Assembly: GCF_000024185.1 (NCBI RefSeq)
Contig: NC_013790.1
Location: 124,001 to 188,000, forward strand
From: Methanobrevibacter ruminantium M1
GTDB lineage: Archaea > Methanobacteriota > Methanobacteria > Methanobacteriales > Methanobacteriaceae
Reading direction: 5' to 3'
Length of the DNA: 64,000 bases
In this document: positions 1 to 64,000 of the stretch, one piece after another
Numbering within the stretch: the stretch's first letter is position 1
How the letters are laid out: each line of letters begins with the position of its first letter
The notes under the pieces: model-generated
Databases searched by the model: none
What the model was told of the DNA's origin: nothing
What the model saw: only the letters and a program-made list of their open reading frames with translations
Program-made: the position numbers and the translations under genes

Positions 1-3000
1 ATCCAAGTATCTCTTGATGGCCAAAGCAGTACAAGTTTTATCGTAGAGGATGATGGCAATATTCAAGTGACTTATTCCAATTTGGCTCTAGGCAGTCACA
101 CTGTTTCAGCATACTTTAGCGGATATGGTCCTTATCCATCTGCAAGCGCTTCAAAAGACTTCAAGGTTTCAAAAAAGGAAACTGCTGTATCATTGAGCGT
201 GTCCAATCCTCAGCTTGATAAGGGTGATGAGCTTCGTTTCACTCCTAGCGTAATTTCAAACGGATTTTATGTTATGGCTAATTCCTATTCCATTATGGTT
301 GATGGCATGAGTAATTATTCTTATTGGACTGAAAACGGCACTTATTTCCTTTCAACTTCCTCTCTTAGTAGTGGAAATCATACTCTTACTGTAAGTTATG
401 CTGGAGATGCGAGTTTCTTGCCTTCATCTGCAAATGCCACTTTCACAGTCAATTCTTACAAGGCCACTTTATCATTAATGATGATTGAAACAGAGCTTTA
501 TCCGGGGGATGATTGTTATATTTTCATTGATCTCTATGACAGCAATACTCATCAGTCAATTGCAGCTAATATTACAGTAAGCGTTGGCAATAATTCTTAT
601 CTGTATCCTATTCGAGTGAATTCAAGCTTTAATCTTCCTACTGATAATCTTGCTCCTGGAGTTTACAATGTAACTGCATTCTTTGATGGAAATGGTCTAT
701 ATGATCCTGAAACTGCAGTTGGAACCTTGACTGTTCTTTCTAAGAAGGAAACTACTTTATCATTAAGCATATCCAATCCTGTTCTTAGTATTGGGGATGA
801 GCTTCGTTTCATTCCTAGTTTAACTGGAGATGGGTCTTACATTTGGGGTGCTTCCTATACAATTAAGGTTGATGGCATGGGCAATCAGACTTGTAGGCTT
901 GTTAACGATACTTATTTCCTTTCAACTTCCGATTTTGCGATTGGTAATCATGCCCTTACTGTAAGTTATGCTGGAAATGGTGAATACATGCCTTCATCTG
1001 CAACCGGTTATTTCGAAGTTACTCCTAAAAAGGCCAATTTATCATTAAACATGTTATCAACAGAGCTTTATCCTGGTGATGACTGTTATCTTTACATTTA
1101 TTTGACTGACAGCAATACTCATCAGTCAATTGCAGCGAATATTACAATAAGCGTTGGCAATAATTCTTATCCGTATCCTATTCGAGAGAATTCAAGCTTT
1201 AATCTTCCTACTGATAATCTTGCTCCTGGAGTTTACAATGTAACTGCATTCTATCCTGGAAATGATCTATACGGTCCTGAAACTGCAGTTGAAACCTTAA
1301 CAGTTATGGAGGAAAACGCTACAATCAAAACAGAAACCTATCTAAGCATAATTATGGCTTCTGGAGATAAATATCTTGGAGACAATATACCATTCTCAGT
1401 TAGCCGAACTCCATCTGGAGTTTCACTCTTTGGAGATAATTACATCTTTAGCATTGACGGAGTTGAGTCTCAAGATATATTCTATGAGAATTTCTCCTAT
1501 TTCATTGTAACTGAGAACCTTTCCCTTGGAAACCATAACCTTACAGCATATTATCCAGGAGATGAGATGTACTTGCCTTCATCTGCAAGTCAGAACTTCA
1601 CACTTATCTCTAGGCCTAAATCAGATGTCTTATTAAGCATAGAGGCAAATGACACTTTCATTGGAGAGGATGCGACTATTATAATCAATATGATTGATGA
1701 ATTAGGCAATCCTATTGATGGAGCTAACGTTTACCTTTATATGGATAATAAGGAATTTGCTCTTCCGTTAGTAAATGGTGTCGCTCAATTCTCCTACTCT
1801 AATTTATCATTAGGCACATATCTAGTTAGCGCATTATTTAACGGAACTGAATACTATAATCCTGCAAACGCTTCTGCAAGCTTTGAAGTTCTAAATGCAA
1901 ACCTAACTGTAACCAAGGATAACTTCTTCCAATTCTTCAATAATAACGGAGTATTGAATACAAATGCAACTGACTTAAAATTTGTAGGTGAATTTAATGA
2001 TTTAGGCATTACAAGCATAAAAATCAACAAGCCAGTTTCCATTGTAGGTGAAAATGCAAATATAATCAACATTCCAGTGATTGTCTCTTCAGATGACGTA
2101 TCCCTTGCAAACATTGCATTTGCCTACAACGGTTCAGAGCCTATAATATATGCAAACAATGTGGCTAATCTAGAAATCATAAACAATGCATTCTCCTATA
2201 AATCCCCTTCAGATAAAAGCTATGCAGTAAACATTACAAAATCTGAAAATGTAACAATAATCGACAATTCCTTTAATGTAGTGGGTGGAAACAATACCTA
2301 TGGTATTAATATAGATGCAATTGGCTTTGAAATCGATTCCAACGATATCTATGTTGAATCCACAGAGTATTATGCCTCAGCAATCAACATCAACGGTCCA
2401 AGTTCAGGAAATGTTTTAAACAACACCATTAATGCATACGCTCCTATGATGGTCTATGCAATCAATACAGACCCATCTAGCGGAACCCTTGAAACAAGCT
2501 ACAGAGACAATGTAATTGAAGGAGAATCCTACTTTGCAATCGGTATTTACGACGATTCAGAAACAATCACCGGTAACGAAATCAAATTGACTGCTAACTA
2601 TGCAATAGGAATTGTAGCTCTCTCTGAATCTAACATTGAAGACAATAAAATCAAGTTAGATGCTACAAATGTCGGTGACGAGGATGTTGAAGATGATGAA
2701 GTTGACGTTCAGACTGCAGGAATTGTAATCAAGAACAATGTTCAAGTTACAGGAAACAATATCGATTCAAGCGACGCATCCATTGCAGTTGTCTCAGGAA
2801 GCTCCACCATTAACAATAATGCATTGAATGGTCATGTAACCGTTGGAGGAGACAGCAGCGACAATAATATCGTAAACAATATCATCAACACAGAATCAGA
2901 ATATGCAGTTGAATTGACCACAACAACCGGAAACACTGTATACAACAATGAGATCCATGCAGCTGATACTGTAGGTAACGATGCTGTAAATGCTGAAAAT

Positions 3001-5886
3001 ATAGGTGCAAACACTGTAGAGGAAAATAACGATTGGGTAAACATCACTAACTTGATATTGACAGTGAATGATGATTCAACTGAAGTCACTGCAAACCTTA
3101 CTGACATTTGGGGAAATCCTATAAGCGGCATCATAAATGTTTCACTAAACGGTGCAGATCCAGCCGAATGCACAGTAAATGAAACTGGATTATATGTGAT
3201 TCCAATCACCCAAAACTCAACCGTTTACGCTTCTTATATAAATGTAGACGGCAGTCTTTCCTTTGATAAGATAAAAGTAATTGTATTTAACTTCCCTGTA
3301 GAAGTTCTTCCTAATGCTACCATTGCATTGACTGACCTTGATGGCACTGTTGTTGCTAATGTGACTGACCTTGAGGGTAATGCTATAGCTAATAAATTGC
3401 TTGCAGTTACCGTTAATGATATTCCGGTTCTTGGTGCTCAAACTGATGATGAAGGTATTTATTCTATTGATGTAGTAGGCAATGCCACTGTTGTTGTAAG
3501 TTACATTGATGCTAATGGAATTACTGTTAGCAGTTCAATTCAAATAATTAACAATGTTGAAACTGAAACCGGAACCATAATTATTCGTCCTAATGCTACT
3601 ATTGCATTGACTAATGTTGATGGCACTGTTGTTGCTAATGTGACTGATCTTGATGGCAATGCTTTAGCTAATAAGTTGTTAACTGTCACTGTTAATGGTG
3701 CTTCTAAGCTTGGAGCTAAAACAGATGAAAATGGTATTTATTCTATCGATGTTGATGGCAATGCCACTGTTGTTGTAAGTTACACTGATGCTAATGGAAT
3801 TACTGTTACCAGTTCCATTAATGTGGTTGTTAATACAGTAACAGAGACTGAAACTTTACGTCCTAATGCTACCATTGGTTTGGAAAGGGATGGAAATGTT
3901 GTCATTATTACTTTAGTTGATTCTGATGATAATCCTATTTCTGGTGCTGATGTGGTTGTTTATGTTAATGATATTGAAACTTTAGTTGATCCTACTGATA
4001 GTGAAGGTAAAACCAACGTATCCTTTGAAGGAAACGCTACTATTGAAGTTATTTATCTTGATGATAATCTTATAGCTGTTTCTAGCTCCATTGAAATTAT
4101 TAACAATACTGAAGTTGAGATTGAGAGTGAAACTTTACGTCCTAATGTTACCATTGGTTTGGAAAGGGATGGAAATGTTGTCATTATTACTTTAGTTGAT
4201 TCTGATGATAATCCTATTTCTGGTGCTGATGTGGTTGTTTATGTTAATGATATTGAGACTTTAGTTGATCCTACTGATAGTGAAGGTAAAACCAACGTAT
4301 CCTTTGAAGGAAACGCTACTATTGAAGTTATTTATCTTGATGATAATCTTATAGCTGTTTCTAGCTCCATTGAAATTATTAACGATACTGTTGAAGGCGA
4401 AACCATTATTATCAATCCTGACGCTACCATTAAGTTACATCATGTTGATAATAAGGTCATTGTTAATTTGACTGACCTTGAAGGTCATCCTTTAGCTGAT
4501 AAGGTGATTTACGTATATGTTAATTATGAAGAGATAGAAGGTGCTAAGACTGATGAGAATGGTCTTTATTCTGTTGATATAGAAGGCAATACATCTGTTA
4601 TTGTCACTTATGTCGATCCTGTTGGAAGAAGGGTTACCAGTTCCATTGATGTGGTTGTAAATACTGAAACTGAGACCGAGACTGTTGTTATTCGTCCTAA
4701 TGCTACTATTGCATTGACTAATGTTGATGGCACTGTTGTTGCTAATGTGACTGATCTTGAGGGCAATGCTATAGCTAATAAATTGCTTACTGTTACTGTT
4801 AATGGTGCTCCTAAGCTTGGTGCTCAAACAGATGAAAATGGTATTTATTCTGTTGATGTAGATGGCAATGCTACTGTTGTTGTAAGTTGCACTGATGATA
4901 ATGGCATAACTGTCACCAGTTCTATTATAGTTGTCAACAGCACTGAGATAGTGGAAGTTGAAAAGATAGTAAACCAAACAGTTGAAGTTGAAAAGATTGT
5001 CTATGTAAACCAGACTGTAGAGGTTCCTGTTGAGGTTGAAAAGATCGTTTATGTAAACCAAACAAATAATAACACTATTGAGGTTGAGAAGATTGTCTAT
5101 GTAAACCAGACTGTAGAGGTTCCGGTTGAAGTAGAGAAGATTATTTACATCAACAATACTGTAGAGGTTCCTGTTGAAGTTGAGAAGATTGTCTATGTAA
5201 ATGAAACCGACAACAGCACCATTGGAACTGAAAAGATTGTCTATATTAACCAAACTGTTGAAAAGATAGTTTATGTAAATCAAACAGTTCCTATTATTCC
5301 AAATAGAACTGCCACTAATATTATATGTGATAATATGACTACTGAGGCAGTTGCTACAGTTGACGGAAGAATAGGTAAATACTTTGAAGTGACTTTGGTG
5401 GATGCTGATGGAAACCCATTGGTCAATAAGCCAGTCGCCATTGGATTTTCAGGCAAGATCTATAACCGTATAACAAATGAGACAGGGGGCGTAAAGCTAC
5501 AGATCAACCTTGGATACAAAGGTTCATACACCTTTGCCATAGCATTCCTTGGAGATGATGACTATAACGGTTCATTTGCAGTTGCAAACGTTAAGGTAAC
5601 TGATCAGAATGCTAAACTTACAGCAAGTGGAAAAGCCTATAAGGCTAGCGCTAAGACTAAAGCAGTATCTGCTACCTTCAAGTCTGCAAATGGAAATGCA
5701 ATAAGCGGCAAGAAGATAAGCTTCACTGTCAATGGAAAAACCTATTCAGCGACTACAAACGATAAGGGAGTCGCTAAGGTCAATGTTTCATTGAATAAAA
5801 AAGGAACTTACACTTGCACAGCCAAATTTACAGGAAATGGAATGTATAAGACAACAAGCACTAGTTTCAAAGTAAAAATATTTTAA
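1..5886 (+). CDS. Adhesin-like surface protein, 5'-truncated by window edge
   Basis: The reading frame is open from base 1, so the start and signal peptide lie upstream; 1961 residues are visible. A GTG at 67 is in frame but has no special claim to be the start. Order (window codons): Ig-like domains of Big_3_5 type (about 1-630), where two alternating types form a 190-residue pair that is repeated; a right-handed beta-helix of NosD type (about 630-1015, many NNxI/GNxI turns); one divergent and six 'PNATI' Ig repeats of about 92 residues (about 1020-1650); a low-complexity stalk of VEVEKIVYVNQT units (about 1650-1770); and the shared two-domain C-terminal module (about 1770-1961). There is no C-terminal membrane helix. 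Inferred role: exported cell-surface adhesin of a methanogen. The fold assignments are firm; the ligand is unknown. Confidence 0.88.
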   Translation: MQVSLDGQSSTSFIVEDDGNIQVTYSNLALGSHTVSAYFSGYGPYPSASASKDFKVSKKETAVSLSVSNPQLDKGDELRFTPSVISNGFYVMANSYSIMVDGMSNYSYWTENGTYFLSTSSLSSGNHTLTVSYAGDASFLPSSANATFTVNSYKATLSLMMIETELYPGDDCYIFIDLYDSNTHQSIAANITVSVGNNSYLYPIRVNSSFNLPTDNLAPGVYNVTAFFDGNGLYDPETAVGTLTVLSKKETTLSLSISNPVLSIGDELRFIPSLTGDGSYIWGASYTIKVDGMGNQTCRLVNDTYFLSTSDFAIGNHALTVSYAGNGEYMPSSATGYFEVTPKKANLSLNMLSTELYPGDDCYLYIYLTDSNTHQSIAANITISVGNNSYPYPIRENSSFNLPTDNLAPGVYNVTAFYPGNDLYGPETAVETLTVMEENATIKTETYLSIIMASGDKYLGDNIPFSVSRTPSGVSLFGDNYIFSIDGVESQDIFYENFSYFIVTENLSLGNHNLTAYYPGDEMYLPSSASQNFTLISRPKSDVLLSIEANDTFIGEDATIIINMIDELGNPIDGANVYLYMDNKEFALPLVNGVAQFSYSNLSLGTYLVSALFNGTEYYNPANASASFEVLNANLTVTKDNFFQFFNNNGVLNTNATDLKFVGEFNDLGITSIKINKPVSIVGENANIINIPVIVSSDDVSLANIAFAYNGSEPIIYANNVANLEIINNAFSYKSPSDKSYAVNITKSENVTIIDNSFNVVGGNNTYGINIDAIGFEIDSNDIYVESTEYYASAININGPSSGNVLNNTINAYAPMMVYAINTDPSSGTLETSYRDNVIEGESYFAIGIYDDSETITGNEIKLTANYAIGIVALSESNIEDNKIKLDATNVGDEDVEDDEVDVQTAGIVIKNNVQVTGNNIDSSDASIAVVSGSSTINNNALNGHVTVGGDSSDNNIVNNIINTESEYAVELTTTTGNTVYNNEIHAADTVGNDAVNAENIGANTVEENNDWVNITNLILTVNDDSTEVTANLTDIWGNPISGIINVSLNGADPAECTVNETGLYVIPITQNSTVYASYINVDGSLSFDKIKVIVFNFPVEVLPNATIALTDLDGTVVANVTDLEGNAIANKLLAVTVNDIPVLGAQTDDEGIYSIDVVGNATVVVSYIDANGITVSSSIQIINNVETETGTIIIRPNATIALTNVDGTVVANVTDLDGNALANKLLTVTVNGASKLGAKTDENGIYSIDVDGNATVVVSYTDANGITVTSSINVVVNTVTETETLRPNATIGLERDGNVVIITLVDSDDNPISGADVVVYVNDIETLVDPTDSEGKTNVSFEGNATIEVIYLDDNLIAVSSSIEIINNTEVEIESETLRPNVTIGLERDGNVVIITLVDSDDNPISGADVVVYVNDIETLVDPTDSEGKTNVSFEGNATIEVIYLDDNLIAVSSSIEIINDTVEGETIIINPDATIKLHHVDNKVIVNLTDLEGHPLADKVIYVYVNYEEIEGAKTDENGLYSVDIEGNTSVIVTYVDPVGRRVTSSIDVVVNTETETETVVIRPNATIALTNVDGTVVANVTDLEGNAIANKLLTVTVNGAPKLGAQTDENGIYSVDVDGNATVVVSCTDDNGITVTSSIIVVNSTEIVEVEKIVNQTVEVEKIVYVNQTVEVPVEVEKIVYVNQTNNNTIEVEKIVYVNQTVEVPVEVEKIIYINNTVEVPVEVEKIVYVNETDNSTIGTEKIVYINQTVEKIVYVNQTVPIIPNRTATNIICDNMTTEAVATVDGRIGKYFEVTLVDADGNPLVNKPVAIGFSGKIYNRITNETGGVKLQINLGYKGSYTFAIAFLGDDDYNGSFAVANVKVTDQNAKLTASGKAYKASAKTKAVSATFKSANGNAISGKKISFTVNGKTYSATTNDKGVAKVNVSLNKKGTYTCTAKFTGNGMYKTTSTSFKVKIF
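169..1308 (+). repeat. 570-bp tandem duplication of an Ig-domain pair
   Basis: Two adjacent Ig-like domains (one with SNPxLxxGDELRF, one with TELYPGDDCY) recur as a pair with a 570-bp period (about 169 and 739). The second half of each unit is the more similar part at DNA level (for example around 541-720 and 1111-1290), which points to a recent in-frame duplication within the gene. Confidence 0.75.
3850..4385 (+). repeat. 279-bp near-identical tandem repeat (93 codons)
   Basis: The segment starting GAAACTTTACGTCC at 3850 recurs at 4129 with only a few substitutions until about 4385. Each copy encodes one Ig repeat (PNxTIGLERDG...). The near identity, including synonymous sites, indicates very recent duplication or homogenisation. 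Confidence 0.85.
4950..5310 (+). repeat. Low-complexity Val/Glu/Asn stalk repeat
   Basis: This in-frame repeat of short units (VEKIVYVNQT, VEVPVEVEK) separates the Ig repeats from the C-terminal module. It carries about ten N-x-S/T sequons (NQT, NNT, NET, NST, NRT) in roughly 120 residues. It is likely an extended, possibly N-glycosylated spacer. The long minus-strand frame opposite it is a by-product of the repeat. Confidence 0.7.
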
Positions 5887-5888
5887 GG

Positions 5889-5905
5889 ATAGTTTTATAA
5901 ACTAT
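5889..5905 (+). terminator. Terminator hairpin after first ALP
   Basis: Perfect 7-bp stem ATAGTTT/AAACTAT with a 3-nt loop, starting 3 nt after the stop codon and followed by T-rich sequence. It is a variant of the hairpin found after four other ALP genes in this window. Confidence 0.6.
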
Positions 5906-5922
5906 TCTTAATTTCCTTTTTT

Positions 5923-6024
5923 TAAGTCATTTTCAGTTCTTCTTTTTTATTTTTTTTAAGTCATTTTCAGTTCTTCTTTTTTATTTTTTTTAAGTCATTT
6001 TCATATTCTTCTTTTTTTTATTTT
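5923..6024. repeat. 34-bp T-rich tandem repeat, three copies
   Basis: The unit begins TAAGTCATTTTCAG, at 5923, 5957 and 5991. The third copy is degenerate. It lies directly behind the ALP terminator in non-coding DNA. No function is visible. Confidence 0.75.
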
Positions 6025-6265
6025 TTTATCAGTTTTTCTGATTGTTTTTTGTATGAATTTTTATTTTTTGAGTTTGTTTTTTTCACTTTTTTTCTGATCA
6101 TTTTTTTTCAGTTTTTCATATTATTTTTGTCATAATTTTAATTAATTTTAGCTATTATAATTTGTTAAGTTCATTCTATTTTTGTAATTTTAAATAATCG
6201 TAAATTTAATATAATTCATTCATATTAAAAATAATTTAAAATATATTTGCTCGATGAGGATATCA

Positions 6266-6292
6266 GTTTACTATTTATTATAAATAGTAAAC
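6266..6292. promoter_or_regulatory. 27-bp perfect dyad upstream of second ALP
   Basis: Perfect inverted repeat with 12-bp arms (GTTTACTATTTA / TAAATAGTAAAC) around TTA, about 260 bp upstream of the ATG at 6550. It is not followed by a T-run, so an operator or RNA hairpin is as likely as a terminator. The rest of the 6025-6549 gap is AT-rich, with a TATA-like TTTTATATAA at 6392-6401 and several weaker ones. Confidence 0.45.
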
Positions 6293-6549
6293 AAAGTACT
6301 AAAACATTTAAAATAATTACTAAAAAAGAATGAAAATTTAACAATGTTTAAAATTTTTCAAAATATTAAACATTTTTTAATAAAACTTAGTTTTTATATA
6401 ATTTCATTTATAGTTTATTCAAAACCTTATCTATCTATTCAAAAACATATAGAAATTTTTATTAGATATATAAAATATAAATTTTAAATGTAATTAATCA
6501 ATTAATCTAATATTACTTACCAATATTATTTTAATGGAAGATGGTGATT

Positions 6550-9500
6550 ATGAATAATAAAAAGCTTTTTATTGTTAGTTTGATTATACTAACTATTTTG
6601 ACAATAGGCGCTGTCAGTGCAGCTGATGATGGCCTGGCCACATCAGATGAGATAACAGTGGATGATTCGTCAGTAGCCGTTTCTACGGCTTCTGCAGAGT
6701 CAGATATTTATGAAACTAATGGAGATATAGTTGCTGACTATCAAAGTGATTCTATCTCAAATGTAACTGTGGATGATGATAATACTAAAGATGAGATAAT
6801 ACGCTCTTCTCCTGCTAAGGACAATCTTCTTCTTGATGATGATGACGATCCTGGTGCTGTAAATGATGATGATGAAGGGGATGACGATGAAGACTACCTT
6901 GATGATATCTCAGTGTCTATCACAAATGAATATGACGTAACCGATCAGGATGCGGTTATAGTTTCCATATTCGTTCCAGATGTTGAAGAAGGAGAGGATG
7001 GCATTGAAGGATATTTTGTCGTTTGTCTTGATGACGATGATGAGATATTCTTAGGTCCTTTCAATCATACAATCACTCCTGATGACTATGGGACTGATGT
7101 TACTTTTACTGCTTCTGATTTAGAGATTACAGAAGCTGCGAATTATTGGGTACGTGTTTTCTATGTTAGCGATCTGGCTGAACCTCTTATCGATAATGAT
7201 GAGGAAGATGGATACAATATGATTTTTGATGGGGATTGTATTGCAAGAGATTACACTCAATTTTATGTAATCGTCCCTCCAGATGGCAGAATAAGCATTT
7301 TTGACACTAGTGCTATCTATACCGTTTACTGCCCTCCAGGAAGTGAAGGCACAGTCACCTTAACTCTAAGGGATGAGGAGGATGTAGAGACTTCATTTAC
7401 CCAGGAAATTGAAGATGCTGATGATGAAAATCAATTATATTGGGATTTAGATTATATGGGATTGAACACTATAGATGCCGCCGGCAACTATGAGGTAACA
7501 ATCACTCTTGAAAATGGCACTCTCATTTGTGAGGATGATATAAGAATTATGGATCCTATAGAAATTCCTGAAGTCTCTTACATCAACTCTACAGACTATG
7601 ACCATGCAACTTTAGTCGCTCTCATTAAGATTCCAAGTGAGCTTGATGATGATTTGGAAGAACTCATTGATGGAACAGTCATTATTCAAATAGACGATGA
7701 AACAGTCTTCGAAAAGACATTAAGCGAATTTGTCGAAGGAGAAAGCCCTGATGACCCATTTTGGGTTTACCCAAAAATACATTGGAGTGATGAACTAGAC
7801 ACTTCAGTTAAATTATACTATGTCCTCAACAATCAATTGGATATAGATTTAGAGCCTGGAACATATGATGTGACAGTCAAGCTTGACCTTGACGGATGGG
7901 ATGAAGTCTCAAGTACTGAAGAGGTTCGCTTGGTAGAAAGCAATGTAGTCATCGATGAGGACATTGGCGCAAGCATTGAAATCTTTGACCAAGAGGATAT
8001 CCTCAATGATAATGAGGTAAGAATCATCGCTATCACTGTAACCGGCGATAAGAGTGGAAGAGTTAATTTAGCAGTAGAAGGATGTCCTGAATGGGAATGT
8101 CCATTAGATGAATTGGAGAATGAAGGCGACATCTATTATATTAATTCCGGCTTTGATATTGAAAGCGGTGAACATGAGGTTGTCGTCTCCTATGTCCTAA
8201 ATGATGATAGATCTGTTTCAAACAGCGCTATCCTTAACTTTATCGTCTATCCAAGAATTTTCATTTGTGGAAATGGCGGTGAAGACATAGTAAACTATTT
8301 CGCTGATGAGGATAGTGCAATTCACATATATCCTAAGGGAGATGACGTCTCCACCATAAGGATTGTGGTAACAATTGGAGATGAAGTTGTTCTAGATTCC
8401 ACTATAGATGATTTAGGATTAAGCCCTAAGATAAACGATTGGGGAGAAACCTATTATACAGTAGGTCCTGCTAATTTCAACAAAAAGCTTGAATTTGGCC
8501 ATTATGAGCCAGTGGTTGCTTATTATTATAGTGATGCATATGAGCTTAGCACTGAGGATGGGGAACTTTCATTCATTGACATTATCGGAATGGTCCATGT
8601 AGCTGACATTGAAGATGATGAAACTCCAGTACTGGCTGTTTGCTCTGACCGTGATGGTCAAATTGGAGTATATATTCGCCAATATACTGAAGATGGCGAC
8701 CAAGAGTTAGAGCCAAAATACTTTGAAGTTGAAAAACATGGCTTCATAATGCCTACCATAGACCAATTAGGCCTTGATGAAGGACAATATCACATTGATG
8801 TTGCATATGCCGATGACGAATGGATCTTTGGCAACGATTTAATCGTTGTAAACAGTTCCGAATACTTTGTGCTCTATGGCTGTGACTGGCTATACACTGA
8901 AGAGAGTGTAGTCTATGTATGGTGTCCGGATGATGCTGAAGGAATCATTAGCCTCACTAACAATGATGGAACAATAAATGTCGATCATGAAATTACAGAT
9001 GAGGATAAGGGCAAATATGTCGAATTCACCTTAGAGGAATTAGGCATAAGCGGACCTGGCTGGTATGAAATCAGCGTAAGGGTAAATGGCAATGAAATCG
9101 ATCATATTGGATTTGATGTTCCAAGCCCTATCTACATGCCTAATTATAATGTATATCTTCCAGAGGAAGGATACGAACCTGATTATTCAATGATTATTGC
9201 CAAACTTGAACTCAATTCAGAATTAGAAGGCAACATTACCATAAACCTTGATGGAACCATTGTCTTCAATAAGGATATTGAGGATATGGAAGCTATTAAA
9301 GATGGCTCCAAATGGATTTACACCATCTACACTTCTGATTTGGATGAAGCAGAAGAAGGAATGCATGATGTTACTGTCACCTTCAACGATTTAAATGAAG
9401 AAAGATCCATAGAATTCCTTAATAGAACAACTGAATCTGATGGTAACTTAAGCATCATAATGCTTGGAGGAACCTATTGCATTAACTGGAATGATGTAAT

Positions 9501-12500
9501 TGCTGAGGTCATTGCTCCAACTAACTATAATGGCAGACTTGTCCTAAGGCTTCAAGGTGAAATAATGCAATCTTGGGATGAATTGCATTGGGTCAATTGG
9601 GATAACTACAATGACACTCACAATATCTATTATATTTATGTAGATAATTTAGATAAAATGTGTATTGAAAATCCAGGAGAATACACTGTTTCTCTAGAGT
9701 ACTATTCAGATAGGGAAGATGAGAATCCATCCCTTCAAAATAGCGAGGAATATAGATTTGTGAGAGATGAAGAGCCTTCAGGTGACTTTGAATGGGAGGT
9801 CTATCATTGGGCAGACTATGAAGATGAAAACAGCCTGCTCGTTACAGTCAGATATAATGATAATATAGTTGACGGCAGAATAGAAATCAACATTGAAGAT
9901 CCAAATGGCATAACTTTAACAGATTCAAGGGATGTCGGCGAAGGATATGAGGACACTTGGCTTGTTTCAGACTTGGGAATTCAAGAATATGGAGTTTACA
10001 CAATAAGCGCAAAACACATTTTAGGTGATGATGAGGAAATCATATTTGAAAATGAACCTGTATATGTAACTAAAATACAGATTAGAGGTGAAGAGGAAGT
10101 TTATGTAGACGACCCATTATTCGTATTGGCCATATATCATGCCGGCGATAGGACTACAGTATATCTAAATGGCGCAGGAATTGAAGGCAGAAGATTGCCT
10201 AATGGAGGTCCTCTTGTATGGTATCTCTCTGATTTGTATATCAATGAACCTGGGGAGTATGACTGCACCATTCAATTGTTTGATGAGGATGACAATTTAT
10301 TTGCACAGACCGAATATTACTTAAATGTTATTGAAGGGGATGACGGCTATAGATTGATTAAAAACCTTGATTGGGACTATTTCACTTCAAGCACTCCTGT
10401 TGCTGCATTATACTGTCCTGAAGGTTCTGTTGGAGACATATCAATTGACATTTACGCTCCAGATGACAATGATGATGATTACCGCAGCCGTGATATAGTA
10501 AATACAATACTAGATTCCATTGGCTCTGAAGACGTTGGTGGCTTCAAGATATGGACTTTAGGCGATTTGGGAATTAACGAAGGTGGCTGGAACTATGGAT
10601 TTGTCCTTAATGACGCTGATGGTGACACCATTACCGATGAAAATGGTGAAAACTGTGAATTTGGCTTCGGAGCAGTGCTCTATCATGGAATCGGCATTGC
10701 CATATGGGATCAAAATCCTGTTGCCCTTGATAACGAATGGCTTGTGGATATCTACTCTCCTTTAGACAATGACGGTGATGTAATTCTTATGATTGGAGAT
10801 GAGGTCTACTTCAGTGACACTTTGCAGAACTTAGCGATGTATCAATATGATGAAGATATAGAGCAAGGCTGTGCCCACTTCCACTTTGGAGCAAACAGCT
10901 TCAACCGCACAATAGAAACAGGCCATTATGAAGAGGTCATAGTCTACTATGATGGATTTGATGGATATAGTACAGACAGTACTGCTTTCGATTGTCCAAC
11001 TGTCTTAGACTTTGGCAAGCCTATGAACTTTGACTGGTCTGTCAAAGGCGCTTATTATGAATATTATGATAATAATGTGATTAACGTTTGGTATAATGAG
11101 GAGATAAATGGCGGTCAAATAAAAATCATTGCAAGAGCTGAAAATGGCACTGAATACGAATCTGTAAAAGATTATAATGACAATCGCAATAACGAGTGGA
11201 CCATCACTGACTTTGGCATAAGCGAAATCGGAAAATACAACCTTACCTTGATATACATTAATGAAGGCGATGAAGAGATTGTCCGTGACGATAAGGTATT
11301 GCAGGTTCTAACCTTCGACCCTCGTTTTGCTAACTGGGTAACTGTGGACCATCCATATGACGTCCTTGCAATATACCAAGCTACAGAAGAAATCAGGGTC
11401 TATGTAAACGGCGAAGGCCCATATGAAGGTATTAAAATGCCTAATGATGGTCCTTTATCCTGGGATCTTGAGGCTTTAGGAATAAGCGCTGCAGGTGAAT
11501 ATGAGATTCTTGTAGAGTCCTATGACGGAGAAGGCAATCTCCTCAGCAGCTTTGAAGATGTATTGTATGTAAGTGATGAGATGAATCCTAATGAATACAG
11601 GGTAGAGTATGCAAATGATTGGGACTTCTACTCTTTAGACAGTCCTGTATTTGGATTGTATTGTCCTGAAGGAAGCGAAGGCCCTATAACAATTGAAGTC
11701 TATGGTCCTGATGATAATGATGCTCTTTTAAACACAATCAATGATAATATCGAATCTGGAGATATTGGCACAATCAAGAGCTGGACTGTCGGAGAATTGA
11801 TCACTAACTTAAATGGCTGGGACTACAGATTTGTAATCTCCGATGCAAATGGCATCATTAAGAATGGAAATGATGAGGATATCGGAGAATTTAACAGAGG
11901 AATCAACTTCCATGACTCTATAGATTATATAAGTATTAATGAATGGTCTTACCTTGATGATGAATGGTTTATAGACATCTTTGCATACACTGGAAATGAT
12001 GGAGATGTTGCCGTTGAGTTTGATGGTGCAACTGTATATAATGGCAGATTGAGCGATCTTTTATTCTTCCAATCAGATGAAGATATGCAAAGGGGCATTG
12101 CCCATTACCACATCCCTGTATCATATCTCTCTAATGAAGGAAATCCAATTGAAGCAGGCCTGTATTTAAATATAATCGTTAAGTATTATGGTGATGACGG
12201 CTATAACACTACAGGCTATACATTACAATCATACATTGATGAAAATGGTTTCGATTGGGCTAATGTAAGGTTAAGCGTTGGTGACGATCCTAATACAATC
12301 ATTCTCACATTAACCAACTCCCATTGGGAACCTTTAGCAGATAAGGAGGTATATATTTCTGTAAACGGAGGAGAAAGACAATGGGGATTAACTGATGAGT
12401 ATGGTATAGCCATTTTCACAATAGATGGTGGAAATTGCACAGTTCGTGGAGAGTATGAGAATGCAGAGAATCAATGGTCCGCCTATGAAATGACTCTATG

Positions 12501-15500
12501 TGTATTTGGGGAGCCTATATATCCAAATGCTACAATTAGATTAGAATTTGTTGACGGTGAGGTTATTGTAACTCTAACTGATGGCGATGGTGCACCTCTG
12601 GCTAATAAAGGTCTTGGTCTAGCTATCGATGGTATCGTAGTTATTGGCCCTAGCACTGATGATTATGGTATTTATAGAATGGGTATAGAAGGCAATGCAA
12701 CTGTTGAAATTAGCTATCAAGATGAAAATGGAATTGTTGTTTCAAGTTCCATTACTATAGTCAATAATACTGAGACTGAAACTGTTTATGTTGGCCCTAA
12801 TGCCACAATCCGTCTTGAAATTGTTGATGATAATGTTATTGCAAGCCTTAGTGATGGAGATGGCGCCCCTATAGCTAATGAGTTTATTGATGTCTCTGTT
12901 AATGGAGTTCCTGTTAATGGTGCAATGACCAATGCCAGCGGTCTTTATTCCATCTCTGTAGAGGGCAATGCAACTGTTGAGGTCAGCTATACTGATGATA
13001 ATGGAATTACAGTTTCAAGCTCAATTAGGATAATCAACAATATTGAGACTGTTCCTGAGCCTGTTAATGTTCTTCCTAATGCTACTATCGGTCTTTCAAA
13101 AGATGGTGATAGTGTTGTTATTAGTTTGAAAGATGGTTCTGGTGCTGCTATTGCTGGTGCTAGTGTGAATGTTTCTGTTAATGGTGGAGATGTCACTTTA
13201 GTTGGTCCTACTGATGCTGATGGTAAGGCTAGTGTTGAAATCAGTGGTAATGCTACTGTTGTGGCCAGTTATGTTGATAATAATGGTATAACTGTTTCCA
13301 GTTCTATTGTGATTAATTCTGAGACTGTTCCTGAGCCTGTTAATGTTCTTCCTAATGCTACTATCAGTCTTTCAAAAGAGGGTAATAGTGTTGTTATTAG
13401 TTTAAAGGATGGTTCTGGTGCTGCTATTGTTGGTGCTAGTGTGAATGTTTCTCTTAATGGTGGAGATGTCACTTTAGTTGGTCCTACTGATGCTGATGGT
13501 AAGACTAGTGTTGAAATCAGTGGTAATGCTACTGTAGTGGCCAGTTATGTTGATAATAATGGCATAACTGTTTCCAGTTCTATTATAATCACCAATAATA
13601 CAGAAATTGTGGTAATTGAAAAGTCTCATACTGCTGATGCTCTTTTCAATGTAATTATTCAAGAGGATAAACTTGGAGTATGGCTATACAATAACAATGA
13701 GGAAGAGCTTGCAAATAAAAACATTACAGTTGTATTTGATGATGATGAAGAAGGACAAAACTACCTTACTGATGGACAAGGATATACATCTATTCCTATC
13801 GGCGATCATTCTATTATAAAACTTTCATACACTGATGAAGATGGCGCTAGCGTTTTCTACACAGTTCATCTTTTTGAAACCGGCGAGGTAGTCGATGCTG
13901 ATTATGTAGTCATATACATAACCCCTCTTGACGATAGCTCACTTGAAGTAAGTGTCTCTGTCAATGGTGAAGACCTTGAGGAAGGTGAAATTACATATTA
14001 TCTTGGTGAAGATGCCGAAGGAATAACCGTTGACCTAGAGGATGGTGTATATGTCATTAATTATGACAACACTGTAAATCAGACAATTGCTGTTGAATAC
14101 ATTGATGACGATGATGTAAGTTGGTATGCCTACTATGAAGTGGTCGTATACAACAATACTGTCACTGAAACAGTTTACCTAAGCCCTAATGCTACTATCA
14201 GCTTATCTAAATCTGGTAATGATGTTCTTGTTAGCTTAACTGATAATGATGGTAAAGCTATTGCTAATGCTGACTTGGATGTATTAGTAAATGGTGCCAA
14301 ATCCACTGCTAAGACCAATGCAAAAGGTGAGGCTACCATTGCTATTAATGGAAATGCTACTGTTGTTGTAAGCTATAAGGACGCTAATAATATCACTGTT
14401 ACAAGTTCTATCACTGTAGTGAATGAGACTGAAACAGTTGTGATTGAGAAGAACAATACCATAATTGAGTATGTAAATCAAACAGTTCCTCCTAATGCTA
14501 CCGTTTCCCTATCCCTTGTTGATGGAAAGGTTGTTGCTGAAGTAACTGATGGCGATGGTGTTCCTTTAGCTAATAAGCTTCTTGCTGTAACTGTTAACGG
14601 CGCTCCTAAACTTGGTGCTGAGACCGATGCAAATGGTATCTATTCCATTCCTGTGGAAGGCAATGCAACTGTTGTTGTATCATGCACTGACAATAATGGG
14701 GTAACTGTCTCAAGCTCAATCACTGTCCTTAACAATAGCGAGACTGTTGTAGTTGAAAAGAACAATACAATAGTTGAATATGTAAATCAAACCGTATATG
14801 TTCCTGTTGTTTCAAACTCAAGCTTTGATATAGTTGGAGATGAAAATGGAATAAGCGCAATCCTGCTTGATGAAGATGGCAAGCCTATTAGCGGTGCTGT
14901 TGTTGAACTTGATGTAAATGGAGCAAAATCCAATATAACTAGTGATAAGAATGGTGAAATTGTGATTCCAACAGATAAGAATGGAACCATAACCATGACC
15001 TATACTGATGAGAACGGCGCTAAGCTTATCTACACAACCAAGGTGATTACTCAAACAGAGATAATCTATCAAAACCAAACCATAGAGGTCCCTGTTTATA
15101 TCAATGTAACTCCTAATAGAGCTTCAACAAAGGTCATTTACAACAATATGTCTACAACTTCAGTCAATTCCAATGTTGATGGAAGAATTGGAGAATACTT
15201 TAAAGTTCAATTGGTTGACTCCAATGGAAAGGCATTGGCTAATAAGACTGTATACATTGGATTCAATGGAAGAGTTTATGTGCGTCAGACAAATGAGACC
15301 GGCGGAGCACAGCTACAAATCAACCTCGGTTATCAAGGAGATTACACATTTGCTATAGCATTCCTTGGAGACGATGATTATAATGGATCCTTTGAAGTTG
15401 CTATAATTAAGGTAAGCAAGCAAAGCGCTAAGCTTACAACTGCTGCTAAAACATATAAGACAAGCGCTAAGACCAAAGCATTAAGCTCTACATTCAAATC

Positions 15501-15702
15501 TGCTAAAGGTAATGCAATAAGCGGAAAGAAAATAAGTTTCACAGTAAATGGAAAAACCTATACTGGAACCACCGACTCAAAAGGTGTTGCTACAGTCAAG
15601 GTATCTTTATCCAAGAAAGGAACTTATAGTTTCACTGCAAAATTCGCAGGAGATGGAATGTATAAGGAAACTAGTGTTAGCTCTAAGCTCACTTTAAAAT
15701 AA
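6550..15702 (+). CDS. Adhesin-like protein, acidic beta-sandwich repeats
   Basis: The ATG at 6550 is preferred over the in-frame ATG at 6541 because GGTGAT (6543-6548) precedes it and the product then starts MNNKKLFIVSLIIL..., a typical Sec signal peptide ending near AVSA (residue about 24). The protein has 3050 residues. After an Asp-rich segment (about 85-115) come some 1900 residues of beta-sandwich repeats without a beta-helix. They include a superunit of about 400 residues repeated twice (about 9781-12240) and four YCPxGSEG-like motifs. Then follow about nine 'PNATI'-type Ig repeats (12525-15110), with VNQTV/NNTI spacers near the end, and the shared C-terminal module (15112-15702). The predicted product is strongly acidic except for the Lys-rich last domain. 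Likely a cell-surface adhesin; substrate unknown. Confidence 0.9.
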   Translation: MNNKKLFIVSLIILTILTIGAVSAADDGLATSDEITVDDSSVAVSTASAESDIYETNGDIVADYQSDSISNVTVDDDNTKDEIIRSSPAKDNLLLDDDDDPGAVNDDDEGDDDEDYLDDISVSITNEYDVTDQDAVIVSIFVPDVEEGEDGIEGYFVVCLDDDDEIFLGPFNHTITPDDYGTDVTFTASDLEITEAANYWVRVFYVSDLAEPLIDNDEEDGYNMIFDGDCIARDYTQFYVIVPPDGRISIFDTSAIYTVYCPPGSEGTVTLTLRDEEDVETSFTQEIEDADDENQLYWDLDYMGLNTIDAAGNYEVTITLENGTLICEDDIRIMDPIEIPEVSYINSTDYDHATLVALIKIPSELDDDLEELIDGTVIIQIDDETVFEKTLSEFVEGESPDDPFWVYPKIHWSDELDTSVKLYYVLNNQLDIDLEPGTYDVTVKLDLDGWDEVSSTEEVRLVESNVVIDEDIGASIEIFDQEDILNDNEVRIIAITVTGDKSGRVNLAVEGCPEWECPLDELENEGDIYYINSGFDIESGEHEVVVSYVLNDDRSVSNSAILNFIVYPRIFICGNGGEDIVNYFADEDSAIHIYPKGDDVSTIRIVVTIGDEVVLDSTIDDLGLSPKINDWGETYYTVGPANFNKKLEFGHYEPVVAYYYSDAYELSTEDGELSFIDIIGMVHVADIEDDETPVLAVCSDRDGQIGVYIRQYTEDGDQELEPKYFEVEKHGFIMPTIDQLGLDEGQYHIDVAYADDEWIFGNDLIVVNSSEYFVLYGCDWLYTEESVVYVWCPDDAEGIISLTNNDGTINVDHEITDEDKGKYVEFTLEELGISGPGWYEISVRVNGNEIDHIGFDVPSPIYMPNYNVYLPEEGYEPDYSMIIAKLELNSELEGNITINLDGTIVFNKDIEDMEAIKDGSKWIYTIYTSDLDEAEEGMHDVTVTFNDLNEERSIEFLNRTTESDGNLSIIMLGGTYCINWNDVIAEVIAPTNYNGRLVLRLQGEIMQSWDELHWVNWDNYNDTHNIYYIYVDNLDKMCIENPGEYTVSLEYYSDREDENPSLQNSEEYRFVRDEEPSGDFEWEVYHWADYEDENSLLVTVRYNDNIVDGRIEINIEDPNGITLTDSRDVGEGYEDTWLVSDLGIQEYGVYTISAKHILGDDEEIIFENEPVYVTKIQIRGEEEVYVDDPLFVLAIYHAGDRTTVYLNGAGIEGRRLPNGGPLVWYLSDLYINEPGEYDCTIQLFDEDDNLFAQTEYYLNVIEGDDGYRLIKNLDWDYFTSSTPVAALYCPEGSVGDISIDIYAPDDNDDDYRSRDIVNTILDSIGSEDVGGFKIWTLGDLGINEGGWNYGFVLNDADGDTITDENGENCEFGFGAVLYHGIGIAIWDQNPVALDNEWLVDIYSPLDNDGDVILMIGDEVYFSDTLQNLAMYQYDEDIEQGCAHFHFGANSFNRTIETGHYEEVIVYYDGFDGYSTDSTAFDCPTVLDFGKPMNFDWSVKGAYYEYYDNNVINVWYNEEINGGQIKIIARAENGTEYESVKDYNDNRNNEWTITDFGISEIGKYNLTLIYINEGDEEIVRDDKVLQVLTFDPRFANWVTVDHPYDVLAIYQATEEIRVYVNGEGPYEGIKMPNDGPLSWDLEALGISAAGEYEILVESYDGEGNLLSSFEDVLYVSDEMNPNEYRVEYANDWDFYSLDSPVFGLYCPEGSEGPITIEVYGPDDNDALLNTINDNIESGDIGTIKSWTVGELITNLNGWDYRFVISDANGIIKNGNDEDIGEFNRGINFHDSIDYISINEWSYLDDEWFIDIFAYTGNDGDVAVEFDGATVYNGRLSDLLFFQSDEDMQRGIAHYHIPVSYLSNEGNPIEAGLYLNIIVKYYGDDGYNTTGYTLQSYIDENGFDWANVRLSVGDDPNTIILTLTNSHWEPLADKEVYISVNGGERQWGLTDEYGIAIFTIDGGNCTVRGEYENAENQWSAYEMTLCVFGEPIYPNATIRLEFVDGEVIVTLTDGDGAPLANKGLGLAIDGIVVIGPSTDDYGIYRMGIEGNATVEISYQDENGIVVSSSITIVNNTETETVYVGPNATIRLEIVDDNVIASLSDGDGAPIANEFIDVSVNGVPVNGAMTNASGLYSISVEGNATVEVSYTDDNGITVSSSIRIINNIETVPEPVNVLPNATIGLSKDGDSVVISLKDGSGAAIAGASVNVSVNGGDVTLVGPTDADGKASVEISGNATVVASYVDNNGITVSSSIVINSETVPEPVNVLPNATISLSKEGNSVVISLKDGSGAAIVGASVNVSLNGGDVTLVGPTDADGKTSVEISGNATVVASYVDNNGITVSSSIIITNNTEIVVIEKSHTADALFNVIIQEDKLGVWLYNNNEEELANKNITVVFDDDEEGQNYLTDGQGYTSIPIGDHSIIKLSYTDEDGASVFYTVHLFETGEVVDADYVVIYITPLDDSSLEVSVSVNGEDLEEGEITYYLGEDAEGITVDLEDGVYVINYDNTVNQTIAVEYIDDDDVSWYAYYEVVVYNNTVTETVYLSPNATISLSKSGNDVLVSLTDNDGKAIANADLDVLVNGAKSTAKTNAKGEATIAINGNATVVVSYKDANNITVTSSITVVNETETVVIEKNNTIIEYVNQTVPPNATVSLSLVDGKVVAEVTDGDGVPLANKLLAVTVNGAPKLGAETDANGIYSIPVEGNATVVVSCTDNNGVTVSSSITVLNNSETVVVEKNNTIVEYVNQTVYVPVVSNSSFDIVGDENGISAILLDEDGKPISGAVVELDVNGAKSNITSDKNGEIVIPTDKNGTITMTYTDENGAKLIYTTKVITQTEIIYQNQTIEVPVYINVTPNRASTKVIYNNMSTTSVNSNVDGRIGEYFKVQLVDSNGKALANKTVYIGFNGRVYVRQTNETGGAQLQINLGYQGDYTFAIAFLGDDDYNGSFEVAIIKVSKQSAKLTTAAKTYKTSAKTKALSSTFKSAKGNAISGKKISFTVNGKTYTGTTDSKGVATVKVSLSKKGTYSFTAKFAGDGMYKETSVSSKLTLK
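9781..12240 (+). repeat. About 400-residue superunit, two divergent copies
   Basis: Copies at about 9781-11030 and 11040-12240 run in the same order: a WYN/RYN strand region, a 'VLAIY...VYVNG.G' domain, a 'DWD(Y/F)...LYCPEGS' domain and a 'GDV...VYxxxL' domain. Similarity is clear in protein but not in DNA, so this is an older duplication than the 276-bp one further on. Confidence 0.65.
13045..13596 (+). repeat. 276-bp near-identical tandem repeat (92 codons)
   Basis: The segment starting GAGACTGTTCCTGAGCC at 13045 recurs at 13321 with few differences to about 13590. Each copy encodes one 'LPNATI' Ig repeat. It is the counterpart of the 279-bp duplication in the first gene. Confidence 0.85.
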
Positions 15703-15712
15703 GAATATTTTA

Positions 15713-15734
15713 GAATAGTTTTTTAAAACTATTC
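15713..15734 (+). terminator. Terminator hairpin after second ALP
   Basis: Perfect 10-bp stem GAATAGTTTT/AAAACTATTC with a TT loop, followed by TTCTTTATTTTTTT. It belongs to the shared ALP terminator family. Confidence 0.75.
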
Positions 15735-16198
15735 TTCTTTATTTTTTTATCAGATTTCTTTATATTTGATTATTTTTACTGACTGCTCATTTTCTAGGTT
15801 TTTTTTACTAATTTTTGCTGTTTTATAATTTCATAATTTTTAATTCCTCTGTTTATTCTCAAAGATATTTTTCCATTATGAATTGAATTCGTTGTATTTC
15901 TTGGTTATTTTTTAATATAATTTAATTAATTTTAGCTTAAATAATAATCATAAATTAACTCTTATCTATTGTTTAATTAATCCTATATTGGATTAAATGA
16001 TATTAATATTATTTTTTGACATTATGGGGTTATAATATCTCCTCAGTGACGTTTGTGATAATTTTGTATTAAAACAGCTATTGAGGCGTAGATTTGCTAG
16101 ATTTCCACTATAATTCATTGCATGATAACTTTTAATAGCTAAAAAACTAGTTTTTTCAAGGTATTTTTTTTTTGTATTGGCAATGATTTTTTCACAAT

Positions 16199-16341
16199 TG
16201 TGTTTTTTCACATTTGTGATTTTGTGTTTTTGTGTTTTTTCACAACTCTGTTTTTGTGTTTTTATTAATTTGTGTTTTTGTGTTTTTTCACAACTCTGTT
16301 TTTGTGTTTTTATTAATTTGTGTTTTTGTGTTTTTTCACAA
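16199..16341. repeat. 48-bp tandem array with TGTG-T6-CACA hairpins
   Basis: The 48-bp unit begins TTGTGTTTTTGTG, at 16222 and 16270, with a partial copy at 16318. TGTGTTTTTTCACA occurs at 16199, 16231, 16279 and 16327. Because 48 is a multiple of three, both strands show spurious open frames with 16-residue repeats here. There are no spacers, so it is not a CRISPR. The rest of the gap 15735-16198 is AT-rich with nothing recognised. Confidence 0.8.
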
Positions 16342-16440
16342 AATCGCATCATAATAATCTTTTAATACTATTTTAGAGATAGTAAATTCACCGATTTTTT
16401 TAATAAAAGAGATATTGGTAAAATTAGCAAAAATTATTGA
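16337..16440 (+). promoter_or_regulatory. Leader block shared with the ATPase gene
   Basis: From CACAAAATCGCATCATAA the sequence runs parallel to 21897-21970, upstream of the ATPase gene, for about 75 bp (...AATCTTTTAATA..., AGAGATAGTAA..., TTTTTTTAATAAA). The TGTG-T6-CACA array precedes both copies. It is probably a duplicated upstream region containing a promoter. No single TATA box stands out. Confidence 0.5.
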
Positions 16441-16557
16441 TTTTTTCAATAGGAAATTATGGATGAATCTTTGCAAAAAGATTTATCTATGACTGGTTTT
16501 TAAGTAAAATCCTCTTTTATTTTAAAGAAAACAAAATAAGATTTTGGTTGTGATATT

Positions 16558-17559
16558 ATGTCTAATTTAGAAGTAGTGAAATCATTATTTTATCCTTCAG
16601 ATGATGGAGAAGAAACAGTAGAAGTAATCATTCACTGAGAAACACTTTGGGCTACACAGAAGTCTATTTCAGAGTTATTTGGAGTAGATAGATCCGTAAT
16701 TTCTAAGCACTTGAGGAACATTTTCAATGAGGGTGAATTGGATAAGGATTCAGTATGTGCAAAAATTGCACATACTGCCAGTGATGGTAAAATCTATAAA
16801 ACCAATTTTTACAATCTCGACGCCATGATTTCTGTAGGATATCGTGTAAATAGCATTAAGGCAACAAGGTTTAGGCAATGGTCCACATCTGTTTTAAAGG
16901 AATATATGGTTAAAGGATATGTCTTGGATGATGTTTTATTGAAAAATGGCACTCGCTTTGGCAAGGACTATTTTGATGAGCTCTTGGAAAAGATTCGTGA
17001 AATAAGGGCCAGCGAAAGAAGGGCATATCAAAAGGTGACTGACATATTCTCCCAGTGCAGCTATGATTACAATCCCAAATCCGAAGTTGCAAGAGAATTT
17101 TATGCTAAGATTCAAAACAAGCTTAATTTTGCAATCACCGGACATACTGCAGCAGAAATCATTAGTGAGCGAGCAGATAGTGAAAAAGAGCATATGGGTC
17201 TAAAGACATGGAAAAACTCTCCTGATGGAAAGATTCTTAAGTCTGATATATCAATTGCCAAGAATTATTTAAGCGAAGATGAGATAAAAAGCTTAAACAG
17301 ATTGGTCAATATGTATTTGGACTATGCTGAAAACCAGGCTTATATGCATAAGCTAATGGGGATGGATGACTGGGCTTTAAAGCTTGATAGCTTTTTGGAG
17401 TTTAATGATTTTGAAGTTTTGGATAATAAGGGCCATATTAGCATGAATGAGGCTCAAAAGATTGCAGATGCTGAATTTGATAAGTTTAGAGTAAAACAGG
17501 ATAAGTTCTATCAGTCTGACTTTGACAAATTATTGGAAGATGTTAAAAGATTAAAATAA
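16558..17559 (+). pseudogene. RhuM-family protein gene, interrupted by in-frame TGA
   Basis: ATG at 16558 with GTGAT 3 nt upstream. Codon 27 is TGA (16636-16638); the same frame then continues to 17559. The conceptual product (about 333 residues) has the RhuM order: a short N-terminus, ETLWATQ...ISELFGVDRS (helix-turn-helix-like), HLRNIF.EGELD, VCAKIAHTASDGK, YNLDAMISVGYRVNS and FRQWSTSVLKEYMVKGY, then a helical C-terminal part. The family is known from Salmonella RhuM and is common near mobile and defence genes; its biochemistry is poorly known. The break falls just before the conserved ETLW block. An internal ATG at 16711 gives a 282-residue remnant that lacks this block. One substitution would restore the gene, so recent inactivation or a base-call error are both possible. 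Confidence 0.75.
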
Positions 17560-18052
17560 ATCGGATTTTAATAAGTTCTTTTAATTGTTCGGATTTTGAT
17601 AATTTGGATTCTAAGAGCTCTTTAAATTCGTTTAGGTTTTTTATAGTTTTTTGGCTTTTGGAATTTCTCATATAACTTTTAGCTCTTCTGTAACTTGAAC
17701 TTTGTTTTATTGTTCTTCATAATTTTATTGTTCTTCATAAAATCAAATATAAATATATATTAATTAAGTTAAGCAAATTAATTATCATAATAGTAATAAT
17801 TTTTTATTGTTATTTATTCAAAATCTAAAAAAAGTCAAAGTAATTAAATTTGTGAAATTAATTAACTGATTAAATATTTAATCAGCGAATTTTCAAGATT
17901 AATTATTTTGAAAATTAAATTTAATTAATTATTTTTATATTTTCTATCTTCTAGAGATATTTTTATATTCTCTATCCTCTAGAAAGATTTTAATTTTTCT
18001 ATCATTTTGAAAATTACTAGAAAATAATTATTACTTAATACTGAGTGATTCT
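17560..18052. other. Gap with palindromes and short direct repeats
   Basis: A 20-bp perfect palindrome (CTGATTAAAT/ATTTAATCAG) lies at 17866-17885. It is followed at once by a second dyad, AATTTTCAA (17888-17896) with TTGAAAATT (17908-17916), and by two copies of a 28-bp repeat (ATTTTTATATT...TCTAGA) at 17931 and 17959. All lie within 190 bp of the start at 18053, so they are candidate regulatory sites. No terminator is evident for the RhuM remnant. Confidence 0.5.
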
Positions 18053-21000
18053 ATGAAGTTTAATAAAAATAGGGGCATATCTGCCATATCAATAATTTTA
18101 ATTCTATTTTTAAGTATTTCTATGGCATCTGCTATAGAAATAAGTGCAGATGATGCTGATATGGATTCTGGAGACTTATCCGTTTGTGAAGTCAGCACAT
18201 CTGATTGCTACGGCGAGACTCTAATCAGCGCTGATGCATCCGGTGCTGATTCAAGTGATGAAATTATAATCAACGAAACAATTGCAGATGAAAAGACAGA
18301 CTATCGCAGCTCAATCCTTGCTGATGGTGAGAAGAAAAACCTTCATGTTGAAGTCTCTAATGATGTTTTCACACCTGATAACGATTATGAGTTCATGCTC
18401 TATGATGAGGATTTTAATCAAATCGGAGGATATTTGGATATATATCTTAATGATGAACTAACATACTCTGATTTTACCGTTGATAGTAGTGAAAGTTCTT
18501 CTATTAGCTTAAGTGGTCTAGAGTGCGGATTAAATAAGATAACTTTCATATATGATGAAGATGATGTTTATAATCGCCTCAATCAAACAAAAGAATTTTA
18601 CATTTATGGAGAAAATCCTGAATTTGTCATGATACCTCATTACGATACCATAACATTAAATGGCAATTATTCTTCTAGAGTATATCTGAAGGAATATGAT
18701 GAATGGGGATACTATGATGAGGATAATGAGGGCGATATTGAACCTATCGATGATAAATTCAATGTATACATATATAAAGAAAATCCTGGTGATGAATATG
18801 AACTTGTTTGGGAAGATGAGTTCGAAGCTAATGGAACCATTAATTTCGATGATGCCATCAAAACCACTGGAAACTATTTGATTAGATATGTCTTTAATGG
18901 AAGCTCCGATTATAGCTATGCTCCATACAACTCATCTAACATTATAAGATGTGTCAATGTCATAACCGATTTTATCATTAATGATACCTACTTTATTCCG
19001 GATAAGGGTTTCGGATTCTCAGTTTATCTGGTTGATAATGCCACTGGAGACATAATAGATAAAGAATTTAAGCTTATGGTTTATTATATTCTTGATACTT
19101 CAAATCCTGTAAGAATCGTTGAAGAGGAAATGGTTAAAGGAAATAAAACCTACACATTTGATTGCAGCGAAATTCCAGAGAATATTACTTATTTATTCAT
19201 CGGATGTATTTTTGATGGGGATAGGGATGAATATTCCTCTGCAGATAAAGAGTATGCTCTTGAATTGACTGATAGTAGAATAGAAACTTCTATTAACGCT
19301 AACATTGGTGATTCTGTCATAGGAAATTCAAGCAGTTTCCGCGTATATGTCCAAGATGAGGAGAATTGGGGACAAATCGATGCAACTTTAGACATTTATC
19401 TTAATGAAGAATATTCCCAAACTGTTACTGCATATGCCTATCTTGAAAACGAAGTTCTTATTGAGAATCTTAAAAAAGGTGAAAATACTCTTAGAATAGT
19501 ATATAACGGAACTGATATTTATCAAAATTCTGAAAAGTCTTATAACTTTACAGTATCTGATAAGAGAGCTAACATTGAAGTTGACGTTAGCAACATAATC
19601 GTTGGAGATGTGACAAAAATCACTGTTAATCTGACTGATGAGGATGGCAATATTCTCAATAAGGAATTCAATGTCTCTATTTATAAGGGCGGCTCTTATT
19701 ATGATGAAGACAGTGAATTAATATACTCCCAAGTTTATACTGGATCTGCCAACATATCACTTCCAGACCTTGAAATTGATGATTATTATGTTAGAGCAGA
19801 ATTTGTAGATGAAAGCTTTGTCTATTCTCAAGCAGAAGATAGCGAGTACTTCAATGTTTATTCTAAAGGCAGTTACATAGACCTTGGTAAAACTTATTGG
19901 CCTGATAATGATGATGTGGTTTTAAACATAAGCCTTAGGAATTATATTGAAGAAAATATTAATGGAGAAGTCCTTTTCCAATTCAATGGCACTGATTATC
20001 CATTGACCTGCACTGAAGATGGGGCAATCTTAAACCTTGGCAAATTGCCTGTAGGCAAATATCAAATCTTCGCTAAATTTGATGGTGATGGAGAATATGA
20101 AGCTTCCAATTTAACCGATCAATTAAGAATAGTTAAAGCAACAATCATTAATGTGGAAGCTTGTGATGTCTTAAAAGGCCAATCTGAAACTGTAAACATC
20201 ACATTCACTGACGGCGACGGCAATCCATTGGATGTCAAAATGTTAGATATTAACATTTGGGATACTGATGGAAACTGGCTGGATTATGGACAATTGAGAA
20301 ATTCCATTGAAATTAAGAATATTCAAACCGATTATATTATCCGTGCTATGTTAAGTGATAGTTATGGAGAGATTGGTTATTCTGACTATTATCCTTCAAG
20401 CGCATATGGATTCATCAGAGTCTTAAACGGAACCGACCCTACTGTAATTACAGTTACAAACACTGCTAACATTGATTTGGCTATCGATGGCCCTAAAGTG
20501 ATTATCACCCTTACAGATGAGGATGGAAAAGCTATTTCTGGTGCTAAATTAAATGCAGCTGTTGGAAATATGGAATCTATTCTAACAACTGACAGCAAAG
20601 GCCAAGCTGTTTTGGCTATAGGTGCAAATGACACTGCTAAAGTGACTTATACTGATGAGAATGGTGCTGGTGTTAGTGCTTCCATTGTAAACAATGTGAT
20701 TAACACTACAGTTACTGAAATCGTTGAAAAGAACATAACTGTTCCTGTAACTGCAAATGCCACCATTGATTTGGCTATTGATGGATCTGATGTAGTCGTA
20801 AGCCTTAACGATCTTGATGGTAATGCAATTGCTTCTGCTAGCTTGGATGCTACTGTCGGCACAACTAACTCTACCTTAACCACTGATGACAAAGGTCAAG
20901 CTAAAGTTGCAATCGGCGTAAACGAAACCGCTAAAGTGACTTATACTGATGAGAACGGTGCTAGTGTTAGCGCTTCCATTGTAAATAATGTGATTAACAG

Positions 21001-21613
21001 CACAGTTGTAATCAACAATACAGTTAAGAGAAATGCAACTAAGATCATTTACAATAATATGTCTACTGTCTCTGTCAATTCTGAGGTTGATGGAAGAATA
21101 GGAGAATACTTTAATGTGACTTTAGTTGACTCCGATGGAAATGCATTGGCAAATAAGACTGTATACATTGGATTCAATGGAAGAGTCTATGTCCGTCAGA
21201 CAAATGAGACAGGCGGAGCACAGCTACAAATCAACCTCGGTTATCAAGGAGATTACACATTTGCTATAGCCTTCTTAGGTGATGATGACTACAACGGATC
21301 ATTTGAAGTTGCTATCATTAAGGTAAGCAAGCAAAGCGGTAAGCTTACAAGCTCTCCAAAAACCTATAAGGCTAAAGCTAAGACTAAAACAGTTTCAGCT
21401 ACATTCACTTCCTCTTATGGAAATCCTATCCCGGGCAAGAAGATAAGTTTCATAGTCAATGGAAAAACCTACTCAGCTAACACCAATGATAAGGGAGTTG
21501 CTACAGTCAAGGTTTCCCTATCCAAGAAAGGAACTTATACCTGCAATATCAAATTTGCAGGAAATGGAATGTACACTGAATCCATTGCAAAATCTAAGAT
21601 AACTATTAAATAG
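18053..21613 (+). CDS. Adhesin-like protein with Ig-like repeats
   Basis: The ATG at 18053 has GAGTGATT just upstream. The 1186-residue product starts with a signal peptide (MKFNKNRG..., hydrophobic core to about residue 27, ending SMASA). A Ser/Asp-rich leader (about 28-95) is followed by about seven Ig-like domains of roughly 100 residues (to about 800). Then come two 'ANIDLAIDG' Ig repeats related to the PNATI type (about 803-985) and the shared C-terminal module (about 990-1186). The module is almost identical in protein and DNA to that of the 6550-15702 gene. No beta-helix and no C-terminal membrane segment. Likely a surface adhesin; ligand unknown. Confidence 0.9.
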   Translation: MKFNKNRGISAISIILILFLSISMASAIEISADDADMDSGDLSVCEVSTSDCYGETLISADASGADSSDEIIINETIADEKTDYRSSILADGEKKNLHVEVSNDVFTPDNDYEFMLYDEDFNQIGGYLDIYLNDELTYSDFTVDSSESSSISLSGLECGLNKITFIYDEDDVYNRLNQTKEFYIYGENPEFVMIPHYDTITLNGNYSSRVYLKEYDEWGYYDEDNEGDIEPIDDKFNVYIYKENPGDEYELVWEDEFEANGTINFDDAIKTTGNYLIRYVFNGSSDYSYAPYNSSNIIRCVNVITDFIINDTYFIPDKGFGFSVYLVDNATGDIIDKEFKLMVYYILDTSNPVRIVEEEMVKGNKTYTFDCSEIPENITYLFIGCIFDGDRDEYSSADKEYALELTDSRIETSINANIGDSVIGNSSSFRVYVQDEENWGQIDATLDIYLNEEYSQTVTAYAYLENEVLIENLKKGENTLRIVYNGTDIYQNSEKSYNFTVSDKRANIEVDVSNIIVGDVTKITVNLTDEDGNILNKEFNVSIYKGGSYYDEDSELIYSQVYTGSANISLPDLEIDDYYVRAEFVDESFVYSQAEDSEYFNVYSKGSYIDLGKTYWPDNDDVVLNISLRNYIEENINGEVLFQFNGTDYPLTCTEDGAILNLGKLPVGKYQIFAKFDGDGEYEASNLTDQLRIVKATIINVEACDVLKGQSETVNITFTDGDGNPLDVKMLDINIWDTDGNWLDYGQLRNSIEIKNIQTDYIIRAMLSDSYGEIGYSDYYPSSAYGFIRVLNGTDPTVITVTNTANIDLAIDGPKVIITLTDEDGKAISGAKLNAAVGNMESILTTDSKGQAVLAIGANDTAKVTYTDENGAGVSASIVNNVINTTVTEIVEKNITVPVTANATIDLAIDGSDVVVSLNDLDGNAIASASLDATVGTTNSTLTTDDKGQAKVAIGVNETAKVTYTDENGASVSASIVNNVINSTVVINNTVKRNATKIIYNNMSTVSVNSEVDGRIGEYFNVTLVDSDGNALANKTVYIGFNGRVYVRQTNETGGAQLQINLGYQGDYTFAIAFLGDDDYNGSFEVAIIKVSKQSGKLTSSPKTYKAKAKTKTVSATFTSSYGNPIPGKKISFIVNGKTYSANTNDKGVATVKVSLSKKGTYTCNIKFAGNGMYTESIAKSKITIK

Positions 21614-21621
21614 GTTTTTTT

Positions 21622-21645
21622 AAGAATAGTTTTTTAACTATTCTT
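21622..21645 (+). terminator. Terminator hairpin after third ALP
   Basis: Perfect 10-bp stem AAGAATAGTT/AACTATTCTT with a TTTT loop, then CTCTTTTTTT. The stem and loop are identical to the hairpin at 28273-28296. Confidence 0.8.
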
Positions 21646-21676
21646 CTCTTTTTTTATTTGGTTTTTAATTTTTTTA

Positions 21677-21772
21677 TTACTTATTTTCTTCTTTATGCTT
21701 TTTTTTAACTATTTTCATCGTTTTTTACTTATTTTCTTCTTTATGCTTTTTTTTAACTATTTTCATCGTTTT
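21677..21772. repeat. 48-bp T-rich tandem repeat, two copies
   Basis: The unit starts TTACTTATTTTCTTC, at 21677 and 21725, with virtually identical copies. It sits behind the ALP terminator. Its sequence differs from the other 48-bp arrays, but the period is the same. Confidence 0.75.
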
Positions 21773-21788
21773 TAATCAGTTTTTATTT

Positions 21789-21970
21789 TGTGTTTTTTCA
21801 CACTTGTGATTTTGTGTTTTTGTGTTTTTTCACACTTGTGTTTTAGTGATTTTGTGTTTCTGTGTTTTTTCAGATTTGTGTTTTTTCACAAAATCGCATC
21901 ATAACAATCTTTTAATAGTATTTAAGAGATAGTAAGTTTATCTATTTTTTTAATAAATAGTTATAAGGAA
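21789..21970. repeat. TGTG-T6-CACA array plus leader block, second copy
   Basis: TGTGTTTTTTCACA occurs at 21789, 21821 and 21887, with an imperfect one at 21871. It is followed by the CACAAAATCGCATCATAA block at 21897. This is homologous to 16199-16440; the 32-bp spacing of the first two hairpins is the same in both places. Confidence 0.65.
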
Positions 21971-21990
21971 TTTTTTTAAAAAATAAATAA

Positions 21991-22170
21991 TTTTATGAAG
22001 ATTTGATATATAGTTTAAATTATTGCTTATGGTTTAAGTTTTATGAAGATTTGATATATGGTTTAAATTATTGCTTATGGTTTAAGTTTTATGAAGATTT
22101 GATATATGGTTTAAATTATTGCTTATGGTTTATGTTTTATGGGTTTTGATATATGATTTAAAATGATTAA
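21991..22170. repeat. 48-bp tandem repeat, three copies plus a degenerate fourth
   Basis: The unit begins TTTTATGAAGATTTGATATA. Copies lie at 21991, 22039 and 22087, with a partial, diverged one at about 22135-22170. The array ends about 20 bp before the ATPase start, so it probably makes up much of that gene's leader. Every unit contains a TATA-like GATATATGG. Confidence 0.85.
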
Positions 22171-22190
22171 TTTGAATGGAGTATAAAAAG

Positions 22191-23636
22191 ATGCTTGCCG
22201 AAATTGATTTTTCAAAGGATTTGATTGGTTTTTTTGAAGATAAAAACTTATGCATAATTAATGAATCTCTTCTTGATGGTACTTTCGGTCTTTCAAGGGA
22301 TATTTTGTTTGATAAACGTATTCTCTTTAACAATGATTCTCTAATCGATAGTTTTCTCTTAAATGCTAAAGCTTATAATTTGAATAATGAATTTTTTATT
22401 TTATTAAGCAATATCATTAGAAATGACTTTCAAGAAGCCATTTCCAATAAATCTAATAATGAAATTTTGGATTTTGAAGAAACTCTTGAGAAAGAGAGCC
22501 CATTTTATTCTGGAATACCTGTATCCAAAGAAATGTTTGTAGGTCGTAAGGATAGCATACATAAGATATTAAGAAACTTCCCACATATTTTTAAGGGACA
22601 GACTAGACATTTCTTTTTAACTGGGGATAGGAGAATGGGGAAAACATCCCTTATTGATTTTATAGGAGAATATATGAAATCATATGGTGTTGTAAGTGTT
22701 TATATTTCCAATAAGGGTAATGATTCTGTTGAATTTTTAGCTTATGAGATTGTTGAAGGGCTTATTGATGAATTAACCCTTCCTGATGAATCCCTTAAAA
22801 CAAAGATTGTTGACTTCTTTCAAGATCATGTGGAAAGTGTGGAGTTTAAAGGAACAAAAATAAAGCTAACGGTAGATAAAAATCTATCTGTATCTTTTAA
22901 AGAAGATTTCATTAATCATTTAAAATCAATCTATGATGAATTTGGAATGGATAAAAAAGGAATTCTGATAGTTGTTGATGACATTAATGGCCTTTCAAAT
23001 TCAGAGGAGTTTGTTCATTGGTATAAAAGAATGGCTGATACAATACAAGTTTCTCATATAAATTTGCCTGTTTATTTTTTACTTGCTGGGTATCCCGAGA
23101 AATTTTATAATCTTACAAGGCTTGATGAGTCTTTTGGAAGCATTTTTGCTTACGATAACTTGGATAGATTATCCAATATGGAAGTTTTGGAATTTTTTGA
23201 AAGTTCTTTTGGTGAAAAATCCATGCTTATTGATAAGGATGCCTTATTCTACATGATTTTGTTTTCTCAAGGTCAGCCATTAATGATGCAAGAGCTAGGA
23301 GAATCAGTATTTTGGGAATGTCCTAATGGCCATATTGATAAATATATAGCAATCAGAGGAATCATAAATGCTGCAAATGTTTTAGCAAGCAGGCAGATAA
23401 AATATACTTTAAATATCCTAAGTGAAGATGATAAGGCAATTTTCAAGTCTTTAATTTCAGATGGAAAGTTTTTTTTCAATTCATCAGATATCTGTGATGA
23501 GGGATTTTTAGAGTCTATGTTTGATTTAAGTCTGATTGAAGTTTCCAAAAAAGAGGATTATGACTTTTGTTTTAAAAATACTTTGGTCTTTATCTATTTT
23601 TGGGTAGAAGCAATACAAGGTCTTATTGAGAAATAA
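22191..23636 (+). CDS. P-loop ATPase (archaeal AAA/STAND-like), 481 residues
   Basis: The start is taken at ATG 22191, with GGAG (22178-22181) 9 nt upstream; an in-frame ATG at 22176 overlaps that site and has none of its own. Seen: an N-terminal region without recognised motifs, then FVGRKDSIHKI leading into Walker A GDRRMGKT (residues 145-152). Walker B is ILIVVDD (258-264), and a sensor-like strand FLLAGYPE follows. A helical, winged-helix-like C-terminus completes the protein. FVGR...GxxxxGKT is the layout of the archaeal ATPase family (PF01637 type). No membrane segment, so probably cytoplasmic. It stands alone between ALP genes with a repeat-filled leader, and no partner gene is visible. 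Role unknown. Confidence 0.8.
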   Translation: MLAEIDFSKDLIGFFEDKNLCIINESLLDGTFGLSRDILFDKRILFNNDSLIDSFLLNAKAYNLNNEFFILLSNIIRNDFQEAISNKSNNEILDFEETLEKESPFYSGIPVSKEMFVGRKDSIHKILRNFPHIFKGQTRHFFLTGDRRMGKTSLIDFIGEYMKSYGVVSVYISNKGNDSVEFLAYEIVEGLIDELTLPDESLKTKIVDFFQDHVESVEFKGTKIKLTVDKNLSVSFKEDFINHLKSIYDEFGMDKKGILIVVDDINGLSNSEEFVHWYKRMADTIQVSHINLPVYFLLAGYPEKFYNLTRLDESFGSIFAYDNLDRLSNMEVLEFFESSFGEKSMLIDKDALFYMILFSQGQPLMMQELGESVFWECPNGHIDKYIAIRGIINAANVLASRQIKYTLNILSEDDKAIFKSLISDGKFFFNSSDICDEGFLESMFDLSLIEVSKKEDYDFCFKNTLVFIYFWVEAIQGLIEK

Positions 23637-24484
23637 TTTTTAATTAATTATGTCTTAGCCATATCCTATTTATTTTTCTTTTTTGTTGTTTATTTTAGAT
23701 TTTATGCGCCATTGGGTTAAAACATGTCTTTAAATTTTCATAATTTGAATTAATATTGATTAATTCATTAAAGTATTTAACCGATATTCAAGCTTTAAAG
23801 GCTTATTAGGGCTTTAAGAATATTTTCTATTTCAGTGAAAAAATAAAATTTATATACTAGGTAAATCTAAAATAAATGTGGACAAGGAAATTACTTGTTC
23901 TTTGTTTAATTAATTAAGCAAAATGTTATTAAATAAGAATATATAAAACGAATGAAATAGTTTACTATTTCACTTTGGGTTGGTTACAATTATTCTTTAT
24001 GAAGAAATGGAAGTTATAAATATTGCTGTCCTTTAAGATTAGTTTTTAGCTACTATTAAGGGAGGGTAGTTAATGATTGATTTTAAAGATTGTTGACATT
24101 TATAAAGGGGATTTCTTAGTAAGGATAATTTTCTTTTTTAGAAAATTTTAGTTCATCTATTATTGTAGGGGTTGGTTTATACTTCTTATGGTTTTGCTTA
24201 GTTAAAATAATTCTTTTTTTCTATATTTCTCTTATTTTACTTTATTTTACTTATTTTATCTTATTTTACATTATTCTAGTCTAATTTTATTTTATAATAC
24301 TTATTTTTCCTAAATTAATTTTCAAGTTCAATTTTAACTCTAAATCTTTCTTTTTAAGATGAAAAAATGCATGGGGAAAAGTCTAAAATCTAATTAAATT
24401 TAGTTAAAAATTAAAAAAAGAGTAATATATAATTAAAGAAATTTAGAGAAATTAAAATAATTTTTTGATTAAAAATAGCAAATT
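23637..24484. other. Gap with possible small-RNA transcription unit
   Basis: TTTATATA at 23849-23856 is a good archaeal TATA box with no gene after it. Downstream lie hairpins ACAAG/CTTGT (about 23882-23898), GAAATAG/CTATTTC (about 23956-23973) and AATTTTCT/AGAAAATT (24127-24147), and the 14-mer TACTATTAAGGGAG (24051-24064), which recurs inverted at 31025-31038. The only frame with a ribosome-binding site here is seven codons (from 24074). A non-coding RNA is possible but unproven. Confidence 0.3.
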
Positions 24485-24522
24485 AAAAGAGTTAGAACCA
24501 TTCAGATTCCTTAAACTCTTTT
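24485..24522 (-). terminator. Terminator hairpin for the minus-strand gene
   Basis: Arms AAAAGAGTT (24485-24493) and AACTCTTTT (24514-24522), 9 bp perfect, about 40 bp beyond the stop of the minus-strand gene. Confidence 0.5.
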
Positions 24523-24563
24523 AATATTTATTTAAAATTATTATTTTTCAACAGGAGATTAAT

Positions 24564-25172
24564 CTAATATCCATAGCTTAAAACATTTCCATCACTGTCA
24601 ATCACTCTAGAATATCCATCATCATAATTGACTCTATACTCACCCTCTCCTAAATACTCTCTAGAAACCTCATGTTCTGAAGGATCCCAACCATCTATAA
24701 CATCATCTGCCTTATAGTCACTCGCATAATCTCCATTATTGGATGTGGCAGTTGTAGTTGTGCTAGTGGTTTTAGAGCTTTGCTCAACTTCCTTAGGGCT
24801 TACAATGAATTCATAGGTTAATCCATAGCCTTCATATTGGCTTGTTCCATCGTATTTGGCTATGAGAGTATAATTTCCCCTTTGCAGGTTTTGAATTTGG
24901 CTTTCACCATTCTCATCTGTTTTAATGACTATATCGTCATTAAAGTTTCCATCCTTTGATTGGATCTTTAAGCTAATCTTTTGATCGGCTATTCCCTTTC
25001 CATCCTTATCGCATAGCTTTAGTTTTAATGTGTCTCCTTCTGTAAGGTATTGGCTTGTTAGAATGGTTATATGGGTTTCTTCCTGACCGTTCATATGGGA
25101 TATGAGAAATAGGCCAAGGCATACAAGAATAATTAATGTAACACATATTATGATTAGGTTTTTAGTTTCCAT
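24564..25172 (-). CDS. Membrane-anchored Ig-like surface protein, 202 residues
   Basis: ATG (complement of 25170-25172) with GGAG 8 nt upstream. Residues 5-27 form one hydrophobic helix without a clear cleavage site, so the protein is probably N-terminally anchored with the rest outside. Residues about 35-120 are an Ig-like/CARDB-type domain (TEGDTLKLKLCDKDGKGIADQ..., TDENGESQIQNL..GNYTLIAKYDGTSQYEG) of the same style as the ALP repeats. Then come a Ser/Thr-rich linker (about 126-140) and an acidic, Tyr-rich tail ending in DGNVLSYGY. It is the only minus-strand gene in the window and has its own promoter and terminator signals. A wall-associated protein is likely; function unknown. Confidence 0.8.
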   Translation of the reverse strand: METKNLIIICVTLIILVCLGLFLISHMNGQEETHITILTSQYLTEGDTLKLKLCDKDGKGIADQKISLKIQSKDGNFNDDIVIKTDENGESQIQNLQRGNYTLIAKYDGTSQYEGYGLTYEFIVSPKEVEQSSKTTSTTTTATSNNGDYASDYKADDVIDGWDPSEHEVSREYLGEGEYRVNYDDGYSRVIDSDGNVLSYGY

Positions 25173-25675
25173 ATTCTTATCTCCCTTATTGGTCTAGAAA
25201 ATTTATTTAAATCTTATTAAACTTTCTATAGTTTGATTTTGTTTGTTTTATATTTTTTAATTCTTATTTAAACTTTTTATAATTTAATATATTAAGTATT
25301 TTTCTTATTGCTTGCATGATTTTAAAATTTGAACTTCTAATAATTTTTATCCCATTCAATTCTTCATTTTCAATTTTAATCAACAATATTTCTATTCATT
25401 TTTTTATTATTTTATGCATATCTATTATCAAAAATGCTTATTTTTTTATTATATGAGTTCAATTTATCCATTTATTAAAAATATTAATTATTTGCTTTAT
25501 TTTTAGTAATATTAATATATCAAAACACTAAATATATAATATACTAAAAAAGATTTTATACAATTTTATAAAGATTAGGTTTATATTTAACCCTAATGGG
25601 TGATTTAATTTATTTAAAAAACTCTAATCAAATTATTCAAAATTATTAATTTATTATAAACATTGAGGTGTTTTT
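25173..25675. other. Divergent promoter gap
   Basis: This stretch lies between the divergent genes at 25172 (minus) and 25676 (plus). It is very AT-rich. ATTTAAATAA-like sequence about 40 bp before the minus-strand ATG and AATATATAATATA near 25530-25545 are TATA candidates. GAGGTG at 25665-25670 is the ribosome-binding site for the ATG at 25676. No repeats or hairpins of note. Confidence 0.35.
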
Positions 25676-28262
25676 ATGAAATTAAACATAAAAAAGAAGC
25701 ATTCTTCTATTGTCCATACTTTCTGTTCTATTTTTAAGCATGGCAATGGTATCTGCTTCTGATATTAGTGCAGATGATTCTGTATCTTTAGATGCAGCAG
25801 ATTCAGACATCGTAAGCACTGATTCTATAAGTGTTGACTCTGTAAACACATATTCTGCAGATTCAGCTATATCTTCTAATGAAGATAAAGACAATTATCA
25901 CCCTTCCAATCTAAAGGATGATGATAATAAGATTTCAAAAATCAATTATGAACTTAATGACACCGTCTTTTATGGAGATGATGTCATAATAAACGCAAAT
26001 CTTACAGATATGGACGGAAACATAATCGATGAGTTTTTCCAAGTTACAGTTTATGATGAAGGCAATCCATTGCAGTCAAACAGCTTGAAAGGCAAGGGGA
26101 CCATGATTGTTCCTACAGTCTCATTGACCGAGAGCAGTTATTATGATGTTGCCCTAAGTTTTGCAGGCAATGAGGAATATGCTTCCTGCAATGAATTTAC
26201 AAGCTTTAACGTGACTTTTAAGGAAAATTCATATCTTGCCATTTCTAATTATGATTCATATTCTAAAATAAATTCAACTAAAATAAACTTCATCATATAT
26301 GATGTGGATGACGAATATATCAACGACACAGCTGACATTTACCTTAATGGAGAATATTATACAAGCGTCCTTACAAATGGAAATGAGAATGAAGTGACCA
26401 TTGAAAACCTCCAAGTGGGAGAGAATACTGTTTTAGTTAAATATAACGGCTCTAATATATATAAGGGCTCAGAAGACTCTGCTACCATAATGGGATATGA
26501 AAAGGATACCTCCATTGGAATCGATGCTCCAGATGTCCTTATTGGAAACGATGCACGGATAAAGATTAATCTAACTGATGAGGACGGCAATATTGTAAAT
26601 GGCAGAGTGGATGTGGAAATTTACGAATACTATACTGGTGACGACGAATCTTATGTTCCATTTAAAGACGATTATGTCGTGAATGGAGAGGCAATAATTG
26701 TTATTTATCAATCCAAATTGCGTGCAGGCGTTACATATTTCATAAGGGCTGATTATGAAGGAAATTTAACTTATTTCAGATCAGTTGGCTCTGACTACTT
26801 TGATTGTTTTAACAGAAGCACTGAAATAGTAATCGATGGAAGAATCGCATCTGATGATAAGGATATCACTCTTGAGATTGGTCTTTTTGACCAAAGACAA
26901 GTGATGATTGCAGGGCTTGTCAATCTAACAGTTTTCGACAATGAATCCAATGTGGTCATTGACACAATTTCTGTTGAAACAAGCGCTGATGATTATGTCA
27001 ATGTGACAATCGGCAAATTGCCTTATGGCCATTATATGATCAATGCAAGCTTTGAAGGTAATGAAGAGTATGAAGGATGCGAATTGGAAGCTAATTTGCA
27101 TGTCTTTAAGGCAACCAACCTAACCATTGAAGTTCGTGACCAAATCAAAGGAGAATCCCAAATAGTCAACTTCTCTTTAGTCTCATCTGATGGCGGATTA
27201 AATGAAAGCGCAAGTCTTATCATAAGAAATATGGAAAATGACTTGATTTATGATGGTATAATCAACTTTACAGATGGTAAGGCTTCCTATAACTTAGACA
27301 ACCTTGAAGAAGGTCTTATTATCTTAGCAGATTATAACAATGGAATGGACTTAGTAGGACCATTTGAAACAGTCTATGATTCAGCTTCCAAATTTGCAAC
27401 TGTAAGGATTATAAAACAGCTCAATGGAACCATTGAGTTTGAGCCTGTCAATGATTCCATCATTGTAAACTTAAAGGACATTGATGGAAATCCAATTGCA
27501 GAGGCTCCTCTTAGTGTGGATGTCAACGGACAAGTATTTGAATTAATTACCGATGATAACGGTCAGGCAATGCTTGACAACATTCCAAACAATGTCACAA
27601 TCGAGGTTAAATACACAGATAACCAAGGTCTTGTAGCAAGCAATAAGATTGTTGTCCTTGTTAAGGAACAAATCAAGCAAAGGGCTGCAAGCAAGATTGT
27701 CTGCAAGAACATGAGCACTGTAGCTGTAGCTACACCTGACGGCAGAGTCGGTGAGTATTTCAATGTCACCTTAACCGATGCAGATGGAAATCCTTTAGTC
27801 AATAAGACAGTTATGATTGGATTCAATGGAAGGGTATATACCCGTACAACCAATGAGACTGGAGAGGTTAACTTACAGATCAACCTTGGTTATAAGGGAT
27901 CCTATACCTTTGCTATGTGTTTCTTAGGTGATGAGGATTATAATGCATCCTATGAGGTATGTGTGATTAAGGTTTCATCTCACCAGCCTAAATTGACCGG
28001 AAGCGCTAAGACCTATAAGGTATCTGCAAAGACTAAAGCGATATCTGCAACATTCAAGACATCTAATGGAAATGTAATAAGCGGCAAGTCTTTAGTTTTC
28101 ATTATAGACGGCAAGCTTTATAATGCTAAGACCAATTCCAAAGGAGTTGCTACTGTAAATGTTTCCATCTCTAAAAAAGGAACTTATTCCTGTACCGTAA
28201 GGTCCAGTGATGATGGAATGTATGCAGCTACCAGCACTAAGTTTAATGTAAAGATAGTTTAG
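25676..28262 (+). CDS. Adhesin-like protein with frameshift in signal peptide
   Basis: GAGGTG plus 5 nt leads to ATG 25676, but that frame (MKLNIKKKHSS...) stops soon after. The long frame carries KRSILLLSILSVLFLSMAM directly before VSASDI, a signal-peptide core. It joins the ATG frame if one A is removed from the A6 tract at 25690-25695, giving MKLNIKRSILLL..., close to the MKFEIKRSLIF start of the gene at 29048. The long frame itself has no ATG before the core; the nearest start is TTG 25710, which would lose the positive n-region. With the correction: 861 residues, about six Ig-like domains, one PNATI-like repeat, then the shared C-terminal module (27673-28262). No beta-helix. A surface adhesin that is either switched off, phase variable or miscalled at one base. 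Confidence 0.85.
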
Positions 28263-28272
28263 ATTGACTTTA

Positions 28273-28296
28273 AAGAATAGTTTTTTAACTATTCTT
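28273..28296 (+). terminator. Terminator hairpin after the 25676 ALP
   Basis: AAGAATAGTT/AACTATTCTT with a TTTT loop, followed by a T-rich stretch. It is the same as the hairpin at 21622-21645. Confidence 0.8.
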
Positions 28297-28490
28297 CTTA
28301 TCTTTTTTTAAGCTTTTTTTAGTTCTTTTTTATTATTTTAACTTGCTTATACAAGTTTTTTTAACTCTTTTTTTATTATTTTAACTTGTCTCATAGTTAT
28401 TTTTTCAAACTCTTATTCTAGTTTTTAAAAATTGTTTCCATTTCGTAACAATTTTGATTTACTTATAGAAAACTATTTTTATTAGTTTAA

Positions 28491-28598
28491 ATAGAATATT
28501 AATGATAATGATTAATCTAATCTCGGAATTATTTTTAGTATTAATCATTATTATCTAAATCATTGTTGAGTAACTATATTTTTATAGTTACTCTTTTT
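28491..28598 (+). ncRNA. Candidate small RNA ending in an intrinsic-type terminator
   Basis: Two successive dyads lie in the middle of a 785-bp gap. The first is a long imperfect stem of about 15 bp (arms around 28500-28516 and 28540-28557, core AATGATTAAT/ATTAATCATT). The second is a perfect 10-bp hairpin, GAGTAACTAT/ATAGTTACTC at 28568-28593, followed by T6. No gene lies just upstream, so the terminator would serve an unannotated transcript or a read-through of the ALP. No RNA family was recognised. Confidence 0.3.
28568..28593 (+). terminator. Orphan terminator hairpin
   Basis: Perfect 10-bp stem with a 6-nt loop and a following T-run. It lies 270 bp beyond the ALP terminator and 450 bp before the next gene. 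The remainder of the gap (28600-29037) is AT-rich; only the promoter region of the next gene is likely there. Confidence 0.55.
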
Positions 28599-29047
28599 TA
28601 ATGGAAGATAATTTAGTTTATCATTATACGAACTTTTTTTAAAGAATTAAATTTTAATTGCTATTTTTTCAAAATAACCATCATATACTTCTTATTTGTA
28701 CTATTAAATAATTTTTAATCTTAAAATAACAAATAAGTTATTATAATCAATATTTGATTTTTTCATCTTCAAGTAAAAATTGATTTAAGAATGTTAAATT
28801 GTTCTAATATTAAATCAATATTGTTCCACCTTAATTAAATTTGTCTTATTTGAAATCAATTTTGGCTTTAAAAATTTTACAAATTACTTTTACAAAGGCT
28901 AATAAGAGGCCATTTTGACTATTGCAAATCAATTACAACTCTTTTTTTATTAACCAATTTAAGATATTTTTTCAAGAAAAAAAATATTAAAATATAAATA
29001 TCATATTGGAATTAAATATATAATAATAATTAAAAAAGGTGTTTATT

Positions 29048-29878
29048 TTGAAATTTGAAATTAAAAGAAGTTTAATATTCATTTCAATATTAGCAATATT
29101 GATCTTATCTATTGGAATGGCATCTGCTTCTGAAGAAATTTCTGATTCTGTTTCAACTGATATAGCATCTGAAGATGTTACAAGCGAAATTCAAACAGAT
29201 AATGTAGAAATTACTAATCTAGATGAAGACTCTTCTTTAGATGATGCTGATTTAGAAAAGGATACAGGCGATAAAGTCAAAAAGGCAAAGAAAAGAATTA
29301 ATACTAAAATCATCTACCAAAATATGAGTACCACCGCTGTAGTTAATGAATATGATGGCAGAACTGGGGAATACTTTAATGTAACTTTAGTGGATGAAGA
29401 CGACAAGCCTGTAGTTGGCGAATTGATTCAAATTGGATTCAACGGTAGAATTTATAATCGTACCACTGATTCAAACGGTGGAGCCCAACTTCAAATCAAC
29501 CTTGCTTATTCAGGTCCTTATACCTTTGCTATCTGCTATTTAGGTGAAGATACCTATGAATCTTCCTTTGAAGTTGCAGTAATTAATGTTGCTGCTAAAA
29601 AGATGACTTTAACTGTTCCTTCCAAAAGCTATAAGGCATCTGCTAAAACCAAAACATTAACTGCTACCTTAAAGGATAATAAGGGCAATTTAATTAAAAG
29701 CAAACAGATCAGCTTCACTGTAAACGGTAAGACATACAGTGCAAAGACCGATTCCAAAGGTGTAGCTACTGTTAAAGTAAGCCTTTCCACTAAAAAGACT
29801 TACAGCTTCACAGCAAAATTTGCTGGAGACAAGTCATTTGGTGCGGTTACTAAGACTGGTAAGGTTACTATTAAATAA
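29048..29878 (+). CDS. Mini adhesin-like protein: signal peptide plus C-terminal module
   Basis: The start is placed at TTG 29048, 6 nt after GGTG (29038-29041); the GTG at 29039 overlaps that site and would add MFI before the natural signal peptide MKFEIKRSLIFISILAI.... The 276-residue product has a signal peptide to about residue 27 (ASA|SEE). A short acidic Ser/Asp linker (about 28-80) comes next. The remainder is only the two-domain module that closes all larger ALPs here: DGRTGEYF, IGFNGRIY, LQINLAY, then the Lys-rich KSYKASAKTK... domain. It lacks any exposed binding part. It may be a wall component, competitor or scaffold, or a remnant after loss of the variable region. Confidence 0.88.
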   Translation: MKFEIKRSLIFISILAILILSIGMASASEEISDSVSTDIASEDVTSEIQTDNVEITNLDEDSSLDDADLEKDTGDKVKKAKKRINTKIIYQNMSTTAVVNEYDGRTGEYFNVTLVDEDDKPVVGELIQIGFNGRIYNRTTDSNGGAQLQINLAYSGPYTFAICYLGEDTYESSFEVAVINVAAKKMTLTVPSKSYKASAKTKTLTATLKDNKGNLIKSKQISFTVNGKTYSAKTDSKGVATVKVSLSTKKTYSFTAKFAGDKSFGAVTKTGKVTIK

Positions 29879-29914
29879 TCAAGCTTTTTTTGGCCGAAGG
29901 CCAAAAAACCTTGA
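29879..29914 (+). terminator. Strong GC-core terminator after mini-ALP
   Basis: The hairpin starts right after the stop codon: TCAAG/CTTGA outer pairs, then TTTTTTGGCC (29886-29895) with GGCCAAAAAA (29899-29908) and a GAA loop. A T8 run follows. It is unrelated to the GAATAGTT family. Confidence 0.8.
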
Positions 29915-30186
29915 CTAAAATTTTTTTTCTTAAGGATTCAAACACGATTTTTAAATGGGTTTGTTTAAGTTCTTTTTTTTTAAATGGGCTACTTTAAACT
30001 CTTTTTTTAAATTAAAATTCTTTTATTCATTTACTTTTTGTCTTTAACTCTTTTTTTTCACTTATTTCTTATTTTTTAACTAAACATTTGCCTTCAATTC
30101 ATTCACAGAATTTTAAACTTTAATTATATTGGGCTAATTTTAAAAATCGTTAATAAATTATATTAATTATTTATATTTGATTATAA

Positions 30187-30305
30187 GACTGCTCTTTTTT
30201 TCATTTAAATCTTATTCATAGATTTTATCTAAATTTTATTATTTGGGACTGCTCTTTTTTTAATATAAATTTAATCCATACATTTCATATTAATTTCACT
30301 GATTA
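30187..30305. repeat. 60-bp imperfect direct repeat, two copies
   Basis: GACTGCTCTTTTTTT starts each copy, at 30187 and 30247. The remaining 45 bp are clearly related but diverged. Non-coding. Confidence 0.5.
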
Positions 30306-30520
30306 AAACTCTCTTATTTTCATTCACAGATATTATTATCCATTTGATTCGCTAAGAAAAATTCATTTTTGAATAGATTTTAAAATTTTTCATATAAATT
30401 TGACTGTTTTTAAAAATTTTTAAAAATAAGTCTTCATTGTATAATTATAATTAAGATTCATAAATTTTAATTGTATTAAAAAATTATTAATATAAATTAA
30501 AAATGTAATACTTTAAAAAG

Positions 30521-30640
30521 ATATATATAGGTGTGGGTACTATAAATAATATCAATAAAGTATAATGGATATCTTTTCAATTATGCTTTATGGTAAGGTT
30601 TTATTTATTAAGGGAGGAAAATTAAGTAATTATTTACCCT
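30521..30640 (+). promoter_or_regulatory. TATA box and structured leader far upstream of giant ALP
   Basis: ATATATATAG at 30521-30530 is a TATA candidate. About 25 bp further a hairpin follows (ATAAAGTATAA 30555-30565 with TTATGCTTTAT 30581-30591, one G-U pair). Next is the segment TTTTCAATTATGCTT...GGTTTTATTTATTAAG (30574-30612), which resembles 54747-54782 upstream of the related gene at 54972. Either this is the start of a leader of about 950 nt for the gene at 31519, or it is a separate small RNA. Confidence 0.35.
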
Positions 30641-31024
30641 AAAACTATTAAAATTATAAAATTATAAAACTATCAAAATAAATTAAATAATCAGAATTTA
30701 TAAAGATTTAGAAGATAATTTAATGTTTAGAAGATAAATTGTTTATTTTATTAAATAAGTTTTTACTACTTTTTCTATAAACTTTAAATTTTAATAAACT
30801 CTCCTCATAAGCAATGGATTTGAATTTTTATTTATTTTGGGTACGAATCAATTTTGAACTTTTATTCCTAAAATTTCTTATCTTATAGTGTCTTGAAAAA
30901 TAGTTTAATATCCATTTATAAAATTAGATTTTATAATCTAAGTAAATGAAAATAATCTTTCATTGCTTTAATTTATCTTCTTGTATCAAAGTCAAATTTC
31001 ATCAACTCTCTTTATAAATCTTTT

Positions 31025-31192
31025 CTCCCTTAATAGTAATTCCTTATTTTTTGTAATTTGAAGTTGAATTAAAACCTTATAGCGAGGTGGTCTTTAACTT
31101 TTAATTAATTAGCTTTGTTTATTGATATTAAGCTTATTCATTATCTTTTTAAATTGATTAGTAGAATATTTTTTCTCTTAATAAAACCTTAC
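31025..31192 (-). other. Inverted copies of the leader motifs
   Basis: On the minus strand, TACTATTAAGGGAG (31025-31038) repeats the 14-mer found at 24051-24064. GTAAGGTTTTATTAAGAG (31175-31192) matches the plus-strand 30593-30616 except for a 4-bp insertion. Plus-strand and minus-strand copies thus bracket about 550 bp of the 1.6-kb gap before the giant ALP. The rest of 29915-31518 is AT-rich without a recognisable gene. Confidence 0.35.
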
Positions 31193-31518
31193 TAAATTAA
31201 TTAAAATTAGTTTATTATTTTTTTAAAGAAGTTTATAGCTTTAGACAGTTTAAGGGTTGTTTTTTTTTCAGGTATTTGATTTTAATAGTTTTTAACTATT
31301 TTTTCAGCTATGATTTTAATAATTATTAGCTATTTTTATTCAAGTCTTTTGATTTAAACAGTTAATTCTGTCTTATTCGACTTTTTTAATTAAATATAAA
31401 CTTTTTTTTATTTTTTTAATTAATCTTTTACTAATCAATTTTTAAGATAATTATAGACTTATCATCAATGCAAGCAATTATTCCAGTTAAAGACAATTTT
31501 CTAATTTTAGTGACAAAT

Positions 31519-34500
31519 ATGAAGAAAAGTGATTTTAAACGTATATTCATATGTTTAGTTCTTCTTACTTGCTTGATTGGTGCAGTAAGTGCTGCTGAAG
31601 ACGTTTCAGTCGATGATGTTAGCACAGATGCTGTAGCAGTTGACACAATCACTGAAGATGCAAGTGACCCTACAGATATAAGTACGGTCAGCGAGCCAGT
31701 CTCCAATGATGTTCAAGCAAACACAAGCCAAGAACTAAACAAAGAACCCGCTACCAAGTCTACAAATGTCTTGAAAGATGGCACATCCACTAACATTTAT
31801 GTGGCGACTACTGGTAGCGATGAAAATGACGGTTTAACTCAATCTACTGCTGTAGCTAGTCTTGCTAAAGCAGTTGAGATTGTAAATGCTACCGCTGGTA
31901 CAGATTTTACTATTAATGTTGCAAACGGTGACTATAATATTAGCAAAATCGAAAGTCCTGCAGCTAAAAACGTAAATCTTATTGGTGAAAGCAAAGAAGG
32001 AGCGATTCTTCACGCTTCTGATACATATGGTATCAACGTTTACGAAGATAACATTGCATGGACTATTGAAAACTTGACTATCTGTGATTTCAATAGTACT
32101 ACCAGTACAAGTGCGGCTGTAAGATGCTTTGCTATAGACAGTGTTTTCAATATAAACAACTGTATATTCAAAAATATCGGTTCTAAAAACGGTGCTATTT
32201 ACATAACTTCCACTGGAACAAGGACAATCTCCAATGTTCTTATAGAAGACTGTTTCGGTACTTATTCAAGTTCATCTTCCATAATTCACTTATATGGTGA
32301 AGGTCCAGTTACTTTGGATAATATTGAAATACGCGGTTCCTATATGGATCCTTCTGTAGGTACAGCAACATATTTAAGGTCTGTTATCTATGCCGACCAA
32401 GCTCAAACCAATGTTACTTTAAAGAATTCCCGAATTGTTGACAATATCGGTGCTATGGGTTCATTGATCGAAGCTAAAGGAGCATTTAAAGTCATTAACA
32501 CCACTTTTGAAGGTAATTATCTCAATACTTCTTCTAATGGTGTAAATGGTGGTACTTTCATGTTCTATAGTGGAACCAGCTCCAATTCTGCATCCAACAT
32601 TGACATTAGCCAATCAGTAATTAAGGACAATGTCCTTGCTGGTGGAAGCATCGGTCTCTTCAATTGCGTATATGGTACTCACAACATTGACCACAATGTA
32701 ATCATGAACAACAAATATGCAAATGGAAACGACGTTCCATTAGGTAGCTTCAGCGGAGCTGCAATCAGCACTGACGACAACTACTGGGGAACCAATGAAA
32801 GGCCTAACACCAAAACAACTGAATGGGTTATATTAACTGTAGATACTCCTGAAATGGCATTTGTTGGCGTATCAGAAGCCATACCTGTTAATTTAAACAC
32901 CTATAAAACTACAAACAATGAAACAGGTGCTGTGGAAGGCATGCCTGATGTTGACTTTGGCGTAACATATGCTCTTAATCAAGCAAATCCATCTACTGTA
33001 ACCGTTGCAAATGGTCAAGGAACCATTAACTATCTTGCAACTGTTGATGGAAATGAAACATTAACCTTTTCCACTGGAGATGCTTTCTCCTTTGATGTGA
33101 AGGCGGATATTGCAAGTTTAATCTATGTAGATGGCCTAAACGGCAATGCTACAGGTCCTGGTGACAGTGAACATCCTTATAAGACCATAGCACAAGCAAT
33201 TAATGTAGCTGCCGATGGAAAGATTATCGTTATCAAATCAGGCACTTACACAGAAAACAGTTTAATAATTGCAAATAACATTACTTTAAAAGCTGATAAA
33301 AACGCAGAAGTAATCATTGATGCAAACAACGAAGGAAGAATATTTACTGTACAAAAAGACGCTATAATCAGAGACTTAACCTTAATTAATGGAAAGTCCA
33401 CTGGCAATGGAGGCGCAATATCTCTTGATAGCGGCTTATTAACTTTAAACAATGTTAAAATCTACAATTCAACTGCCCAATCTGGCGGTGCAATTGTTAG
33501 TTTATCAGGTTCTCAATTATCAGTTTCCAATTCTGAGTTCATTGACAATAATGCAAGCAATGGCGGTGCTATATATGTAGCAGGCGTTGCTGATATTACA
33601 AACAATAAGTTTATCTCCAATGATCCTGAAGATGGAGGTGCCATATATGTAGCAGGCGTTGCTGATATTGAATCCAACGAATTTACTTCCAACCATGCTA
33701 CTAATGGTGGAGCAATCTACATTGACAGTGAAAACAATCAAACTATCAAGGATAACACTTTCACTTCCAACACTGCAGATAAGGGAGAAGCCATTTATAT
33801 TAAAAACGCTAATGTGAGCTTATCTGGAAACACAATGGGTGAAAATGATTCAATATATCTTGATGGTGCAAGCTTAAAAACCACTCTTACTTTCTTAGGC
33901 GGAAAAACCATTGCTGCTGAATTTGGACAAACTCTCAATTTAACAGCTACCCTTACCGATGAAGATGGAAACAATATAAGGGGCGGAATTGTAACATTCA
34001 CCGCTAACGGTGAAACCATTGCAACTATTGACTTATCCACTGACGCTCAATTGAAAACCCAATATACTGTTCCTAATGATGCCGCTGGTGATATAACAAT
34101 TTCCGGTTCATACAGTTTAGACAATGGCGGAGCTGTCATATCCGGTAAGATACACCCTGCAGTTCCTCATTGGTTCATTGAAGGGGGAAGCGGATACGAA
34201 ACATTGGCTGATGCCATTGATGGTGCAAGCGCTGGAGACATTATCTACTACGACCTTCCAGAGGACTACACTGAAGTGATTAGCAGCAAGACCATCAACA
34301 AGGCATTGACCATTAAAAACAATGGTACCGGTGTCGTTACTTTAGATGGTAATCTTGATAGGATACTTAGCATAAGCTCTGCTTCAGTCAATTTGGAAAA
34401 TCTGATTTTCATTAACGGGGCCACTGCCACTAACGGAGGCCTTATCTATTTATCCGGTTCAGCATCTAATGACCTTAATATAAGTGGATGTACATTTAAG

Positions 34501-37500
34501 GATTCTAAATTTACCACTACAAGTACTTACACATATGCTGTAGCCATTTATGCTAATGGCGGAAACATTAATATCAAGGACAGTGAATTCAGAAACTTAA
34601 CTGCTCCTAAAACAGGAATGATCTATCAATCTTCAAGTTCAGGTGCTATAACTATAGAAAACTCTCTATTCGATAACATTACAGGCGCATATGATGGAGG
34701 CTTAATTAACTCAAATGGTGATGTATCCCTAGTTAAAACCAATGTGACCAACATTTTCGGTTCCACTTCTACAAGTGATTATGGTTTAATTTACATTAGG
34801 TCTTATGGAGGCTTTTTATTCATATCTGAGTGTCAATTTATAAATATAAGTAATGCTGGTGCCCATCCTGTCTATTACAGAGGAAGCGGCGGTTATAACA
34901 TTACCCAATCCTTATTTATGAATATTAACTCAAATAAGATAATAGATGCAAGTGCAAAAGGTTATGTAAATTATAATATATTTGCAAACAATTCCAATAA
35001 TTATGTTTTATATGGAAGTTCCTCTTCAAAAATTTCTGCAGATTATAATTTCTTTGGAAGCAATAGCAAGCCTACAAGTTATGTAAGCAATGTTAATTAC
35101 ACTTACTGGACTATTGTAGAATTGTCCTCTGCAAGCGATACAGCATATGTAGGAAATCCTACAGACATTGCTATACAGTTTGTAGGAACCGATGGAAGCG
35201 AAAACCTTACTCTTGAAGGCATAATGCCTGAATACACATTCACTTTAAATGTTACAAACGGAACTATCGTTCCTAACACTGTAACTCTTGAAGATAACGA
35301 AGCTAATGCAGAATTCACTCCAACAAGCGTGGGAAAGGTAAACATTACAGCCACTCCAGGTCCTGCCCAATTGACTCTTAATGTAATCGACCCATCCATA
35401 TTGCTCGTTGTATCCACAGATGGTTCAGACACTAATCCAGGTACTTTAAACAGTCCATATAAGACCATTGCACATGCTTTAACTCAAGCGAATGCAACAA
35501 GAAACGTCATTTATCTCTTATCAAGTGATGATGCTTACGCAGAACATGGATTAACAGTTTCAGACAATATAACTATCCGAGCTGAAGACAATACTGTTAC
35601 AATTGATGGCGGACAAGAGGGACCTATATTCACTGTCACAGGCACTTTAAGCATAGAAGACATTATCTTAAGCAATGCTAAGGTTGATGAAGATAATGGC
35701 ATTGGTGGAGCTATCTATCTAAATGGCGGTAATCTAACTGTCAATGGCGTGGTTTTCTCTGATTGTATTGCAGCTTACGGTGGTGCAATTGCTACAACTG
35801 CAGGTTCAAATTTAACCGTTATTAACTCTGTATTCAGTGATAATAAGGCTAAATATGGTGGAGCTATCTATGTGGCTGGTGAAGCTAATATCTCAAATAG
35901 CGAATTCAGCGACAATAATAATGAGATTACTTATGGCGGTGCCATCTATGTAAACGGTACTGGCCCTGTAGTTATCTCTGCAAACGAATTTGATAACAAT
36001 AAAGCAAACAAAGGAGAAGCAATCTACATTGAAAACGGTGCTGTAAATGTATCTGAAAACACAATCCCTGCAAACGAAACAATTTATCTTGCAGGAGGCA
36101 GCATAAACTCTGTTCTCATATTCCTTGCTAATGGCACTATAAGTGCAGAATTTGAAGAAGAGGTTAACTTAACTGCTACCCTTACTGATGATCAAGGAAA
36201 TGCCATTAAGGGAGGTATTGTAACATTCACTGCTAACGGCGAAACCATTGCAACCGTTGACTTATCTACTGACGCTCAATTGGAAACCCAGTACACTGTT
36301 CCTAATGATGCAACTGGAGACATTCTCATTTCCGGTTCATACTCTTTAGATAATGGTGGAGTAGTTGCTACAGGTATTGTTCACCCTGCAGTTCCTCACT
36401 GGTTCATTGAAGGCGGAAGCGGATATGAGACCTTGGCTGAAGCTGTTGATGCAGCAAGTGCTGGAGATGTAATCTACGGTGATGCTGGAACTTATGATGT
36501 AAGTGATCTTATAATTAATAAGGCTGTAACCATTAAAGCAAATGAATCAGGTTCTATCGTCTTAAATGGTAATGGTAACCAAATATTCAATACCCGGGCT
36601 AATGTCATTTTAGATAATTTGACATTCATCAATGGTTCAGCAAGTTCCAACGGTGGATTTATTTATGTATACAGCGATTCCTTGGTAATAAACAATTCAG
36701 TATTCAAGGATTTAAAAGCTACTGGAGGATTAGGCTCTGCAATCTATGTTGCTACTGGAAGCTCAAACATCACAATTGAAAATTCAGCTTTCGACAATAT
36801 TAAGGCAGCTACTGGTTTAATAAACTGCAGATCCAAAACAACAACATTTACTCTAGTCAAAACCAATTTCACTAATATTGATGTAAGCACTAATGGATTA
36901 TTCTATTTATACGAAGGAGGACTTCGTGCATACGAATCTCAATTCATAAATGTTTCAGGTGGAGACGGTGCAGTAGTTTACTTCTATGGTCAAAGTGATA
37001 ATATAGTTACAAAATGTCTATTCGACAATGTAACAACCACAAAAACCACTGGAATTATTTATTCCAACAGTAAATCTGCTAATATAACTTATAATGCTTT
37101 CTTAAATGTCAATTATGGAGTTTACTCTTCATCATCCTATGGTGAAGTCATTACTGCAGATTACAACTATTGGGGAAGCAATGACAAGCCTGGCACAAGC
37201 CTTGTAAATTCAAACAGCAAATTAAATAACTGGGTGGTCATGACTGTAAGTCCAGACACTCTTGACAGCTTGGATTCAGGCGCTACTCAAGCATTCACTG
37301 TAGACTTCACTCACTACACTGATGGCACTGCAAACTACACAATGGCTGACACCATTCCAGAGCTTACAGTCTCTGCAAGTGCAGTCAAAGGCAGCTTAGA
37401 CCAAAGCGAAGTTGAAACTCAAAACAATGTCGCAACATTCACTTACACTGGAAGCCAAAACGGTGAAGAAACCGTAACTTTCACTAATGCAAATCTAAGC

Positions 37501-40500
37501 ATTCCTGTAAAGTTCGTTGTTGGTGAAGGATACTTTGGAATTGTTTATGTAGCTAAGAACGGCAGCGATGAAAATAAGGGTAGCGAAGATGCTCCTGTAG
37601 CAACTATTGCAAGAGCAGTTGAAATTGCTCAAAGAGGTTCTGGCCAAATCATTATCACTGAAGGCGTCTATAATGAAAACAACATCACTATAAATAGCGA
37701 AATCCCTATTTCCATTAAAGGTCAAGGAGATGTGGTTATTGATGGTGAAGGATTGTCCTCATTAAGCATTTTCACTATTAAATCCGGTGAAGTTTCAATT
37801 GAGAAAATCTCATTCAGAAACAATAAGGCTAAATTTGGTGCAGGTGTAAATGTTCAAGGCACTTCCGGTTCATCATTATTGGATGCAAATGTCTTAATCA
37901 ATGAATGTAACTTTGATAATCTTAGCTCAGATGCTTCAGGCAGTCAAGGTGGAGCAATATATGCAAAATACTTAAAAGGAAACCTAGTAATCAACAATTC
38001 CAACTTTACAAACTCTATTGTAAAAAGTGGGGGTGGAGCTTTAACTGTTGCATACTGTGCATATGAAGATGCTCTTGACTTGGTGATTTCCAATTGTAAC
38101 TTTGAAAACAACACTGCTAATAATGGTGGTGCTGCATACTTAATGGCTAATACAATCAATATTGTAAACACTAGCTTTATTAACAACAATGCTACATACA
38201 GCCCTGGTGCACTTGAATTGTATAATTGTACTGGAACTATGGACAATTGTTCTTTCATAAATAACAGTGCTAAAAATACAGCTGCTGCATTTAAACTTGA
38301 ATTTGTTAAAGATCAACCTATAACCAGTTTAATAGTTACTAACTCCATATTTAAGGACAATGTTGGTAGAGATGAAGTCGCTCCTGCAATATTCGTTGAC
38401 AGGGCAAGCTTAAACATCTCCAATTCCATTCTATTAAATCCTTTGAATATTAATACCAGCACAGTTACCGGATACGGTGCTGTACCTGGCCAAGGGGTAA
38501 CCGTTGCAAACAGTAACTGGTGGGGAACCAATGAAAATCCATCTAACTTAACTGCAGGCAGTGGTGACAATGTCAATACTACAATAGACAATTGGGTAAT
38601 CATGAATGTCAGCCCAACTGAAGCTATCGGATACACTGGTGAAGCTCTAGAAATAACTGTTGACTTTAAATACACTATGAGTGCTGATGGCACTATTGAA
38701 ACATTAGCAGGTACTTTACCAGAAGAGTTTACTGTAAATGCTAATGCGGCTAATGGTACTTTAGATAAAACCACAGCAGATACCAGCAATTTACAAGCTA
38801 AATTCGCATTCACTCCTGAATTTGCTGGAGAAAACATCGTTAACATATACACAACAGAATCCAATACCGTACCTGTTACAATAATGGTAACTGAAAAATA
38901 CGCAGGCCCTATCTATGTAACTAAAGACGGTGACGATGAAAATGAAGGTTCAGAAAACTTACCTGTAGCAACCATTGCAAAAGCAATTGAACTTGCCCAA
39001 GGCAAATCTGGCTTAATCTTCATTGGTGAAGGTACTTATGTTGAATCCAACCTCACAATCAGCAAAGACTTAAACATCACTGCACTTGGAGAAGTGATTT
39101 GGGATGCTAACGGTCAAAGGGCATTCTCCATGTCTACAGGTAGTGTATCCATTTCAAACATTACATTCATAAACGGTAACTACACCCGCAATGGTCACTT
39201 GATCTACTGTGCTGGTGACAGTCTCAAATTCGATGAATGTAAGTTCTTAAGCAACGGTGGAAATGTAACTGGTACCAACGGAGTCATCTATGTAGAACTT
39301 GCAAGTGCAAACTTCAACAACTGTTACTTCGAAAACAACACTGCAGGTACTGGAACAAGCTATGGTTTGATTTCCGCTAAAGATTCAGTTATTATAGTAG
39401 ATGGCTGTACATTTGTAAACAACTTTAATAAAAACGGCTGTATTTATGTAAGCGGATCTAATATTGGGTCCATGGCTGTCATAAATAATACCAAATTCAT
39501 TGGAAACAATGCTACCTCTGCAAGCGGAGGTTCTGGTGGAGCTATCTATGCAAGCGGTTCAATGGCTTACCAATACTCTAACGGTACTGTAAGACCTGGT
39601 GCTCAATCTGCTGTCTATGTAATTGACTGTGACTTTATCAATAACACTGCTTTCGGCGGTAAATACTACAACGCTGAAGGTGGAGCTATCTTTGTAAATG
39701 CAAATGCAACATTATATGCATCTAATTCAAGATTCATCGATAATACTGCTCTTGATTATGAAGAAACTAATAAATCAGGTCGTGGAGGAGCTATTGCGGC
39801 CACAACAGGTAATGTACAAATTTCAAATTGTATATTCCAAGGCAACACTGCTAACAATGGTTCTGTTATCGCCATGAAATTTGCAAACAAAGACCTTACA
39901 ACTGTAAATGTCTTAAGCATAAGCAACTCTGTAATCATGGGCCCTGGCGAAAAATTAATTGTCTCTGACTTCACTAACGGTTCTTTAGTTGCCAACAACA
40001 ACTGGTGGGCAGCGAATGAAAACCCATCTGATAGGGTAAGCGAAGGAATCACTGTAGACAGTTGGGTAATCCTAACTGCAGATCCAAGTGAAATCACTGG
40101 AACTCTTGATGAAATTATACCAATCGTTGCTAACTTCAGACACACCAACAGCACTGATGGAACTATCGGTGATTTGGAAGGAGAATTCCCAGAACTAGAA
40201 GTATTCGGAATGACTTTAGATGAAGGTGAAATTACTGAATCCAACCTTACTGTAGACAATGTAGCTACCCTTTACTACACTCCAGAAGAAACTGGTGAAA
40301 CCACTGTATATGCTATTTCAGGCAATGCAATGGTTCCAATCAAAGTAACTATAACCGACACTCCTCAACCTGTTGCAGATGTTATCTATGTATCACCATC
40401 CGGTGCTGATACCAATGCAGGTACATATGAAGCTCCTGTTGCAACCATTGCACACGCAGTGGAACTTGCAGGTGCTGAAGGTGCTTCAGGTTTAGTCGTC

Positions 40501-43500
40501 ATTGAAGAAGGTATCTATAACGAAAACGGCATTGTAATAAACTCTGCTATACCTATTACCATTACAGGTAACGGAACTGTTATAATCAGAGGAAACAACC
40601 ATGTCGTTAACGGAAACGGAGCTGGAAGATTTGGCGATGTAAGCGAATCCACAAGCATAATAATTGTAAACACAACTGAAGCTGTTGTTATTGCAAACAT
40701 TGCATTTGAAGACAACATTGCAGCAAACGGTGGTGCAATACTCATTGCAGGAACCAGCAGTTCCAACTTATTCGATGCTGATGTATTGGTTGAAAACTGT
40801 AGTTTCAATAACTTGCAAGGAAGAAATGGTGGTGCTATCTATGCATACTACGCTATTGGCAACCTAACTGTAGCCAATTGTGAATTCACAAACATCAACG
40901 CAACTTGGGCTGCTTTATGCGCATATCAAGCTGCTTATGGCGAAGGGCTCACTGTAGAGATAAAAGATTCAAGCTTTACAAACAACTCTGCAAACAATGC
41001 TCCTGCACTTTACTTGCAAGCAACTAATGTTGTAATAAAAGATTCCAACTTTACAGACAACAATGCAACCTACCACCCTGGTGCTATCTACTTGCAGAAC
41101 ACTACTGCAACAATCGACAATTGTATTGTTGCAAACAACTCTGCTAAATACGATAAGGCAGCTATTGCAATCCATGGAGGCAATATCCAATACAACCCAG
41201 TAATTGTAAAACCTTCTGAAGTAACAATTACAAACTCTATTATTGAAAACAACATCGGTAGGGATAAAGCAGCTCCTGCTATCTACTTGGAAAACTCCAT
41301 CTTAAACATGTCTTACTCTTCTGTAGTAAACGAAATCAACATTAACAATACCGTTACTGCAACCTATGGAGATGAAAAACCTGGACTTGTTTTAATCAAC
41401 AACAACTGGTGGGGAACCAACGACCCAAGCACTACCATATTCGGTACAAACATCACTATGGACAATTGGGTCATCATGAATGTAGAAGCAAACGCTACTG
41501 AAATCCTTGCTGGAGAAGAAGTAAAATTAACTGTTGACTTTAACCATGTAAACACTACCGCTGGTGAGATTGAAGAATTAACCGGTGGAGTTATTCCAAG
41601 AGAATCCTACAGTGTAGCACTTTCTGTAGATAATGGTACTGTTGCACCTGAAACATTAACCATTGCTAACGGAGCTACTGGCGAAGCAATTTTCACTGCA
41701 GCTAATGCTAATGCATTAATAACTGTAACAAGCGAAAATGCAGTTGAAACTATATTGATTAATGTTGGAGAACAACCAGTTCCATTCACTGGAGTTGTAT
41801 ATGTCTCCAAAGATGGTGATGACGCTAATGAAGGTTCTGAAGATGAGCCTGTAGCAAGCCTTGCAAGAGCTATTGAAATCGCTACAGCTGAAGAAGGATC
41901 TGGTCAAATCATCATTAAGGAAGGCACATACATTGTTGACGGATACAACATTACCAAAGACTTAACCATTACTGGTGAAGGAGATGTAATACTCGATGCT
42001 CAAAACCAAGGCAACAGATTATTCAATATGGCCTATGGTACTACTGTATCCAATTTCGAATTGCATAACCTTGTTCTTGCTAATGTAACTGCTATGTATG
42101 GCGCAGTTGTTTACAGCTATGCAGCTAATGCAGTCTTAGACAACATTACAGTTGCTGGAATCAACCATGAAATGGCTAGGCTCATTTCAAACTATGGTAA
42201 TTTAACAATTAAAGACTCTGTATTTGCAAACAACACTGTAAGCGGAATAATCACCCACTCTGGAAACAATAATTTAAATATTGTCAATACAATATTTGAA
42301 GGCAACAATGTAACATATGATTCATCTATCATGGGTGTGGTTTATGTTTCATCAGGCAGAGGAAACATAACAATCGAAGATTCCAAATTCTATGACAACC
42401 TTGTACGTCAATCCACAGTACGCGGTTACACAGATACTAACATTACAGTCAAAGGTACTGAATTCATTAACAACACTGCAGACAACTCTCCATATTACTG
42501 CTCTGGCGGAGCTATTTTTGCACAAGCTAATTTGGATGTAACAGAATCCATATTCATCAATAACAATGCTAGAAGAGAAGGAGGAGCAATTTATATTGGA
42601 ATCAATGGTGTGGCAAACATCACCAAATCCGAGTTCATCAATAACACAATCTATGATAATGAGTACTATGGAGATGCAATCTACACTAAAGGTACAACTG
42701 CCATCAATTACTGTATATTCTTGACAAATGGCACAAGATATGCAGTTTACAATGGCGGATCCAAAGAAGTAAATGCTCAATACAACTGGTGGGGCACTAA
42801 CGACGATCCTCAAGGATTTGCTTACTCTGCAGATGCATCTAACTGGATTATTATGACTGTAACCGCTCCAAGCACTCAAGATATTCAAGCAGGAGACGAA
42901 TATGAATTGACTGTTGACTTCAACCATTACACTGATGGCAGTGACATTTTAGAATTGCCAGATAGCTTAGCTCAAGAATTGACTGTAGAATTCACTTCTA
43001 CCACAGGCACATTTGACAATCCTGTAGTAACTACTGAAAATCAAGTGGCTACTGCAAAATACACTGTAGTTGCAGGTGAAAACAGTATCACAGTAAAATC
43101 CACTGATGCTGTATGGAACACTAGTTTCACTGCTGGAGAAAAGGCTAAGGCTAAGATGAATGTTTCAATGGAAAACAATACAATTATTGTAACCCTTACC
43201 GATGAGGAAGGAGCTCCTATTGCAGGCAAAACCATTAGTGTGCTCATTAACGAAGACACATTATCCAACGAAACCAATTCAAGCGGTATTGCTGCAATTT
43301 CACTTGGCACTTTAGATGCTGGCACTTATCCAGCTACAATCAGCTTAGCTGACAGCGAATATCAAGCTCCAGAGCTAACTGTATTTGTACTTGTAGAAGA
43401 GACTCTTGTAGACAACCCTATAGGTGCAGTCATTGAATTGGCTCTTGCTGAAAATGGCACTTCCATTGAAGTGACCTTGAAGGACATTAACGGTCAGCCT

Positions 43501-45945
43501 ATTGGCGATACTATTGTTAGATATTACATTGGAAGCACTGATGGAGCTCTCCTTCCTATTGATGCAAACGGTAAAGGATCATTTGACATTGACAATACAG
43601 TCAATCAAACCATTAAGGTCAGCTACACTAAGGAAGGCACTGAATGGTCTTCATATTATGACTTTATTGTAAACAATGAAGTAACTCCTGTTCCTGTTGC
43701 CAATAACGCTAAATTCGATGTAATTGTTCGTGAAGATAGCATTGATGTATTCTTATACAACGATAACTTAGACGATTTCGAAGGCGCTAAGATTATGGTT
43801 ACTATCGGTGAAGAAGATCCAGTTGAATATATTGCTGGAGAGAACGGAAATATAACCATCCCTATCAATGGCGATACCACTGTAGAGCTTTCATACACTG
43901 ATGAAAACGGAGCTACTGTCTACCACACTGTTAAAGTTTCCACTAGTGGTGTGGATCCTTCTGCTGAAATTGAAATTATCGTCGAATCTCATAACGACAC
44001 TTCTATTGAAGTAAGCGTAACTGTTGATGGTGATGATGTCAGTGATGGTGAAATTACCTATTACATTGGTGATGATGACGATGGAACAGTTGTTCCTATT
44101 GAAGATGGAATTGCTATCATACCATTCGACAATACTGTAAATCAAACCATCGAAATCACATACTCAGATGGTGACGCTACAGAGTCAGTATACTACACTA
44201 TAGTTGCATTCACTCACGAAGTTCCTGTTGAGCCTCCTGTAGCTAATGGCAGCTTTGATGTTGAAACAACTGATGATGCTATTGTTGCTACTTTAGTTGA
44301 CTCTGATGGTAAACCTATTGCTGATGCAACTGTTTCTGCTATAGTCAATGGCGAAGAGCAAAACTTCACAACTGATGCGGATGGTAAGCTAAGCGTTCCT
44401 ATTGATGGCAATGCAACTGTTGAGCTTAGCTACACAGATCCTGAAAACGGTGCTGTCTTAAAATATGTAACTGATGTGGTAACTAAAGAAGTTCCTATTG
44501 AAGTTCCTGTTGTTGCTAACGGCACTATGAGTGTAGAAACAACTGATGATGCTGTTGAAGCTACCTTAGTTGACAGTGACGGAAACCCTATTGAAAATGC
44601 TACTGTCACTGCTGTAATCGATGGTGAGGAACAAAACTTCACAACTGATGCAGATGGTAAGGTAAGCATTCCTGTAGGTGAAAACGCTACTGTAGAGCTT
44701 TCATACACTGACCCTGAAAACGGTGCAGTTGTTAAATACAGCACTAAAGTCGTAACTAAAGAAGTGGAAGTTCCTGTTGACGTTCCTGTTGTTGCTAACG
44801 GAACATTAACTGTTGAAACAACTGACGATGCTATTGTCGCTACATTAGTTGACAGCGACGGCAAACCAATTGCTAACGCTACTATCATTGCAGTTGTAGA
44901 TGGCGAGGAAATGGAAATACCTACCGACGAAGATGGTAAATGCAGCGTTCTTATCACAGGAAACAACACTGTAGAGTTCAGCTACACAGATCCTGCAAAC
45001 AACGCTACAGTTTCATACTCCACTAAAGTGGTCACTGAAGTCGAAGAAGTAATCGTTCCTGTTCCAGTAGTTGCTAACGCTACAATCTCCTTAAGCACTG
45101 AAGACGGCAGCTCAATCGTTGCAACCCTAAAGGACCTTGACGGCAACGCAATAGCAAACGCTACACTTGATGCTAATGTCAATGGCGAAGAAACTAAGTT
45201 AACTACAGATGCAAACGGAATAGCAACTATTCCTGTATCTGCAAACACAACAGCAGTAGTCTCCTACACAGATTCTAACAAAGCTACTGTAACAAGCTCA
45301 ATGAGCCTAACAGTAATCGAAACCATCGTAGAAATCAACAAGACAATTGAAGTTCCTCCAGTAAGAAACGCATCTCAAATCGTTTGTGAAGACATGAACA
45401 CAATTGCAGTTGCAAAAGATGATGGAAGAATCGGAGAATACTTCTACGTAAAACTAGTTGACGCAAACGGCAATGCATTAGTCAACAAGTCCGTACAAAT
45501 CGGATTCAACGGCAGAGTATACAACCGTACAACTAATGAAACAGGTGATGTAAAACTACAAATCAACCTCGCATACAAAGGAACCTACACATTCGCTATC
45601 GCATACCTAGGCGATGACAACTACAACGGTTCATTTGTCGTTTCAAAGATTACAGTAAAACAACAAAGTCCTAAGATTACTACAACTTCCAAGACTTATA
45701 AGGCTAGCGCAAAAACAAAAGCATTGACCGCTACCTTTAAGACAGCAAATGGAAACCTAATAGCTGATAAGACTATTAAGTTTACTGTAAACGGTAAGAC
45801 ATACTCTGGCAAGACCAATGCAAAAGGTGTAGCAACTGTAAAAGTAAGCCTTAACACTAAAGGAACTTACAGCTTTACAGCAAAATACGCAGGAGACGAC
45901 ACCTTTAAGGCAACTAGTGCAAGCGGTAAATTAACTATTAAATAA
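31519..45945 (+). CDS. Giant adhesin-like protein with nine beta-helix units
   Basis: ATG 31519 (GTGA 5 nt upstream) gives MKKSDFKRIFICLVLLTCL..., a signal peptide to about residue 25; an in-frame ATG 17 codons earlier would bury it. The product has 4808 residues. Nine parallel beta-helix units follow, opened by DUF1565-like IYVxxxGxDxNxG or WFIEGGxGY motifs. They contain Pmp-style GGAIY and FxxN repeats. Seven close in N-[WYF]-[WF]-[GA]-[TSA]-N (at about 32780, 35046, 37164, 38515, 40003, 41404 and 42783), with Ig-like domains between the units. From about 43150 come some eight Ig repeats of PNATI/FDVxxxDD type, then the shared C-terminal module (45361-45945). It is one of the largest proteins expected in such a genome. 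Likely a long surface fibre; its architecture mirrors the gene at 54972. Confidence 0.92.
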   Translation: MKKSDFKRIFICLVLLTCLIGAVSAAEDVSVDDVSTDAVAVDTITEDASDPTDISTVSEPVSNDVQANTSQELNKEPATKSTNVLKDGTSTNIYVATTGSDENDGLTQSTAVASLAKAVEIVNATAGTDFTINVANGDYNISKIESPAAKNVNLIGESKEGAILHASDTYGINVYEDNIAWTIENLTICDFNSTTSTSAAVRCFAIDSVFNINNCIFKNIGSKNGAIYITSTGTRTISNVLIEDCFGTYSSSSSIIHLYGEGPVTLDNIEIRGSYMDPSVGTATYLRSVIYADQAQTNVTLKNSRIVDNIGAMGSLIEAKGAFKVINTTFEGNYLNTSSNGVNGGTFMFYSGTSSNSASNIDISQSVIKDNVLAGGSIGLFNCVYGTHNIDHNVIMNNKYANGNDVPLGSFSGAAISTDDNYWGTNERPNTKTTEWVILTVDTPEMAFVGVSEAIPVNLNTYKTTNNETGAVEGMPDVDFGVTYALNQANPSTVTVANGQGTINYLATVDGNETLTFSTGDAFSFDVKADIASLIYVDGLNGNATGPGDSEHPYKTIAQAINVAADGKIIVIKSGTYTENSLIIANNITLKADKNAEVIIDANNEGRIFTVQKDAIIRDLTLINGKSTGNGGAISLDSGLLTLNNVKIYNSTAQSGGAIVSLSGSQLSVSNSEFIDNNASNGGAIYVAGVADITNNKFISNDPEDGGAIYVAGVADIESNEFTSNHATNGGAIYIDSENNQTIKDNTFTSNTADKGEAIYIKNANVSLSGNTMGENDSIYLDGASLKTTLTFLGGKTIAAEFGQTLNLTATLTDEDGNNIRGGIVTFTANGETIATIDLSTDAQLKTQYTVPNDAAGDITISGSYSLDNGGAVISGKIHPAVPHWFIEGGSGYETLADAIDGASAGDIIYYDLPEDYTEVISSKTINKALTIKNNGTGVVTLDGNLDRILSISSASVNLENLIFINGATATNGGLIYLSGSASNDLNISGCTFKDSKFTTTSTYTYAVAIYANGGNINIKDSEFRNLTAPKTGMIYQSSSSGAITIENSLFDNITGAYDGGLINSNGDVSLVKTNVTNIFGSTSTSDYGLIYIRSYGGFLFISECQFINISNAGAHPVYYRGSGGYNITQSLFMNINSNKIIDASAKGYVNYNIFANNSNNYVLYGSSSSKISADYNFFGSNSKPTSYVSNVNYTYWTIVELSSASDTAYVGNPTDIAIQFVGTDGSENLTLEGIMPEYTFTLNVTNGTIVPNTVTLEDNEANAEFTPTSVGKVNITATPGPAQLTLNVIDPSILLVVSTDGSDTNPGTLNSPYKTIAHALTQANATRNVIYLLSSDDAYAEHGLTVSDNITIRAEDNTVTIDGGQEGPIFTVTGTLSIEDIILSNAKVDEDNGIGGAIYLNGGNLTVNGVVFSDCIAAYGGAIATTAGSNLTVINSVFSDNKAKYGGAIYVAGEANISNSEFSDNNNEITYGGAIYVNGTGPVVISANEFDNNKANKGEAIYIENGAVNVSENTIPANETIYLAGGSINSVLIFLANGTISAEFEEEVNLTATLTDDQGNAIKGGIVTFTANGETIATVDLSTDAQLETQYTVPNDATGDILISGSYSLDNGGVVATGIVHPAVPHWFIEGGSGYETLAEAVDAASAGDVIYGDAGTYDVSDLIINKAVTIKANESGSIVLNGNGNQIFNTRANVILDNLTFINGSASSNGGFIYVYSDSLVINNSVFKDLKATGGLGSAIYVATGSSNITIENSAFDNIKAATGLINCRSKTTTFTLVKTNFTNIDVSTNGLFYLYEGGLRAYESQFINVSGGDGAVVYFYGQSDNIVTKCLFDNVTTTKTTGIIYSNSKSANITYNAFLNVNYGVYSSSSYGEVITADYNYWGSNDKPGTSLVNSNSKLNNWVVMTVSPDTLDSLDSGATQAFTVDFTHYTDGTANYTMADTIPELTVSASAVKGSLDQSEVETQNNVATFTYTGSQNGEETVTFTNANLSIPVKFVVGEGYFGIVYVAKNGSDENKGSEDAPVATIARAVEIAQRGSGQIIITEGVYNENNITINSEIPISIKGQGDVVIDGEGLSSLSIFTIKSGEVSIEKISFRNNKAKFGAGVNVQGTSGSSLLDANVLINECNFDNLSSDASGSQGGAIYAKYLKGNLVINNSNFTNSIVKSGGGALTVAYCAYEDALDLVISNCNFENNTANNGGAAYLMANTINIVNTSFINNNATYSPGALELYNCTGTMDNCSFINNSAKNTAAAFKLEFVKDQPITSLIVTNSIFKDNVGRDEVAPAIFVDRASLNISNSILLNPLNINTSTVTGYGAVPGQGVTVANSNWWGTNENPSNLTAGSGDNVNTTIDNWVIMNVSPTEAIGYTGEALEITVDFKYTMSADGTIETLAGTLPEEFTVNANAANGTLDKTTADTSNLQAKFAFTPEFAGENIVNIYTTESNTVPVTIMVTEKYAGPIYVTKDGDDENEGSENLPVATIAKAIELAQGKSGLIFIGEGTYVESNLTISKDLNITALGEVIWDANGQRAFSMSTGSVSISNITFINGNYTRNGHLIYCAGDSLKFDECKFLSNGGNVTGTNGVIYVELASANFNNCYFENNTAGTGTSYGLISAKDSVIIVDGCTFVNNFNKNGCIYVSGSNIGSMAVINNTKFIGNNATSASGGSGGAIYASGSMAYQYSNGTVRPGAQSAVYVIDCDFINNTAFGGKYYNAEGGAIFVNANATLYASNSRFIDNTALDYEETNKSGRGGAIAATTGNVQISNCIFQGNTANNGSVIAMKFANKDLTTVNVLSISNSVIMGPGEKLIVSDFTNGSLVANNNWWAANENPSDRVSEGITVDSWVILTADPSEITGTLDEIIPIVANFRHTNSTDGTIGDLEGEFPELEVFGMTLDEGEITESNLTVDNVATLYYTPEETGETTVYAISGNAMVPIKVTITDTPQPVADVIYVSPSGADTNAGTYEAPVATIAHAVELAGAEGASGLVVIEEGIYNENGIVINSAIPITITGNGTVIIRGNNHVVNGNGAGRFGDVSESTSIIIVNTTEAVVIANIAFEDNIAANGGAILIAGTSSSNLFDADVLVENCSFNNLQGRNGGAIYAYYAIGNLTVANCEFTNINATWAALCAYQAAYGEGLTVEIKDSSFTNNSANNAPALYLQATNVVIKDSNFTDNNATYHPGAIYLQNTTATIDNCIVANNSAKYDKAAIAIHGGNIQYNPVIVKPSEVTITNSIIENNIGRDKAAPAIYLENSILNMSYSSVVNEININNTVTATYGDEKPGLVLINNNWWGTNDPSTTIFGTNITMDNWVIMNVEANATEILAGEEVKLTVDFNHVNTTAGEIEELTGGVIPRESYSVALSVDNGTVAPETLTIANGATGEAIFTAANANALITVTSENAVETILINVGEQPVPFTGVVYVSKDGDDANEGSEDEPVASLARAIEIATAEEGSGQIIIKEGTYIVDGYNITKDLTITGEGDVILDAQNQGNRLFNMAYGTTVSNFELHNLVLANVTAMYGAVVYSYAANAVLDNITVAGINHEMARLISNYGNLTIKDSVFANNTVSGIITHSGNNNLNIVNTIFEGNNVTYDSSIMGVVYVSSGRGNITIEDSKFYDNLVRQSTVRGYTDTNITVKGTEFINNTADNSPYYCSGGAIFAQANLDVTESIFINNNARREGGAIYIGINGVANITKSEFINNTIYDNEYYGDAIYTKGTTAINYCIFLTNGTRYAVYNGGSKEVNAQYNWWGTNDDPQGFAYSADASNWIIMTVTAPSTQDIQAGDEYELTVDFNHYTDGSDILELPDSLAQELTVEFTSTTGTFDNPVVTTENQVATAKYTVVAGENSITVKSTDAVWNTSFTAGEKAKAKMNVSMENNTIIVTLTDEEGAPIAGKTISVLINEDTLSNETNSSGIAAISLGTLDAGTYPATISLADSEYQAPELTVFVLVEETLVDNPIGAVIELALAENGTSIEVTLKDINGQPIGDTIVRYYIGSTDGALLPIDANGKGSFDIDNTVNQTIKVSYTKEGTEWSSYYDFIVNNEVTPVPVANNAKFDVIVREDSIDVFLYNDNLDDFEGAKIMVTIGEEDPVEYIAGENGNITIPINGDTTVELSYTDENGATVYHTVKVSTSGVDPSAEIEIIVESHNDTSIEVSVTVDGDDVSDGEITYYIGDDDDGTVVPIEDGIAIIPFDNTVNQTIEITYSDGDATESVYYTIVAFTHEVPVEPPVANGSFDVETTDDAIVATLVDSDGKPIADATVSAIVNGEEQNFTTDADGKLSVPIDGNATVELSYTDPENGAVLKYVTDVVTKEVPIEVPVVANGTMSVETTDDAVEATLVDSDGNPIENATVTAVIDGEEQNFTTDADGKVSIPVGENATVELSYTDPENGAVVKYSTKVVTKEVEVPVDVPVVANGTLTVETTDDAIVATLVDSDGKPIANATIIAVVDGEEMEIPTDEDGKCSVLITGNNTVEFSYTDPANNATVSYSTKVVTEVEEVIVPVPVVANATISLSTEDGSSIVATLKDLDGNAIANATLDANVNGEETKLTTDANGIATIPVSANTTAVVSYTDSNKATVTSSMSLTVIETIVEINKTIEVPPVRNASQIVCEDMNTIAVAKDDGRIGEYFYVKLVDANGNALVNKSVQIGFNGRVYNRTTNETGDVKLQINLAYKGTYTFAIAYLGDDNYNGSFVVSKITVKQQSPKITTTSKTYKASAKTKALTATFKTANGNLIADKTIKFTVNGKTYSGKTNAKGVATVKVSLNTKGTYSFTAKYAGDDTFKATSASGKLTIK

Positions 45946-45954
45946 ATATTAAAT

Positions 45955-45981
45955 GGGTTTGGTCAATTAAGGCCAAATCCC
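45955..45981 (+). terminator. Terminator hairpin after giant ALP
   Basis: GGGTTTGGTC pairs with GGCCAAATCCC with one bulged T and an AATTAA loop, followed by CTCTTTTATTTTA. Not of the GAATAGTT family. Confidence 0.6.
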
Positions 45982-46303
45982 TCTCTTTTATTTTATTTAA
46001 GTTGATTAATTGCTTAGTATGGTATAAAACACAATATTTAATTTCAGCTTTTATTTTTTATTTTAAAAGCTGATTCTTTTTATTTTTTTATTTAAACACT
46101 TTGATTCTATTTATTTTATTCTTAACTTAATAATCGTTCTTATTTATCGTAAATGGTTTAATTTAAGTTATTTAATGGCTTATTGGAAGTTATTTATTTA
46201 ACCTTTTTTTAAGCTTTAAGTAACTTTTATTCAAAGTTCGATTCTTTGATACGATCTTTTAAAAAATACAATTATCAATTTATAACTATATAGGAGAGCT
46301 TAA
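45982..46303. promoter_or_regulatory. Gap with promoter of the 46304 gene
   Basis: AT-rich. GGAG at 46293-46296, 7 nt before the ATG at 46304, is a clear ribosome-binding site. TATA candidates lie around 46280-46292. No repeats recognised. Confidence 0.35.
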
Positions 46304-49300
46304 ATGAACTTTAAAAAACTTTTAATGATTTCATTAATCTTATTATTTGTCTTATCAGTAGGATTTAGCACAGCAAGCGCTATAGACTCTGATAATCTAT
46401 TAGATGAAAATAATAATATTAATGTTAATTATATTGATTCTGATAATTCAGATTCTATTTTAATTTCTGACAATTCAAATGATGCTAAATCAAATAATTT
46501 AATATTAAATAATTCTATAAATAAAAAAGAATTAAATGATAATTCTAATTCTAATTCTAATTTAGAGTGTGATTCTTCAATCAATGAAAATTTAGATTTA
46601 GAAAATAATTACAAAATTAATGAAAAATCTGCAGGTCTTAAAGACAATACAAATACAATATACGTATCTGTAGACGGAAATGATGAAAATGATGGTTTGA
46701 CTCTAGAAACAGCAGTTGCAAACATATCAAAAGCTGTCTCACTTGCTGGAGAAGGATACACCATCCACATATCCAGCGGTACTTATGAACAAAACAAGTC
46801 CACACAACTGTCTCATGCATTTAACTTTATTGGAGAGGATGGAACAATAATTAAAAGAATAGGCACAGCAAATGCCTTTACATACACTTCAGACACTAAA
46901 AAGACAATAAGCTTTAAAAATATAATATTTTCTTCAACCACTCCAAATCCAAGCAATCCAATATTAAGCATGGCTGGAGGCGCCGATTTGCAAATAGACA
47001 ACTGTACATTTACAGATGCAATTGCAGGTAGAAACGGCCTTATCAGATATTTGGGATCAAGTACAGGAAAGATTACAAACACCAATTTCATTGGATTGAC
47101 CGGCTCTACAAGCGCTTCATCCAGCTATATCACTGCACTTGCCCAATCTAAGGTAAAGGTTGAGAATTGTACCTTTGCAAATATCAATGAACCAGGCTTT
47201 TTAAATTCACTTGTTTATGTCAATAACAATGAGACTAATTTAACATTGGTCAACTGTGTTTTTAATAATATAACCGGCAATTTGAATGCTGTTGTTAATA
47301 ATAGAGGGTATATGCAGATTAAAAATTGCAGTTTCACTGATATTTCATTAAGCGGAAACAGCCCAAGAGGAATTGTATGGTCTTCAGAAACCATTTCAAA
47401 AAATTCAATCACTTATATAAACTCATCTGTATTCATTAATAATTCTGTAAATACAGAAGTGGTTGTAAACAGTTCAGTCATTCAAGCCAAATCTCCTACT
47501 ATAGTTGAATACAGTGCATTTTTAGACAATGATGTTGTTTTTATAATCAACAATGACAATGACACTGATGTAACTGCAAATTACAATTGGTGGGGAACTA
47601 ATGAGGGCCCTAAAAACTGCAGTGTAAATAGAGAATCTTCTGCTAGTTCTAATCCTTCCTCCTCTAGTGAAGAAAAGATATCTCTAGTCTCAGATGGAGT
47701 TACAGTTGACAATTGGGCCATTATGACAGTAGATCTAGAAACTTCAGGCCTGATTGCAGGTGAAGACTATCCAATCATAATCAATATCAATAAATACATG
47801 AATGAAAGGGGAGAGATAGACTCTTCAGTAGAATATGGAATAAGCGGTGCCGAAATATTATTAAGCTCTCAAATAGGGACCTTCAATTCCGATTTCATAA
47901 TTTACAATGAAGATAATGGAAACATAATTCAAAATCAGGCGAAAGTCTATACAAATAATGGAGCTGTAACAGTTTTCTATAAAGCTACCGAAGAAGGTTC
48001 AGATACACTTAATATCAGTTCCGGATATGAAGAAATAGTATACAACCTTGAATTCGGACAATCAATTGAATATAATGACATTTATGTTTCTAAAGATGGA
48101 AATGACAACAACGATGGTCTTAGTAATGAAACCTCTGTATTAACCATTGCAAGGGCATTGGAGATAGGAGAAAATCTAAATTCAAATATAAGAATTCACA
48201 TAGGCAGTGGAAGCTATCATGAGAGTGGATTTGAATTAAATGGAACTTACACAGTTCAAGATGGTGTCTTGCAAGTTAAAAGAACCACATACTCATTCAT
48301 CGGATATGGAAATGTGGTAATTGACGGAGATGGCCAAAACAAAAGCCTATTCACAGTTCGAAACAATTCAGTTTCATATAAAAACATCAGATTTACAAAT
48401 GTTGACGGTGCCACATACGGTGGGGCAATAAATGGTGACAACTTATATCGAAGGACTGCGTATATTGATTTGACAATTAATAATTGTACCTTTGATGACC
48501 TGCATGTTAAATCTAGTGGAGGCGCTATTTATTTAAATTACGTCAGTGGAAGGATCTCCATAAACAATACCAAATTTTATAATCTTACTACCAATTCAAG
48601 TTGGGGTGGGGCCATAAGCGCTGAAGAGGCCTTTGATCTTGCAAGAGTTAAGGTGACTAACTCTGACTTTAGGGACAATTATGCAAACAATGCCCCTGCA
48701 ATGTATTTGAGGGTGAGCAATGTAACAGTCTTAAATAGCAATTTTATAAATAACAGCGCTAAATATTATCCTGGAGCCATTCACTTTTATAATGCCTCTG
48801 CAATTATAGAAAACTGTGTCATAGCAAATAACTCTGCTAAGAAGGATTCTGCTGCAATAAAGATAAGCGAAGGCACTAATGATGTTGGAAATAAGATAAT
48901 CATCAAATCATGTATCATTGAAAATAATAGCGCTCGAGATGAGATTTCCCCTGCAATCTATGTTGAAAAGGGTGCATTGGACATATCCTACTCATCTGTC
49001 GTTAATGACTTGTCCATTGCAACAAGAACCTATTACTCTAATCTATATGGTCTCCAACAAGGCGTTGCTATAGCAAATAATAACTGGTGGGGACTTAGCA
49101 ATCCATTTGGAGAAAATGAGATTGGAGGAAACTATTCATCATTATTAGGTGGCGTATTTAACGGATCTAACATTACTGTAGACAGTTGGGTTATTTTAAA
49201 TGCAGTCTTAAATGATACAGGTGTTTTAAAGGTTGGAAACATTGTAAATATTAGTATTGACTTTAATCATGTAAACACTACAAGAGGAGAGATAGAGCTC

Positions 49301-52300
49301 TTGTCTGGAGGCAAGATACCTAAAGAGTACACTTTACGCTTAAACGCAACTGGAGGTATCGTTTATCCAAACTATATGAAGACAGTTAAGGGAGAGGCTA
49401 ATTCCAAGTTTACAGTTAGGGATTTGGATAATCTTGGAGATGACTTTGCATCCTGCGGATTTGATATTATATCCGACAATGAGATTACCCATATAGTCTT
49501 TGAAATAAACAATTATAAAGGGGTAATTTTTGTATCCATGTCTGGAAATGATGATTGCAACGGCTCTATGGATGCTCCTGTAAGAACAATCAATAAGTCT
49601 ATAGAGCTTGCTCTTGATGAGGAGTTTGGTTCTCATGAGATATTTGTTCTTCCAGGGACCTATGAGGCATATGGCATAGAATTAGACAGCACATACCTTA
49701 GCATTACAGGTTCTGGCAGGGACAGCACAATTCTGGATGGAGTAGGATATACAGGAGGAATCTTCAATATATTTGAATCAGAATTGACTGTTAAAAACCT
49801 TACCGTTATAAATGGAGTCAATACAGTCTCCTCTGGTGGCGCATTTACAAATATGGGCAATTTGACTTTAGAGGGTGTCAATGTCTCAAACTGTCAAGTA
49901 AGGAATGCAAATGGTGCAGCAATCTATTCTGTCGGCAATCTTAATCTTATAAACTCAAGCTTTGTTAAGAACACAGCATTATCAGGCAATTATGCAAACG
50001 GAGGGGTTATTTATGCCGATGGATATTCCACTTCCCTTCCATATCCTCCAAGCTTGAACATAACTGACTGTGAATTCATTTCAAATGCAGCACAAGGATC
50101 AACATTCGGCGGAGGAGTAATCTATGCACAGTACCTTGACGGATATAAGTCAATCAAAAACTCCAAATTCATCAATAACACTGCAGAATTCGGAGGAGCA
50201 ATATTCCTGCAGGACTCCGAAGGGGATTTCATAATTGACAATACAAGCTTCATTGGAAATAAGGCAACAGGCCAAGCAGGTTCCACAAATCCATACTATG
50301 GTGGAGGAGCCTTGAACCTGATTGGAAGAACTGACGGCCGAGAGGGCAATTTCATTATTACAAACAGCCTTTTTATAAACAATTCTGCAAAGAACAGCCG
50401 TGGAGGAGGAGCTATCCTAGATCGGAATGTTGATTTGAATATAACTAATTCTGTATTTTTAAACAATACAGATACAAATAAGAGCGTTCAAGTATTTAAG
50501 GACACTACCGTTTATTTCCCTAGCGGAGGAAGAATAAGCTTGGAAGACAATTGGTGGGGAGCTAATGAGTTGAGCAGTTTATCTACAGTTGCTGCTAATG
50601 TGACTATTAACAGATGGGTGGTTATGAATTTATCTGTTGAGTTGATTGATGATCTTGATTCATGGGGTCTTAATTTAGGAAATAGTTTAGATGATGGCTT
50701 AAACACTGATTTAGGAAATACACTAACTGAAAATAATCTTAATAATTATCTAGTAAAAGTTCTTTTAAATGAGTACAACGATGGAACTCTAATAGACAAT
50801 CCTAATTACTATCCTCTTCTCAGATTATACACTTTAGAATCTTCTGATGGAGAAATAAATCCTTCCTTTGGCATTCTGCAAAACAATTGTGCAACTGCCT
50901 TATTAAGCTCTAGCAATAGGGAAAATGTGATTAGGGCAACTATTGATGGAGAAACTTTGGAATTCAATACAATTGACCTTTACACAAAAACAGTTCTTGA
51001 TATTGAATTTGACTCTCCAATTAAGGCAGGGGAAAATCTTACTGTCTATCTTAACCTTACAGACATAGATGATAATCCGATTAATGGAACTGTAATTTTA
51101 AACATCTCTTCTGATTTGTATGAAACAGTAGAAACAGTGAATGTAAATGAGGGCAAAGGATTTAAAGAGTTCAGCGGATTGAAAGTAGGTGTTTACACAG
51201 TTTTAGCTAATTATTACGGCCAATCAATTTATTTAGACTCAAATGATAGCAAAGTCCTTGAAATAAGTCCTATATCCAGTTATTTGGATTTAGAATCTAA
51301 GGAGATTAGTATATTCCTTGGATTTGGAAATCTAACTGGAACTTTAAGTGATGATAATGGCCCTATTTCAAATAGAAATGTTTCATTGATTATTGATGAT
51401 GATACAATATTAAATGGATTAACTGATGAATCAGGACAATTTCTAATTGATTTAAGCAGTTTGAAAGTTGGAAATTATTCTGATTTGGAATTGGTCTTTG
51501 AAGGTGATGGTGATCGCTTGTCATCATCCGACCTTGTTAATATAACTGTTAAGAAGATTGTTCTTAATTTGAATTTGATTGTCGAAGATGATTCTATTGT
51601 TGTTAATTTGAGTATAGATGATTCTGTTCTTGATTATTTAGGTGTGGATGATTCATTAGATGATATAAGTCTTGAAGGATTGACAGTATTGGCTTTCATT
51701 AATGAGACTGATAGAGTCTCTGATTTAATCAATAAATCTGCAATTACAGATGATAATGGAATTGCAACTATTGACATTAGTGATCTTAATCCTGGCAATT
51801 TCACAGCTTTAGTTAGCCTAAAAGAAAATGATAATTTTGAAATAGATTCAAATAAGGATATAAACTTCTCAATTGATAGATATAAAACCAATTTAACTGC
51901 TATTATTGATGAAAATAATAGTTATATTCTTATTAATTTAACTAGTGATATAGGTCTTGATAGTAAAACTGTAAGTGTTACTATTGGTAATGAGTCTTTT
52001 GATGTTATAACTAATAGTTCTGGCCTATATGGTCTTGATATTAGTGATTTGGCCCCTGGATATTATGATTGTTTATTTGTATTTGATGGTGATGACTATT
52101 ATGATTCTTCATCTGATTCTTTAAATTTCACAATCGAAAATCGTATGAGTGAATTAACTGCAATTATTGACGATAATTATGAATCTATTCTCATTAGCTT
52201 GACTTGTGATGGCATTGGCCTTGCTGGTAAAACTATAAGTGTTACTATTGGTAATGAGTCTTTTGAGCTTATAACTAATGATTCTGGTCTTTATAGTCTT

Positions 52301-54334
52301 GATATTGGTGATTTGGTTCCTGGATATTATGATTGCTTGTTTGTCTTTGCTGGTGATGACTATTATGATTCTTCAAGTGATTCTTTGAATTTCACCATTG
52401 ACAAGTATTCAAGTGATTTAACTGCTCTAATTAGTGAAGATTCTATCCTTATTAGTTTGTCTAGTAATAATCTAGGTCTTGATAATAAAACTATAAGTGT
52501 TACTATGGGAATTGAGTCTTTTGATGTAATAACTAATAGTTCTGGTTTCTATAGTCTTGATATTAGTGGATTGGGTCCTGGAGATTATATTGATTGTCTG
52601 TTTGTCTTTGCTGGTGATGATTATTATGATTCTTCAAGTGATTCTTTGAATTTCACAATTGACAAATACGACACTAAATTGGATGCTAAAAATACCATTG
52701 GCAGTTTTGCTTTAGTAAATCTCGATGCTAAATTGACAAGTGGTGAAAATGCTCTTAAAGACAAATCCATTAGTCTTCATATTGCAAATAAGACCTTCAC
52801 TAAAAAGACTGATGATCAAGGTAAAGTTGTATTTGACTTATCTTCATTTGATCCAGGTAATTATATTGCTCTATTGAGCTTTGCTGGTGATGAATATTAC
52901 AAAAATTCAACTGTTTCTGTTGAAGTCATTATAAACAAGTTGAATGCTGATTTAAGCAGTGAATTTAAGGATAAAAAATTATATATTTCTTTAAGTCATA
53001 AAGGCGCTCCTGTTAAATATATGAATCTTGCTATAGAGATAATCGATTCATCAAATAAGAGTACAGTATCAAATGCACTAACAGATAATGAAGGTCATTT
53101 CATTATGGATTTAAGCGATTTAAGTCCTGATAGTTATGTTTCTATCATAAGGGCAATTGGAGATAAGATTTATAATCCTGCAAGTGATGAAATAGAATTT
53201 GTCATTGGGGGAGATACTCCATCTAAATCCACTAGAACTGCTGCAGACTTACAAAAACTTATAGATGATGCAAGTAGTGGAGATATTATAGATTTAGGTG
53301 AATATGACTATCTTAATGTTTCTAATATTAATATTACAAAGGATATTGTTCTTATTGGAAACAATACAAGCATTTCAAGTTCAGGAGATGGAAATCCAAT
53401 ATTCAATATTGCTACAGGGTTAAGTAGTGTTAAAATCAGTGGAATTGACTTTAATGCATCAAATGGGGATGTGATTGTTAAGGCAATTGCTCAAAACGGA
53501 ACTGATTCATTGTCAATCATTGTTCCAGCTATTGAAATCACCAATAACACAGTGATGGGAGACAATATAGTTCCAGAATCCATCACTATATTAGAATTGG
53601 ATTCAGATAGGGGAGTTCTTGCTCCGAATAATGAGATTTATATTGCCAATAACACTTTGGAAATCGGAATGAAACCGTTTGAATTTAAGGTCAAGAGCTT
53701 TGAAAATGATTCAAGTGCTAATGTGCCTATCGGCGGTGGGTTGAATGGCAAAAAGACTTCCATCATCCATTATGAGAATATGGACACTGTAGCAGTCAAT
53801 ATGGATATTGAAGGAAGAGTTGGAAAGTACTTTGAAGTCAATCTAACCGATTCAGATGGCAATCCTTTGGCAGATAAGAAGGTTCAAATAGGATTCAATG
53901 GTGTAGTATACAATAGAACTACAAACGCCACAGGCGGGGTAAAACTGCAGATAAACCTTGGATATAAGGGAACTTACACATTTGCCATCTCATATCTTGG
54001 GGATGATGAATACAATGGAAGCTTTGTAGTTGCTAAGATAAAGGTTAGCACTCAAAAGACAAGTCTTACAAGCACATCAAAGACCTATAAGGCAAGTGCA
54101 AAGACAAAGACTCTCACTGCAACACTTAAAGACTCAAAAGGCAATTTAATAGCTGGAAAAACAGTTAAATTCACTTTAAATGGAAAAAGCTATTCAGCTA
54201 AGACAAATGCAAAGGGTCTTGCTAGCGTTAATGTAAGCATCTCAAGCAAGAAGACCTATAGCTTTACAGCCAAGTATGCAGGAGATGATATGTATGCATC
54301 TTCCAGTGCAAGTGCTAAGCTTGTAATTAAATAA
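46304..54334 (+). CDS. Adhesin-like protein, beta-helices then Ig repeats
   Basis: The 2676-residue product starts at ATG 46304 with a signal peptide (MNFKKLLMISLILLF..., cleavage near STASA). An Asn/Ser/Asp low-complexity segment of about 85 residues follows. Three beta-helix units then come, each opened by I[YF]VSxxGND and closed by NWWG (about 47590, 49085 and 50555). Next are Ig-like domains, including three similar repeats of about 85 residues (51890-52660, ...YDSSSDSLNFTI...), and a further short beta-helix-like stretch (about 53220-53690). The shared C-terminal module runs from 53752 to 54334. The unit order (helices first, Ig repeats second, module last) matches its neighbours. Predicted surface adhesin. 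Confidence 0.9.
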   Translation: MNFKKLLMISLILLFVLSVGFSTASAIDSDNLLDENNNINVNYIDSDNSDSILISDNSNDAKSNNLILNNSINKKELNDNSNSNSNLECDSSINENLDLENNYKINEKSAGLKDNTNTIYVSVDGNDENDGLTLETAVANISKAVSLAGEGYTIHISSGTYEQNKSTQLSHAFNFIGEDGTIIKRIGTANAFTYTSDTKKTISFKNIIFSSTTPNPSNPILSMAGGADLQIDNCTFTDAIAGRNGLIRYLGSSTGKITNTNFIGLTGSTSASSSYITALAQSKVKVENCTFANINEPGFLNSLVYVNNNETNLTLVNCVFNNITGNLNAVVNNRGYMQIKNCSFTDISLSGNSPRGIVWSSETISKNSITYINSSVFINNSVNTEVVVNSSVIQAKSPTIVEYSAFLDNDVVFIINNDNDTDVTANYNWWGTNEGPKNCSVNRESSASSNPSSSSEEKISLVSDGVTVDNWAIMTVDLETSGLIAGEDYPIIININKYMNERGEIDSSVEYGISGAEILLSSQIGTFNSDFIIYNEDNGNIIQNQAKVYTNNGAVTVFYKATEEGSDTLNISSGYEEIVYNLEFGQSIEYNDIYVSKDGNDNNDGLSNETSVLTIARALEIGENLNSNIRIHIGSGSYHESGFELNGTYTVQDGVLQVKRTTYSFIGYGNVVIDGDGQNKSLFTVRNNSVSYKNIRFTNVDGATYGGAINGDNLYRRTAYIDLTINNCTFDDLHVKSSGGAIYLNYVSGRISINNTKFYNLTTNSSWGGAISAEEAFDLARVKVTNSDFRDNYANNAPAMYLRVSNVTVLNSNFINNSAKYYPGAIHFYNASAIIENCVIANNSAKKDSAAIKISEGTNDVGNKIIIKSCIIENNSARDEISPAIYVEKGALDISYSSVVNDLSIATRTYYSNLYGLQQGVAIANNNWWGLSNPFGENEIGGNYSSLLGGVFNGSNITVDSWVILNAVLNDTGVLKVGNIVNISIDFNHVNTTRGEIELLSGGKIPKEYTLRLNATGGIVYPNYMKTVKGEANSKFTVRDLDNLGDDFASCGFDIISDNEITHIVFEINNYKGVIFVSMSGNDDCNGSMDAPVRTINKSIELALDEEFGSHEIFVLPGTYEAYGIELDSTYLSITGSGRDSTILDGVGYTGGIFNIFESELTVKNLTVINGVNTVSSGGAFTNMGNLTLEGVNVSNCQVRNANGAAIYSVGNLNLINSSFVKNTALSGNYANGGVIYADGYSTSLPYPPSLNITDCEFISNAAQGSTFGGGVIYAQYLDGYKSIKNSKFINNTAEFGGAIFLQDSEGDFIIDNTSFIGNKATGQAGSTNPYYGGGALNLIGRTDGREGNFIITNSLFINNSAKNSRGGGAILDRNVDLNITNSVFLNNTDTNKSVQVFKDTTVYFPSGGRISLEDNWWGANELSSLSTVAANVTINRWVVMNLSVELIDDLDSWGLNLGNSLDDGLNTDLGNTLTENNLNNYLVKVLLNEYNDGTLIDNPNYYPLLRLYTLESSDGEINPSFGILQNNCATALLSSSNRENVIRATIDGETLEFNTIDLYTKTVLDIEFDSPIKAGENLTVYLNLTDIDDNPINGTVILNISSDLYETVETVNVNEGKGFKEFSGLKVGVYTVLANYYGQSIYLDSNDSKVLEISPISSYLDLESKEISIFLGFGNLTGTLSDDNGPISNRNVSLIIDDDTILNGLTDESGQFLIDLSSLKVGNYSDLELVFEGDGDRLSSSDLVNITVKKIVLNLNLIVEDDSIVVNLSIDDSVLDYLGVDDSLDDISLEGLTVLAFINETDRVSDLINKSAITDDNGIATIDISDLNPGNFTALVSLKENDNFEIDSNKDINFSIDRYKTNLTAIIDENNSYILINLTSDIGLDSKTVSVTIGNESFDVITNSSGLYGLDISDLAPGYYDCLFVFDGDDYYDSSSDSLNFTIENRMSELTAIIDDNYESILISLTCDGIGLAGKTISVTIGNESFELITNDSGLYSLDIGDLVPGYYDCLFVFAGDDYYDSSSDSLNFTIDKYSSDLTALISEDSILISLSSNNLGLDNKTISVTMGIESFDVITNSSGFYSLDISGLGPGDYIDCLFVFAGDDYYDSSSDSLNFTIDKYDTKLDAKNTIGSFALVNLDAKLTSGENALKDKSISLHIANKTFTKKTDDQGKVVFDLSSFDPGNYIALLSFAGDEYYKNSTVSVEVIINKLNADLSSEFKDKKLYISLSHKGAPVKYMNLAIEIIDSSNKSTVSNALTDNEGHFIMDLSDLSPDSYVSIIRAIGDKIYNPASDEIEFVIGGDTPSKSTRTAADLQKLIDDASSGDIIDLGEYDYLNVSNINITKDIVLIGNNTSISSSGDGNPIFNIATGLSSVKISGIDFNASNGDVIVKAIAQNGTDSLSIIVPAIEITNNTVMGDNIVPESITILELDSDRGVLAPNNEIYIANNTLEIGMKPFEFKVKSFENDSSANVPIGGGLNGKKTSIIHYENMDTVAVNMDIEGRVGKYFEVNLTDSDGNPLADKKVQIGFNGVVYNRTTNATGGVKLQINLGYKGTYTFAISYLGDDEYNGSFVVAKIKVSTQKTSLTSTSKTYKASAKTKTLTATLKDSKGNLIAGKTVKFTLNGKSYSAKTNAKGLASVNVSISSKKTYSFTAKYAGDDMYASSSASAKLVIK
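51890..52660 (+). repeat. Three tandem Ig repeats of about 260 bp
   Basis: Copies start near 51890, 52150 and 52415. DNA stretches such as AGTGTTACTATTGGTAATGA and GATGACTATTATGATTCTTC recur, showing fairly recent duplication. Codon choice is more AT-rich here than in the beta-helix part. Confidence 0.7.
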
Positions 54335-54342
54335 ATTATTTG

Positions 54343-54362
54343 GAATAGCTTTTTAGCTATTC
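54343..54362 (+). terminator. Terminator hairpin after the 46304 ALP
   Basis: GAATAGCT/AGCTATTC with a TTTT loop, then TTTTCTCTTTTTTTT. It is the shared ALP hairpin with a compensatory T-to-C and A-to-G pair change relative to GAATAGTT/AACTATTC. Confidence 0.75.
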
Positions 54363-54410
54363 TTTTCTCTTTTTTTTAAACTTATTTTCCTTTTTTCACA
54401 TATTAGCTTT

Positions 54411-54542
54411 TTTACTTATTTTAGTCTGCATCTTCCTTTTTTATTTTCTTTTTACTTATTTTAGTCTGCACCTTCCTTTTTTATTTTCTTTTTACTTATT
54501 TTAGTCTGCACCTTCCTTTTTTATTTTCTTTTTACTTATTTT
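54411..54542. repeat. 40-bp T-rich tandem repeat, three copies
   Basis: The unit starts TTTACTTATTTTAGTCTGCA, at 54411, 54451 and 54491, with a partial copy at 54531. The copies are almost identical. It lies right behind the ALP terminator. Confidence 0.85.
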
Positions 54543-54701
54543 TGGCTGTTTTTATCCTATTTTTAATTATCTTATTTTTGTTCGTTTATTATATAACTAA
54601 TATTATTCCCTTTATTTTTTCAAAAACTTAATATAATTAACTTATTTTTTGTTTTAATCAATTGAAACGTTTTATTATAGTAATAGAATCATTTAAAAAT
54701 A

Positions 54702-54806
54702 TTTATATAAATATACTTATAAAAATAAATTTAAGTATTTGAATAATTTTTCAATCATACTTCAAAGGTTTTATTTGCTAAGACTTGTATAAAAACTGAT
54801 TGAAAA
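54702..54806 (+). promoter_or_regulatory. TATA box and structured leader of the 54972 gene
   Basis: TTTATATAA at 54702-54710. From 54747 comes a segment resembling 30574-30612 (TTTTCAATCATACTT...GGTTTTATTTGCTAAG). Its TTTTCAATCA (54748-54757) can pair with TGATTGAAAA (54797-54806). This would give a leader of about 235 nt before the ATG at 54972. The rest of the gap up to 54960 is AT-rich with nothing else recognised. Confidence 0.4.
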
Positions 54807-54971
54807 GATTAGGTTTTTTCATTAAATGTTCAATGCTTAATCCAATTTAATTAGGCTATTTCTAAGATTAATCTATCTATCTCTTAGTCTAATTTCCTTA
54901 TTGGTCTGTAAACTAATTAAATTTAATTATTTATCGAAAACTTTCTTTTATCTTTTATTTGGAGAGATATA

Positions 54972-57900
54972 ATGAAGATTAAAAATATTAAATATCTACT
55001 GATATCTTTAGTTCTTCTCATGTTTCTAATAGGTGCAGCAAGTGCAGCAGATGATGCTGTTACTCTTGAAGGGGATGCTGCAGCTGTTGATTCAATTAGT
55101 GAAGATGCTAGCGCTCCTATAACTACTACGGTTAGTGAAGATGCTAGCATAGGTACTACTTTTAGTGATAGCGCTATCGAAAGCGATTCTATTCAATCTA
55201 ATGATGATCTGGAACTAAAGAATGTAACTGACGTTAAACAAAAGGATTCCTCTGATGCTTTAAAAGACGGAGAATCCACTACTATTTTTGTATCCACTGG
55301 GGGTAATGACAATAATGACGGCTTAAGTTTGGAAACTGCTGTTGCCACTGTTGAAAAAGCAATCAATATAACAAAAACTGGTGGAACTGATTTCACCCTC
55401 TTGATTTCAAACGGTGATTATAACATTGAACAAATCACCATCCCTGTCGGCAAATATATTTCTATTATTGGTGAAAGCAAGGAGGGCACAATTCTTCATG
55501 CTTCCGGCGATTATGGATTTGACATTTCATACGGATGTAATTTTGAAAACCTGACCATATCTGACTTAAACAGCACTTCCTCTACAAGTGCTGCCATAAG
55601 GATTATTATGGATAATTATGATATTAATATAAATAACTGCATATTTAAAAACATTGGTTCTGCTTATGGGGCGGTTCATGTTTATTCCAATGGAAAAACC
55701 TCCATTTCCAATGTTCTTATAGAAGACTGCTTTGCTACCAAATCAGATGACTCTTCCATAATCCATGTTTCTGGAAAAGGTCCGGTTAGTTTGGATAATG
55801 TTGAAATAAGAGGCTCTTATATGCTGCCTCCTGCTTTTCCATGGAGTACCCCTTATTTGGGAGCCATTATCTTTTTAAGCAGCGCTGATCCTGATGTGAC
55901 TCTAATGAATTCAAGAATTCATGATAATAATGGTTCTATTTATTCCATAATCACATCTAAAGGGAAAATTAAAATTATCAACACTACAATTTCCGATAAC
56001 TGCCTTAACGCTTCATATGCAAGCATATTTTCCAGTGGAGTAAATTCCAATACTGCAACTGACATAACTGTCACTCAGTCAGTCATTGCAGACAATATTC
56101 TTGCTAATAATGCTGTAGGTCTCTTAGACGCCCGATTTGGTGTCTTTAAGGTTGACCACAATATAATCATCAACAATAAGAATGCAAATGGCAATGATCT
56201 GTCAGTAGGCGACCTTTCTGGAGCCTCTTCATTCTCCATTGACGATAACTATTGGGGTACTAATGTAAGGCCTAACGATAAAACAAGCGAATGGGTCATC
56301 TTAACTGGAGATGTAGCTGAATGCGCATTTGTAGGGGTTTGCGAAAACATTAAGATTTTCTTAAACAGCTATGTGACTGAAAGCGGCGAAATAGGTGTTA
56401 TAGATGGCATGCCTACCGTTGAGTTAGCTGTGGGATATGCTCTCAATCAAGAGAATCCATCTGCTGTGACCATTAAAGATGGAGTGGGAACTATCAGTTA
56501 CCTTGCTTCTATTGCTGGAGAGGAAACTTTAATCTTATCCACTGGAGATGTCTTTGAATTTAATGTAAGCTCTGAGATTGGTTCTTTAATTTTTGTCGAT
56601 GGCTCTGTTGAAACATCTGGTGACGGTACACAGGAAAATCCGGTAAAGACCATCGCTGAAGCTTTAAATATAGCTGCAGACGGTAAAATCATTCTCATTA
56701 AAAATGGCACTTATAAGGAAAGCAATTTGCTTGTGGATAAGGACATTACCATAAAGCCATATGATGGCGCCGATGTAATCATAGATGGAGACAATCAAGA
56801 CAGGATATTTACAGTCACTTCCACTGCTACCATAAGTGATTTAAGCTTAACCGGAGGAAATGCCACTGGTGATGGAGGTGCAATCTATCTGAATGGAGGC
56901 AATTTAACTTTATCCTTCTTAAATATCTCTAACTGTATTGCAAGTGACAATGGTGGTGCTATCGCAACTGCTGCCGGATCTGATTTATATCTTTCCAATT
57001 CAATCTTCACTGACAATTTCGCAAGCAAAGGCCAATCCATTTTCATTGGAGGGGAAGCTGAAATTTTGATGAATGATTTTGTAGCTCATATGGATGTATT
57101 AAGTCCTGATGCATCTTTCAATGCCATTAGTATAAACACAGACTCTCCTGTAAGCATCGTTTCAAATAACTTTAATGACAATGGCGCAATTAAGGGACAA
57201 GCAGTTTACATTAAGGATGCTCCTGTAAGTTTGTCTGGAAACATTATGGATGATGAAATCATTTATCTTGAAAGCGGAAGCGTAAATTCCAATCTCATTT
57301 TTATGGATGGAAAAACCCTTACCGTTGAACCGGGAGCTGATGTTAACTTAACTGCCACTCTAACTGACGATAAGGGAAATCTCATCAGAGGAGGAGAGCT
57401 CACTTTCACTGCAAATGGTGTGGCTGTTGGAGACCCTATTGATATAAGCGGCGACAATGAATTAAGAATTCCTTATACTCTTCCTTCTGACTCAGAGGGA
57501 GATATTATTATTTCCGGTTCATACAGCTTTGACAATGGCGGAACAATCGTAAACGGTACAATTGAGCCTGATATTCCATATTGGTTTATTGAAGGCGGAA
57601 GAGGATATAAAACCTTAAATGAGACCGTTGAGAATGCAGTTGCTGGAGATGTCATCTATGGCAGTCCAGGCACTTATATTGCAAATGGCATTTTCATTAC
57701 AAAAGACCTTACCATTAAGGCCAATGAAACTGGAGATATCATATTGGATGGTAACGGATCTAGAGTATTTACCATAAAAAATCAAGCCACTCTAAGCTTA
57801 GTTAACTTAGACTTAAGCAATGGAGGATCTGAAGGCGGAGGATTTGTTTATATATATGCGGAAGGTGGAAATCTTAACGTCATCAATTCCACTTTAAGGG

Positions 57901-60900
57901 ATTTGAATATTGTTGGCTATCCTGAGTCTTTCGAAGGAGGAGCTATAAAAACTTATGCTTCATCCACAATAAATATTGAATCTTCCCATTTTGAAAATAT
58001 TAACTCTTCAGCTTTTGCTCCAATTCTTTCTGGTTTAGGTGGTGTTAAGCTTAGCCTTACCATAAAGGATTCCAGCTTCACTGATATTAAGGGCACTGCC
58101 ATGTATGGCTTAATGAATGCTCCAGGTAAAGTGAATATTGAAAGGTCTAATTTTACAGGTATAATTGGAAATACCACTAAGCAAACTGGACTTATCTTTG
58201 CAGACTCCACTTCTAACTATTTAATTAATGAATGTCTCTTCTCTAATATTTCAACAGATTCTGTTATCCGATTTAAGAATAATGGAAATATAACTGTTAC
58301 CAAATCAGTATTCCAGAACATTCAAGACACAGGGGGAGCTCTTTATATATATAATCCAGGGTCTGCCAAGGTAAATTACAATTTATTCATAGATAATACA
58401 AATCTTAATGCCGATAGCAATAGGGACATCTATTCCTATGGCTCAAATGTCGATTTGTCCTATAACTTCTGGGGAAATAACAGCAAACCTACAGAAAGCC
58501 AGATCTATGATGTTTCAAAAGCTCCTTACTGGACTATAGAGGAATTGTCCATGAATTCCGACTATATATTTACAGACGAAACTGCAGATATTGCTGTACA
58601 GTTTGTTGGAACCGATGGGGAAGAAAATCTCACTCTTGATGATGTAATGCCAGAATATAGCTTTAATCTGGAAGCCACTAATGGAACTCTTGATGCAAAT
58701 ACTGTAACTCTTGTGGATAATGAGGCTATTGTCACATTCACCCCTCCTTCTCTTACAGGAACTGTAACAGTTACAGCCACTCCAGGCCCTGCTGAATTGA
58801 CATTTGATGTTATTGAGACTTCAAAATTGCTTGTAGTGTCCACTGCTGGTAGCGATGAAAATGCAGGTAGCTTTGAAAGCCCTTATAGAACCATTGCATA
58901 TGCCTTAACTAAGGCAAACGAAACAAGAAACATTATCTATCTTATATATACTGGTGAGGACTACAAAGAACATGACTTGACTCTTGCTGGAAATCTGACT
59001 ATTATGGGTGAAAATGATGAAGTGACCATTAATGCAACTATCGGCAGGATATTCCTTGTAACTGGCAATGTAAGCATTAAATCTTTAACTTTGTCTAATG
59101 GTTTTGATCAGGACTATGGTGGAGCAATCTATGTAGATGGAGGTAATTTAACTCTAGATTATGTTAATTTTAATTCTAACAGAGCTTACGGCTTAGGTGG
59201 TGCTATTGCTACTAGTTCAGAATCTAATTTATATATTTCCAATTCTATCTTCACCGACAATTTCGCAAGCTTCTTCGGAGGTGCCATTGGAACTGCTTCT
59301 GGCTCTAACTTAAGCATTGATAATTGCATATTCAGTGATAATAAGGCTAGTTACGGCGGTGCCATCTATCTTGCTGGAGAATCCCTTATCTTAACTAGCA
59401 CATTTGATGGCAATCATATCTTGCTGGATGATGGAAGAGGAGGAGCCATTTATGTAAACACCACAGACTCTGTAGTGATCTCTTCGAACGAATTTGAAAA
59501 CAATTTTGCATATACTGGAGAAGTGATTTACATTGAAAACGGTATTGTCACATTATCTGAAAATACAATAGACGGTGATACCATTTACCTTGCGGGAGGT
59601 AGCGTAAACTCCAATCTTGTTTTCATGGATAACTCCACTTTAAAGGTAGAATTGGGAGAGACAGTTAATTTGACTGCAAGCCTTAGTGACGATTGTGGAA
59701 ATCCTATAAGAGGAGGAAGCATAATATTTACAGTAAATGGCGAAGCCATTGGAGACCCTATTGACATAAGCGGAGACAATGAATTGAAGACCACTTACAC
59801 AGTTCCAATTGATGCAAGTGAAGATATGATCATTTCCGGTTCATACAGCTTGGACAATGGAGGAATAGTTAAGGCGGGTTCCCTTCACCCTTCCGTTCCT
59901 CATTGGTTTATTGAAGGTGGAATCGGATATGAATATTTATCTGAAGCCATTGATGGAGCTGAAGCTGGAGACGTAATCTACTACGACCTTCCAGAGGACT
60001 ACACTGATGTGATTAGCAGCAAAACCATCAACAAGGCATTAACCATTAAAAACAATGGTACTAATATTGTTACCTTAGATGGGGATGGAAATAATGTCTT
60101 TACAGTAAGCGCTGATTTGGATTTGATTAACTTAAACTTTGTCAATGGTGGAAATACCAAAGGCGGATTCATATCACAAAGTTCAAATAACCTTAATATT
60201 ATCAATTCCAGCTTTAAAAATAGTGCTTCCAGTAGCTCCGCAGCTGCAATCCTAAGCTCAAATGGTAATCTAAACATTGAATCCTGTCTATTTGAAAATA
60301 TAAGTTCCAGCGCTTCAAGCAATGGTGGAATTATCTGTTATTCTGGAAGCAGCGGAAATTTAAACATTAATAATTCAGCATTCAATAACTTATCAGGTAA
60401 ATATGACGGTTTCATCATATATTCCAGCACTTTTACAAATATTGCAAACTCCAATTTCACAAACCTTTTAGGTCCAACTAGCTCTGGCTATTGGGGAGGC
60501 ATTTATAACAGCAAATCCTTGAATCTTACAAATTGCCAATTCATAAATGTTACAGGCCCTAAAGGTGCAGCCATCTATTCAACAGGATCACTTAATGTGA
60601 CAAGGTCTGTCTTTGAAAATATTATTACAACTAATTCAGTAATTTATTCATACAGTTCCGATTCCTTTATAAATTATAACATCTTTGCAGATAACAATAA
60701 GGCCATTGATTCAACTAGAGCAAATGCAGATTACAACTTCTGGGGATCTAATGATAGACCAAGTTCAGATATTGTGAGCTCAAGCATATACCATGACTGG
60801 GTCATTGTAGAGCTTTCTTCATCCAATGATACCATATTCTTAGGATCAACTGAGGATATTTCTATAGGATTTTTGGCAACTGACGGAGAGGAAAACTCCA

Positions 60901-63900
60901 CTCTAGAGGATGCAATGCCAAGCTATGGCTTTGAATTGACTGTCACAGATGGAACCATTGAACCTTCCCTTGTAATTCTTGAGGATAATGAGGCAAAGGC
61001 AGTTTATACTCCTTCTGCTGTAGGAACTGTAACAATTACAGCTAGCCCTGGTTCTGCTGAATTGGAACTTAATGTAATGGACAAATCCACTATGCTTATA
61101 GTGTCTGCTGAAGGTTCTGATGAAGGAGACGGCAGTTTTGAAAGTCCATATGCAACTATTGCACATGCTTTAAGTCAAGTAACCGAAACTAGAAACATTA
61201 TCTATATCCTATCCTCTGATAAGGCTTATAAGGAAAGCGGATTGGTCCTTTCTGGAAACGTAATTATTATGGGTGAAGACAATTCAGTAACCATTAACGG
61301 TGGAAATGAAAGCAGGATATTCCTTGTAACTGGAAATGCAAGCATCAGTGACTTGATCCTATCTGAAGGAATGGCTGATGATTACGGTGGAGCAATCTAT
61401 GTTGATGGAGGCAGCTTGGCCTTAAATAATGTGATTATTTCACAGTCCAAAGCATCTCTTGGAGGAGCCATCTATATCAACACAAGCTCTGATGTCAGCA
61501 TAAGCTCAAATGTCTTTGAAGATAACGAGGCTGAAAAGGGAGAGGCGATATACATTGAAAACGGCGCTCTTACCCTAACTGAAAATGCTATGGGTAATGA
61601 AACAGTTTACCTTGCTGGAGGTAGCGTAAACTCCAATCTTGTTTTCTTGGCAAACAGCACTCTAAATGCAGAGTTTGGAAAGAACATGACTATAACTGCC
61701 ACTCTAACTGATGATTGTGGAAATGTTATCCGCGGAGGTGCTGTGGTCTTAACAGTTGATGGCGAAACTATTGGAACTGTTGATTTAAGTGGAAGCGATC
61801 CTCTTGAAATTGATTTCTATGTTCCTCAAGATGCAAGTGAAGACATGCTTGTTTCAGGTTCATACAGCTTTGACAATGGAGGAACTGTCTCCACAGGAGC
61901 TATCCATCCTTGCATATTTTACTGGATAATAGAAGAAGGTAGATACGGATTTGAAACCTTGGATGAAGCAATAGACGCTTCCCGTGACAATGATGTAATC
62001 TATTATGACCTTCCAGATGATTACGAAGAAATACTTAATGACAAAGTCATTAGCCATAACTTGGTGATTAAAAACAATGGTACTGGAATTGTGACTTTAG
62101 ACGCTGACAGAAGAAGAATGTTTGATTTAAGTGGAGATTTGGAGCTGAATAATTTAGTCTTTATAAATGGGGCTACTAATAAGGATGGCGGATTTATCTA
62201 TCAAAATTCAGGAAGCCTTAATATTATAAGTTCCATATTTAAAGACTCTCTTTCATCATACAGCGGTGTGGTAGTCTTTTCAAATGGGGGTGACATAAGC
62301 ATCGATGGCTCCAGATTTGAAAATCTGACTTCAAGGAAGGGACCTATTGACTTTGAGTCAAATAGCGGAAGAGTAGACATTAGAAATTCAGTATTTGACC
62401 ATATAACCGGCAACTATGATGGATTTGTTATCTATTGCAAATCTGATTTGAATATTGAAGATTGCAATTTCACTAATCTCAACAGTACAAGGGCTACAAG
62501 TACAAATTATTATGGAGCTATCTGTCATGAAAGCGGCAGCGGTGATTTAAATATAAGTGGCTCTTACTTCAGTAATATTTATGGCCCTACTGGAACTGCT
62601 GTCTACTACAAAGGTTCCGGTACATATAACATAAGTAAAAATATCTTTGAAAACATCAGCTCCGGAGCAAATACTTGCATAATCTATGGCGGAAGCTCTG
62701 GAAACATTAACTATAATGTATTCCTGGACATTAACTGTGGCATTACCACAAGCGGAGGAAATATTGATTATAATTACTGGGGAACTAACGATTATGCCGG
62801 CCTTGGCATAAATGGAACCGTCCCTAATAATTGGATAATTATGAATGTGGTAGCAAATGATTCCGATGTGATTGCTGAAAATGAAGTTCCAATAACTGTT
62901 GACTTCAATCATTACATTGAAAATGGCGAGATTAAGGAATTGGAAGACAGTTTGGCTAAGGAATTCACTGTTCAATTCACTTCCTCTACAAGTGAATTAG
63001 ACGTTGATGAAGTGAATACAACCGATCAAGTGGCTATTGCATTCTGCACTGCTGTTGTCGGAGAGAACAATATCACAGTCAAGTCAGATAATGCAGTAGT
63101 CGAAATCACCTTCAATGCAAGCGAACCTCTTGAATCTCATATGTCTGTAGATATGGATGATGACAACAATCTCATTGTCACAATCACAGATGGAGAAGGC
63201 AATGGAATTGAAGGCAAGACAGTATGTCTATTCATTGGTGATGAAGTCTTAAATGCCACTACCGATTCAGAAGGTAATGCAGTAATCGCTCTTGATGAAG
63301 TAGATGATGGTGCTTACACTGCAAAAATAAGCTTTAAGGATCCAGAGTATAAGGATATCAATGAAAACACTTTTGTTGTTATAAGAACTAATGAGCTTAT
63401 TGAACCTGTAGCAGCAAATATTAGCATTGAATTATCTATTGAAGATGGCAAGGTCATTGCTAATGTCACTGATCTTGATGGAGTTCCTTTAGCAGAAAAG
63501 CTTCTTACAGTAAGCATTGACGGCGTTCCTGTTCTTGGTGCTAAGACTGATGAGAATGGTATCTATTCAATTGATGTCAGTCCTAATGCAACTGTGACTG
63601 TTTCCTGCAGTGATGTTAACGGTGCTGTTGCTAGTGCTTCTATCACTTATGTTGAAAACAACAACACTGAAGAAGTGGTTGTTATTGAGCCTGTAAGCGC
63701 TAACATTACTATTGTATTGTTAGTTGCTGAGGGTAATGTCGTTGCCTATGTGACTGATCTTGATGACGTTCCTTTAGTTGAAAAACTTCTTAGCGTAAGT
63801 ATCAACGACATCCCTATTCTTGGCGCTAAGACTGATGAGAAGGGTATTTGGTCTCTTCCTATAGAGGCTAATTCAACTATTGTAGTCTCTTGCAGTGATG

Positions 63901-64000
63901 TTAACGGTGCTGTAGCTAGTGCTTCTATCACTTATGTTGAAAACAACAACACTGAAGTTGTTGTTGAGCCTGTAAGCGCTAATATAGTTATTGGATTATC
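54972..64000 (+). CDS. Adhesin-like protein, 3'-truncated by window edge
   Basis: ATG 54972 with GGAG 7 nt upstream; the frame is open to the last base (3009 codons visible). The signal peptide MKIKNIKYLLISLVLLMFL... ends near ASA (residue about 25). Seven beta-helix units follow (starting about 55280, 56580, 57570, 58830, 59880, 61080 and 61920). Openers are IFVSTGGNDNNDG, LIFVDG, WFIEGG, LLVVST and related. N-[YF]-W-G-[TSN]-N closers lie at about 56240, 58470, 60740 and 62780. Ig-like domains with LTATLTDDxGNxIRGG come between. At least two PNATI-type Ig repeats start after 63400. Unit order and many motifs match the first half of the gene at 31519, so the two are paralogues. The C-terminal module should lie outside the window. 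Confidence 0.9.
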   Translation, partial: MKIKNIKYLLISLVLLMFLIGAASAADDAVTLEGDAAAVDSISEDASAPITTTVSEDASIGTTFSDSAIESDSIQSNDDLELKNVTDVKQKDSSDALKDGESTTIFVSTGGNDNNDGLSLETAVATVEKAINITKTGGTDFTLLISNGDYNIEQITIPVGKYISIIGESKEGTILHASGDYGFDISYGCNFENLTISDLNSTSSTSAAIRIIMDNYDININNCIFKNIGSAYGAVHVYSNGKTSISNVLIEDCFATKSDDSSIIHVSGKGPVSLDNVEIRGSYMLPPAFPWSTPYLGAIIFLSSADPDVTLMNSRIHDNNGSIYSIITSKGKIKIINTTISDNCLNASYASIFSSGVNSNTATDITVTQSVIADNILANNAVGLLDARFGVFKVDHNIIINNKNANGNDLSVGDLSGASSFSIDDNYWGTNVRPNDKTSEWVILTGDVAECAFVGVCENIKIFLNSYVTESGEIGVIDGMPTVELAVGYALNQENPSAVTIKDGVGTISYLASIAGEETLILSTGDVFEFNVSSEIGSLIFVDGSVETSGDGTQENPVKTIAEALNIAADGKIILIKNGTYKESNLLVDKDITIKPYDGADVIIDGDNQDRIFTVTSTATISDLSLTGGNATGDGGAIYLNGGNLTLSFLNISNCIASDNGGAIATAAGSDLYLSNSIFTDNFASKGQSIFIGGEAEILMNDFVAHMDVLSPDASFNAISINTDSPVSIVSNNFNDNGAIKGQAVYIKDAPVSLSGNIMDDEIIYLESGSVNSNLIFMDGKTLTVEPGADVNLTATLTDDKGNLIRGGELTFTANGVAVGDPIDISGDNELRIPYTLPSDSEGDIIISGSYSFDNGGTIVNGTIEPDIPYWFIEGGRGYKTLNETVENAVAGDVIYGSPGTYIANGIFITKDLTIKANETGDIILDGNGSRVFTIKNQATLSLVNLDLSNGGSEGGGFVYIYAEGGNLNVINSTLRDLNIVGYPESFEGGAIKTYASSTINIESSHFENINSSAFAPILSGLGGVKLSLTIKDSSFTDIKGTAMYGLMNAPGKVNIERSNFTGIIGNTTKQTGLIFADSTSNYLINECLFSNISTDSVIRFKNNGNITVTKSVFQNIQDTGGALYIYNPGSAKVNYNLFIDNTNLNADSNRDIYSYGSNVDLSYNFWGNNSKPTESQIYDVSKAPYWTIEELSMNSDYIFTDETADIAVQFVGTDGEENLTLDDVMPEYSFNLEATNGTLDANTVTLVDNEAIVTFTPPSLTGTVTVTATPGPAELTFDVIETSKLLVVSTAGSDENAGSFESPYRTIAYALTKANETRNIIYLIYTGEDYKEHDLTLAGNLTIMGENDEVTINATIGRIFLVTGNVSIKSLTLSNGFDQDYGGAIYVDGGNLTLDYVNFNSNRAYGLGGAIATSSESNLYISNSIFTDNFASFFGGAIGTASGSNLSIDNCIFSDNKASYGGAIYLAGESLILTSTFDGNHILLDDGRGGAIYVNTTDSVVISSNEFENNFAYTGEVIYIENGIVTLSENTIDGDTIYLAGGSVNSNLVFMDNSTLKVELGETVNLTASLSDDCGNPIRGGSIIFTVNGEAIGDPIDISGDNELKTTYTVPIDASEDMIISGSYSLDNGGIVKAGSLHPSVPHWFIEGGIGYEYLSEAIDGAEAGDVIYYDLPEDYTDVISSKTINKALTIKNNGTNIVTLDGDGNNVFTVSADLDLINLNFVNGGNTKGGFISQSSNNLNIINSSFKNSASSSSAAAILSSNGNLNIESCLFENISSSASSNGGIICYSGSSGNLNINNSAFNNLSGKYDGFIIYSSTFTNIANSNFTNLLGPTSSGYWGGIYNSKSLNLTNCQFINVTGPKGAAIYSTGSLNVTRSVFENIITTNSVIYSYSSDSFINYNIFADNNKAIDSTRANADYNFWGSNDRPSSDIVSSSIYHDWVIVELSSSNDTIFLGSTEDISIGFLATDGEENSTLEDAMPSYGFELTVTDGTIEPSLVILEDNEAKAVYTPSAVGTVTITASPGSAELELNVMDKSTMLIVSAEGSDEGDGSFESPYATIAHALSQVTETRNIIYILSSDKAYKESGLVLSGNVIIMGEDNSVTINGGNESRIFLVTGNASISDLILSEGMADDYGGAIYVDGGSLALNNVIISQSKASLGGAIYINTSSDVSISSNVFEDNEAEKGEAIYIENGALTLTENAMGNETVYLAGGSVNSNLVFLANSTLNAEFGKNMTITATLTDDCGNVIRGGAVVLTVDGETIGTVDLSGSDPLEIDFYVPQDASEDMLVSGSYSFDNGGTVSTGAIHPCIFYWIIEEGRYGFETLDEAIDASRDNDVIYYDLPDDYEEILNDKVISHNLVIKNNGTGIVTLDADRRRMFDLSGDLELNNLVFINGATNKDGGFIYQNSGSLNIISSIFKDSLSSYSGVVVFSNGGDISIDGSRFENLTSRKGPIDFESNSGRVDIRNSVFDHITGNYDGFVIYCKSDLNIEDCNFTNLNSTRATSTNYYGAICHESGSGDLNISGSYFSNIYGPTGTAVYYKGSGTYNISKNIFENISSGANTCIIYGGSSGNINYNVFLDINCGITTSGGNIDYNYWGTNDYAGLGINGTVPNNWIIMNVVANDSDVIAENEVPITVDFNHYIENGEIKELEDSLAKEFTVQFTSSTSELDVDEVNTTDQVAIAFCTAVVGENNITVKSDNAVVEITFNASEPLESHMSVDMDDDNNLIVTITDGEGNGIEGKTVCLFIGDEVLNATTDSEGNAVIALDEVDDGAYTAKISFKDPEYKDINENTFVVIRTNELIEPVAANISIELSIEDGKVIANVTDLDGVPLAEKLLTVSIDGVPVLGAKTDENGIYSIDVSPNATVTVSCSDVNGAVASASITYVENNNTEEVVVIEPVSANITIVLLVAEGNVVAYVTDLDDVPLVEKLLSVSINDIPILGAKTDEKGIWSLPIEANSTIVVSCSDVNGAVASASITYVENNNTEVVVEPVSANIVIGL
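63400..64000 (+). repeat. Tandem Ig repeats at the window edge
   Basis: Two full copies of about 285 bp start near 63405 and 63690, and a third is cut by the edge. GATGTTAACGGTGCTGT and ACTTATGTTGAAAACAACAA are repeated exactly. This is the same domain type as the PNATI repeats of the first two genes. Confidence 0.7.

Follow-up and report, generated by a model that had tools for sequence, protein, structure and literature searches.

A stand-alone gene for the M1-C module in Methanobrevibacter ruminantium M1: a mini-ALP that may be held in the cell wall

The closest described system is the M1-C region of Methanobrevibacter ruminantium M1. In the main text of Leahy et al. 2010 (PMC2812497), M1-C was described as a C-terminal region of 200 residues that is conserved among 44 ALPs and weakly similar to Big_1, and it was proposed that it possibly attaches to pseudomurein or to wall glycopolymers. 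The walls of M1 were reportedly phosphate-rich in the same source. A natural two-domain form of the proposed anchor is a handy test object for the way in which gut methanogens retain their dozens of giant adhesins in a wall of pseudomurein. Such a form is encoded in the window, by which we mean the whole stretch of 64,000 nucleotides analyzed here, positions 124001-188000 of the 2,937,203-base M1 genome. The gene and its parts, in window coordinates, were as follows:

29048..29878, + strand: stand-alone M1-C gene, TTG start, 276 codons and stop (ORF listing, genome-wide copy survey)
29038..29041, + strand: Shine-Dalgarno-like GGTG, 6 bases ahead of the TTG at 29048 (sequence)
29048..29128, + strand: signal peptide (MKFEIKRSLIFISILAILILSIGMASA), residues 1-27, with cleavage probably after ASA (sequence; AF2 helix 4-26)
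29129..29296, + strand: acidic disordered linker, residues 28-83, about 56 residues (charge count; pLDDT <50 for residues 20-76)
29297..29590, + strand: M1-C domain 1, Ig-like, residues 84-181, net charge -8 (charge count, AlphaFold2, conservation comparison)
29591..29875, + strand: M1-C domain 2, Ig-like, Big_1, residues 182-276, 21 Lys, 0 Arg, net charge +18 (Pfam, charge count, AlphaFold2)

The ORF, at 153048-153878 of the genome, was intact, with neither a stop nor a frameshift, and the start region and the signal peptide were intact as well. An alternative GTG at 29039, which sits inside the GGTG, opens the same frame in the ORF list. The linker was rich in Ser, Asp, and Glu and ended in KKAKKR, and its net charge was -11, or -16 without this basic motif. 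Domain 1 was the most acidic among the M1 copies. In the C-terminal part of about 193 residues, the Pfam scan gave matches to Big_1 (E=2e-14), Big_3_5, and MG4, and domain 2 exceeded the cut-offs of both Big_1 (PF02369) and Big_3_5 (PF16640). AlphaFold2, which was run on the window sequences and on L056, predicted two Ig-like beta-sandwich domains (pLDDT >90) behind the disordered linker. L056 is an M1-C protein gene on contig CAMOWA010000112.1, in a MAG labelled Bacillales; the contig is probably misbinned and from Methanobrevibacter. The original prediction, that the gene encodes only two Ig-like domains behind a signal peptide and a linker, was borne out by the intact ORF, Pfam, and AlphaFold2. 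M1-C takes up about 200 residues at the very C-terminal end of the protein, and its second half is Big_1-like. It possesses the signal peptide and the acidic N-terminal linker of an ALP, and the large repetitive adhesin body is absent; hence, it is a mini-ALP rather than a typical ALP. The reading that we prefer, with a probability of about 0.55, is that this mini-ALP is exported, is held in the wall through its lysine-rich domain, and arose from joined ALP ends without a body.

The M1-C modules of the other ALPs in the window were located by module alignment:

5284..5883, + strand: M1-C module at the end of an ALP
15100..15699, + strand: M1-C module at the end of an ALP
21011..21610, + strand: M1-C module at the end of an ALP
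27660..28259, + strand: M1-C module ending the ALP directly upstream of the stand-alone gene
45343..45942, + strand: M1-C module ending the 4825-residue ALP directly downstream of the stand-alone gene
53732..54331, + strand: M1-C module at the end of an ALP

These modules were 50-58% identical to that of the stand-alone gene, far above chance. It had been predicted that seven ALPs share the module; the shared C-terminal module was found, with six other ALPs in the window and the stand-alone gene itself as the seventh. A further ALP, the eighth, runs from 54972 past the edge of the window, and its terminal M1-C lies at genome 188578-189144. Between the ALP genes of the window, a RhuM-family gene and an AAA ATPase gene were observed at 16711-17559 and 22176-23636. 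The M1 genome contained 46 full-length M1-C copies (E <1e-48). Across the order, M1-C matches occurred in 58 of 151 genomes, all from the family of M1 and distributed over 4 of 19 genera (E 1e-25 or better). In the ALPs L128 (genome 2605121-2605429) and L127 (genome 1956663-1956959), the terminal module is directly preceded by an additional copy that resembles domain 1. Two short frames with a full-length M1-C were present in M1 (282 and 288 residues), all other frames having at least 562 residues, and the stand-alone gene was the sole one of the 46 copies that was both short and provided with a signal peptide. The second short copy, L007 (genome 2149277-2149855), was rejected as a stand-alone form and regarded as a truncated tail, since its 288-residue frame lacks a signal peptide and is preceded by stops. 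The L007 frame (genome 2149274-2150140, minus strand) comprises one Ig domain and M1-C with the repeated text QYNVLN*T / TAV*RTKLN upstream, and is probably a broken ALP.

Stand-alone forms composed of signal peptide, linker, and module were also found in relatives, in the genomes G004 (L047), G059 (L057), and G107 (L059), among the matches listed. Most short frames in G004, G005, G007, G012, G059, G080, and G092 were rejected as contig-edge fragments or signal-less tails. Among the matches listed, no orthologue of the M1 gene was found in 18 genomes of the same genus, most of them incomplete; the best matches there were modules of large ALPs, contig-edge pieces, or signal-less pieces. In a tree of 111 modules, the four stand-alone forms required three changes, and strongly supported branches forced at least two, so that stand-alone forms apparently arose three times. 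The module of the M1 gene grouped with other M1-C copies; its sister group (SH-aLRT 92) comprised the modules of the large ALPs L093 and L094 together with their relatives from G007 and G008, and its branch was longish (0.5, compared with a median of 0.21). The stand-alone form of G004, which belongs to the genus of M1, was nested among its own tandem neighbors (support 99; 84% identity), and the sequence ahead of its module resembled theirs, as would be expected of an internal deletion product.

The stand-alone forms of G059 and G107, two gut methanogens from another genus, formed one clade (support 98). They were 57% identical over the full length, signal peptide and linker included, and their locus was syntenic, with neighbors 64-96% identical. 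The dN and dS of the pair were 0.33 and 1.5 (Nei-Gojobori), giving a dN/dS of about 0.2, which is only rough because dS is near saturation. By these sequence comparisons, the gene is a syntenic orthologue retained under purifying selection. The evidence for such selection concerns this pair and not the M1 gene, since the latter had no orthologue in the same-genus genomes. In five other species of the G059/G107 genus (L162, L169, L174, L175, and L181), the flanking genes were about 300-800 bases apart, and where both flanks lay on one locus, as in these five, neither a stand-alone form nor an ALP was located between them. The small gene looks to have been gained and then kept rather than to be the residue of in-place decay; loss in those five species is a possible alternative. 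Conserved stand-alone copies, for which a profile search had been proposed, were found in one lineage (G059/G107), and none was orthologous to the M1 gene in its own genus. The opposite expectation, that stand-alone orthologues are lacking elsewhere, held in part for the M1 gene and was contradicted across species by G059/G107.

The origin of the M1 gene was examined from its two ends. Its 5' end was closest to the N-terminus of the ALP L096, with 40% identity over 71 residues (E=1e-13, uncorrected for composition) and 71% DNA identity over 91 bases, while its module was nearest to L093. The gene has the appearance of a fusion of two typical ALP ends, with the body missing. The following feature lies behind it:

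29886..29908, + strand: perfect inverted repeat TTTTTTGGCC-GAA-GGCCAAAAAA, just past the stop, terminator-like by appearance (flank comparison)

Matches to several ALP genes run on into the 3' flank, inverted repeat included, and therefore the module and the 3' flank seem to have been copied or exchanged together as a unit among ALP genes. About 50 bases of the flank resembled the flanks of L099, L103, L106, and L127, with 86-88% identity in L099 and L127. Duplication of the upstream neighbor ALP was rejected as the origin, the two modules being merely 50-52% identical and distant in the tree. A phage or plasmid origin was rejected as well, with no match to either and no real PHROG match. In G008, the orthologue of the neighbor gene was present and adjoined an ALP module at the contig end; the contigs of G007 and G008 with the neighboring ALP stop near the site of the M1 gene.

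The strongest competitor of the preferred reading is that the M1 gene is a recent deletion remnant, an ALP that lost its central region and left a translatable but functionless stub. Termini that resemble ALP termini with no middle between them, each nearest to a different ALP, would be expected of such a stub. The missing orthologue in the genus, the G004 form that keeps the pre-module text of its tandem neighbors, and the signal-less broken M1-C tails in M1 and its relatives point in the same direction. However, neither stops nor frameshifts marked the M1 gene as a deletion remnant or pseudogene, and nearly all of its conserved residues were in place. It retained 39 of the 40 columns conserved at 90% or more, a figure that spans the whole branch, including the time before a possible loss of the body, and it did so despite the long end branch. 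Its domain 2 was as conserved as that of the median M1 copy, and its domain 1 was among the six most divergent. Together with the intact start region and signal peptide and the stand-alone forms conserved in G059 and G107, this makes a remnant rather unlikely. A function of the M1 gene is likelier on this evidence, and the self-sufficiency of the stand-alone architecture is supported.

Domain 2 was strongly cationic and nearly free of Arg, whereas the ALP bodies were acidic. Its net charge was +12 to +24 (mean +15.9) in all 45 distinct M1 copies. By comparison, all 1390 windows of 92 residues taken from the ALP bodies stayed below +10, and the internal homologous Ig domains of the same proteins had a net charge of +4.9 at most. 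The composition of domain 2 was 18.9% Lys and 0.4% Arg. The pooled Lys:Arg ratio in domain 2 was 42.7 both in M1 and in other species; the ratio was 2.3 (M1) and 5.4 (other species) in domain 1, and 2.9 in the bodies. In the M1 copies, domain 1 had on average 3.3 N-glycosylation sequons and domain 2 had 0.7. A cationic tail at the very end of anionic proteins would suit anchoring in a polyanionic wall, and the lysine-rich domain 2 is in this respect consistent with wall binding. An anionic membrane lipid or a surface polysaccharide would also fit the net charge as a ligand.

With Lys favored over Arg, a chemical role of the amine is conceivable, for example in isopeptide bonds. Domain 2 might offer its lysines as acceptors for transglutaminase-type isopeptide bonds to pseudomurein peptides, and the short protein might cross-link or cap the wall. 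The Lys:Arg ratio of about 43:1 in M1 and other species speaks for this, as charge alone would permit Arg, and so do the seven transglutaminase-core matches in M1 and the Glu-Lys cross-links of pseudomurein, for which transglutaminases are probably responsible (PMC2812497). However, none of the seven genes was near the stand-alone gene, and Lys can be favored for other reasons in secreted proteins of AT-rich organisms; a covalent linker is improbable. That domain 2 is the lysine acceptor of a transglutaminase-type, sortase-free archaeal wall attachment, with the stand-alone protein as cross-linker or site-filler, is more improbable still. A non-wall target (partner cells, protozoa, membrane lipid, or other ALPs), with the short protein as secreted ligand or matrix component, is very unlikely. 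Mru_1499, another M. ruminantium ALP, reportedly needs a Big_1 domain to bind protozoa (described in PMC9213418), and vesicles of human-gut relatives are enriched in ALPs (PMC12134236), but M1-C ends bodies of widely differing length and opposite charge, as one would sooner expect of an anchor than of a ligand for one particular partner.

For the wall-held mini-ALP, the following mechanism is proposed. The protein would combine the standard export signal of an ALP with an acidic linker and the M1-C wall module, omitting the adhesin body, and would be exported by Sec. The lysines of domain 2 would contact a polyanionic wall polymer, such as pseudomurein, with its acidic sugar and glutamate, or a phosphate-rich teichoic-like polymer. 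The short acidic linker would face outward, and the protein would coat or fill wall-binding positions without reaching beyond the wall. Recombination or internal deletion may have fused an ALP 5' end to an ALP 3' end, the latter including the module and the inverted repeat. Such end-joining would recur in the ALP family, and its product would be viable, given a module able to fold and to anchor on its own. The self-sufficient task at the wall that had been predicted for the module was partly upheld: the threefold recurrence, the G059/G107 pair, and the lysine-rich domain agree with it, and the lone M1 gene with its ALP-like ends and the deletion-like G004 form weigh against it. The lysine-rich domain leads to a concrete hypothesis of lysine-mediated attachment, testable with one recombinant protein and isolated sacculi. 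In addition, surface proteins of rumen methanogens are candidates for vaccines intended to reduce methane, and a module common to 46 proteins is an obvious joint target.

Compared with solved structures, the stand-alone protein gave no real match in a sequence search, and Foldseek returned only generic tandem Ig folds, e.g., complement C3, intimin D00-D0, and an ice-binding adhesin. The pseudomurein-binding repeat (PF09373), which had no match in the Pfam scan, shares with M1-C the idea of a non-covalent wall anchor, maybe for many cargoes. The GW repeats of Gram-positive bacteria are charge-based, non-covalent wall modules that can be attached to many cargoes, and M1-C is related to them by working principle only. 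What sets domain 2 apart from Big_1 and Big_3_5 is its extreme Lys content and its placement at the C-terminus; Big-like domains further inside the same proteins are acidic to near neutral. The archaeal big domains (ABD) of Methanobrevibacter smithii and Methanosphaera ALPs (PMC11532034) are likewise Ig-like, and very short ALPs (156-203 residues) were noted there; in that study, however, the short ALPs were seen as possibly partial, and anchoring was ascribed to membrane helices and not to a C-terminal module. The M1-C of Leahy et al. 2010 agrees with the present module in C-terminal position, length of about 200 residues, Big_1 similarity, and proposed wall attachment. Their main text gives M1-C solely as the end of 44 ALPs, whereas 46 copies are reported here, one of them a whole protein with a signal peptide, and the lysine-rich domain 2 is highlighted. 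The M1-C module itself was known before; the recurrent stand-alone form, conserved at least once, is new.
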